Assembly: GCA_019236975.1 (NCBI GenBank)
Contig: JAFAHZ010000050.1
Span: forward strand, 1 to 49,953
Length of the DNA stretch: 49,953 bases
Direction of reading: 5' to 3'
Source of the DNA: Vulcanimicrobiota bacterium
GTDB lineage: Bacteria > Vulcanimicrobiota > Vulcanimicrobiia > Vulcanimicrobiales > Vulcanimicrobiaceae
Of this stretch, positions 1-49,953 are shown in pieces. The notes below the pieces were generated by a model. That model saw nothing but the letters and a program-made list of their open reading frames with translations, was not told where the DNA came from and did no database searches. How positions within the stretch are numbered: position 1 is the first letter of the stretch; each line of letters opens with the position of its first letter. Made by a program: the position numbers and the translations under genes.

Positions 1-527
1 GCAGATGCGAGATCGGCACGCTCGATCGCTTCGCGAGACGCGCGCCAGAACGGGCCGCCCGATGCGGTCAGTACGATCTCGGCGATCGATGCGTGGGCTT
101 CACCGACCAGACATTGGAAAATCGCGCTGTGCTCGCTATCGACCGGCAAGAGCGTGGCGCCGTTGCGCGCCGCCGTTTCGACGAAGAGCTCGCCTGCCGC
201 GACGATGAGTTCCTTATTGGCGACCGCGATGGTCGTTCCGCGCTCGACCGCGGCGAACACCGCATCGAATGCGACCGCACCGTCGGTCGCGGCGAGCAGC
301 ACGTCCGGTTCGCTCTCGACGGCGACGCGCATCAAGCCGGCCGGACCGTCGGCGGCCGTTGTCGCGATCGCCGGAGCGAAGCGTTGCACTTGTTCGTGCA
401 GCAGCCCGACGTTGCGGCCGGCGGCGAGCGCAACGACTTCGAAGCGATCGCGATGCCGCGCGATGACGTCGAGCGCTTGCGTCCCGATCGATCCCGTCGA
501 CCCCAGAATCGCCACTCGCTTACGCAT
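1..527 (-). CDS. dxr: 1-deoxy-D-xylulose 5-phosphate reductoisomerase, N-terminal part (cut by window edge)
   Basis: This enzyme converts DXP to methylerythritol 4-phosphate with NADPH, the committed step of the MEP isoprenoid pathway, in the cytoplasm. I translated it directly. It starts MRKRVAILGSTGSIGTQALD, which carries the Rossmann GSTGSIG loop (residues 8-14). It continues through VANKELIVAAGELF and LPVDSEHSAIFQ, the region that holds metal and substrate ligands. About 175 codons of a usual 380-400 are visible, and the 3' end lies outside the window. The ATG sits three bases after the cdsA stop, so the gene is the distal member of the rpsB-to-dxr operon. It uses the same pathway whose C55 product is made by the neighbouring uppS. 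The family call is firm. Confidence 0.96.
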   Translation of the reverse strand, partial: MRKRVAILGSTGSIGTQALDVIARHRDRFEVVALAAGRNVGLLHEQVQRFAPAIATTAADGPAGLMRVAVESEPDVLLAATDGAVAFDAVFAAVERGTTIAVANKELIVAAGELFVETAARNGATLLPVDSEHSAIFQCLVGEAHASIAEIVLTASGGPFWRASREAIERADLAS

Positions 528-530
528 GCG

Positions 531-1331
531 CTATTGCACCGCCAGGATGCCGAGTACGTGCAGCGTTGCAAAGAACGTCACCCCGCCGAACAAGTACGAA
601 TCGAACCGGTCGAGTACGCCGCCGTGCCCGACGATCATATCGCCGGCGTCCTTGACGCCCGCATCGCGCTTCAGCGCCGATTCGGCGAGATCGCCCAGTT
701 GCGCGGCGATACACGTGAGCGCACCGAGAACCGCACCTTGCCACCATTGGAGATGCAGCGGCGGCCACAGCGTCGCGACGGCCGCGAAACCGGCGACGAC
801 GGCGAGTGCACCGAGCGACCCTTCCACGGTTTTCTTCGGCGAGATCGTGCTCAGCCGATGACGGCCGATTTGCGACCCGATCAGCATGCCGAAGATATCG
901 GTAAGCGCGACGATGACGACGAGGTAGTACGTCATCCAGAGCCCGTCGCCCGGGATCTGACGCACGAACACGAAGTACGTTAAAAGCTTGCCGATGTAGA
1001 GAACCGCAAGCAGCGTGTAGGCCGTGCGGGCAAAATAGCCTTTCTGCTCGCCGTACATGCCGATGCAGAACGCCGCAACCACGATGCCCGCCAGCAGAAC
1101 GCCCTCCCATTTGTGGATCAGTCCGAAGGTCGCCATGGCGATATAGCCGCACACACCCAAAAGCGCAACCGGATATTCCAAGGGCTGGCCTTTGATCTCG
1201 CACAGGTTGTTGAGCTCGTTGATGCTGAGCAATCCGATGATCAAGAGCAGCAGATAGAACGCCCATGGTACGTAGACGCAACCCAAGCCGATCGCAGCGA
1301 CGATCGACCCAACGATAATCCGTCTCGTCAC
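531..1331 (-). CDS. cdsA: phosphatidate cytidylyltransferase (CDP-diglyceride synthase)
   Basis: This integral membrane enzyme makes CDP-diacylglycerol from CTP and phosphatidate, the entry point to phospholipids. The 266-residue protein has several hydrophobic stretches. The family signature is complete at about residues 218-244: SALKR, then KDAGD, then the HGGVLDRFD core that binds metal and substrate. Length is normal. Its ATG overlaps the last bases of uppS (ATGA-type junction), which implies translational coupling. It precedes dxr by three bases. Nothing unusual was seen. Confidence 0.96.
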   Translation of the reverse strand: MTRRIIVGSIVAAIGLGCVYVPWAFYLLLLIIGLLSINELNNLCEIKGQPLEYPVALLGVCGYIAMATFGLIHKWEGVLLAGIVVAAFCIGMYGEQKGYFARTAYTLLAVLYIGKLLTYFVFVRQIPGDGLWMTYYLVVIVALTDIFGMLIGSQIGRHRLSTISPKKTVEGSLGALAVVAGFAAVATLWPPLHLQWWQGAVLGALTCIAAQLGDLAESALKRDAGVKDAGDMIVGHGGVLDRFDSYLFGGVTFFATLHVLGILAVQ

Positions 1332-2065
1332 GCTCCGCCATAGCGCCGCTCGCGCTGGCCGAACTCGGCGATCGCCCGCAGGAGATCGTCGCCGGAGAAA
1401 TCAGGCCAAAACACGTCGGTCATGACCAGCTCGGCGTACGCTGCCTGGTAGAGCAAGAAGTTCGAGAGCCGGTGTTCGCCGCCGGGTCGAATCAGCAAAT
1501 CCAACTCCGGTAAATCGGCGGTGTACAGATAGCGGCCGATTAAGGCCTCGTCGATGTCGTCGGGCGCCAACCGCCGCTCGGCGACCTCTCGCGCGATCGC
1601 GCGGACAGCACGCTCGAGCTCGGCGTGCGAGCTATAGTTCACCGCGAGATTGAGCAGAAGGCCCGTATTGCGCTCGGTTCCCGCCTGCAGTTCGGCCAGC
1701 GCCCGGCGCGGCGAGTCGGGTAAGGACTCCCAATCGCCGATCACCCGGACGCGGACGTTGTTGCGCTGGAGCTCGGCCAGCTCGTTGCGCGCGAAGTACA
1801 CGCACAAATCGAACAGCAGCGACACTTCTCGCGCGTCGCGATTCCAGTTCTCCGTCGAAAAGCCGTATGCGGTCAGCACTTCGACACCGAGATCGCTCGC
1901 TTTGCGCGTCACTCGCCGGAGCGATACGATGCCGCGGCGGTGCCCTTCGATTGCCGGGAGCGCGTGGCGTTTGGCCCATCGCCGGTTGCCGTCCATGATG
2001 ATGGCGACGTGCCGGGGAATGCGCTCCGGCGCCGGCTCGATACCGTGACGGCTCGGAACGATCAT
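1328..2065 (-). CDS. uppS: isoprenyl transferase / undecaprenyl diphosphate synthase
   Basis: This cytoplasmic cis-prenyltransferase makes C55 undecaprenyl diphosphate from farnesyl diphosphate and IPP. The product is the lipid carrier for peptidoglycan and surface glycans. The 245-residue protein has the HVAIIMDGNRRWAKR motif near residues 19-33, with the catalytic Asp and diphosphate-binding residues. It also has GHRRG and the C-terminal DLLIRPGGEHRLSNFLL block; the more usual form reads RTGGE, a small variation. Start and stop overlap both neighbours by four bases, so it is tightly coupled in the operon. Its product is also needed by any lipid-linked glycan made by the island in this window. 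Confidence 0.96.
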   Translation of the reverse strand: MIVPSRHGIEPAPERIPRHVAIIMDGNRRWAKRHALPAIEGHRRGIVSLRRVTRKASDLGVEVLTAYGFSTENWNRDAREVSLLFDLCVYFARNELAELQRNNVRVRVIGDWESLPDSPRRALAELQAGTERNTGLLLNLAVNYSSHAELERAVRAIAREVAERRLAPDDIDEALIGRYLYTADLPELDLLIRPGGEHRLSNFLLYQAAYAELVMTDVFWPDFSGDDLLRAIAEFGQRERRYGGA

Positions 2066-2259
2066 GCGAGCCTCTCGTAGGATTCGTAGCCGGTCAGCAG
2101 CTCGGTGAAATCGTCACCGAGATCCCTTACGCGCAGCACCCGTAACGCGCCGCGGCCCAGCCACGGTCCCAACGGAGCCAGCAGCGCAAGCCGCAGCTTG
2201 CGCCCGCGCAGTGCGCGGCGAGCGTCGACCTCACGAGCGAGTACCAGATCCTCCTTCAC
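2062..2259 (-). CDS. small unrecognised protein between frr and uppS
   Basis: This is a 65-residue ORF starting MKEDLVLAREVDARRALRG and ending GYESYERLA. I recognise no family. The protein is rich in Leu and Arg, with a hydrophobic-basic middle (LRLALLAPLGPWLGRGALRV) and an acidic tail. Three things argue it is real. It fills the only space between frr and uppS, its stop overlaps the uppS start by four bases, and its start lies nine bases after the frr stop. It could instead be a spacer that only couples translation. I saw no signal peptide or cysteine. Confidence 0.55.
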   Translation of the reverse strand: MKEDLVLAREVDARRALRGRKLRLALLAPLGPWLGRGALRVLRVRDLGDDFTELLTGYESYERLA

Positions 2260-2268
2260 GTCTAGGAG

Positions 2269-2826
2269 CTACACTTCCATAATTTCTTTTTCTTTGGCCG
2301 CAACCAGCGCGTCGATCTCTTTTACGAAACGGCCCGTGAGGTCGTCTAGCGTTTTGAGCATCCGCTTGTTGTCGTCCTCGGTAATGTCGTGCTTCTTGAG
2401 CTGAATCTTGATGTCGTCGTGCGCGTGATGGCGAACGTTGCGCACCGCGACTTTGCCGTCTTCGGCTTTCTTTTTGACGACTTTGGCGAGATCTTTGCGC
2501 CGCTCTTCGTTGAGCGGCGGGATCGTCAGCCGGATGGCGGTACCGTCGACGTTCGGCGTCAAACCGAGATCGCTTTTCTCGATGGCTTTTCTGATGTCGG
2601 GAACCACGCCCTTATCCCAAGCCGTGATGACGAGCGTGCGCGTATCGGGCGCGGCGACGCCGGCGACCTGCTTGAGCGGAACGGCTTGACCGTAGGCCTC
2701 GACGTGCAGCCGGTCGAGCAGCGCGGGGGTGGCGCGTCCGGTACGAATCGACGCGAACTCCGCACGCGTCGCCTCGACGCACTTGACCATCTTGGACTCG
2801 ATCTCGGAGAAATATTTATCGGCCAT
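2269..2826 (-). CDS. frr: ribosome recycling factor
   Basis: With EF-G, this protein splits post-termination ribosomes into subunits. It is 185 residues, exactly the usual length. Family landmarks are visible: MVKCVEATRAEFASIRTGRA near the start (the conserved SIRTGRA), then AWDKG, the LTIPPLNEERRKDLAK block (residues about 110-125) and the C-terminal helix with EIDALVAAKEKEIMEV. It lies five bases downstream of pyrH in the canonical pyrH-frr order. Confidence 0.97.
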   Translation of the reverse strand: MADKYFSEIESKMVKCVEATRAEFASIRTGRATPALLDRLHVEAYGQAVPLKQVAGVAAPDTRTLVITAWDKGVVPDIRKAIEKSDLGLTPNVDGTAIRLTIPPLNEERRKDLAKVVKKKAEDGKVAVRNVRHHAHDDIKIQLKKHDITEDDNKRMLKTLDDLTGRFVKEIDALVAAKEKEIMEV

Positions 2827-2831
2827 TGGCT

Positions 2832-4179
<1,348 letters not shown>

Positions 4180-4192
4180 GTGCTCTCCCAAG

Positions 4193-4966
4193 CTAGATCT
4201 CGGCCTCGGCCATCGTCGCCGAACCATTTTGTGCGTATTCTTCGGAATCCGGTCCGTAGGCGGTCTCGTCGTACGAGCTTTCGCTCTCCGTGCGCCCTTC
4301 GATGATCGCGTCGGCGATCTTACCGACCATCAGTTTCACGGCGCGAATAGCGTCGTCGTTGCCGGGAATCGGATAGTCGATCTCGTCCGGATCGCAGTTG
4401 GTATCGATCACGGCGATGATCGGAATCTTCAGCTTGCGCGCTTCGAGCACGGCGATGCGCTCTTTCTTCGGGTCGACGATAAAGACCGCGTCCGGCAAGC
4501 GGTGCATGTCTTTGATGCCGCCGAGGAAGCGCTCGAGCTTGTTCATCTCGTCCTGCAGCTTCGCGACCTCTTTTTTGGGAAGACGGTCGAAATCGCCCTG
4601 AAGCTTCATGTTCTCGAGCTCGCGCAGGCGGGCGATGCGCTTTTGGATGGTGGCGAAGTTCGTCAACGTACCGCCCAGCCAGCGCTGGTTTACGAAAAAC
4701 GTGCCCGCGCGCTCGGCCTCCTCGCGCACGACGTCCTGCGCTTGCTTCTTGGTGCCGACGAAGAGGATCACGCGGCCTTCGCGCGCCAGCTGCTTGACGA
4801 CTTCGTACGTCTGGCGCAGCTTCTGTACGGTCAGCGCGAGATCGATGATGTAGATGCCGTTACGCTCTTGAAAGATGAACGGCTTCATCTTCGGATTCCA
4901 CCGGCGCGTTTGGTGGCCGAAGTGCACTCCCGCTTCCAGGAGCTCGCGCATCGTGACGACGGACAT
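4193..4966 (-). CDS. rpsB: 30S ribosomal protein S2
   Basis: S2 is a structural protein of the small subunit. The 257-residue protein begins [20 protein letters not shown], the S2 hallmark. It continues with [28 protein letters not shown] and [14 protein letters not shown], and ends in an acidic Ser/Asp/Glu-rich tail. Readings starting further upstream cover only the untranslated leader. The gene heads the operon and is preceded by a structured leader and a TATAAT promoter (listed separately), so autoregulation by S2 is plausible. Confidence 0.97.
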
Positions 4967-5177
4967 GGTGAAAGAACCCTCTCTGGCCCCGGCCGCCCGC
5001 CCTCCTGGCTTTGCGACCTCGTCTGGAGCCATAACCGCCCGGCCTCGTGCCGGGCGTAGTGCGTAAAAAAGCCCCAGGGGGACCCGCGCGGCTTTGCCGC
5101 GTGGGGGCGCGCAGGCGCGAAGCGCCGGAGTGCCTTTTAAACCCGGGGGTCCCCGATGCGCACAGCGCATTGGGGCT
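4967..5177 (-). promoter_or_regulatory. structured 5' leader of rpsB, candidate attenuator/autoregulatory RNA
   Basis: This is the only stretch of about 300 bases without a gene. In the rpsB sense it folds into several perfect stems. A hairpin at 5151-5175 has arms CCCCAATGCGC/GCGCATCGGGG with one unpaired or mismatched pair. A second hairpin lies at 5087-5101 (CGCGGC, AAA loop, GCCGCG). A long-range stem GGGGACCC (5147-5154) / GGGTCCCC (5078-5085) brackets the middle. AGCCCC (5172-5177) can pair with GGGGCT (5070-5075), followed directly by six U (5065-5070). The 5' hairpin and the long-range stems share bases, so they exclude one another. S2 leaders are known in other phyla; a functional role for this one is inference. 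Confidence 0.55.
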
Positions 5178-5183
5178 CGGGGC

Positions 5184-5214
5184 ATTATAGCACACCGAGC
5201 GCCCCCGGCCGCAA
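5184..5214 (-). promoter_or_regulatory. predicted sigma-70 type promoter of the rpsB operon
   Basis: On the minus strand there is a perfect TATAAT (5184-5189) preceded by TGC, giving an extended -10 (TGnTATAAT). A weak -35 candidate TTGCGG (5209-5214) is 19 bases further up, slightly long. The predicted start at about 5177 would begin the transcript at the 5' arm of the leader structure. Confidence 0.6.
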
Positions 5215-5246
5215 CACGGAGCAGGGCGCGCACACCCTGCAAAAGT

Positions 5247-5284
5247 AGCAAGGCACCTTTGGCTCAGAGGAGGGCTGCCTTGCT
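5247..5284 (+). promoter_or_regulatory. inverted repeat enclosing the RBS and TTG start of the OmpA-like lipoprotein gene
   Basis: AGCAAGGCA (5247-5255) and TGCCTTGCT (5276-5284) are perfect 9-base inverted arms around a 20-base loop. The loop holds the strong ribosome-binding site AGAGGAGGG (5266-5274), and the right arm contains the TTG start codon (5280-5282). If formed in mRNA, the stem would occlude the start codon while presenting the Shine-Dalgarno in the loop. This could be a thermometer-like or protein-binding control element. A second short hairpin, GCAGGG/CCCTGC, lies at 5221-5240. Confidence 0.45.
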
Positions 5285-7592
5285 CGAACGCGCGCGCTAT
5301 CTATTGTTGGTCGCGGCATTGGCCGTTGGCGGCTGCCAGGGAGGCGGACAGAGCGGCAGCGCCGTCTCCGCTGCCCCTAGCGCGGCCGCAACGGAGCAAG
5401 CATCCGCGGCGCCGACCGAAGCCGCCAGCGTCGAACCTACGCCGCTGCCGAGCGGGGCTACGCCTACGCCTGCTCCGACCCCTACACCCGATCCGAACCT
5501 GCTGTCCTGGAAGAACGGCGCGATCGTACGCTCCTACCCGGCGCAAGCGATGGCCGAAAGCCCGAACGTCAACGACATCGCGCGGGCCGGCCCGAGCATT
5601 TCAGGGACACCCGCCCCTCCGTTCGTCTTCGTTTACGAGCTACCGGGCCCCGCAAACATCTCGTCGTTCTCGGCCGAGCTCCCCGCCGCGCAGCCCAGCG
5701 CCACGCCGGCAACCGTGACGTTCGCGACCTCCAATACCGGCCCAACGGGCGAGTTCAAGGACGCCGGCACGCTGACGGCCACCGCTAACGAGGGCGTCCA
5801 ACAGTTACCGGTCTCGCTGACGGCGCGCTGGATCCGTATTACCGCCAACGCAGTTTTCAACGGCGTCGGCGCGACCGGCTCGATCGCCGCGCCGCCTTCC
5901 GGCGTCTCTCCGGCCGGAGTCTACGTGGAACTCAAGGACGCGCCGTACACCAACGGCGCCTTCGATCCGACTGCAATGGACAGCGATCCGTGGTACCGCA
6001 GAATCGTGACGGTCGGCAGCTCGATGACGGGTACGCGCTGCTTCGACGGTCACTACGGGGACGCGTATCCGGGCTCGTTGACCGGCCGTACGTGGGAGTT
6101 CCGCGATAACGGTAACCCGGGACGAGCGTTCGTCAACGACGACGCGTCGATGATCGTCGGGGAAGACAACGGCGACCCGATCTATCTCATGCGTTCGCCG
6201 AAGCAGCCGAAATTTTGCGAGCCGTTTGAACTCGGTTCGGGCGCGCACGGCGCGCTAGTGCTCGACAGGGACGGACCGGCGAGCCTCTATCCCATCGATG
6301 ACTATCCGGGCAAAAGCTGGGCCTTCGAACGCATCGGCGCGGGAATGTTGGAGCCGTCGTCGCTCGCCGGAAAAGAGCTGGCGATTCTGAACGCCGTGTG
6401 CGACGCGTCCGCGTATCTCGCAAAGGGCCAGACCGACGCGCTCTTACAATGGATCGGTGCCGGCCACAAGCTGTTGATCGTCGATTCGGACATCTGTTCG
6501 CCCAAGACCGATTACTCGTTCTTGCCCTATCCGTTCCTCACGTCGAACCCGGGCGCGCAAGGCGCTTCGGGCGACCGTCTCATCATCGTCGAGAACGACG
6601 CGCTGGGAACGGCCGATAAGAACGACACGCCCCACTTCTTCGACCCCAAAGTCTTTATCAACGACGGCAGCAATCAGCTCGGCGATGCCAACATCGTTAC
6701 GACGCAGGATTCGCATTGGTGCGGTCATCTGTTCGGTACGAACGTCAAGAAAGACAACGGCTTCATGCAGATGTACGCTCCGTACGGACAAGGCATCATC
6801 ATCTACGACGGTTTCGATCACGACGACGGCAGCAACGCCGGCTATCAGCGAGTGCGCGAGCTCGAGCTCGCTCTGCCCGTTCCGGTGTCGATGCCGTGCA
6901 CGCAAAGCGTGTCGCTCGCGTTCCTCATTCAACCGAACCAGGAAGCGACGTTCACGTCGGGGACGCCACTGACGCTGCATGCGGCCATGGAAACGCTCGC
7001 GAACCAAGGTTGGGCCGGACACATTGCCATTACGACCACCGGCGATTTTCCGGCCACCGTCACGCCGAACGCGTTCGATATGAGCGGCGGCACCCAGCCG
7101 CTCGCGGTCACCGTCAACGTTCCCGCCTCGGCAAAACCGGGAGCGTATACGGTCAACGTCGTCGGCACGAGTACCGACGGCAAGACGGCTGGGGCCTCGA
7201 TTACCATCACCGGAACCGCGCCGCTCAAGAAAGCCGTGCTGAAAAAACATCAGCGCATCCGTATTTACGGAATCCATTTCGACGTCGACAGCGCCCACAT
7301 ACAGCCGCGCTCCGAGCCCGTGATCGCGCAGATCGCCGAACTCATGAAAGCCAATCCCAGCTGGCGCTTCGAGATCTCGGGGCACACCGACTCCGACGGC
7401 GGCCCTGCGTACAACCTCGGACTGTCGCAGCGGCGCGCGCAAGCCGTCGTCGACGATCTGGTGACGCGGTACGGCATCGCCCGTTCGCGCATGGTGCCCA
7501 AGGGCTACGGCCTGACGCGCCCGGTCGCGACGAACGCGACCGCTGCGGGTAAAGCGCTCAATCGCCGCGTCGAACTCGAGAGGCTGCAATAG
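5280..7592 (+). CDS. OmpA-domain outer-membrane lipoprotein
   Basis: This 770-residue protein is predicted to be a lipoprotein that anchors the envelope to peptidoglycan. The chosen TTG start (MLERARYLLLVAALAVGGC) is preceded by AGAGGAGGG. It gives a short signal peptide with a lipobox ending at Cys19. A low-complexity Ala/Pro/Ser/Thr linker (about residues 25-75) follows. The large middle region has a discoidin-like or beta-rich look (WIRITANAVF) that I cannot assign. An Ig-like segment follows at about 555-640. The last 110 residues are an OmpA C-terminal domain: YGIHFDVDSAHIQP, SGHTDSDGGPAYNLGLSQRR and ALNRRVEL, including the Asp and Arg expected to bind diaminopimelate. It is coupled to the next gene. 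Confidence 0.85.
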   Translation: MLERARYLLLVAALAVGGCQGGGQSGSAVSAAPSAAATEQASAAPTEAASVEPTPLPSGATPTPAPTPTPDPNLLSWKNGAIVRSYPAQAMAESPNVNDIARAGPSISGTPAPPFVFVYELPGPANISSFSAELPAAQPSATPATVTFATSNTGPTGEFKDAGTLTATANEGVQQLPVSLTARWIRITANAVFNGVGATGSIAAPPSGVSPAGVYVELKDAPYTNGAFDPTAMDSDPWYRRIVTVGSSMTGTRCFDGHYGDAYPGSLTGRTWEFRDNGNPGRAFVNDDASMIVGEDNGDPIYLMRSPKQPKFCEPFELGSGAHGALVLDRDGPASLYPIDDYPGKSWAFERIGAGMLEPSSLAGKELAILNAVCDASAYLAKGQTDALLQWIGAGHKLLIVDSDICSPKTDYSFLPYPFLTSNPGAQGASGDRLIIVENDALGTADKNDTPHFFDPKVFINDGSNQLGDANIVTTQDSHWCGHLFGTNVKKDNGFMQMYAPYGQGIIIYDGFDHDDGSNAGYQRVRELELALPVPVSMPCTQSVSLAFLIQPNQEATFTSGTPLTLHAAMETLANQGWAGHIAITTTGDFPATVTPNAFDMSGGTQPLAVTVNVPASAKPGAYTVNVVGTSTDGKTAGASITITGTAPLKKAVLKKHQRIRIYGIHFDVDSAHIQPRSEPVIAQIAELMKANPSWRFEISGHTDSDGGPAYNLGLSQRRAQAVVDDLVTRYGIARSRMVPKGYGLTRPVATNATAAGKALNRRVELERLQ

Positions 7593-9964
7593 TGAAACGC
7601 ATCGCCGTCGCCGCCATCCTCGTCATCGCCGTCGCCGCCGCGGCGTACTTCGCGTGGCGCTGGTTCGGCGGCAGCGCGACGAGCGTCGCGGTCGCGCAAC
7701 TCATACCCACCGGACCGATCGCCTGTCCGGAAGATCCCAACGACCTCGCCGGCATCGAAGGCTGGGCTCCCGGCGCGGGAAAGGCCGAAAAGCTTGGGCA
7801 GGGCGAGGCCGGCAACATCAGCGGTTTTGCCGGGGCTCTCGGCGGCGCGCCCCCGACCCCGGCGCCGACTGCGTCTTGGGCGTGTAGGGGCTTACGCGGC
7901 GACCTCGTCGCGCGCTTCGATACGATCGCGCAAGACGTGAAATACGTTCCCACCGACGGTTTCGATCCGCAAGCGCGTGCCGACGAGCTTTCGGACGCCG
8001 CAGCGATTTTCGCGTACGTCCGCGATCAGATTCACACCGAGGCCTATCCCGGTGCGATGCGCGGCGCGGCTGGAACGCTGCAAGCGCGCGCAGGTTCAAG
8101 CGCCGATAAGGCACTATTACTCGCCGCGCTGCTCGCTGACAAACAGATTCCCGTGCGTTTCGTTCATTCCAATCTGAGCGATGCGGAGATCACGACGGTC
8201 GAATCGGCCGCAATCGCCCCACCCGCTTCGCCGCAACCGCACGACCTCTCCGACGCCTTTAAAGAAATGGGAATCGACGTCGACGCCGCGCGCGCCGGAG
8301 CTGCGGCCGTTCGCCGCCGCGCGCTCGCAGGTGCCGACGCGACGATTGCGACCGCACGTTCCGCCAGCGACGCGCTCGTCACAGTGCTCCAGGCCCACAA
8401 CACCGCGCTCGGTACGAGCGATCAGCCGCTGCGTCAAGCCTGGTCGTCCGCTCTGCGCGATCACTGGTGGGTGCAAGTACAGCAAAACGGCAGCTGGGTC
8501 GACGAAGATCCAACGCTTCCGGCCACACAGCCCGGTACGCACTTGGGCGCCGCACCATCGGGCGATGCGCTCGACGCCCTGCCCGATTCCGTCTTTGCGA
8601 CCCTGACGGTCCGGCTCGTCGCGACGCGCATCGCTGCCGGCACGCTGCAAACGTCGACGCTCGTCGAAAAGGCGCTCAAGGTCGCCGACACCGATGCGAA
8701 GGCCGTCGTGATCGCGATCGGCGATCGCAGCGGCGGCTCGGCCGCGATCGCGCAAGCGACGTCGTTCGTACCCTCCATCGGCAGCGGTGACGGCGAACAA
8801 ACGGGCGACGCGTTTACTGCCGCGGGACTCGCCCGCGTCGACCTGCAGCTCGACGTACAACAGCCGGGGTTGGCGCTGCGCACGTACCGGCGAACGGTCG
8901 TCGATCGCCGCACCGCCGACGGAAAGGCCATCGACGAAGCCGCGTGGACGCCGCAGCGGACCGCTTACGCACTGACCGGCGTCTACAATCTTCTCCCGCT
9001 CAGCGGCGATTTGGATCAAGGGTTTGCCGGTATTCGCGAAGTGGAAGGGCTGCGTACCGTTCAAGGATTTATGGCGTACGTCGCCGCCGGCGGCAACGGC
9101 AAACAGATGCCGCCGCCGGCTTCGCAAACGTATCCGATGCAAGCGCTGCATTACTTCGAAGCCGACCGCGTCGTGCGCAACCGCTTGGAAGACGGCGGCA
9201 GCCGATTCTTCTTCGATCGGCCGCAAATCGCAATCGAGCATCGCGGTTTCGATTTTGAAGGTGGAAAACTGTCGAGCGTGCAGCAGTTCGACGTCGTCGA
9301 AAACGGAATGCAGGCTACCGGTTCGAACCCAACGTCCGCTATACGCGACAATTTTACGCGCGGCTACGCCGACGAGTACGCCGAGCAGCATCTGTGGACG
9401 GCGCCCAACGACGGCGGAACGATCGCCGTTATCGCGCAAGCGCAAAAAGACGGCGTCGCGCTGCAAGTTCTCAGCGGCGAACAGTACGGCGGCACGGCAA
9501 TCGCGCCCGCCACGCCCGTGACCGTCGACGGAAAATCGCGCACCGGCTGGTGGCAAGTCGACACTGCGTACGGCAATCTCATCGGACGCATGGGGCCGGA
9601 CGGCGCGGGTCAAGAGCTGGTCGAGTACGCGATCGCGCGTGCCAACGATTGGTCGACGCTGTACGCGATGATCCAGTTTTACGGCGACTTCTTCCGCTGC
9701 ATCGCCGGCGCCGTCGAGGCTCCGCTTTCGGGTTTGCAAGGCGCCGCCGCTCAGAAGTGGTTCGAGCAGTGCGCGGGCGCGGCGATCTGCAGCTACCTGG
9801 AAGCGCTGGGCAGCGGCGAAGCGCTGACGCGATTGGAAATCAGCGACCTCGACACGCTGTTGTACAACATCCTCGATTTGAGCGTTCCGGGCTCGAAGGA
9901 TTCCTGGCCGCCATCCGGCGGCGCCGTCTGCAGCGGCTTATTCAAGAGCCCCCTATACCCGTAG
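7592..9964 (+). CDS. membrane-anchored protein with a transglutaminase-like domain lacking the catalytic Cys
   Basis: This 790-residue protein has one N-terminal hydrophobic helix (residues 4-24), so it is probably exported and anchored. Residues about 125-310 resemble the transglutaminase-like fold found in large bacterial surface proteins. They include FAYVRDQIHTEAYPGAMRGA, SADKALLLAALLADKQIPVR, then DHWWVQV (His291) and SWVDEDPTLP (Asp304). The position where the catalytic Cys normally lies reads SSADKALL, so protease or crosslinking activity is unlikely. The remainder, with SGEQYGG and a C-terminal Cys-containing segment, is unrecognised. The GTG start overlaps the preceding stop by one base. 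Coupling to the OmpA lipoprotein suggests a joint envelope role. Confidence 0.7.
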   Translation: MKRIAVAAILVIAVAAAAYFAWRWFGGSATSVAVAQLIPTGPIACPEDPNDLAGIEGWAPGAGKAEKLGQGEAGNISGFAGALGGAPPTPAPTASWACRGLRGDLVARFDTIAQDVKYVPTDGFDPQARADELSDAAAIFAYVRDQIHTEAYPGAMRGAAGTLQARAGSSADKALLLAALLADKQIPVRFVHSNLSDAEITTVESAAIAPPASPQPHDLSDAFKEMGIDVDAARAGAAAVRRRALAGADATIATARSASDALVTVLQAHNTALGTSDQPLRQAWSSALRDHWWVQVQQNGSWVDEDPTLPATQPGTHLGAAPSGDALDALPDSVFATLTVRLVATRIAAGTLQTSTLVEKALKVADTDAKAVVIAIGDRSGGSAAIAQATSFVPSIGSGDGEQTGDAFTAAGLARVDLQLDVQQPGLALRTYRRTVVDRRTADGKAIDEAAWTPQRTAYALTGVYNLLPLSGDLDQGFAGIREVEGLRTVQGFMAYVAAGGNGKQMPPPASQTYPMQALHYFEADRVVRNRLEDGGSRFFFDRPQIAIEHRGFDFEGGKLSSVQQFDVVENGMQATGSNPTSAIRDNFTRGYADEYAEQHLWTAPNDGGTIAVIAQAQKDGVALQVLSGEQYGGTAIAPATPVTVDGKSRTGWWQVDTAYGNLIGRMGPDGAGQELVEYAIARANDWSTLYAMIQFYGDFFRCIAGAVEAPLSGLQGAAAQKWFEQCAGAAICSYLEALGSGEALTRLEISDLDTLLYNILDLSVPGSKDSWPPSGGAVCSGLFKSPLYP

Positions 9965-10009
9965 CGGAACCACCAGGATTGGCCGCGCGCTGCCCGTAAG
10001 GCGGGCGCA

Positions 10010-11014
10010 ATGCGTTGGCTCGTTACCGGCGGTCTGGGTTTCATCGGTTCCAATTTCGTACGACTCGTGTTGCGCGAGCGGCCCGGCGTGGAGGTCGTCA
10101 ATCTCGACGCGATGACCTACGCCGGCAACCCCGCCAATCTCGCGGGCGTCGAGGAAGACGGGCGTTACCGTTTCGTCAAAGGCGACATCTGCGATCCGGC
10201 GGCCGTGAAGGAAGCCATCGGTAACGGCGTGGACGCGATCGTGAATTTCGCAGCCGAAACGCACGTCGATCGTTCGATTCTCGATCCGGAAGCGTTTCTG
10301 CGCACCGACATTCTCGGCACGCACGTCCTGCTGGAGGCGGTGCGCGAACGCGGCATCGCCCGCTTCCTGCAAGTTTCGACCGACGAAGTGTACGGTCACG
10401 TCGCCGAGGGCGACTCGTCCGAAACCGACGCGCTGCATCCGCGCAGCCCGTACTCGGCGAGCAAAGCCGGCGGCGATTTGCAAGCGCTGGCGTACCACAC
10501 GACGTTCGCAACGCCGGTGCTCGTCACGCGCGGAAGCAACACCTACGGCCCGTACCAGTATCCCGAAAAACTCATACCGCTGTTCGTCACCAATCTCATC
10601 GACGACCGGGAGGTACCGGTTTACGGCGATGGGTTACAAATTCGCGATTGGATCTACGTCGACGATCACGCGCGCGGTATCCTTCACACGCTCGAACGCG
10701 GCGAGCCGGGCAACGTCTACAACGTCGGCGGCGGCAACCCGCGCACGAACATGGAGATCACGCGGCTTCTAGTCGAAGACTGCGGCCGCTCGATGGAGAC
10801 GCACGTCAAGCACGTCGCCGATCGGCCAGGACACGACCGTCGCTACAGCGTGAACTGCGCGAAGTTACGCGGCCTTGGCTGGCAGCCCCTGACGCCGTTC
10901 GAAGAGGGCATCGTTGCTACGATTGCCTGGTACCGTGCCAACGAAGCCTGGTGGCGTCCGCTCAAATCGGGCGAATTCCTCGAATACTACAAGCGCCAGT
11001 ACGCGCATCGCTGA
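10010..11014 (+). CDS. rfbB: dTDP-glucose 4,6-dehydratase
   Basis: This enzyme converts dTDP-glucose to dTDP-4-keto-6-deoxyglucose, the branch point to rhamnose and many amino-deoxysugars. The 334-residue extended SDR protein has TGGLGFIG (residues 6-13), the catalytic STDEVYG with Thr124-Asp125-Glu126, and Tyr148/Lys152 in YSASK. TRGSNTYGPYQYPEKLIPLF, typical of RmlB, is also present. Length is normal. It opens the glycan island, 45 bases after the transglutaminase-like gene. No rfbC or rfbD is present, so the keto sugar is probably aminated by the aminotransferase gene in this island. Confidence 0.95.
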   Translation: MRWLVTGGLGFIGSNFVRLVLRERPGVEVVNLDAMTYAGNPANLAGVEEDGRYRFVKGDICDPAAVKEAIGNGVDAIVNFAAETHVDRSILDPEAFLRTDILGTHVLLEAVRERGIARFLQVSTDEVYGHVAEGDSSETDALHPRSPYSASKAGGDLQALAYHTTFATPVLVTRGSNTYGPYQYPEKLIPLFVTNLIDDREVPVYGDGLQIRDWIYVDDHARGILHTLERGEPGNVYNVGGGNPRTNMEITRLLVEDCGRSMETHVKHVADRPGHDRRYSVNCAKLRGLGWQPLTPFEEGIVATIAWYRANEAWWRPLKSGEFLEYYKRQYAHR

Positions 11015-11034
11015 GGGGGACCGATAACTCGGTT

Positions 11035-11898
11035 ATGGCCGGCGATCTCCACCTCGTGGGGGATGCCGTTCCCTACACCTACATCGGCGACAGCCATGCA
11101 GGGTCGATCGGAACGCTCGTCTTCGAGGACGCGAACGAGACCACGCGCATCGTCACCCGCACGTGCACGATTTGGCGTTTCGTCGCGAGCGACGCGCTCG
11201 GTGCCGATGGGGCACTCGGTGACGAACTCGTACAAGCCTTACGAAACACGGGCGCGCTGCACACCTCGCAAGCGTTCGCGCCGCTGGCCGGATTTCGACC
11301 CGTCCAGACGACGTACGGCCGGGAGAAACGTCCTGAGAACGTCGCCGTCCTCGACTCGGCCAGCGAACGCGCCTACGTCGTTTGCGTCGGCGAGATCGAC
11401 ACGCGCTACATCTTGCACCGTTTCGTCCTCGAGCGTCTCGATTTTCAGGTTCCGTTCCCTATCGACGGCCTCGAAGCGCTGCCGGCCTTCCAGGCGCGGC
11501 AAACGCTTCGCGCCGACCGAATGCTCGCGTTCTTGGGTGAAGAATTCAAACCGCTTTTCGTCGGGCTGCGGCTGCTGCGCGCGGCCGGATTGAGAACGAT
11601 CTTTCTGCACTCGCTGCCTCCCCCGGCGATCGACGACGCCGACGCCGAGCGCGTTCTCAAGCATCCCAGCCCCGCGCGGTTGCGCTACAAGCTGGCGATG
11701 TTCGTGAACTTCCTCTACGAAGCGGTTTGCCGCGACATCGGCGTCGGCTTTATCAACATGTGGCCGAGCGTTACGAGCGCCAATCTCTTACGGCCGGAAT
11801 ACTACCTCGACGGGTTGCACCTCAATCGCGAACACGCAAAACGTTCCGTCGCGGAAGTGCATCGTCAGATGACGTCGCTGAGGGCGGCCGTTCCGTGA
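11035..11898 (+). CDS. SGNH/GDSL hydrolase-like protein
   Basis: This 287-residue cytoplasmic-looking protein has no signal peptide. The SGNH block I motif is visible as YIGDSHAGS, with Ser20 as probable nucleophile. The matching late block is YYLDGLHLNREHAKRS with its Asp-x-x-His pair. SGNH proteins of this kind act as carbohydrate O-acyl esterases or transferases, so a role in trimming or placing O-acyl groups on the island glycan is inferred. The ribosome-binding signal is weak (GAGGGGGA, 15 bases upstream). Its TGA overlaps the GTG of the following GSCFA gene, so the two are translated together. Confidence 0.65.
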   Translation: MAGDLHLVGDAVPYTYIGDSHAGSIGTLVFEDANETTRIVTRTCTIWRFVASDALGADGALGDELVQALRNTGALHTSQAFAPLAGFRPVQTTYGREKRPENVAVLDSASERAYVVCVGEIDTRYILHRFVLERLDFQVPFPIDGLEALPAFQARQTLRADRMLAFLGEEFKPLFVGLRLLRAAGLRTIFLHSLPPPAIDDADAERVLKHPSPARLRYKLAMFVNFLYEAVCRDIGVGFINMWPSVTSANLLRPEYYLDGLHLNREHAKRSVAEVHRQMTSLRAAVP

Positions 11899-12890
11899 GC
11901 CGCTTTCCCTACGATGACCGGCCGGATGCCGCGCTTTGGAAGCGCGCGATCCAAATGGTGGACGCCACCGAGATCGATCCCTGGGCGCCCGTCCGATTCA
12001 CGATCGATACTCGCGAACGCGTCGCTTCGGCCGGCAGCTGCTTTGCGCGGCATATCGCCGCGAACCTGAAGGCGCACGGCTTCAACTACTTTCAAACCGA
12101 AGAAGGCGCCGAATATTCCGCCAATTTCGGGAACGTCTACACGACGCTGCAGCTTTGGCAGCTCTTCGAGCGCGCCTACGGCCGATTCTCTCCCCAAGAG
12201 AAACACTGGCGGCGCGGCGATCGTTACGTCGACCCGCTACGACCGCGCGTGTTTCCCGACGGATTCGTATCGCCGGAGGCGGTGCACGAGGCCGAACGGC
12301 TGCATCTCGAAGCCGTCCGCCGCCTTTTCGAAGCGCTCGACGTCTTCGTCTTCACGTTAGGTCTCACCGAAGGTTTCGTGTCGACGATAGACGGCACGGC
12401 TTTTCCGGCTTGTCCGGGGAAGGATTTTGGCGTCTTCGACGCAGCGCGATACGCTTTTCGCAATCTGACGGTGGCGGAAAACGTCGAATACCTCGACGCT
12501 TTCGTCAGCGCTCTGCTGCACGTGAACCCATCGGCCCGCATTCTGCTCACCGTTTCACCGGTACCGCTCGTGGCGACGATGGAGAACCGCAGCGTTCTCC
12601 AATCCACGGTCTACTCCAAGTCGGTCCTCCGGGTATGTGCCGACGAACTCCGCCGCCGTCACCCCTGCGTCGACTACTTCTGGTCCTACGAGATCGTCAC
12701 CGCGACCTATAACAACGACCGCTACTTCGAACCCGACCGGCGCAGCGTCACCGAAGCCGGCGTCGCGCACGTGATGCGTTCGTTTTTTCGCCATTTCGCC
12801 AACCTCGAGATCGAGCGGCCGCAGGTCGACGATTTCGACCCGTGCGACGAGGACGTGCTCGACGCGATAATAAAAAAGGCTTCGCTGTGA
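11895..12890 (+). CDS. GSCFA-domain protein (SGNH-superfamily esterase-like)
   Basis: This 331-residue protein bears the name-giving motif at residues 47-51 (SAGSCFARHIAANL). It also has the later FTLGLTEGF and LTVSPVPLVATM segments and NNDRYFEPDRRSVTEAG typical of the family. GSCFA proteins are relatives of SGNH hydrolases and are often found in polysaccharide loci, but substrates are poorly known. The GTG start is fused to the previous stop (GTGA overlap). Two SGNH-type genes in tandem suggest two acyl-group chemistries or a heteromer. Function is inferred only at superfamily level. Confidence 0.8.
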   Translation: MSRFPYDDRPDAALWKRAIQMVDATEIDPWAPVRFTIDTRERVASAGSCFARHIAANLKAHGFNYFQTEEGAEYSANFGNVYTTLQLWQLFERAYGRFSPQEKHWRRGDRYVDPLRPRVFPDGFVSPEAVHEAERLHLEAVRRLFEALDVFVFTLGLTEGFVSTIDGTAFPACPGKDFGVFDAARYAFRNLTVAENVEYLDAFVSALLHVNPSARILLTVSPVPLVATMENRSVLQSTVYSKSVLRVCADELRRRHPCVDYFWSYEIVTATYNNDRYFEPDRRSVTEAGVAHVMRSFFRHFANLEIERPQVDDFDPCDEDVLDAIIKKASL

Positions 12891-12953
12891 ATACAACGAG
12901 CTCGACGTGGTCCCGATGCCAGCGCGGCGACGGCGAAATGTTTTTTCGGGGCG

Positions 12954-12995
12954 CCCCTCGACTTCGCTCGGGACAGGCTCCGGCTGGGCCGGAGC
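12954..12995. repeat. dispersed-type intergenic repeat with hairpin
   Basis: The 115-base gap before rfbA contains CCCCTCGACTTCGCTCGGG followed by ACAGGCTCCGG. I recognise this word from dispersed repeats in many GC-rich bacterial genomes, whose spurious translations read like PVPSEVEG. Right after it is a perfect 8-bp hairpin, GCTCCGGC-TGG-GCCGGAGC (12977-12995). A T6 tract (12941-12946) lies before it but has no adjoining stem, so I do not call a terminator. Only one copy was noticed in this window. Confidence 0.45.
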
Positions 12996-13005
12996 GCCTT
13001 CAGAA

Positions 13006-13758
13006 ATGAAAGGCGTTATCCTAGCGGGTGGCTTAGGCACGCGGCTGCGACCCCTCACGAAGGTCACGAACAAGCATCTGCTGCCGATCTACGACAAGCC
13101 GATGATTTATTATCCCATCGAAACGCTCTGTAAGGCGGGCATTCGAGATATCATGATCGTCACCGGCGGCAGCTCGGCCGGCGATTTTCTGCGGCTGCTC
13201 GGCAACGGCGCGGAATTCGGCCTGAAAGACATCTTTTACACCTACCAAGAGGGTGAAGGCGGCATCGCCGACGCGCTGCGCCTCTGCGAACATTTCGCCG
13301 AGGGCAGCCGCATCGCGGTGATCCTCGGGGACAATATCATTCAAGACGACATCTCGCCGTTCGTACGCAAATTCGAACGGCAGGATTCCGGCGCGCGCAT
13401 TTTGCTAAAGCACGTGGACGATCCGCAGCGGTTCGGCGTGCCCGAGCTCGACGGCGATCGCATCGTTCGCATCGACGAAAAACCCGCCGAGCCGAAAAGC
13501 AGTTACGCCGTCACCGGCATTTACATGTACGATCGCCGCGTCTTCGACTTCATTCGAAAACTAAAACCGTCCAATCGCGGCGAACTGGAGATCACGGACG
13601 TCAACAACGCCTACATTCGCGAGGGCGATCTCTTCTACGACGTGCTCGACGGCTGGTGGACGGATGCCGGCACCTTCGAGAGTCTCTTCCACGCGAACCA
13701 GCTGGTAGCGAGGTCTACGATTTCAGCAGCAGCTTCCGCCGCGTCGTCTCCTCGATAA
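13006..13758 (+). CDS. rfbA: glucose-1-phosphate thymidylyltransferase
   Basis: This enzyme makes dTDP-glucose from dTTP and glucose-1-phosphate, the substrate of RfbB. The 250-residue protein starts MKGVILAGGLGTRLRPLTKV, with the nucleotidyltransferase GGLGTRLRP loop at residues 8-16 and NKHLLPIYDKPMIYYPIETL. VILGDNIIQDD supplies the metal-binding Asp, and RIDEKPAEPKSSYAVTGIY follows. It is the short form, lacking the C-terminal extension of the roughly 290-residue enzymes. The last 15 or so residues (Ala/Ser-rich) are encoded in bases that also encode the end of cysNC on the other strand. The upstream extension of this frame runs through the repeat and is not believed. A GGAG lies 11 bases before the ATG. 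Confidence 0.93.
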   Translation: MKGVILAGGLGTRLRPLTKVTNKHLLPIYDKPMIYYPIETLCKAGIRDIMIVTGGSSAGDFLRLLGNGAEFGLKDIFYTYQEGEGGIADALRLCEHFAEGSRIAVILGDNIIQDDISPFVRKFERQDSGARILLKHVDDPQRFGVPELDGDRIVRIDEKPAEPKSSYAVTGIYMYDRRVFDFIRKLKPSNRGELEITDVNNAYIREGDLFYDVLDGWWTDAGTFESLFHANQLVARSTISAAASAASSPR

Positions 13759-15562
13759 ACTCCATCAACCGCGCCGCCGACTCGCCGATGCTCTCGCGAG
13801 TCGTATCGAGCATGAGATCGGGTTTTTCCGGAACGTCGTAAGGCGACGAGATGCCGGTGAAGCGTTGGATCTCGCCCAACCGCGCGCGCCGGTAGTGTCC
13901 TTTCACGTCGCGCCGCTCCGCCGTGGCGAGGTCGCACGAAACGTAGATTTCGTAGAAGGACTCCGGGTAAGCCGCGCGCGCCTTCTCCCGGTCCGCGGCA
14001 AACGGCGAAATGAGCGCGGAGATCACGACGAAGCCTGCGTCGGCGAGCACGCCGGCGACGGCAGCGGTACGGCGCACGTTCTCGGTGCGGTCCTCTTCCG
14101 AGAATCCGAGATCGACGTTGAGCGTCGTGCGCAGCGTATCCCCGTCGAGTACGTACACATGGGTGCCGCGATCGAACAGCATGCGCTGCACGGCCATGGC
14201 GACGGTCGATTTGCCGGCGCTCGGCAAACCCGTCAGCCAGAACACGCCGCCCGCGTGACCGTTGCGGCGAACGCGTTCCTCGCGATGCACCGACGAGATC
14301 TGCGCGACGACGTCCGTTGCACCTTCGGAACGGGGCCGCCCGATGACCGCGCGAACGCGTCCTCCGGCGACGACGTTCGTACCGTGCATCAAGACGAACT
14401 TGCCGATGCTGGTGTCGTCGAGATCGTCGTCGGCGGCGATGAGTTCGCGCGAGATCAGCGTCACCACCGCGACGTCGCTCTTACCGAGCGAATCGCTCGG
14501 CTTGCCTTCCAACGAATCCGGGTCGACGACCTCGTCGATGCGCTGCAGCGTGACGGGAACTTCCCGCGTGCCGATGCGCAGCCGCAGCGATTCGCCCGGT
14601 GCGACGGGTTCGCTGCCCAGCCAAACGACGGTTGCCTGGATTGCGTGGCCCATGCCCGGCGCGTCGCCCGCATAGCTCGCGACCGCACCCCGGTCGACAA
14701 ACACGCGCTCGTCGAGCGAAATCGCCACGACGTCGCCGGCGTGTGCTTCCGGCACTTCCTTCGGCCAGCGGTGGATTGCCGTGACGACGGCGTCGGTTTG
14801 CAGCGGCCAGAAGACGACGCGCTCGCCCGCGCGAAGCGTACCGCTTTCGATACGGCCGGCGATCAGACGATTGGTTCCGCGCCGATACACGTCTTGCACG
14901 ACGAAACGCAGCGGTCCGCCCGCGTGGAACGCGTGCGGCCTGAGTGCTTCGAGAGACTCGAGCAGCGTCGGACCTTTCCACCAGGGCCAGCGTTTGGCCG
15001 GCGCTGCGATGTTCTCGCCCTCGCGCGCCGCAACCGGAACGATGTCGATCGGCTTGATATCCAACTGCTCGAGAAACTGCCGCACTTCGGCCTTGCGCCG
15101 CGCGAACTCGGTTTCCGCGTCCGACGCTAAATCGAGTTTGTTGACCGCAACGAGCAGTTCTTTGAAGCCGAACCACTGCAGGAACAGCGCTTGACGGCGC
15201 GTCTGCAGCGTGATGCCTTCGTCCACCGCAACCACTAAAATCGCGGCGTCGACTTCGGAGGCTCCGGTCAGGAGATTGCGGATGAGTTCGCGATGGCCTG
15301 GAGCATCCACGAATACGTAATCGCGCTCGGGCATGCGCAGCCAAATCCGCGAGATGTCGAGGGTGATGGCTTGGTCGCGCTCGAGTTGGAAGGCGTCGAG
15401 CAAGAACGAGTACTCGATCGGCACGCCGCGCTTCGAGCTGGAGCTTTCCAGCTCCGCAAGCCTTTGCGGTGTGACCTGACCGAGATCGACCAGCATCCTT
15501 CCGAGAATCGTCGACTTACCGGCGTCGACGTCACCTACCATAACGATGCGAACTTGGCGCAT
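13715..15562 (-). CDS. cysNC: bifunctional sulfate adenylyltransferase subunit 1 / adenylylsulfate kinase
   Basis: The N-terminal half is the GTPase subunit that drives ATP sulfurylase; the C-terminal half phosphorylates APS to PAPS. The protein is 615 residues. The CysN part (1 to about 420) has the P-loop GDVDAGKST (10-18), FVDAPGHRELIRN and NKLDLASD. The CysC part (about 438-615) has its own P-loop GLPSAGKST (445-453), DGDTLRTTLN and ISALISPFAADR. The same fusion occurs as NodQ, which feeds PAPS to a sulfotransferase. The start overlaps the cysD stop by one base, and the 3' end overlaps rfbA by 44 bases, convergently. No cysH, cysI or cysJ is nearby, which favours sulfation over assimilation. 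Confidence 0.95.
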   Translation of the reverse strand: MRQVRIVMVGDVDAGKSTILGRMLVDLGQVTPQRLAELESSSSKRGVPIEYSFLLDAFQLERDQAITLDISRIWLRMPERDYVFVDAPGHRELIRNLLTGASEVDAAILVVAVDEGITLQTRRQALFLQWFGFKELLVAVNKLDLASDAETEFARRKAEVRQFLEQLDIKPIDIVPVAAREGENIAAPAKRWPWWKGPTLLESLEALRPHAFHAGGPLRFVVQDVYRRGTNRLIAGRIESGTLRAGERVVFWPLQTDAVVTAIHRWPKEVPEAHAGDVVAISLDERVFVDRGAVASYAGDAPGMGHAIQATVVWLGSEPVAPGESLRLRIGTREVPVTLQRIDEVVDPDSLEGKPSDSLGKSDVAVVTLISRELIAADDDLDDTSIGKFVLMHGTNVVAGGRVRAVIGRPRSEGATDVVAQISSVHREERVRRNGHAGGVFWLTGLPSAGKSTVAMAVQRMLFDRGTHVYVLDGDTLRTTLNVDLGFSEEDRTENVRRTAAVAGVLADAGFVVISALISPFAADREKARAAYPESFYEIYVSCDLATAERRDVKGHYRRARLGEIQRFTGISSPYDVPEKPDLMLDTTRESIGESAARLMEFIEETTRRKLLLKS

Positions 15563-16371
15563 TACATGTATCCCGTCGTGCGCAGGCGCTCGAATGCGTC
15601 TTCGCTTTCGTGATCCATCGCGCGGCCGGCACGTTCGGGCTCGCGCGTCTTCTCCAGCTCCGCGATCACGTCGTCGAGAGTCTCCGCGTCGCTTGGAATG
15701 GGCGTCGTGATATTGCTCTCACCGAGCGAGCGGTACCGCATGCCGTTACGTGCGAGGTACAGCGGCACGTACGGAATATTTTCGCGACGCGTGTAGCGCC
15801 AGATATCGAGCTCGGTCCAATGCAGCAGCGGATGGATTCGCACGTGCGCGCCGTCGGGCACTTCGTACGGAAAGAAATCCCACAGCTCCGGCGGCTGCGT
15901 CCGCGGGTCCCAGGAACCGTCGGCGTTGCGCGGGCTAAAGATGCGCTCTTTCGCGCGGATCGCTTGCTCGTCGCGGCGGATGCCTAAGATGATACCGCGA
16001 TACGATTCGCGCGAGATCAGCGCGCGAAGGCCGGCCGTCTTGCGCGCGGCGTGGCGAGCCGCGGGCGGCAGCGTCGGATCGACGGTGTTTTCGGGAGGAC
16101 ACACCTCGTTATGCGCGGGGAGCTTCCAATCGCGGACGAGCTGATCGCGAAACGCGTAGACTTCAGGGAACTCCATCCCGGTGTCGAGGAGCACCACCGG
16201 GAACGGAACGTCGCCCAAGAACGCCTTGCGAACCATCCAGAGCAGCGCCGTCGAATCCTTTCCGATCGACCAGAGCATAGCAAGCGGCGAAACGCACGAA
16301 AACGCCTCGCGTAAAATATAGATCGTACGCGACTCCAGCGCGTCGAGATCAGAATCGGTCGCCGTGAGCAT
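15562..16371 (-). CDS. cysD: sulfate adenylyltransferase subunit 2
   Basis: This is the catalytic PP-loop subunit that forms APS from ATP and sulfate, working with CysN. The 269-residue protein has WSIGKDSTALLWMV (PP-loop, residues about 34-47), VVLLDTGMEFPEVYAFRD, GIRRDEQAIRAKERIFSPR and the late RYRSLGESNITTPI, all diagnostic of CysD/NodP. It is translated just before cysNC (TAATG overlap). The 72 bases separating it from the divergent aminotransferase gene probably hold both promoters. I see only a poor GATAAT there. Confidence 0.95.
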   Translation of the reverse strand: MLTATDSDLDALESRTIYILREAFSCVSPLAMLWSIGKDSTALLWMVRKAFLGDVPFPVVLLDTGMEFPEVYAFRDQLVRDWKLPAHNEVCPPENTVDPTLPPAARHAARKTAGLRALISRESYRGIILGIRRDEQAIRAKERIFSPRNADGSWDPRTQPPELWDFFPYEVPDGAHVRIHPLLHWTELDIWRYTRRENIPYVPLYLARNGMRYRSLGESNITTPIPSDAETLDDVIAELEKTREPERAGRAMDHESEDAFERLRTTGYM

Positions 16372-16443
16372 CAGGCCCTATTATCGGCCCGTCCGGGACC
16401 GTTTCCTATCGCTTTCGGCTCAAAAGGCTTCTGCGCGGGGCCG

Positions 16444-17589
16444 ATGACGGTAGAAATGGCGCACGACAGGCATACCGAGACGATTCCCGTCATGCGGCCG
16501 CAGTTACCGGCCGCCGACCAGCTCGAGGCCTACCTGAGGCGCATCGACGCGACGCGCTATTACTCCAATCACGGGCCGCTCTTACGCGAGCTCGAGCGCC
16601 GGCTCGCGCTTCACTTTCACGTCCAGCCCGCACAGTTGGCGGTGGTCGCCAACGGAACGGTCGCGCTCAGCGCAGCGCTGCTCGCGGTCGGCGCGCCTGC
16701 CGGAACGCGCTGTCTCCTCCCGTCGTGGACGTTCGTCGGTTCGGCCGCCGCCGTGTGGGCTGCGAATCTCACGCCGTACTTCGTCGACGTTTCGCCGCAA
16801 ACGTGGATGCTCGATCCGCTCGAGCTCGAGCGCCGCACCGATTTGGACGGCGTCGGCGCGGTCATGGTCGTCTCCGCGTTCGGCGCGCCGGTCGATACGG
16901 CGGCGTGGGACGCCTTTACGGAGCGAACGGCGATTCCGGTCATCATCGACTGTGCGGCCTCCTTCGATACCGTGACGTCGGTCGCGAGCGCACGGCCCGG
17001 AAAGTCGCCGATCATGATCAGCCTTCACGCGACCAAGGTTATCGGCACCGGCGAGGGCGGGTTGGTTCTTTCGACGGACGAGCGCGTGATGAACCGCTTT
17101 CATCGCATCTGCAACTTCGGCGTTTGGGATTCACCGGAAGGCCAGATTTTAGGCTACAACGGGAAGCTCAGCGAGTATCACGCTGCGGTAGGGTTGGCCG
17201 CTCTCGACGGATGGGAGCGCCGGCGCGAGTCGCTGGCGGCGCTGACGCGCCGCTATGCGACGGCGCTCGCGCAGCGAGGCGTCACAACGCTGCCGCACTA
17301 CGCAAACGGTTGGGTCTCGTGTTACTGCAACGTCGCCGTAGACGACGCGGCCGGAACGATCCTCCGCCTCGAAAAGGCCGGCATCGCGACGCGGCGCTGG
17401 TGGCAAAGCGGCGTGCATCGCCAGCGCGCCTATCGCCCGTTCGGCCGCGATGACCTTCCGGTAACCGACGATCTCGGCTCGCACGTCTTCGGCCTGCCGT
17501 TCTTTCACGACATGACCGACGCGCAGTTCGAGCGCGTGATGCGCAGTTTCGACGAGGCGCGCAGCGGTCTTCGTGCCGCGATGTTGTGA
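16444..17589 (+). CDS. DegT/DnrJ/EryC1-family sugar aminotransferase
   Basis: This 381-residue PLP enzyme is likely to aminate a nucleotide keto-sugar. Visible features are ANGTVALSAALLA (phosphate-binding loop), IIDCAASFD with Asp169, and ISLHATKVIGTGEGG with the Schiff-base Lys198. The GYNGKLSEYHAAVGL and NVAVDD segments of the family are also present. The obvious substrate is the dTDP-4-keto-6-deoxyglucose made by RfbA/RfbB, giving a 3- or 4-amino-6-deoxyhexose; position and stereochemistry cannot be read from sequence. Its last bases (TTGTGA) overlap the GTG of the WbqC-like gene. It heads the plus-strand aminotransferase-WbqC-ACP-SDR-acyltransferase run. Confidence 0.9.
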   Translation: MTVEMAHDRHTETIPVMRPQLPAADQLEAYLRRIDATRYYSNHGPLLRELERRLALHFHVQPAQLAVVANGTVALSAALLAVGAPAGTRCLLPSWTFVGSAAAVWAANLTPYFVDVSPQTWMLDPLELERRTDLDGVGAVMVVSAFGAPVDTAAWDAFTERTAIPVIIDCAASFDTVTSVASARPGKSPIMISLHATKVIGTGEGGLVLSTDERVMNRFHRICNFGVWDSPEGQILGYNGKLSEYHAAVGLAALDGWERRRESLAALTRRYATALAQRGVTTLPHYANGWVSCYCNVAVDDAAGTILRLEKAGIATRRWWQSGVHRQRAYRPFGRDDLPVTDDLGSHVFGLPFFHDMTDAQFERVMRSFDEARSGLRAAML

Positions 17590-18260
17590 CGACCGTCGCG
17601 GTCATTCAGCCGTACTTCGTCCCCTACGCCGGCTATTTCCGCCTCTTCACCGCCGCGGACACCGTGGTGATGTTCGATTGCGTGCAGTTTCCCCGGCGCG
17701 GATGGGTCCATCGCAATCGTTTTGAAACGAGCACCGGCGAGTTGGCGTGGCTGACGCTGCCGCTCGAAAAAGCCGCGCGCGACGTGCGTATCGCCGATCT
17801 AAGGTTCGTACCGGATGCGCGAGAACGGCTCGGAGCGCAGATGCATCGCTTTCCGCAACTCGACCGCGCCAAACGATCGCAGCACCCGCTGATCGACGGC
17901 GTTCTCCATCTGGGCGGACCGAGCGTCTCCGACTATCTCGTTCGGCTCATCGCCAAGATCGTCGCGCTTCTCGGTATGGAACGCCCGATCGTCCGGTCCA
18001 GCGCACTCGATTTGCCGGCCGAACTGCACGGCGAAGCGCGCGTCATCGCTGCGGTCAACGCGGTCGGCGGGCACCGTTACGTGAATCCTTCAGGTGGCCG
18101 CGAACTGTACCGCCAGGAATCTTTTGCTGCCGCCGGCCTCGAACTCGGTTTCCTCGATCCCTACGGCGGCAGTTACGCAAGCGTCCTTACGCGGCTCCTG
18201 GAGGAGGTACCGGCCGACGTCGCCGGCGAGATTCGTCGCGAAACGGTCGTTTCGCCGTGA
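17586..18260 (+). CDS. WbqC-like family protein
   Basis: This 224-residue protein carries the family N terminus, VAVIQPYFVPYAGYFRLF, followed by FDCVQFPRRGWVHRNRF and LTLPLEKAARDVRIADLRF. The late YVNPSGGRELY also fits. WbqC-like proteins occur in O-antigen and other glycan loci beside aminotransferases and ACPs. Their chemistry is not established; an acyl or aminoacyl transfer role has been suggested by context. The GTG start overlaps the aminotransferase stop, so the two are coupled. I am sure of the family, not of the function. Confidence 0.85.
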   Translation: MTTVAVIQPYFVPYAGYFRLFTAADTVVMFDCVQFPRRGWVHRNRFETSTGELAWLTLPLEKAARDVRIADLRFVPDARERLGAQMHRFPQLDRAKRSQHPLIDGVLHLGGPSVSDYLVRLIAKIVALLGMERPIVRSSALDLPAELHGEARVIAAVNAVGGHRYVNPSGGRELYRQESFAAAGLELGFLDPYGGSYASVLTRLLEEVPADVAGEIRRETVVSP

Positions 18261-18299
18261 AGGTCCGCACGGCGCGAGGACGGTATCGAATCGGCAATC

Positions 18300-18551
18300 A
18301 TGCAAGGTAACGCGGCGCCTTCGGATCGCCTCGCGCATATCGTCACGGACGTTCTTCGCGTGCCGCGCGACGGCATCGCCGACGACCTCGATATGGAAGC
18401 GACGAGCACCTGGGATTCGCTCAGTCACATGGAGCTCATCGCCGCCATCGAGGACGAGTTCGGCGTCGCGCTGACCGCCGACGAAATCGTTTCGATGCGC
18501 AGCCTCGGAGCGATCAAAGGCGTGCTCCGCGCGAAGTCGATCGCTCTTTAG
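18300..18551 (+). CDS. acyl carrier protein
   Basis: This 83-residue acidic protein is predicted to carry an acyl or aminoacyl group on phosphopantetheine. The attachment site is the classic DSL at residues 39-41 (TWDSLSHMELIAAIEDEFGV), Ser40 being modified. Length and helix pattern fit a free-standing carrier. It sits between the WbqC-like gene and an SDR gene whose ATG follows its stop directly. It is not beside fatty-acid synthesis genes, so it is probably dedicated to glycan decoration, loaded by the AMP ligase encoded about 1.4 kb away. Confidence 0.92.
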   Translation: MQGNAAPSDRLAHIVTDVLRVPRDGIADDLDMEATSTWDSLSHMELIAAIEDEFGVALTADEIVSMRSLGAIKGVLRAKSIAL

Positions 18552-19283
18552 ATGGATATCCCGGGGAGGACGATCGTCGTTGCCGGTGCGGCCGGGCATC
18601 TTGGCTCGGCAGTCGCCGCCGCCTTAACCGATCGCGGCGCCAACGTCGCCGGACTCGACCTGCGCGCTTCCGGAGAGGGAGGCCAGGTGTCGACCGTTCG
18701 CGCCGACGCCGCCGACGAAACGTCCGCCGTAGCAGCCGTCGACGAGATCGAGAAACGGTTCGGAACGATCGACGCGCTCGTGAACTGCAGCGGCCTCATT
18801 CATAGCGAACCGCTTGTGAATCTCACCAATCCCCAGCGCCGGCGCCACGGCATCCAGACGTGGGACGCCGTCATCCGCGCCAACCTTACCGCGGCTTTTG
18901 TGCTCGGATCGGTGGTCGCCGAACGCATGGCGGCCGCACGAACCAAGGGCGCGATCGTGCAATTTTCGTCGATCGCCGCCAACGGCAATCCGGGTCAAAC
19001 GGCCTATTCGGCGGCCAAGGCCGGGATCGAGGCGCTGACGCGCGTTTGGGCGCGAGAACTCGGTCCGCTCGGCATTCGCGTCGTCGCAATCGCTCCAGGA
19101 TTCGTCGATACGCCCTCCACGCGCGATGCCGTCAACGAAGCCGCACTCGGCGAACTCAAGCGAAAAACGCCGTTGCGCCGCTTAGCGGCGCCGGCCGAAG
19201 TCGCAAACGCGGTCCTCTTCGCGCTCGAGAGCGACTTCTTGACGGGCTGTACCTTGCACGTCGACGGAGGACTCGTCTTGTGA
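18552..19283 (+). CDS. short-chain dehydrogenase/reductase (3-oxoacyl-ACP reductase-like)
   Basis: This 243-residue classical SDR has the cofactor loop AGAAGHLG (about residues 11-18), NCSG in place of the usual NNAG, catalytic Ser139/140 in FSSIAANG, and Tyr152/Lys156 in AYSAAKAG. PGFVDTPS follows. Position directly after the ACP gene (no gap) suggests it reduces a carrier-bound 3-oxoacyl group. This recalls the reductase in the modified-viosamine genes of Pseudomonas syringae flagellin glycan. A nucleotide-sugar substrate cannot be excluded. Confidence 0.85.
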   Translation: MDIPGRTIVVAGAAGHLGSAVAAALTDRGANVAGLDLRASGEGGQVSTVRADAADETSAVAAVDEIEKRFGTIDALVNCSGLIHSEPLVNLTNPQRRRHGIQTWDAVIRANLTAAFVLGSVVAERMAAARTKGAIVQFSSIAANGNPGQTAYSAAKAGIEALTRVWARELGPLGIRVVAIAPGFVDTPSTRDAVNEAALGELKRKTPLRRLAAPAEVANAVLFALESDFLTGCTLHVDGGLVL

Positions 19284-19957
19284 ACGAGATCGTCATTTTT
19301 GGCGCGGGCAAAGTTGCCGACGTGGTGTATCATCATCTGCGCCGCTCCGACGAGTATAGCGTCGCGGCGTTCACCTGCGATCGCCCGTACCTGCCGGAAG
19401 GCGGACGTTTTAGGGACGTCCCCGTCGTCGCGTTCGACGAAGTGACCCACCGCTATCCGCCCGACCGGTTTTCGATGATCGTCGCGCTCGGCTATCACGA
19501 GCTCAACGCGCTGCGCCGTGCGAAGTACGAGGAGGCGAAAGCCAAAGGTTACCGCCTCGCCACCTACGTGAGTTCCGCGGCGCACGCGGGAGATTGGCTC
19601 GAGGCGGGCGACAACTGCATCGTCCTGGACGGCGCGATCCTCGAACCCGGAACGCGCCTAGGGAACAACGTCGTGGTTTGGAGCGGCGTCCTCGTCGGTC
19701 ACCACACGACGATCGACGATCACGCGTGGATTGCGGGACATGCGACGTTTGGCGGGAGCGCGCGCTTAGGTGCCGGGTCGTTCGTCGGTTTGGGCGCCGT
19801 CGTCGGGCACGAAGTCGAGATCGGCGAAAGCAGCTTCCTCGGCGCGGGCGTGCTCGTTACCAAATGCTGCGATCCCAAGAGCGTCTTCGTCGGTGCAAAT
19901 ACCGAGCTTTTCCGTCTCGATAGCGAACGCTTCCTGAGAATCTCGAAACTGCGTTAA
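19280..19957 (+). CDS. NeuD-like hexapeptide-repeat sugar acyltransferase
   Basis: This 225-residue protein has an N-terminal Rossmann-like segment (NEIVIFGAGKVADVVYHHL). A left-handed beta-helix of hexapeptide repeats follows (GNNVVVWSGVLVGHHTTIDDHAWI, then ARLGAGSFVGLGAVVGHEVEIGE; stretches run about residues 115-195). This layout is that of NeuD/PglD-type enzymes that acylate amino sugars or sialic-acid-like sugars from acyl-CoA or acyl-ACP. The GTG start overlaps the SDR stop by four bases. Here it is the best candidate to put the acyl group onto the amino sugar made by the aminotransferase. Confidence 0.8.
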   Translation: MNEIVIFGAGKVADVVYHHLRRSDEYSVAAFTCDRPYLPEGGRFRDVPVVAFDEVTHRYPPDRFSMIVALGYHELNALRRAKYEEAKAKGYRLATYVSSAAHAGDWLEAGDNCIVLDGAILEPGTRLGNNVVVWSGVLVGHHTTIDDHAWIAGHATFGGSARLGAGSFVGLGAVVGHEVEIGESSFLGAGVLVTKCCDPKSVFVGANTELFRLDSERFLRISKLR

Positions 19958-19977
19958 TCGCCGCGCCAGGGAAAACG

Positions 19978-21522
19978 TTACTCTGCCGCCAGTGCGACCC
20001 GGTCCACTTTTCCGTTGGCATTTTTCGGCAGCGATTCGCGAACTTCGAAGCGTTGTGGAATCATGTACGGTGGAAGCAGCGTCTCGAGTGCGAGCCGGGC
20101 GTCCGCTTCGGTGAGCGCGCGCTTCGTCGCGATGTAGGCTACCAGAATTTTGCGGTCTCGCCGGCCCGGCTTCTGAACCACGGCGGATTGACTTATCCCC
20201 TCGATGCGATTGAGCGCCGATTCGATCTCCTCGAGTTCGATCCGGTAGCCCATGTGCTTGATTTGATTGTCTTTGCGTCCGACGAAATCCAAAGATCGGC
20301 CGTCGTTTCCCAGACGCACCAGGTCGCCGGTTCGGTACATCCGCTCGCCGAAGCGATCGTTGAGCGGGTTCTGCACGAAGGCAGCCGCCGTGCGCTCGGC
20401 ATCGTTCAGGTAGCCGGCGCCGACCTGAGGACCGAGCAAACACAGCTCCCCAACCTCGCCCGGGCCGACCGGACGGCTGTCGTCGAGTACGAGCATCGCG
20501 AAATTCTCGGCAACCGGCCCGAGCGTCACCAGCCCTTCGGGCTCCGCCAAATCCGCTTCGGAAACGTCCCACGCCGAGCAGATGCACGTACATTCGGTCG
20601 GGCCGTACACGTTTACCAGCGTCGCGCGATCGGAAAACGCCGCGAAGAGCTTCCGTAACTCCGGCTTGGGATAACCCTCGCCGCCGAATACGAAGGCGCG
20701 AATCGCGGGCAGGCGGCGTGACTCGAGCACTTTCATCGTGCTCAAGTAAATCAGCAGCGACGGGACCGAAAACCATATCGTACAGCCTGCTTCCTCGACG
20801 GTGCGCAGGATCTCGCCTGCGTCGCCGAGCGTATCGCGCGCGACCGGCGCCAAGGCGGCCCCGTTGAGCAGTGCACCGTAGAAATCGAATACCGAGTTGT
20901 CGAAATACATCGGATTCACGTTCGTCAACGTGTCGCCGGCGGCAACTCCGAAACGAGCGGCGCACCAGGCGCCGAAGTTGAGAACGTTAGCGTGCGTCAT
21001 ACAGGCGCCCTTGGGCACGCCGGTCGACCCCGACGTATACATGACGTACGCGGGATCCGCACCGGTGACGTCCGCACATTGCGGCGGTTCGGCAGCGTCG
21101 AGCGATGCAATGTCGGCGATCGTCTCGGACCACTCGACGACGCCGGCACCGGAGGCCCTAACGGCGGTTCCGATTCCGGCGTCGAGCGAATCGCCGCACA
21201 CGATCTTAGGCCGCGCCGTCGAAAAAATGTGCGCCAGCCGCGCCGGTGGATTCTGGTCGTCGAGGTTGACGTACGCCGCGCCCAACTTGAGCGCAGCCAG
21301 CATTGCCGCGTAGCACTCCGCCGACTTCGTGTGAACGATGCCCACGACGTCGCGCAGGCCAACGCCGCGCTGCGACAGCAGCGCTGCGATACGGTTCGCA
21401 AGCGCGTTGAGCTCTCCGTAGGTCACGGCCTTCCCGCCGGGCATGCGCAGCGCCGGATTCCGCGGCGTGCGCGCCGCCAGCGCCGCAAACGCGAGTCCGG
21501 CGTTGTACCGGTAGTGCGTCAC
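19978..21522 (-). CDS. acyl/aminoacyl-AMP ligase (adenylation-domain enzyme, DltA-like architecture)
   Basis: This 514-residue stand-alone ANL enzyme would activate a carboxylic or amino acid as its adenylate and load a carrier protein. Core motifs are present: YVMYTSGSTGVPKG (A3), VNVYGPTEC (A5), MYRTGDLVRLGNDG (A7), FVGRKDNQIKHMGYRIEL (A8) and the A10 lysine (about Lys505) in NANGKVDR. The chosen GTG start overlaps the methyltransferase stop by four bases; upstream codons in that frame belong to the methyltransferase. It runs convergently to the ACP operon, 20 bases from its end. The substrate is unknown. Confidence 0.85.
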   Translation of the reverse strand: MTHYRYNAGLAFAALAARTPRNPALRMPGGKAVTYGELNALANRIAALLSQRGVGLRDVVGIVHTKSAECYAAMLAALKLGAAYVNLDDQNPPARLAHIFSTARPKIVCGDSLDAGIGTAVRASGAGVVEWSETIADIASLDAAEPPQCADVTGADPAYVMYTSGSTGVPKGACMTHANVLNFGAWCAARFGVAAGDTLTNVNPMYFDNSVFDFYGALLNGAALAPVARDTLGDAGEILRTVEEAGCTIWFSVPSLLIYLSTMKVLESRRLPAIRAFVFGGEGYPKPELRKLFAAFSDRATLVNVYGPTECTCICSAWDVSEADLAEPEGLVTLGPVAENFAMLVLDDSRPVGPGEVGELCLLGPQVGAGYLNDAERTAAAFVQNPLNDRFGERMYRTGDLVRLGNDGRSLDFVGRKDNQIKHMGYRIELEEIESALNRIEGISQSAVVQKPGRRDRKILVAYIATKRALTEADARLALETLLPPYMIPQRFEVRESLPKNANGKVDRVALAAE

Positions 21523-22529
21523 TCTTCCAAGTCGCGCCGGGCCGCTTCGCGCACCGCCTCGTCGAGCCACGCGTGCATACTGATGCCGCGCTTCTCTCGC
21601 GCGCGCTGCGCCAAACGCTTGGCTTCGAGCGTTACGCCTTCCAATTGACCGTGTGCGCGCGTGCGATGCGTTCCGCCTCGAACGCCCGGTATCGGAAGAT
21701 CGAAGTTTGCAGCCGGCTCGCCCTCGCCGACGGTAAAACTGATGAGATAAAAGGCACCTCCGAGAATGTATTCGATCGCGACTTCTCGCGCCGCAACGGG
21801 CATCTCCTCGAGCGGCAAACGCGCGCCGTAATGCGAGCTGGTCGCGATGAGCACCTTTCCGAAGTTCGTTTCGCGCAGCCACGGCGGCACCGACTCGTCG
21901 CCGACGACGACGCGCCCACCCGGGCGGACGACGCGAGCCATCTCCGATAAGCCGCGGCGAATGTCCGAGAACATGTTGAGGCCGCCGAAGTGGAACACGG
22001 CGTCGAAGGAGTCGTCGGCAAACGGCAAATAGATGCCGTTACTTATCAAGAAGGACAACGGTACCGCTTCACGCGAGAGTCGCTCTACGGCCTTTTGAAG
22101 GATGCCGCGCGAGATGTCGTGGACGTAGATGTGGCCGCGATCGCGCAGTTTTGCCGCAATCACCGCACTGGTACGGCCCGTACCCGCTCCGACCTCGAGA
22201 ACGCGCTGCCCCGGGACGAGCCTGAGGCGTTCCACCATGAGCTCGCGCGTCTGGCCTTCGTCGCAGCCGAATGTCTGGAACGTCAGCGGCAAATACTCGT
22301 CGTAAACCGAAGCCACGCTATCGTAGACGGTGCGAGCCGTCGCGTCTTCTCCGGCAAGGTCCGGAGGATACGTGAGATCTGGAATACCGTCGACTATCGG
22401 ATATCGCTCGCCGCCGGCCGTACGTAACTCGCCGCCGATAACGTCGTCGCCCGCGCTCTCGTGAATGTCCAGCGAGAGCGCTTCGCCGCTTGCAGGGCTG
22501 CGATACACGGCAGCGTCAGAAGCGCGCAT
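21519..22529 (-). CDS. SAM-dependent methyltransferase with degenerate Trm112-like N terminus
   Basis: This 336-residue protein has the class I SAM site VLEVGAGTGRTSAVIA near residues 110-125, then IYLPFADDSFDAVFHFGGLN and RVVRPGGRVVVGDE. The first 65 residues (SPASGEALSLDI, then GERYPIVDGIPDLTYPP) resemble the small zinc-binding Trm112-like segment often fused to such enzymes. However, the usual cysteines are absent. It is co-translated with the AMP ligase, so it may methylate the acyl group, the acylated sugar or the ligase substrate. The 87-base gap to the divergent gene holds no feature I can name. Confidence 0.8.
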   Translation of the reverse strand: MRASDAAVYRSPASGEALSLDIHESAGDDVIGGELRTAGGERYPIVDGIPDLTYPPDLAGEDATARTVYDSVASVYDEYLPLTFQTFGCDEGQTRELMVERLRLVPGQRVLEVGAGTGRTSAVIAAKLRDRGHIYVHDISRGILQKAVERLSREAVPLSFLISNGIYLPFADDSFDAVFHFGGLNMFSDIRRGLSEMARVVRPGGRVVVGDESVPPWLRETNFGKVLIATSSHYGARLPLEEMPVAAREVAIEYILGGAFYLISFTVGEGEPAANFDLPIPGVRGGTHRTRAHGQLEGVTLEAKRLAQRAREKRGISMHAWLDEAVREAARRDLEE

Positions 22530-22616
22530 CTTCAGTCGTTCCCATCTCCAACGTTTCGGTAAAATCCATCGGTCTCAAAAGGGGGTCCTAAGCCGGCTCT
22601 TCAAAAGACGAAGGCG

Positions 22617-23687
22617 ATGGCGACGCTCATCTTTCCAGCCGTGAACCGGCCGGCGCTTGCGTATCGGGACGAAGCCGCGCAGCGCGGCGAAGCGATCGTA
22701 GCGGCATCCTCGGTTTACGATGCAGGAATGGAGTCGGCATTCGGCCATCTCGTCGTCCTTCCATACGTCTACGATTCCGCCTTTCACGACGCGTTCTCGC
22801 AACTGCTGGCATCGCGCGACATCGACCGCGTCTACGCACCGGTGGCGAGCGTCCACGCGTTCCTTCAGGTGTACTTCGCGCGCGAAGGCCTGCCGGTCAA
22901 GCTGGTTGGCGCGTCGCCCATCGCAGTACAAGTCGCCGCATATCGCGAGCTTCTGGCACGAGCTGCCGCGCTGCGTCCGTCCGCGGCTGCCTGTTCGTCT
23001 CGGCCGGCGGACGTACCGTCCGTGCTCGAAATCGCCGCAATTCTCAAGCACGCCGAAGACATTTACGGCGAATCCAACGACGAGAAGCTCGTCGCCATCG
23101 CGGGCATCTTTCCCGAGGTTCCCAAAGGGGACGTGATCGAGATCGGATCGCTGATGGGAAGATCCGCGTTCGTCCTGCAGTATCTCGCTCGCCGCTACGA
23201 TACCGGTGCGGTACTCTCGGTGGACCCGCTCGCACCCGAAGCGTCGTTCCAGCACGACATTCCGGGCGACGTGCAGAGCACGATGGACGATCAGTGGGAC
23301 TACGACGTGCTCCGCCGCGCGTTCGTCGTCAATACGCTTCCCACGGCGGCCGGACGATTCAACTATCTTCGCGCGACCTCCGCCGACGGCGTTCGCATCT
23401 ACGAATCGACCCGAACCGTGCGCACGCCCGAGTTCGGCGAAGTCCATTACGAAGGCACAATCGCGGTCATTCACATCGACGGAAATCACGACTACGCGCA
23501 CGTAAAAGAAGATTGCGACCTTTGGCTGCCCGCCTTACGGCCGGGCGGGTGGCTCGTTTTGGACGACTACGTGTGGGCCCATGGGGATGGACCTTATCGC
23601 GTCGGAAATGCGCTGCTCGAGAGCCGCGGCAAGGAGATCCGGCGAGCGTTCCTGTGCGGGAAGGCGCTCTTCGTTCAGTTTACGTAG
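22617..23687 (+). CDS. class I SAM-dependent methyltransferase with extra N-terminal domain
   Basis: This is a 356-residue protein. Residues about 150-350 form a methyltransferase of the Methyltransf_24 type: GDVIEIGSLMGRSAFVLQYL (SAM loop), SVDPLAPEAS, then IAVIHIDGNHDYAHVKEDCD and GGWLVLDDYVW (metal-type Asp/Asn/His cluster). The first 140 residues are unrecognised and contain a Rossmann-like hint (VYAPVASVHAFLQVYF). The AAGG two bases before the ATG is too close to be a good ribosome-binding site, so the start is uncertain. Its 3' end overlaps the glycosidase-like gene by 13 bases, convergently. Confidence 0.75.
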   Translation: MATLIFPAVNRPALAYRDEAAQRGEAIVAASSVYDAGMESAFGHLVVLPYVYDSAFHDAFSQLLASRDIDRVYAPVASVHAFLQVYFAREGLPVKLVGASPIAVQVAAYRELLARAAALRPSAAACSSRPADVPSVLEIAAILKHAEDIYGESNDEKLVAIAGIFPEVPKGDVIEIGSLMGRSAFVLQYLARRYDTGAVLSVDPLAPEASFQHDIPGDVQSTMDDQWDYDVLRRAFVVNTLPTAAGRFNYLRATSADGVRIYESTRTVRTPEFGEVHYEGTIAVIHIDGNHDYAHVKEDCDLWLPALRPGGWLVLDDYVWAHGDGPYRVGNALLESRGKEIRRAFLCGKALFVQFT

Positions 23688-24625
23688 AGCTCGGCGAATC
23701 CGAACCCGTCGCGCCCGAAATAGTTGCCGCTGTAAAACAGCAGCGTTCTTCCGTCCACGTCGACAACGCACGGATAGCACACCATCTCCGAATCCCATCC
23801 GTCCGGTGACGGGTCGAGCCGTCCCGCGTCGTCGTCACGATGCCAGCGAATCAAGTCGTCGGACCAAGCGTAGCCGATTCGATAACCTCGCCGAGCGTTG
23901 CGAAAATCGACGCCGCAGCGATAGCAGAACCACATGTGATAGCGATCGCCCAAGCGTAGGACCGAAGGACTCGTTTGGCACTCGAACTCGACGGCCGCAT
24001 CCAAAAGGGGAACGCCGTCGCGGGACCATTCGATCCCGTCGACCGACGTTGCATGGGCGATCGTGTAAATGGACTCGATCGAGTCGCCCTGCGGAATCCA
24101 TGCCGAACCGGTGCTGTACCACATGTGAAAGCGACTGCCGATCTTTACGACCGACGGACTGTTCTGAATGAATGGCTCGGAAGGCGTTCGCGTGAGAACC
24201 GGGCCCCGGCCGTAACGCTCGAAATGCGTTCCGCCGTCGCGACTGCGGGCCAGCCCGACCGCGTGATGGTACGGGACCCCTTCACAGCGAGCCCATCCGA
24301 CGTAATACAACCAGACCTCGCCGTTGTGGTGAAGAACGCTGCTGGCCATCGCGCCGAACTGATCGAACGTCCCGGGATCGCCGAGCTGCAGCACGGGGGC
24401 GTCCGCCACCGCGATCACGGCGGCCGGGTCGTCCCGCCGCACGTCGACGTACGACGGATACGCCGCAACCTTTCCTTCGGCGTCTTTGATCGACCGCGCG
24501 TTGAAGAAGACGCGCAGCCGATCCTCCAGGACGAGGACCGACGGATTTTGCGCGTGACTCTGCATCCACGGATACTCGCCGCTCGGCGCAAAGATTCGGC
24601 CGCGCTTCTCCCAGCGAAACGTCAT
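23675..24625 (-). CDS. five-bladed beta-propeller glycosidase-like protein (GH43/GH32/GH68/GH130-type fold)
   Basis: This 316-residue protein has no signal peptide. Repeated blade-like units carry GEVWLYYVGWA, NSPSVVKIGSRFHMWYST, TSPSVLRLGDRYHMWFCYR and VDVDGRTLLFYSGNYFG, the recurring WYxG/SPSV pattern of five-bladed propeller glycosidases and related sugar-active proteins. Such cytoplasmic proteins are frequent in glycan loci, often with unknown activity. The ATG (MTFRWEKRGRIFAPSGEYPW) overlaps the GNAT stop by four bases, so the two form a pair. Confidence 0.75.
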   Translation of the reverse strand: MTFRWEKRGRIFAPSGEYPWMQSHAQNPSVLVLEDRLRVFFNARSIKDAEGKVAAYPSYVDVRRDDPAAVIAVADAPVLQLGDPGTFDQFGAMASSVLHHNGEVWLYYVGWARCEGVPYHHAVGLARSRDGGTHFERYGRGPVLTRTPSEPFIQNSPSVVKIGSRFHMWYSTGSAWIPQGDSIESIYTIAHATSVDGIEWSRDGVPLLDAAVEFECQTSPSVLRLGDRYHMWFCYRCGVDFRNARRGYRIGYAWSDDLIRWHRDDDAGRLDPSPDGWDSEMVCYPCVVDVDGRTLLFYSGNYFGRDGFGFAELYVN

Positions 24626-25185
24626 CGCGAACCCGGCTTCCAATCGTCGATCAAAAGCTCGTAATGGTTCATATCGTGCCAACGATCGTTCTTCTTGAAA
24701 AACCGGCGTTCGGTTCCGACGAAACGAAACCCCAATTTTTGAGGGATTCTCCCGCTTGCGGGGTTGGCACTCGTGTGTGATATCCGCAGGCGCTGCAGAC
24801 CGAGACGATCGAAGGCGCACGTCGCGACGGCCTCCGCTGCCTCCGTCGCGAGGCCCTCGCCTTGGCGCTGCGGCGTTATCCAATACGCGATTTCCGCGCG
24901 CTGCAGGGTCCAGGACCGGTGCGTTCGCTGCACGTCGATGAGCGAGACGATGCCGACTGCAGTGCCGTTCTGGAAAATCGTCCAATGATAGCCGGCATCC
25001 CTGGCTTGCGCCGAAGCGAGCCCCTCCAACACGCGCGCCGTCTCGGCCTCGTCGCTATGCGGATCCCACGTCAGAAACGCCGTTACTCGATCGTCGCTCA
25101 TCAGCGGGAAAAGCGCGGCGGCGTGTTCTTTCGCTGCCGGCACGAGTTCGAGCCGCGCCGTACGCAGGATCAGCTCGTTTTCCAT
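24622..25185 (-). CDS. GNAT-family N-acetyltransferase
   Basis: This 187-residue protein of the RimJ/RimL-like type starts MENELILRTARLELVPAAKE. The acetyl-CoA loop is present as YWITPQRQGEGLATEAAEAV, followed by LQRLRISHTSANPASGRIPQKLGF, which matches the usual C-terminal block. The start was chosen because upstream codons in the frame are Arg-rich and unconserved. It is paired with the propeller gene. It may acetylate an amino sugar or a protein N terminus; the sequence does not tell which. Confidence 0.85.
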   Translation of the reverse strand: MENELILRTARLELVPAAKEHAAALFPLMSDDRVTAFLTWDPHSDEAETARVLEGLASAQARDAGYHWTIFQNGTAVGIVSLIDVQRTHRSWTLQRAEIAYWITPQRQGEGLATEAAEAVATCAFDRLGLQRLRISHTSANPASGRIPQKLGFRFVGTERRFFKKNDRWHDMNHYELLIDDWKPGSR

Positions 25186-25241
25186 CGGCTGATAATATCG
25201 GCGCGAGGGGACGCGGAGCCTTCCCTGCGAATCGTCCGCCG

Positions 25242-26978
25242 ATGACTTCGCCGGCGAGGGCCGCCTACGGACCGTTCGCGTCGCAGTTTGCGAACGCGCT
25301 GCACAATTCCGCGCCGGTCGTCGTTTTCGATCACGTGGGCATTGCAGAGGCATTGCGCGATTGTGCGTCCAGGCGATTCGGCGACGAGCCGTTCCTGGTT
25401 CGCGCCGTCCTGCAGCGCGAGTACGCGCTGCGAGCCGACGCGCTGCTCCCGAGCATTCTGGCTTCCGTCTCCGGCACCGACGAACGGCGCGTCGCGATCG
25501 AACAAGCCTACGACGGGACGCTCGGGGTGAACGGACGGCCTATCGCGTCGATTGCGGCGTACGAACCGCACGCGCTTAGGCTCATGCAGGCCGCGGTCCG
25601 CCTTTCCGACGGGCTTCTCGTTTCGAGCGAAGCGGAACGCCGGCGCGTATGCGAACTGCTTTCCGTCGATCCACGGGTAGCGTTTGCGGTGCCGGAGCGT
25701 ACGGTGCCGTCGCCCGACCCGCCGCAGGAAGCGCGCTCGAGCGTCGTTATCTGGGCGCCGCATTTGCCGGGCGACGTTGCGCTTCAATTTGTATTGGCGT
25801 TGTCCGATCTGCGCTTCCCGCTCCAGCTCGTGAGCGCGACGGCTCCTCGCGACAACCAGCAAGCGTGGGTCGCGCCGGATCGTACGGCAAGCGCTTTGAG
25901 CGGCGCCAAGGTCGTCGTCGACGTTTCCCCGTTTGGTTGCGAGGCGGCCGCTGGGCTGTGCGACTGGAACGTGCCCATCGTGTGCGACGTTGAGAGCGGC
26001 GCCGCCGAGATGCTCGACGGCGTGCGTTGTTACGACCGCCGTCGCTTCGGGTCCATCTTCGAAGCGGTCATCGCTGCGGTCGGCATGGGGCCTTCGCGAC
26101 GGCGAGCCGAGAGCCGGTCCGCGAGCGAACCGCTGCGTCGGAATCCGCTCGCGCTCGACGGTCCGCGCGTGTCGGTGCTCGTACCGACGCTCGACCGGCC
26201 CGCCATGCTCCGCGACGCACTCGAAAGCGTCGCGCGCCAGTCGTACAAGAACGTGGAAACCGTCGTCGTGGTCGATGGAGGTCCGCGCCTCGACGATCTC
26301 GCGGCCGCGTTCCCCGCCGCGACCTTCTTGCACATGCCCGAAAACAACCCGGTGCTTTCTTCGAATACGGCGTTCGCCGCAACGACGGGCAAGTACGTCA
26401 CCTTGCTCAGCGACGACGACGTCTTTTTCCCCGATCACGTAGCAGAGCTGGTCTCCGCACTGGAACGTTCGGGCGCGGCGATCGCGCACGGCGACGTCCT
26501 CACGGCATTTCTTAGGGATTGCGCCGAGGGTTGGGAAATGTACGGGCTAGAGAGCAACATGAGCCGCAGCGCGGAAGCCGGCGCGTTGCTGGTGAGCAAT
26601 CAAGTCGGTGCCGTGGGCGTCATGTTTCGTCGCGATGCCGCCGGAACCGAAGCGCCCTTCGACGATTCCATCCCGTTCTGCCGGGATTACGCGCTATGGT
26701 TGAAGTTGGCCGAGCGTTCGGATTTGATCCACGTCGAGCGTATCACGTCGTGCTACACCATTCGAAACCGCGGAGCCCAACAGCAATCGGTGATGTGGGC
26801 CGGCGGAACGCTGGAGGGATATCGTGCCTTGTACGCGCGCTATCCCGTAACCGATCGTCCGGTCCTGGCGCAGCGTCGCGAGCAGATTCTCCAATCGATC
26901 TCGCGAGGGCACATGGGACTCGCCGCCGAGCCGGCATCCGAGATCGCCCCCGTCCCTTGGCCGCTGTGGCGCTCCTAG
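25242..26978 (+). CDS. two-domain glycosyltransferase, C-terminal GT2 family
   Basis: In this 578-residue protein, residues about 308-530 are a GT-A family 2 transferase: RVSVLVPTLDRPAMLRDALE, VVVVDGGPR, NTAFAATTGKYVTLLSDDDV (metal-binding DDD) and FCRDYALWLKLAERSD. The first 300 residues look like a degenerate GT-B or GT1-like half (HALRLMQAAVRLSDGLLVSS, then VIWAPHL). They clearly resemble the same part of the second two-domain transferase 0.7 kb downstream. No convincing ribosome-binding site precedes the ATG, so the start is less sure. The acceptor and donor are unknown. Confidence 0.8.
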   Translation: MTSPARAAYGPFASQFANALHNSAPVVVFDHVGIAEALRDCASRRFGDEPFLVRAVLQREYALRADALLPSILASVSGTDERRVAIEQAYDGTLGVNGRPIASIAAYEPHALRLMQAAVRLSDGLLVSSEAERRRVCELLSVDPRVAFAVPERTVPSPDPPQEARSSVVIWAPHLPGDVALQFVLALSDLRFPLQLVSATAPRDNQQAWVAPDRTASALSGAKVVVDVSPFGCEAAAGLCDWNVPIVCDVESGAAEMLDGVRCYDRRRFGSIFEAVIAAVGMGPSRRRAESRSASEPLRRNPLALDGPRVSVLVPTLDRPAMLRDALESVARQSYKNVETVVVVDGGPRLDDLAAAFPAATFLHMPENNPVLSSNTAFAATTGKYVTLLSDDDVFFPDHVAELVSALERSGAAIAHGDVLTAFLRDCAEGWEMYGLESNMSRSAEAGALLVSNQVGAVGVMFRRDAAGTEAPFDDSIPFCRDYALWLKLAERSDLIHVERITSCYTIRNRGAQQQSVMWAGGTLEGYRALYARYPVTDRPVLAQRREQILQSISRGHMGLAAEPASEIAPVPWPLWRS

Positions 26979-26983
26979 ACCGG

Positions 26984-27637
26984 TTACTCTGTCGGCTTCT
27001 CGAGTAACGTCAAACAATCGGTGTTCGGGGCATCCCAATCGAACGTCACCGATTCGAGAACCGATAGTCCGGCGCGCCGTGCGGCGTGCATGAATAAATG
27101 CTGGCTCATAAAGTTGCGGCCGCCGGGGGTTCTGCGGTGGTCGAGCCCCGGAAACGAGTCGAGAATCGAATGATGGTACAGCGCTCTGCCGCCGGGGGAG
27201 AGAACGCGAGCCGTATCCGCGACGTACGACAGGACCACGTCGTACTCGAAGTGGACCATTGCATCGAAGCAATAGATCGCCGTCAGAAATCCGTCGGGCA
27301 AGGGGCGAAAGGTCGCGCCGTCGTTTTGCATGACGGCGACGTTATCGGCGTCTTTGAAGCGCTCGCGGCAATAAGCGACGTTTTCGGCAACGACGTCGAT
27401 GAGCACCAATGCCGGCACTTGCCGGTAGATTTGGGCTGCGTGTCGCCCGTGGCCGCAGGCAAGCTCGGCGGCAGCCCGCAGGTTCAACGCATCGAACATC
27501 CGCCGAAAGGGGCGCTGCGGGTTCCCGGCGACCCAGAACGTATTGAGCCAATCGGGCTGCTCCGCTCGATCGTAGTAGGGGTCGGCGTGCCAGTAGCGCG
27601 CGACCTCCTCGACCGATCGCGCCAACCCGGCCTGCAT
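26984..27637 (-). CDS. SAM-dependent methyltransferase
   Basis: This 217-residue class I methyltransferase has AAELACGHGRHAAQIYR as SAM loop, LIDVVAENVAYCRERF, MQNDGATF, then FLTAIYCFDAMVHFE and VLSPGGRALYHHSIL. I chose the ATG giving MQAGLARSVEEVARYWHADP because GGAAGGT sits six bases before it. Longer starts would run into the divergent glycosyltransferase gene. The motif HWADPYYDRAEQPDWLN-like segment near the start recalls methyltransferases of FkbM/rhamnan loci but is not diagnostic. It lies between two paralogous glycosyltransferases. Confidence 0.8.
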   Translation of the reverse strand: MQAGLARSVEEVARYWHADPYYDRAEQPDWLNTFWVAGNPQRPFRRMFDALNLRAAAELACGHGRHAAQIYRQVPALVLIDVVAENVAYCRERFKDADNVAVMQNDGATFRPLPDGFLTAIYCFDAMVHFEYDVVLSYVADTARVLSPGGRALYHHSILDSFPGLDHRRTPGGRNFMSQHLFMHAARRAGLSVLESVTFDWDAPNTDCLTLLEKPTE

Positions 27638-27695
27638 CGCCGTACCTTCCTGATTCACTATTGCTTTATCGGCTGCCGATAACAGTGACGCTACC

Positions 27696-29465
27696 TTGAT
27701 AGGCATCTTTTTCGATCCCATCCGTTACCCCGAGGAGGCGTCGGCTTTATCGGCCTTTGCGGACGATCCGCAGCCGTGCGTCTTCGGCATCGACCTTTCC
27801 GCACCGGCGCAGGGTCTTGCGGCCCTCATCGCCGCTCGCCGTGAGGGTAAAACGACGGCGATTCTGCCGCTGCTTGCCGAACCGTACGAAGCAACGCTTT
27901 CGACAATTCTGCAGACGATTGCGGGAACGGAGTCGCACGAAGACCGCGCAGCCCAGCTCGCCGCATTAAGCTCGGGTCAACTTCTCGTCAACGGAAAGCA
28001 GCCGCACGAACTCGCCGGCTACGCACAGGCGCATCTCGACGCGGCCGCTTTGGCGCTCCGTTTAGCGGACGTTGTCCTGGTGCAAGCGTTCGGCGAGCGG
28101 GATCGCTGGATGCGAGCTCTGGGGCGTCCGTTACGGCGTTACGCCGTGCTTCCCCCCGTTCCGGCGCGCGGCGACGGCCTCCGCCTCGACGAAACTGCGG
28201 TGACGATTTACGCGCCATCGACACCGCGCGCCGCGCTTGCTATCTACGAGTCGCTGCTAGCGGCCCGTCGCATCGAAACCGCGGTCGTGGCGGCGGAAAA
28301 CGCCGCCGATGCGCTGCAGACGCGCGTCGTCATCGCCCCGGAATGGCGCTGGCTGCGCGCGCGATCGCTGGCCGGCCGCGGTTATCACGTCGTCGCACCC
28401 AACGCGATGCGAGTCGACGAGTGCGACGAGCGGATCTTCGGGTACGCTCCCCCGGATTTGCGGGGGATGCTCGGCGCAGTCGACGCAGCGCTGACGGCTT
28501 CCGGCGGCCGCGAGCGGGTGACGACCGATCCGCAGGCACTCGCAGCCGCGCTCGCGCGCGATGCGGCGACGATCGCCGAGGGACCGGCGGTGTCGATCGT
28601 TATCCGAACGTTCGATCGCCCCGAACTGCTGCGGCGTGCCATCGAAAGCGTCGCCCGTCAGACGTACCGCAACGTCGAAATCGTCGTCGTCAATAACGGC
28701 GGTAACGACGTCTCCGATGTGGTCGCCGCTGCGGCCGGCGGCCGCCCGTTCCGTTACGAATGCCTGGCGGAATGCAAACACATTAGCGCCGCGTCAAATG
28801 CCGGAGCGCGCGCGGCGACGGGAGCTTACGTCGGCTATCTCGACGACGACGATCTGCTGTATGCCGACCATTGCGCGCGAGCGGTCGCTGCGATCGAACG
28901 GACGCAAGCCGACGTCGTTTTCACCACCTGTCTGGCCGAGTACGCACAGATGCACGGCGACGAAAAACGCGTCATCGGTTATCAGATCTACCTCGATCGC
29001 GACTTTCACCCCGACGATATTTTCGTCGCCAACCTTTCACCGATTCACACGATCGTGCACCGGCGCGACCTTTTCGACCGGTTCGGCTACTTCGACGAGG
29101 AGCTCCCGGTAACCGACGACTGGGAGTTGTGGCTGCGAGCGTCCGTGCGGGGCGCTCGGTTCGTGCGGGTCGATCGCGTCACGTGCGAGTATTCGTGGCG
29201 GTACGATCCGCTTCGCGGCAACATGACGATCGAGCATCAGTGGGACTTCGTGCGCGCCTACCGGACGATAGCGGAGCGTTACGCCGGCAGCGTCTCGGGA
29301 CGCACGAGCATTCTCACCGCGCAAGCCAACATGCTCGCCGATCAAGAGCGCCGCGCGCAAGACGCGGCCGATCCTTCTAAGCGCGCCGGCGTCGTCATCG
29401 GAGCGATGAGCAACGCGGTCGTCCCGGTCGCGCCGGCTCCCGAGAACGCCGGGAGCCGCACGTGA
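27696..29465 (+). CDS. two-domain glycosyltransferase, C-terminal GT2 family
   Basis: This 589-residue protein is a paralogue of the other two-domain transferase. It shares its N-terminal pattern (LLVNGKQPHELAGYAQAHLD, RLADVVLVQAFGERDRW) and the GT2 half from about residue 300: VSIVIRTFDRPELLRRAIES, VVVNNGGNDV, SNAGARAATGAYVGYLDDDD and VTDDWELWLRASVRG. The only in-frame start at this edge is a TTG (MIGIFFDPIRYPEEAS) with no clear ribosome-binding site; the 58-base divergent gap carries the promoters. The stop overlaps the sulfotransferase GTG by four bases. Confidence 0.8.
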   Translation: MIGIFFDPIRYPEEASALSAFADDPQPCVFGIDLSAPAQGLAALIAARREGKTTAILPLLAEPYEATLSTILQTIAGTESHEDRAAQLAALSSGQLLVNGKQPHELAGYAQAHLDAAALALRLADVVLVQAFGERDRWMRALGRPLRRYAVLPPVPARGDGLRLDETAVTIYAPSTPRAALAIYESLLAARRIETAVVAAENAADALQTRVVIAPEWRWLRARSLAGRGYHVVAPNAMRVDECDERIFGYAPPDLRGMLGAVDAALTASGGRERVTTDPQALAAALARDAATIAEGPAVSIVIRTFDRPELLRRAIESVARQTYRNVEIVVVNNGGNDVSDVVAAAAGGRPFRYECLAECKHISAASNAGARAATGAYVGYLDDDDLLYADHCARAVAAIERTQADVVFTTCLAEYAQMHGDEKRVIGYQIYLDRDFHPDDIFVANLSPIHTIVHRRDLFDRFGYFDEELPVTDDWELWLRASVRGARFVRVDRVTCEYSWRYDPLRGNMTIEHQWDFVRAYRTIAERYAGSVSGRTSILTAQANMLADQERRAQDAADPSKRAGVVIGAMSNAVVPVAPAPENAGSRT

Positions 29466-30508
29466 GCGAACGCCCCTGCCTGCTGCACGTCGGGACGCAC
29501 AAGACGGGAACGACTTCCATACAGGTTTTTCTTCAGGAGAACGCACCGGCGTTTGCAGCCGCGGGGGTCCGTATCGCGCAGACCGGGAGGTTCAAACTCG
29601 TCAGCACGACCGGCGCGGTCGGAGCGACGCCGGGCAATCACGAGCTCGCTTGGGATCTCGTCGCCGACGAAACGGCCAAACTCGCCGAACTGGTCCAGGA
29701 GCTGCGAGAATCCGGATCCCGCAGTGCGATCGTCAGCTCCGAAGATTTCTCGCTTCTCTATGCCCGGCCCGCGATGCTGGAGACGCTTGCGGAACACGTC
29801 CGGGACATCGGCTACGTGCCGAAGATCGCCGTCTACCTTCGCGCGCAAGCAGCCTATGCGGAATCGATGTACGTCGAACGCATCAAGCACGGTCACGTTA
29901 AGCCTATCGCGGCGTACGTGCGAACGATACTCGAAGAAGGCCGCTACCTACCCGAAGGCACCAGGCAAGACATCGCCTTCTCCTACGTGCGATTGATCGA
30001 ACCGTTCGAGCGGGTTTTCGGCCCAGCAAATCTTTTCGTGCGCGCGTACGCACCAAAAGAACAAACGGACATTTTCCGCGACTTCCTCGAGGTCCTCAGT
30101 ACCGTGGATCCCCCAATTGCGCGGCAAGAACTCAAGCTCGTGCTCTCCCGCCCACGAGAAAACGAGAGCCTTTCGTTCGGGCAGCTGCTTTGGACGCTGT
30201 TCGTCACACTGCAGCCGGATGCGGCGACGGCGTACGACGGCGCGCGATTTCTGCAGGAGTTTGCTCCCGACGTGCCGTTGGAGCTGGCGTCGGCGCGTTT
30301 CGCATTGCTCCAGCGCGAAGAGCATCTCGCGTTTTTGGAGCGCTTCGCCTCGGAAAACGCGCGCGTGGCGCGCGAGTATGGCGCCGCGGTTCCTTTTACG
30401 GTAGCAGCGGACGTCGCGCCTGCCGAGCATCCGGTCTGGGAAAAGGCGCGCCTGGAGCGAGCGGTTTTCGACCGCTGCTTGCAGGCTTGGAGCGGCGCTG
30501 CCGTCTAA
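29462..30508 (+). CDS. PAPS-dependent sulfotransferase-like protein
   Basis: This 348-residue protein has the 5'-phosphosulfate loop at its N terminus (LLHVGTHKTGTTSIQVFLQE, residues 7-26). It also has the 3'-phosphate site, VYLRAQAAYAESMYVERI, with Arg127 and Ser135 at the canonical spacing of eight. This fits sulfotransferases that move sulfate from PAPS to sugars. The CysD/CysNC genes 13 kb away can provide the PAPS. The GTG start overlaps the preceding glycosyltransferase stop, implying that glycosyl transfer and sulfation are encoded together. Substrate is not predictable; some members of this fold are kinase-like P-loop proteins. Confidence 0.75.
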   Translation: MSERPCLLHVGTHKTGTTSIQVFLQENAPAFAAAGVRIAQTGRFKLVSTTGAVGATPGNHELAWDLVADETAKLAELVQELRESGSRSAIVSSEDFSLLYARPAMLETLAEHVRDIGYVPKIAVYLRAQAAYAESMYVERIKHGHVKPIAAYVRTILEEGRYLPEGTRQDIAFSYVRLIEPFERVFGPANLFVRAYAPKEQTDIFRDFLEVLSTVDPPIARQELKLVLSRPRENESLSFGQLLWTLFVTLQPDAATAYDGARFLQEFAPDVPLELASARFALLQREEHLAFLERFASENARVAREYGAAVPFTVAADVAPAEHPVWEKARLERAVFDRCLQAWSGAAV

Positions 30509-30522
30509 CTGACGCTAACGAG

Positions 30523-31455
30523 ATGTCACGCTACTACCGTTTTTTCGGCCTCGAACGCGATCCGTTTCTCGATACGGCGGATCCGTATTTCTATTGCGAG
30601 CTCGGCGCCCTCCGCCGCGCCAAAGACCGGTTGATCGACTCGGTCGATTCTTCGCGCGGACTCACCGTCGTGCTCGGCGACCCCGGCACCGGCAAAACGA
30701 GTTTGAGCAGTGCGCTCGAACAGGAGCTGCTCTCGGACGAACGTACGGTTCTCGGTAAGATTCTGGATCCGTCCTTTGCGACCGACGTGGAGTTTCTCAT
30801 CGCGGTCGGCCGCGTATTCGGTCTCGCACTGCCGCCGCGTTCGAGCGCGGCGTTGAAGAACGCGCTGAAAAACTTCTTCTTCGAGACGGCGATCCTGGAA
30901 AAGCGCACTCTCGTTCTCCTCGTCGACGAAGCGCAGAATCTGAGCCACGAGAATCTCGAGGCGCTGCGTCTGCTTTTGAACTACCACGTCCCACAGCGTA
31001 AACTGCTCAATATTCTGCTGTTCGGTCAGAGCGAACTGGAAACGCGAATCGCGGCGCAGGGAAATCTCGCCGACCGCGTCGACAGCTGGATTCGCATCGG
31101 CCGTCTCGACGATGCGATGTCGTCGGCCGTATTGGATTTTCGCTTGCAGCGCGCGGGCCTAGCCCCCGGACAACAAGTCTTCACTGCCGACGCGCGCGAG
31201 CTGCTCGTACGCGGCGCCATCGGGCTTCCCCGCCGCTTAACGATGGTCGCGCACCTAGCGATGGAGGAAGCGGCCGACCGTGCGAGCACGCTGGTCAACG
31301 AAGATCACGTCCTCACGGCACTGGCGATACGCGGAATTACGGTCGACCGCAAGCCCGTCGTCACCGCCGTCAACGGCAACATCGACAACGGCGCGACCGC
31401 AGCAGACGGGCGGGGATTTTTCCGGCGTCTCTTCGCGCGCCGGACGGCAAAATAA
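30523..31455 (+). CDS. ExeA/GspA-like AAA ATPase
   Basis: This 310-residue protein starts MSRYYRFFGLERDPFLDTAD, the characteristic opening of ExeA-type ATPases. Walker A is GDPGTGKT (52-59), Walker B is LVLLVDEAQNL (Asp135-Glu136), and a sensor segment reads NILLFGQSELETRI. A basic C-terminal tail (FFRRLFARR) may be a membrane or partner contact. In secretion systems ExeA helps assemble the secretin; no secretin or peptidoglycan-binding domain is present here. It stands 14 bases after the sulfotransferase gene and 10 before a DUF11-like gene, within one plus-strand run. Confidence 0.85.
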   Translation: MSRYYRFFGLERDPFLDTADPYFYCELGALRRAKDRLIDSVDSSRGLTVVLGDPGTGKTSLSSALEQELLSDERTVLGKILDPSFATDVEFLIAVGRVFGLALPPRSSAALKNALKNFFFETAILEKRTLVLLVDEAQNLSHENLEALRLLLNYHVPQRKLLNILLFGQSELETRIAAQGNLADRVDSWIRIGRLDDAMSSAVLDFRLQRAGLAPGQQVFTADARELLVRGAIGLPRRLTMVAHLAMEEAADRASTLVNEDHVLTALAIRGITVDRKPVVTAVNGNIDNGATAADGRGFFRRLFARRTAK

Positions 31456-31465
31456 GGCGCCACTC

Positions 31466-32914
31466 GTGCGCGAACCCGACTTTGAGCTCAGCGCGGATAT
31501 GCGCCTGTTGGAACTGCAGCGCGACGCGCTGGGTCTGCCGCCGCGCGAACGGCTGGCCTGGGAGAGCCGATCCGCCGACGCGAGCATTCCCATCGAGCAG
31601 GCCGAGCCCGAACGCGGCAGCACGCCGGTGCTCGCAGTCGAAGCGACGGCGTTTCCTTCCGGCGGGGTCATTGCCGGTGCCGTCGTCACGCTTACCCTGA
31701 GCGTCGGCAACGAAGGCACTGCGACGGCGCGAGAGGTCGTCGTACTCGCCCCGCTTCCCGGAGGCGCCGCGTTTAGGCCGGGGACGTTCGTGTGGAACGG
31801 ACGCTCGACGTACGACGACGTCGCCGACACCTTCTTTGGTGCGGGGCTCTTGACCGGTTCGCTCGCACCCGGCGAACGCGCGACGTTCCAATGGAAGATC
31901 GGCGTTCGACTGGGAACCAAACCGCTCGTGATTTCACCTCAAGTACGCGCCGCGAACGCCGCCGTGCTCGGCGGTCGTCCGCTCGTCGTCGGGCGCAAAG
32001 ATCAACAGCCGACGGCTTTCACCGGCGAAGTCATCCGCGCCGACGTTGCGCTGTACGAACCGAAACCGCTCATTCCCGTCGATATTCCGGTGACCGATCT
32101 TCCCATCTACGAGCTCGACGAGGAAGAGACGCTCGTTTACGAAGCTGCCGACGCAGCCTTGAGCGGCGCGGCGCCGCCGGTGCCCGCGCCCGAGCCTTCT
32201 GCCTCGAGTGCGGTGGCTGCGGTCGAATCGGAGCCGCCCGAACCGGCACCCGCGGCCCGGCGCACGGCGGTCGTGCTCTACGGATCGTTCGATCGCGCGT
32301 CGATTGCCTTCTTCGAGCGGGTGTTCGGCGGCACGAAGCCGCCGACGATCTTGCAGCATTGTTTGTTCGGAAACGCCCTCGCGTGTACGGGCGACCTCGG
32401 CGGCAACGACGAAGCGGGCTTCAAACGCCACCTCGACGCGCAGGCCGCCGTTCTGCATCGCATCGGGCTGCACGAAAAACTCGGTAAGAAAGAGCCGATC
32501 GCCCACTACGCCGGCGAGCTGCTCGCGCACGTCGAAGCGCTGCGAGCGCAGCCGCTTGCCGACGCGCCGCCGGCGACGAAAGATCGCCTCGTACTTCTGA
32601 CGGAACCGTCCGAACCGACCCTCGCCGTTCTTGGCCGCATCGCGCAAGAGCGCGCCCGCTGGGATTTCGTGAAAGCGCGGCAGCTCACGCTGGCGCTGCA
32701 GGCCCAGAGCGTCGCGTCTCCGGTTGACGTCTCCACCCGCGACGCATTGGAGCGTTCGCTGCAAACGTACGCCCAGAACTCGGTCACGGTGCTGCAAAAA
32801 CTGTTCGTGCGCATTCGCGTCGACCGGACGACGGGGTTGCTGTTCGCGAACGAGCCGGCGTTCGATGCCGCTGCGAAGGCCGTGCTTGCGGCGCTCAAAC
32901 GCGCGCTGGCGTGA
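31466..32914 (+). CDS. DUF11-like domain protein, no signal peptide
   Basis: I do not recognise the whole 482-residue protein. Residues about 50-180 resemble the DUF11/conserved-repeat beta-sandwich (VTLTLSVGNEGTATAREVVV, LPGGAAFRPGTFVWNG, SLAPGERATFQWKIGV), normally found outside the cell. A Pro/Ala/Glu linker (about 225-265) leads to a C-terminal helical region beginning RRTAVVLYGSFDRASIAFFE that I cannot place. No signal peptide or membrane helix is visible from the chosen GTG (AAGG upstream, 8 bases). It lies between the ATPase and a glycosyltransferase-like gene and shares the GTGA overlap with the latter. Confidence 0.6.
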   Translation: MREPDFELSADMRLLELQRDALGLPPRERLAWESRSADASIPIEQAEPERGSTPVLAVEATAFPSGGVIAGAVVTLTLSVGNEGTATAREVVVLAPLPGGAAFRPGTFVWNGRSTYDDVADTFFGAGLLTGSLAPGERATFQWKIGVRLGTKPLVISPQVRAANAAVLGGRPLVVGRKDQQPTAFTGEVIRADVALYEPKPLIPVDIPVTDLPIYELDEEETLVYEAADAALSGAAPPVPAPEPSASSAVAAVESEPPEPAPAARRTAVVLYGSFDRASIAFFERVFGGTKPPTILQHCLFGNALACTGDLGGNDEAGFKRHLDAQAAVLHRIGLHEKLGKKEPIAHYAGELLAHVEALRAQPLADAPPATKDRLVLLTEPSEPTLAVLGRIAQERARWDFVKARQLTLALQAQSVASPVDVSTRDALERSLQTYAQNSVTVLQKLFVRIRVDRTTGLLFANEPAFDAAAKAVLAALKRALA

Positions 32915-33684
32915 GATTTTATCTCGGGGTTCCGACGGGAGGCTCTCCCGCAGCGCCCTTTGTCGAAAGCCTATCGCACATCGTTTTGCCATCCGGTACC
33001 ATTGCGTTCGAGCGCGGCATCGTTACGGGAAACTTCGTTCCGGCCCAGCGCGACGTCTTACTCGAGCGCGCCCTTGAATGGAACGCGGACGTCGTAGCGA
33101 TGTGCGACGACGATATGGTCGTGCCCCCGGACGGATTCGCGGCGCTCTGCGCCGCGCTCGAAGCCGATGCGTCCGCAGCGATCGCCGGCGCGCTCTACTA
33201 TTCGCGCGACGGACTGCGCCCGCTGGTCGTCGACGGCTGGAACGATCGCGATACGCGCGCCGGCTGGATCCCGGCGTTCGACGACCGGACGCCCGTTGCC
33301 GTCGACGGCGTCGGGTTTGGCTGCGTTGCGATTCGGGCGAGCGCCGTACGAGAACTCGAGCGGCCGTTTTTCTCGTCGCACGTCTACGTCGAAAGAACCG
33401 CCGGGCGGGTGCGCGTCTGCAACGAAGACTATCTTTTCTGCGCGCGCGTTCGCGAAGCCGGGAACAGCGTACTTCTCCATCCGGGCGTACGGTGCGGACA
33501 CTACGATCGCGCGAGCAACGCCGTCGCGCCGAAGTTTTGGGAGCCGCCCGATACGACGTCGCAGCGTCGAATTCTGGTGCGCGAAGGGGAGAGCTACCGC
33601 CTCGTGCCCTTCGATGCCGAAGCGCCGCACGAATCGGACGAACGGCACGTTCGAGCCGCCGTCACCTACGTGGAAGTCCCGTAA
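32911..33684 (+). CDS. GT-A fold glycosyltransferase-like protein
   Basis: This 257-residue protein has a GT2-like core: RFYLGVPTGGSP, NFVPAQRDVLLERALEWNAD, VVAMCDDDMVVPPDGF (metal-binding DDD), VDGVGFGCVAIRASAV, then VCNEDYLFCARVREAGN and HPGVRCGHYD. The last two blocks match the acceptor-base and His metal ligand of such enzymes. It is the last gene of the plus-strand run. Only six bases separate its stop from the convergent flagellar gene, and I see no terminator there. Confidence 0.75.
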   Translation: MRFYLGVPTGGSPAAPFVESLSHIVLPSGTIAFERGIVTGNFVPAQRDVLLERALEWNADVVAMCDDDMVVPPDGFAALCAALEADASAAIAGALYYSRDGLRPLVVDGWNDRDTRAGWIPAFDDRTPVAVDGVGFGCVAIRASAVRELERPFFSSHVYVERTAGRVRVCNEDYLFCARVREAGNSVLLHPGVRCGHYDRASNAVAPKFWEPPDTTSQRRILVREGESYRLVPFDAEAPHESDERHVRAAVTYVEVP

Positions 33685-33690
33685 GAGCGA

Positions 33691-34089
33691 CTAGCGGCGG
33701 CTGTCGAGCCCGACCGAATGCTTGGCGCGCGCCTTCTTCGCGCCGATCGACCGCGCGAACGTTTTCCAGCGGGCGAACGAGGACAGCTTCTCGCCGATGC
33801 CGGCGCGAAACGCTTCCAAGCGCTGGAGTTGATCCTGACGAATGTCGAAAACCCGGCGCATGCGCGCGTAAACGGCGGCATCGAACGCTTCGTCGCGCAC
33901 CGCCGTAGCCGACTCCATCGCGTTCAGAAACGCGTGTGTGACGCGCCGCGATTGCGCGATCGCGTCAGACGCAGCTTCCCACTCGGCACCGACCAGGCTC
34001 TTCTCGAGTTCGGCGCAGAGACGTTCGAGTTCGCGAACCTCGCGCTCGACTGCCTCGCGCGCCTTAACCGACTCGGGCAAACGAGCCAT
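33691..34089 (-). CDS. FliT-like flagellar chaperone candidate
   Basis: This 132-residue, almost entirely helical and charged protein (LPESVKAREAVEREVRELER, a likely coiled coil) lies directly after fliS and overlaps it by 26 bases. FliT, the FliD export chaperone, often sits here and has this size and character. I see no decisive motif, so the call rests on position and shape. The basic C terminus (SIGAKKARAKHSVGLDSRR) is unusual for FliT. The ATG chosen is the first after the fliS tail. Confidence 0.45.
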   Translation of the reverse strand: MARLPESVKAREAVEREVRELERLCAELEKSLVGAEWEAASDAIAQSRRVTHAFLNAMESATAVRDEAFDAAVYARMRRVFDIRQDQLQRLEAFRAGIGEKLSSFARWKTFARSIGAKKARAKHSVGLDSRR

Positions 34090-34501
34090 CCATCCCGGCC
34101 GCCTGGTTTTGCGCGCGTTGCGCTTTGAACATCGTTACGGCCTTCTGCCACGTTTCCCGATAGTCTTTGAAGTACGGCATGACGCGCTCGAGACGCGTGA
34201 TGTCCTTCTGCATATTCGTCATCACGAGCTCGTGGTGCCAGAACTCGTAGACGCGGAAGAGATTTTTGGCCAGCTCGCCGCCGATCTCCATATTCAGCGA
34301 ACCCATGAGCAGACAACAGGCTCGCTGCGCTCGCAAAAGCGTCTTGTGAATGCCTTCGATGTCGTTACGTTCGTTGGAGAGCTTATCGTGCGCTTGCTGA
34401 GCCGCAATGATGAGGGCGTCGAAGATCTTGACGATCAAGTCTTCTTTCGACGCCGTCGCGATCGCGGTTTCGAGATACTTCTGCTCCCCCGTCGGTCGCA
34501 T
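34064..34501 (-). CDS. fliS: flagellin export chaperone
   Basis: FliS binds the disordered flagellin C terminus and prevents early polymerisation. The 145-residue protein shows the family pattern: EQKYLETAIATASKEDLIVK (usual form YxxxxIxTASPxxLIxxLYDG), FDALIIAAQQAH, GIHKTLLRAQ, CLLMGSLNMEIGGELAKNLF and VYEFWHHELVMTN. It follows fliD by three bases. The C terminus extends a little beyond the normal four-helix bundle. Confidence 0.93.
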   Translation of the reverse strand: MRPTGEQKYLETAIATASKEDLIVKIFDALIIAAQQAHDKLSNERNDIEGIHKTLLRAQRACCLLMGSLNMEIGGELAKNLFRVYEFWHHELVMTNMQKDITRLERVMPYFKDYRETWQKAVTMFKAQRAQNQAAGMDGSFARVG

Positions 34502-34504
34502 CGA

Positions 34505-36532
34505 TTATGCCTTGCCCGTCGACGAGATGGTAAAGCCGAGAGCCGCCGCGAGCTGCTGCTGTTCGCTTTGCAGCTGCGCGATCAGCGTTTCGCTGGCGAC
34601 GAACTGGCTGCGGAGATTGTTGGCCTGCAGGTTGGCCGAGTCCGTGATCTCCGCAACCCGCTGCTGCAGCGACTGAAGCGCGTCGGTGTTGCTGTTTTCG
34701 TAGTTCTGGATCACGGAGACGGTCGGCACGATTCCGGCCGGACCGGAGTCGAGCAGTGTCGGAGATCCCGTTACGTTCGTCAGGTACGATCCCAAGACGT
34801 TCGTCAAGCCGTTGGCGCCGTTGAGGAGCGCGGTGACGCCGGCTTGATTGGAGTTGAACGCGGCAACGAACGCGTTGACGTCGAGCGGCTGCAGCGTTCC
34901 GTCGGTTCCCTGCAGGTTCGTCGTTTGAACCGTTTGACCGGTCTGCGACGTGTTAGAGGAGTTGGCGCCGCTCGTGTTGCCCTCGCCGTTGTTCGTTGCC
35001 GTGAGCTGCGAAAAGCTATCGCTGACCTTCAGGCCCACTTGCGAAAGCGAGTTATAAGCGCTGCCCGCTCCCAAGAAGCCCGAGACGATCTGCGTGAGCT
35101 GCTGGACGACCGTCTGCGCGTCGGTATTGCCGAAGAGCACGCCTCCGCCGAGCGATTGCGACTGGCCTCCCGAGCCGGGCGCGGCCGGAACCACGACCGG
35201 CGCCGCCGTCGCCGAGTTGATTTCGCTGACTGCGGCGTTGTAGGCCGTCACGAAATTTTGCAGCGCGGTGGTGAGGCCGGACGTGCTTTGCGACACGGTG
35301 ACCGTGAACGGCGTCGTCGTGCTGCCCTGCAGCGTCAGCGTGATCCCGGGGATCGCGTTGGTCACCGAGTTACTGTTGCTGAAGAACTTCTGCGTGCCGC
35401 CGCCTGCCGTCTGCACGTCGACTTCCGCCTGCGTTCCGATCGTCGTCGTTCCGCCGGCGGCCGCTTTCAAGCCGGCGGCGGTGAGGAAGTTGCTCGTATC
35501 GCCCGCCGCACCCACGACGATGCTTTGGGCTCCGGTCTGCGTGGCCGTCAACACGACCTGGCCGCTAGCGGCGTCGAACGACGCGATCACGCCGGCACCC
35601 GCCGCGTTGATGCGGTTAATGACGTCGTTGGTGTTGTCGCCGGTCGAGAGGTCGATCTTGATGCCGTTGATCGTGAAGAAACCGCCCGTTACCGGCGTGA
35701 CGTAGCCCGCCGACGTCGTCGTGTCGAATGAAGCGTTGGGATTGATGCCGCCGACGTTGCCGGTGCCGACAATCGATCCGCTGCCCGCCGTATTGTTCAC
35801 TTGGGCGCTCGAGAGCTTGAGAACGTCGAGGAGGTTGCCCTGATCGGAGCTGCTGCCGATGGAAATCGGCGCGTCGATCGAGGTAAACTGCACGACGCCG
35901 CCCGCGAGCGTTGCCGAAAACTTGGGGTCGACCGTCTTCACCGCGGTCGTGATGTTGGTGAGAATCTGATCGAGCGATTGCGTGTTGACGTTGTACGAGA
36001 TCGTCAAGCCGTCGACCGTGACTTGGCCGAGCGCGCCGCTGCCGTTGCTCGGCGTGACCGACGCGTACGAATCGGCCAGCGGCACGGGATTCTGGTCCGA
36101 GTGGTCTCCCGCGTAGGGGCCACTCGTCAGGACGTCGGTGATGCCGTGACCGGCAGCCGCGCTGCCCACGACGCTCGTCGCGGTGGCCGTTTGGGTCTTG
36201 GTAATCGTATAGACGCCCGGAATCGCGGGGGTTCCCGGAGTTGCGGACGCCGTTGCAACGGCCGTATTCGACGACGTCGCGTCGAACGCGCTGTAAGCGT
36301 TGGGATCGGAGAGTGCTTGTAAGGAGTGCTGGACGGAGATCAGGAGATTGTTGATCTTGATGAGTTCGGTGTTCGCGTTGTTGAGCGTCGCGATCGACGC
36401 ATTGAGCGCGTGCGTCGGCGCAAGCGATAGCGAGGTGAGCTGGTTGATGATCGCGTTATAATCGATTCCCGAAACGATGCCGGGAAAGCTTATCGGCGGG
36501 ACGTTGGTGCCCGGAACGCTGCTGGTCGACAC
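34505..36532 (-). CDS. fliD: flagellar filament cap protein FliD (HAP2)
   Basis: FliD caps the growing filament and promotes flagellin folding. The 675-residue protein starts at GTG (MSTSSVPGTNVPPISFPGIV). The N-terminal D0 segment contains GIVSGIDYNAIINQLTSL, matching the family SGLDxxxIIxxLM block, and TLNNANTELIKINNLL. Repeated GTVTIGTQ/FTVTVSQSTSG-like beta segments fill the middle. The C-terminal helix contains LQQRVAEITDSANLQANNLR. It is longer than the usual 450-500 residues, so the exposed D2/D3 region is enlarged. No cysteine is seen. Order flaG-fliD-fliS is standard. Confidence 0.92.
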   Translation of the reverse strand: MSTSSVPGTNVPPISFPGIVSGIDYNAIINQLTSLSLAPTHALNASIATLNNANTELIKINNLLISVQHSLQALSDPNAYSAFDATSSNTAVATASATPGTPAIPGVYTITKTQTATATSVVGSAAAGHGITDVLTSGPYAGDHSDQNPVPLADSYASVTPSNGSGALGQVTVDGLTISYNVNTQSLDQILTNITTAVKTVDPKFSATLAGGVVQFTSIDAPISIGSSSDQGNLLDVLKLSSAQVNNTAGSGSIVGTGNVGGINPNASFDTTTSAGYVTPVTGGFFTINGIKIDLSTGDNTNDVINRINAAGAGVIASFDAASGQVVLTATQTGAQSIVVGAAGDTSNFLTAAGLKAAAGGTTTIGTQAEVDVQTAGGGTQKFFSNSNSVTNAIPGITLTLQGSTTTPFTVTVSQSTSGLTTALQNFVTAYNAAVSEINSATAAPVVVPAAPGSGGQSQSLGGGVLFGNTDAQTVVQQLTQIVSGFLGAGSAYNSLSQVGLKVSDSFSQLTATNNGEGNTSGANSSNTSQTGQTVQTTNLQGTDGTLQPLDVNAFVAAFNSNQAGVTALLNGANGLTNVLGSYLTNVTGSPTLLDSGPAGIVPTVSVIQNYENSNTDALQSLQQRVAEITDSANLQANNLRSQFVASETLIAQLQSEQQQLAAALGFTISSTGKA

Positions 36533-36542
36533 GGCCGGTTAC

Positions 36543-36944
36543 CTACGCGCTCTGGTCTAACGTGGCGCCCTGGTGCTGATCGAAAAACTGTGCGAGATGA
36601 ATCAGCACTTCGGGCGGAAACTGCGCGACTTCCTGACCGGTTTTCGGGTCGGTGAAGATCGTGACGATGGTGTCGGACGCGCCTTCGATGCGATACGAAA
36701 CGTCCAAGCTCGTCGGCGCGGGTGGCGCGGGCAGTGCAAACAGCTTCGCTACCGCCGGCGCAAGCGCGCTGCGGTTCGAAGCCGGGGTATTGGAATTTGC
36801 CGACGTTTGCGAGTCGGTTTGCTGCGTCGATTGTACGTTTTGTACCGCCGATTCTTGCGGCGCAGGCTCGGGGACGCTTCCCGTTACGCTCTCAACATTC
36901 GCCTGCGAAACGGCCACGGCTGGGCCGGTCGCCGAAACATCCAT
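36543..36944 (-). CDS. flaG: FlaG-family flagellar protein
   Basis: This 133-residue protein has a disordered Gln/Ser/Ala-rich first half (SQANVESVTGSVPEPAPQES). The C terminus is FlaG-like: LDVSYRIEGASDTIVTIFTD, then KTGQEVAQFPPEVLIHLAQF, which matches the VxVxDxxTGEVIRQIPPEExL pattern of the family. FlaG influences filament length in several species. It precedes fliD by ten bases. AAGGAGAT lies nine bases before the ATG, and a sigma-28-like promoter lies further up. Confidence 0.88.
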   Translation of the reverse strand: MDVSATGPAVAVSQANVESVTGSVPEPAPQESAVQNVQSTQQTDSQTSANSNTPASNRSALAPAVAKLFALPAPPAPTSLDVSYRIEGASDTIVTIFTDPKTGQEVAQFPPEVLIHLAQFFDQHQGATLDQSA

Positions 36945-36978
36945 GTGGCAACGATCTCCTTCTCTCCGCTCCTTCTAT

Positions 36979-37006
36979 TCTTCGGCCTGCCGCCGGAGTC
37001 AGTTTA
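36979..37006 (-). promoter_or_regulatory. sigma-28 (FliA)-like promoter candidate for flaG-fliD-fliS
   Basis: Read on the minus strand, TAAACTGA (36999-37006) and GCCGAAGA (36979-36986) are separated by 12 bases. The FliA consensus is TAAAGTTT-N11-GCCGATAA. The -35 box includes the stop codon of the upstream glycosyltransferase gene. This would let the cap and chaperone genes be expressed as class III genes independently of the glycosyltransferases. Confidence 0.4.
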
Positions 37007-39010
37007 GGAAGGCGCCGGAGCTCCGGCGACCCCAGCGGCAAGCCGGTACGCGTCCAGGGTGGCCACCAGCATATCAAAAGGCCGGTGCCGCTCGATCGTC
37101 CGCGCCGAGGTTGCCGGCGCGAGCTCGGGGGCGCGCTCCCAGGCGGCCTTGATGCCCTGTTCGATGCTGGCCGGGGAAGCCGGGTCGACGATCTGCGCGA
37201 GTCCGGGCCACACCGATCGAGCCGACCCCGACGAGGGCGCCACGATAGCGGCGCCGGCAGTTGCCGCGCGCAGCATGCGATAGAGGCCGGCGCAGGTCCA
37301 GGAAGCATCGGCGAACACCCGCGCACGCCGGTAGAGAGCGGCTACCTCCGCAGCGGTTACCTCGGCGGTCGGAAGCCACAAACCGCCGGCGTCCATCGCC
37401 GCTACGACCTCGCCGTAATATTCCGTGTCCAGGACCGAGCCCAGGAGCACGACGGGATAGCCGAACTTGGCGCAGGACCGCACGATATGGTACTGATTGC
37501 AGCGCGCTTCCAGCGGCGCGTGAACCAGGACGAAGTCCTCGAGCCCGACGATCGACCCGATCGAAGGCTCGGCGTCGAGTTCGTCGGCCAGAACGCCCGG
37601 AACCGTCCGTATTGGGCCGCCAAAGCCGAGTTCGCGTAAACGGGTCTCTTCGTCGCCGCCTGCGGCAATCAGCGCCCCGGCCGAGAGCAGCAGCTGGCGG
37701 ACGACGGCGTCGGCAGCCGGAGACGCGCCGATCTCCGGTGCCGTCCTGGCCGACAGACGCCGCTCGGCGATCGCGCCCGCGTAGATCGCGCGCAGTGCCT
37801 CGTCGGCCGCGTTGACGAGCGACTCGCGTCCGACGGCCGATCCCCACTGCGCTTCGGATTTGGGATCGTCGAGGTAGGGGCTTACGACGACCGGCACTTT
37901 CGCAGCGCCGCCGGCGCGCGCGAACGATCCCGAGAGCACGTGCGCGCAGCGATAGCCGAAAACGTGGAGCAGGTCGTATGCGCCGGGATCGACGTGACTG
38001 GCGCCGACCACGTTCGCGCCGAACCCCTGCGCGCACAACTGCGTGGCCAACGCGAGTGCCGCATCGGCGTCGGCATCCCCGGTGCCGAGATAATCGTCGC
38101 GCACGACCAGACCGATGCGTCCGCTCGAGCCGCCGACGACGGCGGTGGGCGGGGCGCCGCCTTTGCGAAGAACGAGATGAGGCGCAGAGACGGCAAAACG
38201 GCGCACTTCGTCGCCGTCGGCCACGTCGAACGTCACCATGACCGACAGCGGAATCGGTTGCGCCGCACGCACCAGTCGCTCACCGTCGTGCGGTTCGTCG
38301 AGCGCGATTCGCACCGTTGCCTCCGGAATCGCCTCCCGCGGCCCGATCGCAACGTCGTACTGCCCGCTCGTCAAAGCGCGTCCGAACGCGTCGTTTCCGA
38401 ACCAGCGCGCAGCGATCGCGGCGCGTTCGGCATCGCGAAGGTCGACGTCGACGCCGGCTATGCGTGTCAGCAGCGCGGCGCCGCCGGCACCGTCGCGATC
38501 GACGATGGCCACGCGCTTGCGCGACGCAAAGCGCTGCGCGTACACGTAGGGCGCGTTGCGGACGAGCACGTCTTCGGTAGGGGCCGCGCCCAGAAATCCG
38601 AAACTCCGAGCGCGCGCGAACAGGTCGCGCAGCTCGTCGCCCGCGCCGTCGAAAAACTTGACGATCTCGCCGTTGACGAAGCGAGCAATCGCAAGGGATC
38701 GCATCCACGGCTCGACCGCGGCTTCGATCTCGCGTGCCGTCTGCGCGCGCATCGGCGGCAACCACGATGGCCACACGAACGGATTGGCCTCGCGCAGGAA
38801 GAGCATCAATCCCTGCACGATGAGATACGGCACGACGGCGATCTCGCCGCGATTCTCGAAGGTCAGATCGAGACAGCCGTAGTTGTCGATGCGCGCCGAA
38901 AAACCGGTATCGAGCCGCGCCGCCGCCAAGTGTTCCGCACGCACCAATCGCTGGAACCGGTCGCCGTCTATGGCGGGCGCGAGCTGCGCGAAGCGCGCGT
39001 GCCGCCTCAC
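37004..39010 (-). CDS. large glycosyltransferase-like protein (GT-B C-terminal half)
   Basis: This is a 668-residue protein. The C-terminal 330 residues look like a GT1/GT4 GT-B transferase: RIGLVVRDDYLGTGDAD, YDLLHVFGYRCAHVL, VPVVVSPYLDD, TVPGVLADELDAEP (sugar-donor domain start) and VADASW-like VFADASWTCAGLYRMLRAAT. The N-terminal 330 residues, with LDLTFENRGEIAVVPYLIVQ and DLRDAERAAIAARWFGNDAF, are unrecognised. The GTG start overlaps the stop of the tandem GT2 gene. Position between flagellin and flaG makes flagellin glycosylation its likely job; that is inference. Confidence 0.65.
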   Translation of the reverse strand: MRRHARFAQLAPAIDGDRFQRLVRAEHLAAARLDTGFSARIDNYGCLDLTFENRGEIAVVPYLIVQGLMLFLREANPFVWPSWLPPMRAQTAREIEAAVEPWMRSLAIARFVNGEIVKFFDGAGDELRDLFARARSFGFLGAAPTEDVLVRNAPYVYAQRFASRKRVAIVDRDGAGGAALLTRIAGVDVDLRDAERAAIAARWFGNDAFGRALTSGQYDVAIGPREAIPEATVRIALDEPHDGERLVRAAQPIPLSVMVTFDVADGDEVRRFAVSAPHLVLRKGGAPPTAVVGGSSGRIGLVVRDDYLGTGDADADAALALATQLCAQGFGANVVGASHVDPGAYDLLHVFGYRCAHVLSGSFARAGGAAKVPVVVSPYLDDPKSEAQWGSAVGRESLVNAADEALRAIYAGAIAERRLSARTAPEIGASPAADAVVRQLLLSAGALIAAGGDEETRLRELGFGGPIRTVPGVLADELDAEPSIGSIVGLEDFVLVHAPLEARCNQYHIVRSCAKFGYPVVLLGSVLDTEYYGEVVAAMDAGGLWLPTAEVTAAEVAALYRRARVFADASWTCAGLYRMLRAATAGAAIVAPSSGSARSVWPGLAQIVDPASPASIEQGIKAAWERAPELAPATSARTIERHRPFDMLVATLDAYRLAAGVAGAPAPS

Positions 39011-41628
39011 GCGCGTTCCTTCAGCAAACGGCGCAACGCGCTCGGACTGCGATCTTCCAACGCGGCGACGTCGATACCGCGCGCCGCTGCGAAACGCCCT
39101 CGCCACGCTTGGGGATCGTCTTCATCGCTAATTTCGACGTGACCCGAAGCAACCGGATCGATGCCCGCACGCGCGAAAATCTTCTCGACGCGGGATCCGA
39201 GCACGTCGGCCGACAGTTCACCAAATGCTCCGATTGCCAGCATGGCCCCGTCGTCGAGCGTGAACGACCGTGCAAAGCGTTTGACGAACTCTGCAGTCTT
39301 GGTCCAATCGGCGTCCTGCCGAAGCATCGCGAAAAACACCGTGCGCACTCCCTGCGGCAAGTCTCCGGCCTCGCCGGCACCCGCCGGCACCGCACGCGAT
39401 TGCGGCAACGGCGCGTAATGTTGCGCCCGGTCGAAGCCCTTAACGAAAGCTTGCCGCGGATGGTATCCATTGGCCGGAAAGACTTCCGGATACCCCCACT
39501 TCTGCGCGAAACGCTTCCAGTTCTCGCGCATCGTGACGGCGTAGTCGACGTTGTTTGCCGAAAACGACGCGCTGCCGAAGTGATGGATGAAGGCGTCCTC
39601 GCAGATGAAGATCGTGTATCCGGCCGCGCGCACGCGCAAACAAAAATCGTCGTCTTCGAAGTTGCCCAAGACGAAGCGCTCGTCGAAGCCGCCGATCGTA
39701 TCCAAGACCACGCGGTCGACGCAGAGGCACAAGCCGATGGCACGGTCGGCGTAGTAGCCGCGCTCCTCGTTGAGCTCGGCGCGCGCGCGGGCGAACGCGA
39801 GCATGCTCTCCTCCGAATCGTACCGGGCATCGGGGACTTGCTGGTGGCCGACGACCTTGTTGCTGCGCGGCGCCGTTACGCCGATTCCGCCATCGCGGCC
39901 AAAGGGTGCGAGCAGTGCGTCGAGCCAGCCTTCGGACACGATCACGTCGTTGTTGAGCAAGACGACGTACTCGCCGGATGCGGCGGCGATACCGTCGTTA
40001 TTGCCGCCGGCGTAACCGCGATTGCTTCCGTTGTACAAGACGCGGACGTGGGAATCGTCGATTCGGCGCAGCATCTCGACCGTTTCCGCATCCGATCCGT
40101 TGTCGACGACGATGACTTCGTACGGTTCGGTCGTCCGCGCTCGAATCGATTCGAGCGCCTTCGCGGTAAACGTCGGCGCATTCCAGCTCAGCATGACGAT
40201 CGACACCAGACCGCGCTTGCGCGGCGGTCGCCTTGCCGCGCGCTCTACCGCGGCGGTGTCGGTATCGAACACCGACGACAGACGCCGGCCGTGTGCCGCT
40301 TCGAAGGACGCGTCCTCCTCCGCCGGCGGAACGGTGCCAAGCGCTTTGGACGCTCCCCGCGTTCCGCGTTCCAGCTGCAGCGCGCGCACGAGCAAATCTG
40401 CCACCGACGCGCCGATCGAGTCGAAGGCGCGCGGCTCGAGGTGCTGCGGAAACTGCTTGAGCGAGAGCAGCGTGCATCGCGCGTCGGCGGCCAGCGTTAC
40501 GACGTTCTCGCCAAGCGGAAGCTCGGGAGCGTACGTGACGGCCGCAACGTTCGTCGGCGCGGCGGTTTGCGCGACGAGTTCGTCGAGCCAGCCGGGCTCG
40601 AGGCGCGCGCGTGCGTCGACGAACGCGAGAAAGCGTTCGCCTCGCACGGCCATCGAATCGCGCAGGACGCCGAAAGCGGCGTCACTCTCGCAAAACGCCA
40701 CGCTCTCGACGGGCGACCGATTGGCGCGAAGCATCGCTTCGAACGCAGCTCGGTCGCTTGCTTTCACGGTCCCGTGCACGACGATGGTGCTGGGCGGCGT
40801 TTTCGCCAGAATCGTAATCATCGCGGCGCTTTCGTCGCGCTGCAGGACGGGAATCTCGCCGTTTTCCACGTTACGCGCGTTCGAATCCATGACCACGCGG
40901 TCGGACCAGCGCTCGGACAAGGTACGAATATTCCAAGACACTTTCCGGAAGCGCTGCACGCCCGATTGAGATTCGAAGTGGTAGAGGGTCGCGCTGGGTT
41001 CGTAAACGACGCGAAGACCCCGGCCGCGAACTTTTAAGCAGTAATCGACGTCTTCGTATCCGTTCCAGTAGATTTCGTCGAGACCGCCGAGCTCTAAGTA
41101 CAAGTCGCGAGGCGTTGCGAGACACGCTCCGGTAACGATCTGGTAGTCGTGCGGCTGCGCAACGTTCGGCGCCTGTGCCGGGGCTTTCCAAGCGTAATGA
41201 TACGGTGCCAGACCGGCGCGTCCGAAGAGCACCGGCGCGATCACGACGCCGGCGTGCTGAATCGTGTCGTTCGGATACAGCAAGCGCGCGCCGACGGCTC
41301 CGACGCCCGGCTCGCGAACGCGGGCCATCATCGCGGCGAGCCAACCCGTCAGGCCTTGCGTGTCGTTGTTGAGCAGCACGAGAAACTCGCCGCGCGCCGC
41401 GCGCGCCGCCTGATTGTTCGCGCCCGCGAAGCCGAGATTGCGCTCGTTGCGAATCAGCGTGATCCACGGGAACTCGGCGAGCATCTCCGGCGTTTCGTCT
41501 GTCGACGCGTTGTCGACGACGATGATCTCGCCTTCGCCGGCATCCTCCAGCGTTGGGCGCAGCGTTTGCAGGCAATGCCGGGTCAACGCCGCTTTGTTGA
41601 ATACCGGAATGACGATCGAGTAGTCCAA
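39007..41628 (-). CDS. tandem GT2 glycosyltransferase (two catalytic domains)
   Basis: This 873-residue protein has two family 2 domains. Domain 1 (about 4-235) has DYSIVIPVFNKAALTRHCLQ, EIIVVDNASTDET, GFAGANNQAARAARGEFLVL and LNNDTQG, then WNGYEDVDYCLKVRGRG. Domain 2 (about 465-720) has VSIVMLSWNAPTFTAKALES, VVDNGSDAET, GYAGGNNDGIAAASGEYVVL, LNNDVIV and LGNFEDDDFCLRVRAAG. Both keep NND and ED motifs, so both may be active. The chosen TTG has AAAGGGCGG before it and follows the TPR transferase stop by 11 bases. Such tandem enzymes build alternating or long glycans and are common in rhamnan and flagellin-glycan loci. Confidence 0.88.
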   Translation of the reverse strand: MDYSIVIPVFNKAALTRHCLQTLRPTLEDAGEGEIIVVDNASTDETPEMLAEFPWITLIRNERNLGFAGANNQAARAARGEFLVLLNNDTQGLTGWLAAMMARVREPGVGAVGARLLYPNDTIQHAGVVIAPVLFGRAGLAPYHYAWKAPAQAPNVAQPHDYQIVTGACLATPRDLYLELGGLDEIYWNGYEDVDYCLKVRGRGLRVVYEPSATLYHFESQSGVQRFRKVSWNIRTLSERWSDRVVMDSNARNVENGEIPVLQRDESAAMITILAKTPPSTIVVHGTVKASDRAAFEAMLRANRSPVESVAFCESDAAFGVLRDSMAVRGERFLAFVDARARLEPGWLDELVAQTAAPTNVAAVTYAPELPLGENVVTLAADARCTLLSLKQFPQHLEPRAFDSIGASVADLLVRALQLERGTRGASKALGTVPPAEEDASFEAAHGRRLSSVFDTDTAAVERAARRPPRKRGLVSIVMLSWNAPTFTAKALESIRARTTEPYEVIVVDNGSDAETVEMLRRIDDSHVRVLYNGSNRGYAGGNNDGIAAASGEYVVLLNNDVIVSEGWLDALLAPFGRDGGIGVTAPRSNKVVGHQQVPDARYDSEESMLAFARARAELNEERGYYADRAIGLCLCVDRVVLDTIGGFDERFVLGNFEDDDFCLRVRAAGYTIFICEDAFIHHFGSASFSANNVDYAVTMRENWKRFAQKWGYPEVFPANGYHPRQAFVKGFDRAQHYAPLPQSRAVPAGAGEAGDLPQGVRTVFFAMLRQDADWTKTAEFVKRFARSFTLDDGAMLAIGAFGELSADVLGSRVEKIFARAGIDPVASGHVEISDEDDPQAWRGRFAAARGIDVAALEDRSPSALRRLLKERA

Positions 41629-41639
41629 CGAGCCGCCCT

Positions 41640-43646
41640 TTAGTGCTGCAGCGCGAAGTCGGCGATGGCCGCCGCTTCTGCAAAGCGGTTTTCTTTCAGG
41701 TAGTACGCCGAAAGCTCCAGCGCCAGCCGCATGGCGTCGGCGTTCTGCGGTTCCAACTGCAGCGCTTCCCGGATACATTCCGCCGCGTCGGCGTACCGTT
41801 CGCGGTTGTGCAGCAAACCGGCTCGCAGCGTCAGCGCCGCAACCCGCAGCGGCTGCGTCGCGTTCTCGATGCGTTCCAGCGTCGCGATGGCCGGTTCTTC
41901 TTCGCCGAGCTGCGCCTGCGCGGCCGCAAGCGTGTAGGCGAGCAGCGGATCCCCCGGCGCCGACTCTAAACCGCGGCGAGCGAGCGTGAGGCCGTCGGCA
42001 GGCCGCTTCTGCTCGATTGCGCGGCGCGCCCTTCGCGCGAAATCACCGGCGCCGCGCGGTTCTTCGCGATCCTCCCGCTCGATGAGCGCCGCTATTTCGC
42101 CTTCTTTTCCGCGCTCGCGCAGCAGGGCTTCGAGTGGATCGAGGACTTCGGAAGCACCCGGCATGGCACGAGCCGCCGCTTTGAGGTACCGCTCGTCGTC
42201 CGGGCTCTTTTGCCGCTGCGCGACGGCGGCGGCGGCCATCAGCAGCGGCACGGCTTTCTCCGGTGCGGCACTCGCGTAGCACTCGTCGACGACGTTGAGC
42301 GCTTCGCGATCGCGTCCGCGCCGCAACAAATAGTTGACGTATTCGATCCCCGAATCGTCGCTGCGGTGCAGCTCGTACACGGCGCGATAGGCGCTCCCGG
42401 CTTCGTCGAGCCGGCCGAGCCGCTCGAGCGCGCGCGCCCGATTGACGTGCAGCGGCTCCGCGTTCGGGGCATTCTTCAGGCCTTTTTCGAACCACTCGAG
42501 CGCTTTCTCGTCGTTCTTGTCGATGACGTACGTCGAACCGATTTCGCTGTGCGCTTTCCACACGTACACTTGATCGTCGAGCACGAACTGCTCCGCGGCG
42601 TATCTCTCGTCGTCGATGGCGGCCAAGTACGCGTCGCGAGCCTCGTCGAGACGCCCCTGTGCCACCAAAGCCTTGCCGAGCTGAAAGTGCGCGTTGGCGT
42701 AGTGCGGTGCGATCTCGAGCGCGTGACGGGCCACTTCTTCACCGCGAACCGGATCGTCCATTTTGTCGCAGTACGTCTCGGCTAGAACGGCGAGACCGTT
42801 GGGCATGAAACCGCGGCGTTCTTTGCCGACCATCGAGCGCATGCGCTCCAGCGCATCGCGCGCCGTTTCGTAGTCGTTCACCATAAACGCCGTCGAACCG
42901 AGATTGAACCAATTGAAGGCCTCTTCGGGCTCCTGCTCGGTCGCGGCTCGTACCATCGCGAGGTTGCGCGCTCCTTTTTCGCGCGCGTTCACGATCTCTT
43001 TGACGTATCCGTGGTGGACGATCGTAACCGGCGACGTCATGCCCTTTAAACCGTCGCGACTGCCGTCGACGGTTGGGTACTCGTGAATCAGCCCCTTGTA
43101 GCGGATCTCCGGCGTATTTGGAAAGACGCGAATCAGCGCGTGCGACATCGCGCCGGTTCCACGGTAGTCGTCGGACTTGTTATGCAGCCGCGCCCACAGC
43201 GCGGTGTGTTCGGCCGGGACCGTCTTCAGCTGCCGCAGTGCCGGAATCGACTCCACAAGCAGCTCTTCGTCGGCGTCGAGCACCAGAATCCAACGCTTGG
43301 TCGCCGCTTCCAGCGCTTGATTGCGCGCCCACGCAAAGTCGTCGCGCCACGGCCGCTGGATGACATGTGCGCCGTACGAGCGCGCGATCTCCATCGTCGT
43401 GTCGGTAGAACCGGTATCGACGACGATCATCTCGTCGACGACGTCCTTGACGCTGTCCAAGCATTGCCGCAAGAATCGCTCTTCGTTCTTGACGATCATG
43501 CACAGCGAGATGCCGGGGGGCTTCTGAACGCGCGACGGCGACGGCCGCGGCAGCCCGAACGGCAGCTCGCCGCCAGGCTGGATCGCTGCCGCCGTTTCGG
43601 CCGGCAAGGGAGCGGCGTGGCGCTTCGAGCGCACGTGGATCGGCAT
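41640..43646 (-). CDS. GT2 glycosyltransferase with TPR repeats
   Basis: In this 668-residue protein, residues about 45-235 are a GT2 domain of the SPS/beta-1,4-glucosyltransferase type: ISLCMIVKNEERFLRQCLDS, DEMIVVDTGSTDTT, RNQALEAATKRWILVLDADE and IHEYPTVDG. The rest is TPR solenoid: FNWFNLGSTAFMVNDYETAR, PHYANAHFQLGKALVAQGRL and AEPLHVNRARALERLGRLDE, through to the C terminus. GT2-TPR proteins occur in flagellar loci as flagellin glycosyltransferases, the TPRs holding the protein substrate. It starts just after the flagellin terminator. AAGG is almost adjacent to the ATG, so a later start is possible; residues 1-44 are unconserved. Confidence 0.85.
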   Translation of the reverse strand: MPIHVRSKRHAAPLPAETAAAIQPGGELPFGLPRPSPSRVQKPPGISLCMIVKNEERFLRQCLDSVKDVVDEMIVVDTGSTDTTMEIARSYGAHVIQRPWRDDFAWARNQALEAATKRWILVLDADEELLVESIPALRQLKTVPAEHTALWARLHNKSDDYRGTGAMSHALIRVFPNTPEIRYKGLIHEYPTVDGSRDGLKGMTSPVTIVHHGYVKEIVNAREKGARNLAMVRAATEQEPEEAFNWFNLGSTAFMVNDYETARDALERMRSMVGKERRGFMPNGLAVLAETYCDKMDDPVRGEEVARHALEIAPHYANAHFQLGKALVAQGRLDEARDAYLAAIDDERYAAEQFVLDDQVYVWKAHSEIGSTYVIDKNDEKALEWFEKGLKNAPNAEPLHVNRARALERLGRLDEAGSAYRAVYELHRSDDSGIEYVNYLLRRGRDREALNVVDECYASAAPEKAVPLLMAAAAVAQRQKSPDDERYLKAAARAMPGASEVLDPLEALLRERGKEGEIAALIEREDREEPRGAGDFARRARRAIEQKRPADGLTLARRGLESAPGDPLLAYTLAAAQAQLGEEEPAIATLERIENATQPLRVAALTLRAGLLHNRERYADAAECIREALQLEPQNADAMRLALELSAYYLKENRFAEAAAIADFALQH

Positions 43647-43675
43647 ACCTTAAGAGTTTTCGGCGCCTGTGCGGG

Positions 43676-43707
43676 AAAAAACCAGAGCCCGCCGTGAGGC
43701 GGGCTCT
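43676..43707 (-). terminator. rho-independent terminator of the flagellin gene
   Basis: In the flagellin sense there are perfect 10-base arms, AGAGCCCGCC and GGCGGGCTCT, around a TCAC loop. These are followed after two bases by six T. It lies 24 bases past the flagellin stop. It is the clearest terminator in the window and separates very high flagellin expression from the downstream glycosyltransferases. Confidence 0.92.
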
Positions 43708-43731
43708 GCAAGGCTCCGTACCTTCCGGAGG

Positions 43732-45039
43732 TTACCGGAAGAGCGTGAGAACCGATTGTGCGTTGGCGTTGCTCTGCGCCAGAACCGAGGTGCCGACTTG
43801 CACCAGGATCTGCAGCTTGGTGAACTCCGTCGTCGCCTGACCCACGTTGAGATCGCGGATATTCGACTCGGCCGCCTGAAGGTTGGTGGCGGCAACTTGG
43901 TCGCTATCGGCGTCGATGTTGAGCCGGACGACGACCGCGCCGAGTTGCGCTTGCTGGTTGAGCAAGCGCTGCAGCGCGTTGTCGACCTGACCGATCGCAT
44001 CCTCCGACCCAATCGAGGGACTGTTCGATGCTGAGATCGCCAGGTTGATGTTGGAGACGCGCAGCGTCGCCGTGTTGGTCGCTTGAATCCCGACTTGAAT
44101 CACGTCGCCTTCGTCGGCTCCCGATTGGAAGTTGAAGGCCGGATTGTGCGGGTTCGTCAGCGCCGCCACGTTTTGGCTGACCTTGATGTACGCCGTCGTT
44201 CCGACGTCGGCAGTCGTGAACTGGCCGAGTTGGATCTTGACGTTATCGAAGCCGTTGGCGTTGCCGACGCCAGTGCCTTTGATCGTTCCCTTGGCGCCGC
44301 CCACCGCGCTGAAGAGCGTCGTCGACACGCACACCTTACCGGTGGCGCTGTTGATGAACGTCTCTTGCACCGCGACCGACACGCCGGTATTGACCACTTG
44401 CAGCTGGATCGTGCCGTCGAACGTCCCTTTACCGCCGGTGCCCTGCACGCCGCCCGCCGTCGTCTGGAAGTTGCCGCCCGACGCGACCGCACAGGCCGCT
44501 AAGTAGCCGAAGTTGACGCCGTTGACGGTCGCGCGCGCGCCGTTGGTGGCCAGCGCCGTGTTGGCCGTGACCGTGAGAAACGCACCTTGCCGGCCCTGGA
44601 AGCCGGCGTGCGAACCGTCGAGCAACGGTTGACCGTTGAACGTCGTATTCTGCGAAATGCGGTTGACTTCCAATAGGAGCTGCGACACTTCCGTCTGCAG
44701 ATTGAGGCGGTCGTTGTTGCTGTTGATGTCCGATGCGCCCTCGACTGCGAGGCTGCGAATACGCTGCAGGATATTGGTCGTCGACGTCAGCGCGCCGAGC
44801 GCTACTTGCGCGGCGCTATTGGCGTTCTGTACGTTTTGAACTGCTTGGTTGAAACCGTCTACCTGCGTCTGCAGGTTCGTTGCAATGGCGTTGCCGGAAG
44901 GATCGTCGGCCGCGGTCAAGATGCGCAAACCGGAGGACAACTGAGAGGCAACGTGCGTGAGCTGGGATTGGTTGTAGTCCAGATGCAGCTGGACGCTGTT
45001 CGCCATCAAATTGTTGGCAATACTCAATCCTTGCGACAT
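43732..45039 (-). CDS. fliC: flagellin
   Basis: This is the filament subunit, 435 residues. The N-terminal D0/D1 is well conserved: SVQLHLDYNQSQLTHVASQL, SSGLRILTAADDPSGNAIA, NILQRIRSLAVEGASD and EVNRISQNTTFNGQPLLDG. The C-terminal D1/D0 has ALQRLLNQQAQLGAVVVRLN, AAESNIRDLNVGQATTEFTK and VLAQSNANAQSVLTLFR. Residues about 145-330 are a Gly/Thr/Val-rich exposed domain, the likely glycan-bearing region. It contains Cys183 and Cys237, unusual because exported flagellar proteins are normally cysteine-poor. A strong AAAGGAG precedes the ATG; part of the leader lies inside fliW. A terminator follows. Confidence 0.96.
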   Translation of the reverse strand: MSQGLSIANNLMANSVQLHLDYNQSQLTHVASQLSSGLRILTAADDPSGNAIATNLQTQVDGFNQAVQNVQNANSAAQVALGALTSTTNILQRIRSLAVEGASDINSNNDRLNLQTEVSQLLLEVNRISQNTTFNGQPLLDGSHAGFQGRQGAFLTVTANTALATNGARATVNGVNFGYLAACAVASGGNFQTTAGGVQGTGGKGTFDGTIQLQVVNTGVSVAVQETFINSATGKVCVSTTLFSAVGGAKGTIKGTGVGNANGFDNVKIQLGQFTTADVGTTAYIKVSQNVAALTNPHNPAFNFQSGADEGDVIQVGIQATNTATLRVSNINLAISASNSPSIGSEDAIGQVDNALQRLLNQQAQLGAVVVRLNIDADSDQVAATNLQAAESNIRDLNVGQATTEFTKLQILVQVGTSVLAQSNANAQSVLTLFR

Positions 45040-45041
45040 GG

Positions 45042-45518
45042 TCAGCGCACTCCTTTAAACGTTCCGGTCGCGGCGCGGCGGGGTATCGTTTCTCGATTCG
45101 AATAAGGGCTCGGCCCCAGCGTCACCTGGACGGCTTTGCGCGTACGCAGATTGACGACGATGGGCGACGCCAAGTTCATCGTCATGCGCGTCGCACCCGG
45201 CCCGACGGTCACCGTGCAGAGGTACGTAAAGTCGTCCGCGCTCCGTATGTTGAGCGCGGCGAACGCACCGGCGGGAACGACCGGATCGTAGTCTTCGAAA
45301 ATCAGCCACGGATTCGCGGCCGGCAGCGAGACGTAGACGTCTTCCAGGCTCTGGAGCCAGACGAAGCTCGGCTGCGACTCGAGCGTAAGGAAGATCCAGC
45401 GGTGAAGGTCGCGGAAACCGGGGATTCCCCACGGAAACTCGATGACGTCGGATTCGCGGTAGACGAAGTCGCCGAAACGCGGAAAACTGGCCAGCGTCGC
45501 CGCTCCCGATTCGCTCAT
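45042..45518 (-). CDS. fliW: flagellar assembly factor FliW
   Basis: FliW binds flagellin and, when free, antagonises CsrA so that flagellin translation matches export. The 158-residue protein shows VIEFPWGIPGFRDLHRWIFL (family FPxGIPGF), FVWLQSLEDVYVSLPAANPW and TVTVGPGATRMTMNLASPIV followed by VNLRTRKAVQV, all typical. Its stop is two bases before the flagellin ATG, and its start overlaps the flgL stop by four bases. A csrA gene, a common neighbour, is not in the window. Confidence 0.94.
   Translation of the reverse strand: MSESGAATLASFPRFGDFVYRESDVIEFPWGIPGFRDLHRWIFLTLESQPSFVWLQSLEDVYVSLPAANPWLIFEDYDPVVPAGAFAALNIRSADDFTYLCTVTVGPGATRMTMNLASPIVVNLRTRKAVQVTLGPSPYSNRETIPRRAATGTFKGVR
45051..45065 (-). 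promoter_or_regulatory. paired GGA motifs in the flagellin leader, possible CsrA site
   Basis: In the flagellin sense the leader reads ACCGGAACGTTTAAAGGAGT. One GGA lies in the Shine-Dalgarno (45051-45053) and another nine bases upstream (45063-45065). CsrA represses flagellin translation by binding paired GGA motifs that overlap the ribosome-binding site, and FliW, encoded here, relieves it. The site lies inside the fliW coding end. GGA is common in GC-rich DNA, so this is tentative. Confidence 0.3.
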
Positions 45519-46816
45519 GACAGGTAGTCGAACAGATCTTTCTGTTCGAGCCTCGAGGTCGTCCCGTAGGCGGCCTGCAAGGCGGTTTGTGCCAGCGAGA
45601 ACTGGGTCGTCACCTTCGGGATATTGGTATCCTCGATGTTCGACTGCACCGTCGTGTCGTTGTTGACCGTCTCGCTATTGACGCCGCTTAGGGCGGCGAG
45701 CTGCTGCAGCGTCGACCCGACTTGCGCGCGAGAGTTCAGCATCGCTTGCGTGACGTGATCGATATCGCCCAGCTGCGTCGACAGGTTATTGACGAAATCG
45801 GCCTGATTGTTGAGGTTGAAGGCGGCGACGAAGTTCCCCGTGTTGGTCGCGCCGGCGCTCGGAACGTCCTGAATTCGGAACGGCTGGTTGCTGGCGCTGG
45901 TCAACGAGAGACGCTGCGTCTGAAGGTCGAACGCCGCCGTCACCCCAGTAACGCCGGTCTGCGCGTTGATCGCTGCCACGATACCGCCCAGCGTGAGACC
46001 CGTCAAGTTGATGTTGACGCCGCTGGGCGCCGAGCTCGACGAGAGATTGATTTCGACGTTACCGGCCGAGTCGGGGACCAGCGGGGTGATCAGCGTTCCG
46101 GGGGCCGTCATCTGCGCGAAGGTCGTTGCGTTCGACAGAGCCTGGCCCGACACGTTGACCTGGCTGGTGCTCTCGTCGGTAGTTTGCGCGTTGTTCAGCG
46201 TGTTGTACAGATTCTGGAGCGCCAGGAACACGCTGGGCGACCCGTCGGAGGCATTATAATTGAAGGCCTGCTGCAGCGTAACCGACGTCGTCAGCGACTG
46301 CCCGTTAGGCAGCTTCTGCGTCTGCGCGACGTCGTTGCCGGTAAACGTCACGGCCGTCGCGGGACTGCCGGTCAGCACGACCGGCGCCGAACTCGGCGTC
46401 GCCGTGCCGGCGAAGACGTACGCTCCGCCGTACTGCGTGTTGCCGATGCCCACGGACTGCTGCAGCAGCTGATAGACCTGCGTCGCGATCTCTTGGAGCT
46501 GCGACGGCGTGTTCGTATCGCTCGCGCCCTCGATGGCGAGCGAACGCGCGCTCTGCAGCACGTTCGTCAGGCTCGCGAGCGCGCTATCGACGGTGGTCAG
46601 CTGCGACGACGTATTGGTCAGGTTCTGCCCCACTTGCGTCTGGACGCCGATGTCCGTGTGGGCGTTGAGATCCTGCGCGATCTGCTGAGGGTCGTCGCCG
46701 GGCAAGGAAACGGCTTTGCCGCTGGAAATCTGCTGCGCGTAGAGCGCCTGTTGGGCGTTGAGCTCGTCGATCGACGCAACTTGCTGCTGGTAAACGCTAT
46801 CCGTAGAGATGCGCAT
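45515..46816 (-). CDS. flgL: flagellar hook-filament junction protein FlgL (HAP3)
   Basis: FlgL joins hook and filament. The 433-residue protein starts MRISTDSVYQQQVASIDELN, with LYAQQISSGKAVSLPGDDPQ (flagellin-like SSGKxxxxPSDDP) and LQSARSLAIEGASDTNTPSQ. Its C terminus has MLNSRAQVGSTLQQLAALS and IPKVTTQFSLAQTALQAAYG. It is longer than the roughly 320-residue enteric form owing to a larger middle domain, and has no cysteine. TAAGGAG lies eight bases before the ATG. It follows flgK by 12 bases, the standard flgK-flgL order. Confidence 0.93.
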   Translation of the reverse strand: MRISTDSVYQQQVASIDELNAQQALYAQQISSGKAVSLPGDDPQQIAQDLNAHTDIGVQTQVGQNLTNTSSQLTTVDSALASLTNVLQSARSLAIEGASDTNTPSQLQEIATQVYQLLQQSVGIGNTQYGGAYVFAGTATPSSAPVVLTGSPATAVTFTGNDVAQTQKLPNGQSLTTSVTLQQAFNYNASDGSPSVFLALQNLYNTLNNAQTTDESTSQVNVSGQALSNATTFAQMTAPGTLITPLVPDSAGNVEINLSSSSAPSGVNINLTGLTLGGIVAAINAQTGVTGVTAAFDLQTQRLSLTSASNQPFRIQDVPSAGATNTGNFVAAFNLNNQADFVNNLSTQLGDIDHVTQAMLNSRAQVGSTLQQLAALSGVNSETVNNDTTVQSNIEDTNIPKVTTQFSLAQTALQAAYGTTSRLEQKDLFDYLS

Positions 46817-46828
46817 GGGTTCGTCTCC

Positions 46829-49009
46829 TTACTGCCCCACGCCGAGGGAGTTGATCGTAGTCTGCAAAATCTGATTGAGCACGTTGATCGTATGCGCTGC
46901 CGCCGTATACGCGCTCTGGTACTTGATCAAATTCTGCGTCTCTTCGTCGAGATTGATGCCCGAGATGCTTTGGCGCACCTGGTTGATGTTGTTCGCCAAC
47001 GTCGTTTGCGTGTTCGTGCCGGTCGTCGCGGTCTGGACGTCCAGCCCGACCTTCGTAACGAAGTTTCCGTAATACTGTCCCAGCGTCTGCGTTTGCGCCG
47101 ACGTGATCGTGAAGTTGGCCGCGTGCGCGAGCGTCGGCGTGAACGTGATCGACTCGATGCCGCCGTTGAAGCTGATCGCCGATACCGTCACGTTTTCTTG
47201 CGGCGGACCGCCGCCTTTGGTCGCATCGATGGTCAGCACCTGACCCACCTGGACTTGGTTCGAATAGATGTTGTTCGGCGGTATCTGTACGGTAATCGGA
47301 ACGTTTGCGACGGCCGCGGCAGGGCTCGTGAATTCGAGCGCCGGCACGCCGACGTTGCTGTTGAACATCGTCACCAGCGAGCGCGCGACCCCCAGATCCG
47401 CCGGGCCGAAGGCATTCCCGGCGTTTTGATTGACGCCGACGTTCGGAGCGGTTCCGAGATTTTGCGCGCCGAGCACGCCGACCAGCGATGCGGCAGGCGT
47501 GCCCGCGGTCCAGAGCGAGTCGGCGATGGTGAAGTCGGGCGTTTCCGCGTTGGCCTGCTGGGCGCCGCGCAACGCTAAGTCCTCGTTGGTTGGATCGCGG
47601 GCAAAGACGATCTTCTGCGAACTCGGATCGAACGACGCCGTAACGCCCACGTGGGCCGCGTTGAAGTTCGTGACGAAATCGTTAATGTTGTCGGAGTTCT
47701 GGCCGGCGTTCGTATTGTAGTTGAACGTCTGCACGACGCCGTCTACGGTAATCGTCAGCGTTCCCACGAGGCCGGCAGCCGGCGGATTGGCCAGCGACGC
47801 GTTGTTCGTGAAGTTCGCAAACGTATCGACGGTGTTGTTTGCCGAGTTCAGCGGAACGACCAGCGAGCCCGCCTCCGTATTTGCCAGTGCGGTCGGCAGC
47901 TGCGCCGGATCGCTGATGCCGCACTTGATATTTCCCGCAGTAATCGCCAGCGTCGAAACGATCGGCTGAAAGAGCGCCGCCCCGGCTTGACCGCCGGCGG
48001 TGTATCCTGCCGTCGTGATGCGGTTGGTCTCGTTCGCCAGCGACGACGCGAACTGATCGAGCTGCTGGCCGTAGACGACCAGCTTATTGTTGTAGAGGTC
48101 GGCCATGGCTGCGAGTTGTCCGCTGCCCAGCGGAATGCCCGTATTATTCGATGCGTTCGGCGGCGGCGTCGACGTGAAATCGATCTTGAAGACCGGCGCG
48201 CCGTTGAGGGCGGTGCCGATGACCGGCTGCGACAAGTGGTAGGCAACGGTATCGTTGACGAGCGCCTGACCGTTGACCGACACCAGCGTCGAACCGTCGG
48301 CCTGCACCGACGTTTGCGTCGACAGATATTGCGACAGTTGATCGATCAAGTAATCCCGTTGGTCGGCGTACGTATTCGGACTGTCGCCGGCCGCCGTCGA
48401 GGCGCGAATCTGTCCGTTCAGCGCCGCAATCTGATCCAGAATGCCGTTGACGGTCGTTACGGCGGTTCCGGCCTGCGCCATGACCTGCGCTTCCTGCTGG
48501 GAAACCGTTGCGGCGGCACTGTTGAGCGAGTTGGCAAGTCCCTGAGCTTGCTGCAGGACGTTCTGATTGATCGACGTCGACTGTCCGCTGGCTCCCTGTG
48601 CCACGAGCTGATTGACGGCGGCTTGGAACGCCGTATACTGCGCGTTGACGCCGCTATTGGGATCGCCGAAACTGGATTGCACCGCCTGAAGCTGCTGCTG
48701 CTCCGTTTGGAAGTAGTTTTGCGACGAGGACGCGCCGCGAAACAGCTCGTCGTACGAGTTGGAGTGAATGCGCTGAATCGTCGCGACGGTAACGCCGTCG
48801 CCGACGGTTCCCGGCACGTGTGCCGGAAAACCGATCGTGCCAACGATGGGCGCCGCTTCGGTGAGCAGGACGTTCTGACGCGACGCGCCGGGCGTGTTCA
48901 CGTTCGAGATATCGTCGGACGTCACGTTTTCAGCGTACTGGAACGCATCCAGCGACGTGCTCATCAGTCCGAGCCCGAAGAACGTTCCCTGCGGCGCGAA
49001 ATATGCCAT
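46829..49009 (-). CDS. flgK: flagellar hook-associated protein FlgK (HAP1)
   Basis: FlgK is the first junction protein at the hook tip. The chosen start gives MAYFAPQGTFFGLGLMSTSL, preceded by GGAGGGCGGTGAG; a longer start adds an Arg-rich stretch. The 726 residues include the N-terminal SLDAFQYAENVTSDDISNVN block (family xNxNTxGYSRQ seen as NVNTPGASRQ). They also include FRGASSSQNYFQTEQQQLQ and DQIAALNGQIR, and a C-terminal INLDEETQNLIKYQSAYTAA with NVLNQILQTTINSLG. It is larger than the usual roughly 550 residues, from middle-domain insertions. A single Cys lies in NIKCGISDPAQ. Confidence 0.94.
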   Translation of the reverse strand: MAYFAPQGTFFGLGLMSTSLDAFQYAENVTSDDISNVNTPGASRQNVLLTEAAPIVGTIGFPAHVPGTVGDGVTVATIQRIHSNSYDELFRGASSSQNYFQTEQQQLQAVQSSFGDPNSGVNAQYTAFQAAVNQLVAQGASGQSTSINQNVLQQAQGLANSLNSAAATVSQQEAQVMAQAGTAVTTVNGILDQIAALNGQIRASTAAGDSPNTYADQRDYLIDQLSQYLSTQTSVQADGSTLVSVNGQALVNDTVAYHLSQPVIGTALNGAPVFKIDFTSTPPPNASNNTGIPLGSGQLAAMADLYNNKLVVYGQQLDQFASSLANETNRITTAGYTAGGQAGAALFQPIVSTLAITAGNIKCGISDPAQLPTALANTEAGSLVVPLNSANNTVDTFANFTNNASLANPPAAGLVGTLTITVDGVVQTFNYNTNAGQNSDNINDFVTNFNAAHVGVTASFDPSSQKIVFARDPTNEDLALRGAQQANAETPDFTIADSLWTAGTPAASLVGVLGAQNLGTAPNVGVNQNAGNAFGPADLGVARSLVTMFNSNVGVPALEFTSPAAAVANVPITVQIPPNNIYSNQVQVGQVLTIDATKGGGPPQENVTVSAISFNGGIESITFTPTLAHAANFTITSAQTQTLGQYYGNFVTKVGLDVQTATTGTNTQTTLANNINQVRQSISGINLDEETQNLIKYQSAYTAAAHTINVLNQILQTTINSLGVGQ

Positions 49010-49088
49010 CTCACCGCCCTCCGGGCGCCGCGCTACGCGCGGGGACATCCTGTCCGTGACAATGGCAAACGTCGTGTTTGCTCATCGC

Positions 49089-49568
49089 TTAGGCCCTGCT
49101 GCTCAACAGAACGCTGTTGGTCGGAGGCGGCACGAAACCGCGGCGCCGATAGGTCTTCGGCCCTTCGTTGGCCGCTTTTTGAAGCGCCGACGTCACCTTC
49201 ATGAGGCGGTCGAGGCCGCCGGCGATCAGCGCTTTGTTATTGTTCGCCGTAATCCGCAAGCCGATCGAGAAGGTCGTCAGCTCGTACAAACGCTGATTCA
49301 GTGCGGGCGCGAGGCGGCGCGGGGCATACCCGCACACTTGGCGGAGCGTCATCTTTCCGAATCCGCGCGCCTGCATTCCGCGCCGCTTGGCCGAAAGCGT
49401 TTGGTACGCGCGCCGAGCGCCGTCCAGCGCGCGCTCCGCGGCCAGAATCTCGTTAGCCGGGCTGCGCACGAGGGCTTCCGTGAGCTTCTGCGCAGATTCA
49501 TGTACCCGGGCGAGCGCCGCGGACTCTTCCTGCAGCGCTCCGGCAAACATCTCCCAACTGTCGGTCAC
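49089..49568 (-). CDS. flgN: FlgN-like flagellar export chaperone for FlgK/FlgL
   Basis: This 159-residue helical protein begins MTDSWEMFAGALQEESAALA. ALVRSPANEILAAERALDGA in the middle and the long helices match the FlgN fold, whose C-terminal amphipathic helix binds FlgK and FlgL. Sequence motifs are weak; the call rests on size, helicity and the flgJ-flgN-flgK order. It overlaps flgJ by four bases. The gap of about 80 bases to flgK holds only that gene's ribosome-binding site and GC-rich inverted words. Confidence 0.75.
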   Translation of the reverse strand: MTDSWEMFAGALQEESAALARVHESAQKLTEALVRSPANEILAAERALDGARRAYQTLSAKRRGMQARGFGKMTLRQVCGYAPRRLAPALNQRLYELTTFSIGLRITANNNKALIAGGLDRLMKVTSALQKAANEGPKTYRRRGFVPPPTNSVLLSSRA

Positions 49569-49933
49569 AGCTGCGCCCCGCGCTCAACGTTCGCGTGGGA
49601 TTCGTTGCGAGCGTTGCCGAGCACCAGCCCGCGCATCTGCGTCTCCAACTGCGCGGCCAAACCGAATCCGCCGGTGCCGGCCATCTGCTGCGAGTATTGG
49701 TCGTCGAGCATCGACTGCCAGGTGCTTTCCGAAGCCGACTCTTCACCGAAGATCGACTGCTTCGGAACCGTATCGCGCATCGCGCTCATCACCATCTGCA
49801 GAAACACGCCTTCGAGCTGCGTCGCGGCATCGTGCAGATTGGCCAGCGCCTTCTTCTGCTCCGCCGTCAGCGGCGGAGCGGAGTGCGTCGCCGTTCCGAG
49901 GTTGACGGGCAGATGTACCGGCGTTGCCGTCAC
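49565..49933 (-). CDS. flgJ: flagellar rod-binding protein FlgJ (rod-binding domain only)
   Basis: This 122-residue protein is a single-domain FlgJ. The rod-binding motif is clear: AATQLEGVFLQMVMSAMRDT, then VPKQSIFGEESASESTWQSM and LDDQYSQQMAGTGGFGLAAQ. The muramidase domain of enteric FlgJ is absent, as in many phyla, so a separate lytic enzyme must open the wall. The GTG start overlaps the preceding stop (TAGTG) by one base. The call is confident from the QMAGTGGFGLA ending. Confidence 0.9.
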   Translation of the reverse strand: MTATPVHLPVNLGTATHSAPPLTAEQKKALANLHDAATQLEGVFLQMVMSAMRDTVPKQSIFGEESASESTWQSMLDDQYSQQMAGTGGFGLAAQLETQMRGLVLGNARNESHANVERGAQL

Positions 49934-49953
49934 TAGAGAATCTCCAGATCTGC
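49933..49953 (-). CDS. flgI: flagellar P-ring protein FlgI, last codons only
   Basis: The frame entering from the window edge reads ADLEIL then TAG, sharing one base with the flgJ start. FlgI proteins typically end in a phrase like GALHADLEIL, and flgI directly precedes flgJ in many genomes. Only six residues are visible, so the call relies on this ending plus gene order. If right, the cell has a P ring and thus an outer membrane. Confidence 0.5.
   Translation of the reverse strand, partial: ADLEIL

Follow-up and report, generated by a model that had tools for sequence, protein, structure and literature searches.

A recurrent gene cassette predicted to acylate an amino-6-deoxyhexose from an acyl carrier protein in a flagellin glycosylation island

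The viosamine island of Pseudomonas syringae consists of seven genes, vioA, vioM, vioT, vioS, vioB, vioR, and acp, in which VioS is a ketosynthase and neither a ligase nor a WbqC protein is listed (PMC3927599). Flagellin islands of enterobacteria contain genes for the CaiC ligase, Acp, FabG, LuxE/LuxC, and DegT, of which the authors of that study read the ligase, ACP, and FabG genes as fatty-acid genes (PMC4875605). Given these two sets of islands, decoration of a flagellin sugar that depends on an acyl carrier protein (ACP) is a known principle. Here, we analyze a cassette that we read, with a probability of about 0.62, as a system for aminoacyl-ACP-dependent N-acylation of a dTDP-4-amino-4,6-dideoxyhexose within a flagellin glycosylation island.

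The stretch of DNA under study (the window) is one complete contig (C84) of a draft genome, 49,953 bases in length. A plus-strand run at positions 16444 to 19957 encodes, in order, a DegT/DesI-like sugar 4-aminotransferase (16444 to 17589; PF01041, 195 bits), a WbqC-family protein (17586 to 18260), a free ACP with Ser40 (18300 to 18551; PF00550, 36.6 bits), a FabG-like SDR (18552 to 19283; PF13561, 152.6 bits), and a NeuD/PglD/VioB-like left-handed beta-helix acyltransferase (19280 to 19957). Facing this run on the minus strand is a pair of genes (22529 to 19978) encoding a UbiE-type SAM methyltransferase with a Trm112-like N-terminal domain (21519 to 22529; PF01209, 74.5 bits; Trm112 match at residues 8 to 57) and a predicted stand-alone amino-acid adenylating ligase (19978 to 21522). 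The GTG start of the ligase gene overlaps the stop of the methyltransferase gene upstream of it, and the ligase stop lies 20 bases past that of the NeuD-like gene, making the arrangement convergent. Each of these seven genes lies where the first-pass annotation of this DNA had placed it and encodes the domains expected of it. Its description of the plus-strand genes as an overlapping run is nearly exact: the DegT and WbqC genes overlap by 4 bases, as do the SDR and NeuD-like genes, the latter starting with a GTG inside the 4-base GTGA overlap, but the ACP and SDR genes only abut and a gap of 39 nt separates the WbqC and ACP genes. The extent that it gave to the cassette was incomplete, however, since it missed a predicted GH43/GH130-like five-bladed beta-propeller enzyme (23678 to 24625, minus strand; assigned by linkage and fold matches), an accessory RimJ/RimL-type GNAT acetyltransferase (24622 to 25185, minus strand; PF13302), the upstream RmlB and RmlA genes, and the flagellar context. 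The propeller enzyme and the GNAT (25185 to 23678, minus strand) are part of the cassette, a ten-gene set in all. A second methyltransferase (Methyltransf_24; 22617 to 23687, plus strand; PF13578) is accessory, with homologues in only four cassettes.

To follow the set across genomes, as the first-pass annotation had proposed, both the WbqC protein and the ligase were used as queries. Across 149 genomes of the phylum, the WbqC query recovered the distinct subfamily of the window protein in 6, and 4 of the 5 genomes other than that of the window (G073, G062, G063, and G101) contain the rest of the set, which in G101 is rearranged and without the UbiE-type methyltransferase; in G128, WbqC, DegT, and the propeller are present with no ligase nearby. 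The alignment search with the ligase, which is itself blind to neighboring genes, yielded 80 loci in public genomes, of which 51 form one clade and 29 were treated as an outgroup. Neighbors within 10 kb were counted in the 29 clade loci flanked on each side by about 9 kb of sequence (full loci). The result is a clade-specific linkage: the four-gene core of ACP, SDR, NeuD-like enzyme, and GH43-like propeller is found in 28 of the 29 full clade loci, the propeller gene being as constant as that for the ACP, and in 0 of the 29 outgroup loci, a comparison in which divergent outgroup neighbors may be undercounted, as the neighbor-gene profiles were trained on cassette members, and in which one outgroup member (L097), which resembles the clade but is truncated by the edge of its contig and scored below the limit, is not a fair outgroup. 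The aminotransferase travels with the set in relatives, the opposite of the separation that would have counted against the first-pass reading: 26 of the 29 full clade loci have a DegT gene no more than 10 kb from that for the ligase; the corresponding figures are 24 for WbqC and 22 for the UbiE-type methyltransferase.

In the ligase tree, the cassette clade is a single fully supported branch that spans at least 8 phyla, and the set occurs in about fifty genomes. No close ligase relatives were present in plasmid records. Gene orders differ between loci (ASLNMG, WMGNASL, LMGNAS, and inverted forms), so the linkage is more than unbroken inheritance. Nine cassette genes compared with those of the same-genus genome G073 gave dN values of 0.12 to 0.24 and dS values of 0.9 to 2.5 (dN/dS of about 0.1 to 0.17), suggesting that they are under purifying selection. 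These ratios, and the recurrence of the set in about 50 genomes, indicate that it is more than a product of chance. Surface-polysaccharide loci are often shuffled, and the genes might on that ground be taken for functionally unrelated neighbors brought together by chance in a mobile polysaccharide region; set against linkage in 28/29 versus 0/29 loci, in several gene orders and 8 phyla, with purifying selection on nine genes, the probability of this explanation is negligible, and the linkage counts and the ligase tree refute it in substance. The cassette is real and widespread.

At four sister loci from the same family (L039, L040, L042, and L043), DegT, NeuD, WbqC, and the propeller are present, at three of them together with RmlA and RmlB, and the ligase, ACP, SDR, and UbiE-type methyltransferase are absent from all four. 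Because these loci keep only the sugar genes, the set splits into two modules: DegT, NeuD, WbqC, and the propeller make up the sugar module, and the acyl module comprises the ligase, ACP, SDR, and methyltransferase. In G088, a closely related DegT (67%) is found alongside an ACP, but the ligase there is a different one. That the sugar genes can stand without the acyl genes, and that paralogous ligases occur in Dlt-like and NRPS loci, would fit two independent systems, one making an N-acetylated amino sugar and the other supplying a different acceptor with a small molecule or a Dlt-like aminoacyl group. This arrangement is quite improbable, however, considering that NeuD and the propeller accompany the ligase in 28 of the 29 full clade loci, interleaved with the ACP, SDR, and ligase genes in several orders, and that the window cassette was found to encode neither an MBOAT nor any other dedicated aminoacyl transferase.

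The nature of the activated group is best approached through the ligase, which scores above the TIGR01733 amino-acid adenylation cut-off (361.7 versus 317.4 bits). The next best curated family is DltA, but its models give the ligase 287 to 297 bits, below their cut-offs of 476 and 560 (for TIGR01734, 287 versus 559.85 bits). When pocket positions are read off from an alignment with a segment of GrsA, nearly all of the roughly 50 clade members have the pocket DNFF-[V/I/S/T/A/L]-GVCIK (DNFFVGVCIK in the window), in which the D-N part is biased by the seed motif NPMYFDN, some loci having been found via this Asp-containing motif, and the other positions are unbiased. This near-invariant code, which answers the first-pass suggestion that the pocket be predicted, resembles the isoleucine code, DGFFLGVVYK, a likeness that we do not extend to a claim of substrate. 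The amino-binding Asp (Asp235-equivalent) and the motif A10 Lys are kept in all full-length clade members examined. In known A domains, an Asp in the pocket binds the alpha-amino group of the substrate, and the retention of this residue therefore favors an alpha-amino acid. In G123 (L049), a paralogue of the ligase lies in a C-A-T NRPS locus, next to cupin-like proteins and to domains for condensation, adenylation, and thioesterase activity; in G073, another is grouped in a Dlt-like manner with a carrier protein, an MBOAT, and an SGNH-like protein. The genome of the window encodes a second ligase of the family on contig C219, one PPTase, and three carrier-protein matches, and no NRPS condensation domain was found in it. 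Since the ligase passes the adenylation cut-off, keeps the Asp, and has paralogues in NRPS and Dlt-like loci, the aminoacyl half of the first-pass proposal of a "hydroxyacyl or aminoacyl" group is better supported, and the hydroxyacyl half less so.

The active-site residues of the carrier and tailoring proteins are conserved. W-D-S40 of the ACP is invariant in an alignment of six sequences. The S139, Y152, and K156 triad of the SDR is invariant as well, and the SDR gene adjoins that of the ACP in nearly every cassette. The near-constant presence of a FabG-like SDR among the cassettes runs against an aminoacyl group, as it is unexplained by a plain amino acid and a 3-oxoacyl substrate fits it better. 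A route like that of P. syringae would make use of this enzyme: with the ligase in place of the ketosynthase, acetoacetate or a 3-hydroxy acid would be loaded and reduced by the SDR, the NeuD-like enzyme would form N-(3-hydroxyacyl)viosamine, and the methyltransferase would O-methylate it. Such a hydroxyacyl route matches VioA, VioB, VioR, ACP, and VioM part for part (PMC3927599) and would account for a FabG-like SDR that has an intact S-Y-K triad and adjoins the ACP. We nonetheless consider it unlikely in view of the adenylation score and amino-binding Asp of the ligase, its paralogues in NRPS and Dlt-like loci, and the GNAT enzymes, of the window's or another family, that are present in 33 of the 51 cassettes and suit a free amino group. 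As a speculation, a beta-hydroxy amino acid would reconcile an amino-acid ligase with a FabG-like SDR.

On the sugar side, genes for a dTDP-glucose 4,6-dehydratase, RmlB (10010 to 11014, plus strand; PF16363/PF01370; top solved-structure matches to dTDP-glucose 4,6-dehydratases, E value of 4e-105), and an RmlA-like glucose-1-phosphate thymidylyltransferase (13003 to 13758, plus strand; PF00483, 202 bits; 92% identity to the G073 copy) lie upstream of the cassette. Among all models, the best for the window DegT is DesI (TIGR04427; dTDP-4-dehydro-6-deoxyglucose 4-aminotransferase), at 138 bits against an equivalog cut-off of 650. Ten aminotransferases of relatives were tested; five (branch A) are DesI-like (viosamine type), with 165 to 502 bits to the DesI model, and the other five (branch B, from Legionella, Roseibium, Neorhizobium, Thiocapsa, and Dongia) score above the cut-offs for WecE, a dTDP-4-amino-4,6-dideoxygalactose transaminase (Fuc4N type). 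As the DesI and WecE products are both 4-amino-4,6-dideoxyhexoses, the acyl module tracks a type of sugar and not one epimer. The NeuD-like enzyme has 154.7 bits to TIGR03570 (the NeuD/PglB/VioB family), marginally below the cut-off of 160.8; its solved-structure matches include PglB, VioB, and perosamine N-acetyltransferase, its H143/H144 is invariant, and it retains the histidine that aligns with that of PglB. These shortfalls from the cut-offs, slight for NeuD in its family and large for DegT in the DesI equivalog, count against the reading that we prefer.

The genes for FliD (34505 to 36532, minus strand; PF07195/PF02465), flagellin (FliC; 43732 to 45039, minus strand; PF00669/PF00700), FlgL, and FlgK lie on the same contig as the cassette, between positions 34505 and 49048, with several glycosyltransferase genes in between, and flagellin is the likely glycan acceptor. 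Flagellar genes are likewise seen at related loci L047, L067, and L075, the last two being from the cultured carriers Massilia agrisoli and M. soli, in which a flagellin gene adjoins the cassette. In G101 and some other genomes, the cassette is located beside O-antigen-type ABC-export genes and not flagella, indicating that the final acceptor varies.

In the aminoacyl-ACP-dependent scheme that we favor, RmlA and RmlB would produce dTDP-4-keto-6-deoxyglucose, which the DesI/VioA-like DegT would aminate at C4 to give dTDP-4-amino-4,6-dideoxyglucose (viosamine). The stand-alone ligase would adenylate one particular alpha-amino acid and load it onto the phosphopantetheine of the cassette ACP, where the FabG-like SDR and the methyltransferase, together with an acetyltransferase in many relatives, may tailor the bound group. 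The NeuD-like acyltransferase would then move this group onto the 4-amino group of the sugar, and glycosyltransferases of the island would add the decorated sugar to the flagellin glycan. The clade-specific co-occurrence, the flagellar context, and the supply of dTDP-4-keto-6-deoxyglucose give good support to the outline that the first-pass annotation had drawn, in which an acyl group is activated on a free ACP and then transferred to the nitrogen of an amino-6-deoxyhexose. The O-methylation step of that outline does not share this support.

Two further members of the sugar module were compared with known families and folds. The window WbqC protein passes the gathering cut-off of PF08889 (126 versus 21.3 bits) and belongs to a separate, low-scoring subfamily. 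Its predicted structure is confident (pLDDT of 94.8), and the model had no fold match in the PDB at an E value of ≤0.001; a sequence search against the PDB also found nothing. Weak fold matches had prompted the idea of a HIGH-superfamily nucleotidyltransferase or PanC-like ligase, which was rejected on the basis of profile-profile probabilities of <1% against PanC and CoaD (55% for the PanC-CoaD control). The propeller enzyme has a profile match to GH130 phosphorylases (E value of 6e-17) and fold matches to GH130 and BT_0996 (E values down to 2.6e-14; for 9gph, an E value of 3e-10 and a TM score of about 0.72), and its acidic residues are conserved. Neither WbqC nor the propeller had a match in a defense-gene library. 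Because the propeller tracks the sugar module, it may have a role in sugar handling or transfer. A broader proposal, tentative and in our view doubtful, is that the cassette represents a widespread, undescribed, and tRNA-independent route by which one defined amino acid is attached in amide linkage to dTDP-4-amino-4,6-dideoxyhexoses, common to flagellin and O-antigen systems, with WbqC as an enzyme whose fold is absent from the PDB and the propeller acting on or transferring the decorated sugar and not degrading glycans.

Among characterized systems, the DltA/DltC D-alanyl carrier system likewise pairs a stand-alone amino-acid adenylase with a free carrier protein, but the cassette ligase falls below the DltA cut-offs, the window cassette has no MBOAT, and its presumed acceptor is a nucleotide sugar. 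By their description, the perosamine tetronate genes of Vibrio cholerae O1 are similar to the cassette in that a ligase, an ACP, and an acyltransferase act on a DegT-made 4-amino-4,6-dideoxyhexose, and are unlike it in their hydroxy-acid group and different redox enzymes. The enterobacterial islands share a ligase, an ACP, FabG, and DegT in a flagellin context; their ligases, however, are described as fatty-acid-type CoA ligases accompanied by LuxC/LuxE. With sets of CoA ligase, ACP, and FabG already reported there (PMC4875605), the first-pass suggestion that the chemistry may be new is not supported as such. No description of the ligase-ACP-SDR-NeuD-WbqC set was found in the open-access full-text literature searched, in which the clade of amino-acid ligases, with its fixed partners, seems to be undescribed. 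The closest characterized parallel is the P. syringae viosamine island, which, matched by family and by its published description, combines a sugar 4-aminotransferase, an ACP, a FabG-like reductase, a NeuD/VioB acyltransferase, and a methyltransferase for a flagellin glycan. The difference is that VioS makes the acyl group in that island, for which no adenylating ligase, WbqC, or propeller is listed; the first-pass annotation had correctly drawn this contrast of a ketosynthase instead of a ligase and no WbqC (PMC3927599), and no ketosynthase was found in the window contig, with three ketosynthase-III matches elsewhere in the genome. Compared with these systems, the analysis delimits a gene set that recurs across at least 8 phyla and gives WbqC and the GH130-like propeller a fixed pathway context for testing. 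Because the ligase pocket is near-invariant, a single substrate determination would annotate some fifty loci, and the cassette extends ACP-dependent acylation of surface sugars to, probably, an amino acid.

The sulfate-activation genes cysD and cysN/C lie between rmlA and the aminotransferase gene degT (13715-16371), and CysD/CysN are also present in four sister loci (L032, L039, L043, and L044). An open reading frame at 29462-30508 encodes a sulfotransferase-like P-loop at its start (HVGTHKTGTTS) and had no Pfam match. The flagellin glycan of this bacterium may be sulfated. Within the same glycosylation island, a GSCFA-domain protein is encoded between rmlB and rmlA (11856-12890). Directly downstream of flagellin, a protein in which TPR repeats are fused to a family 2 glycosyltransferase domain (41640-43646) is a candidate flagellin glycosyltransferase.

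The surroundings and composition of the cassette vary in related genomes. In G101 (L036:6532-7467), its neighbors are a formyltransferase-like gene, an FkbM-type methyltransferase-like protein, and an ABC export pair, which stand in place of the flagellar genes. The acyl module appears to have been swapped in G088 (L044:15900-17780): there, beside RmlB, a DegT with 67% identity to that of the window is accompanied by an acyl carrier protein and a distantly related ligase (22% identity). For the WbqC family (17586-18260), the fold is predicted with confidence and matches no PDB structure significantly; it is possibly new.

Paralogs of the cassette ligase, from the same family, occur outside the cassette on another contig of the window genome (L201:1147-2784, contig C219) and in G073, a member of the same genus (L200:7363-11708). 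A third ligase context (L202/L049) comprises a class-III aminotransferase-condensation-adenylation-carrier protein, cupin-like proteins, and a condensation-thioesterase, and is adjoined by polysaccharide export genes. We know of no Dlt systems in this phylum; the G073 paralog is grouped with an MBOAT protein, a carrier protein, and an SGNH-like protein in a Dlt-like arrangement.
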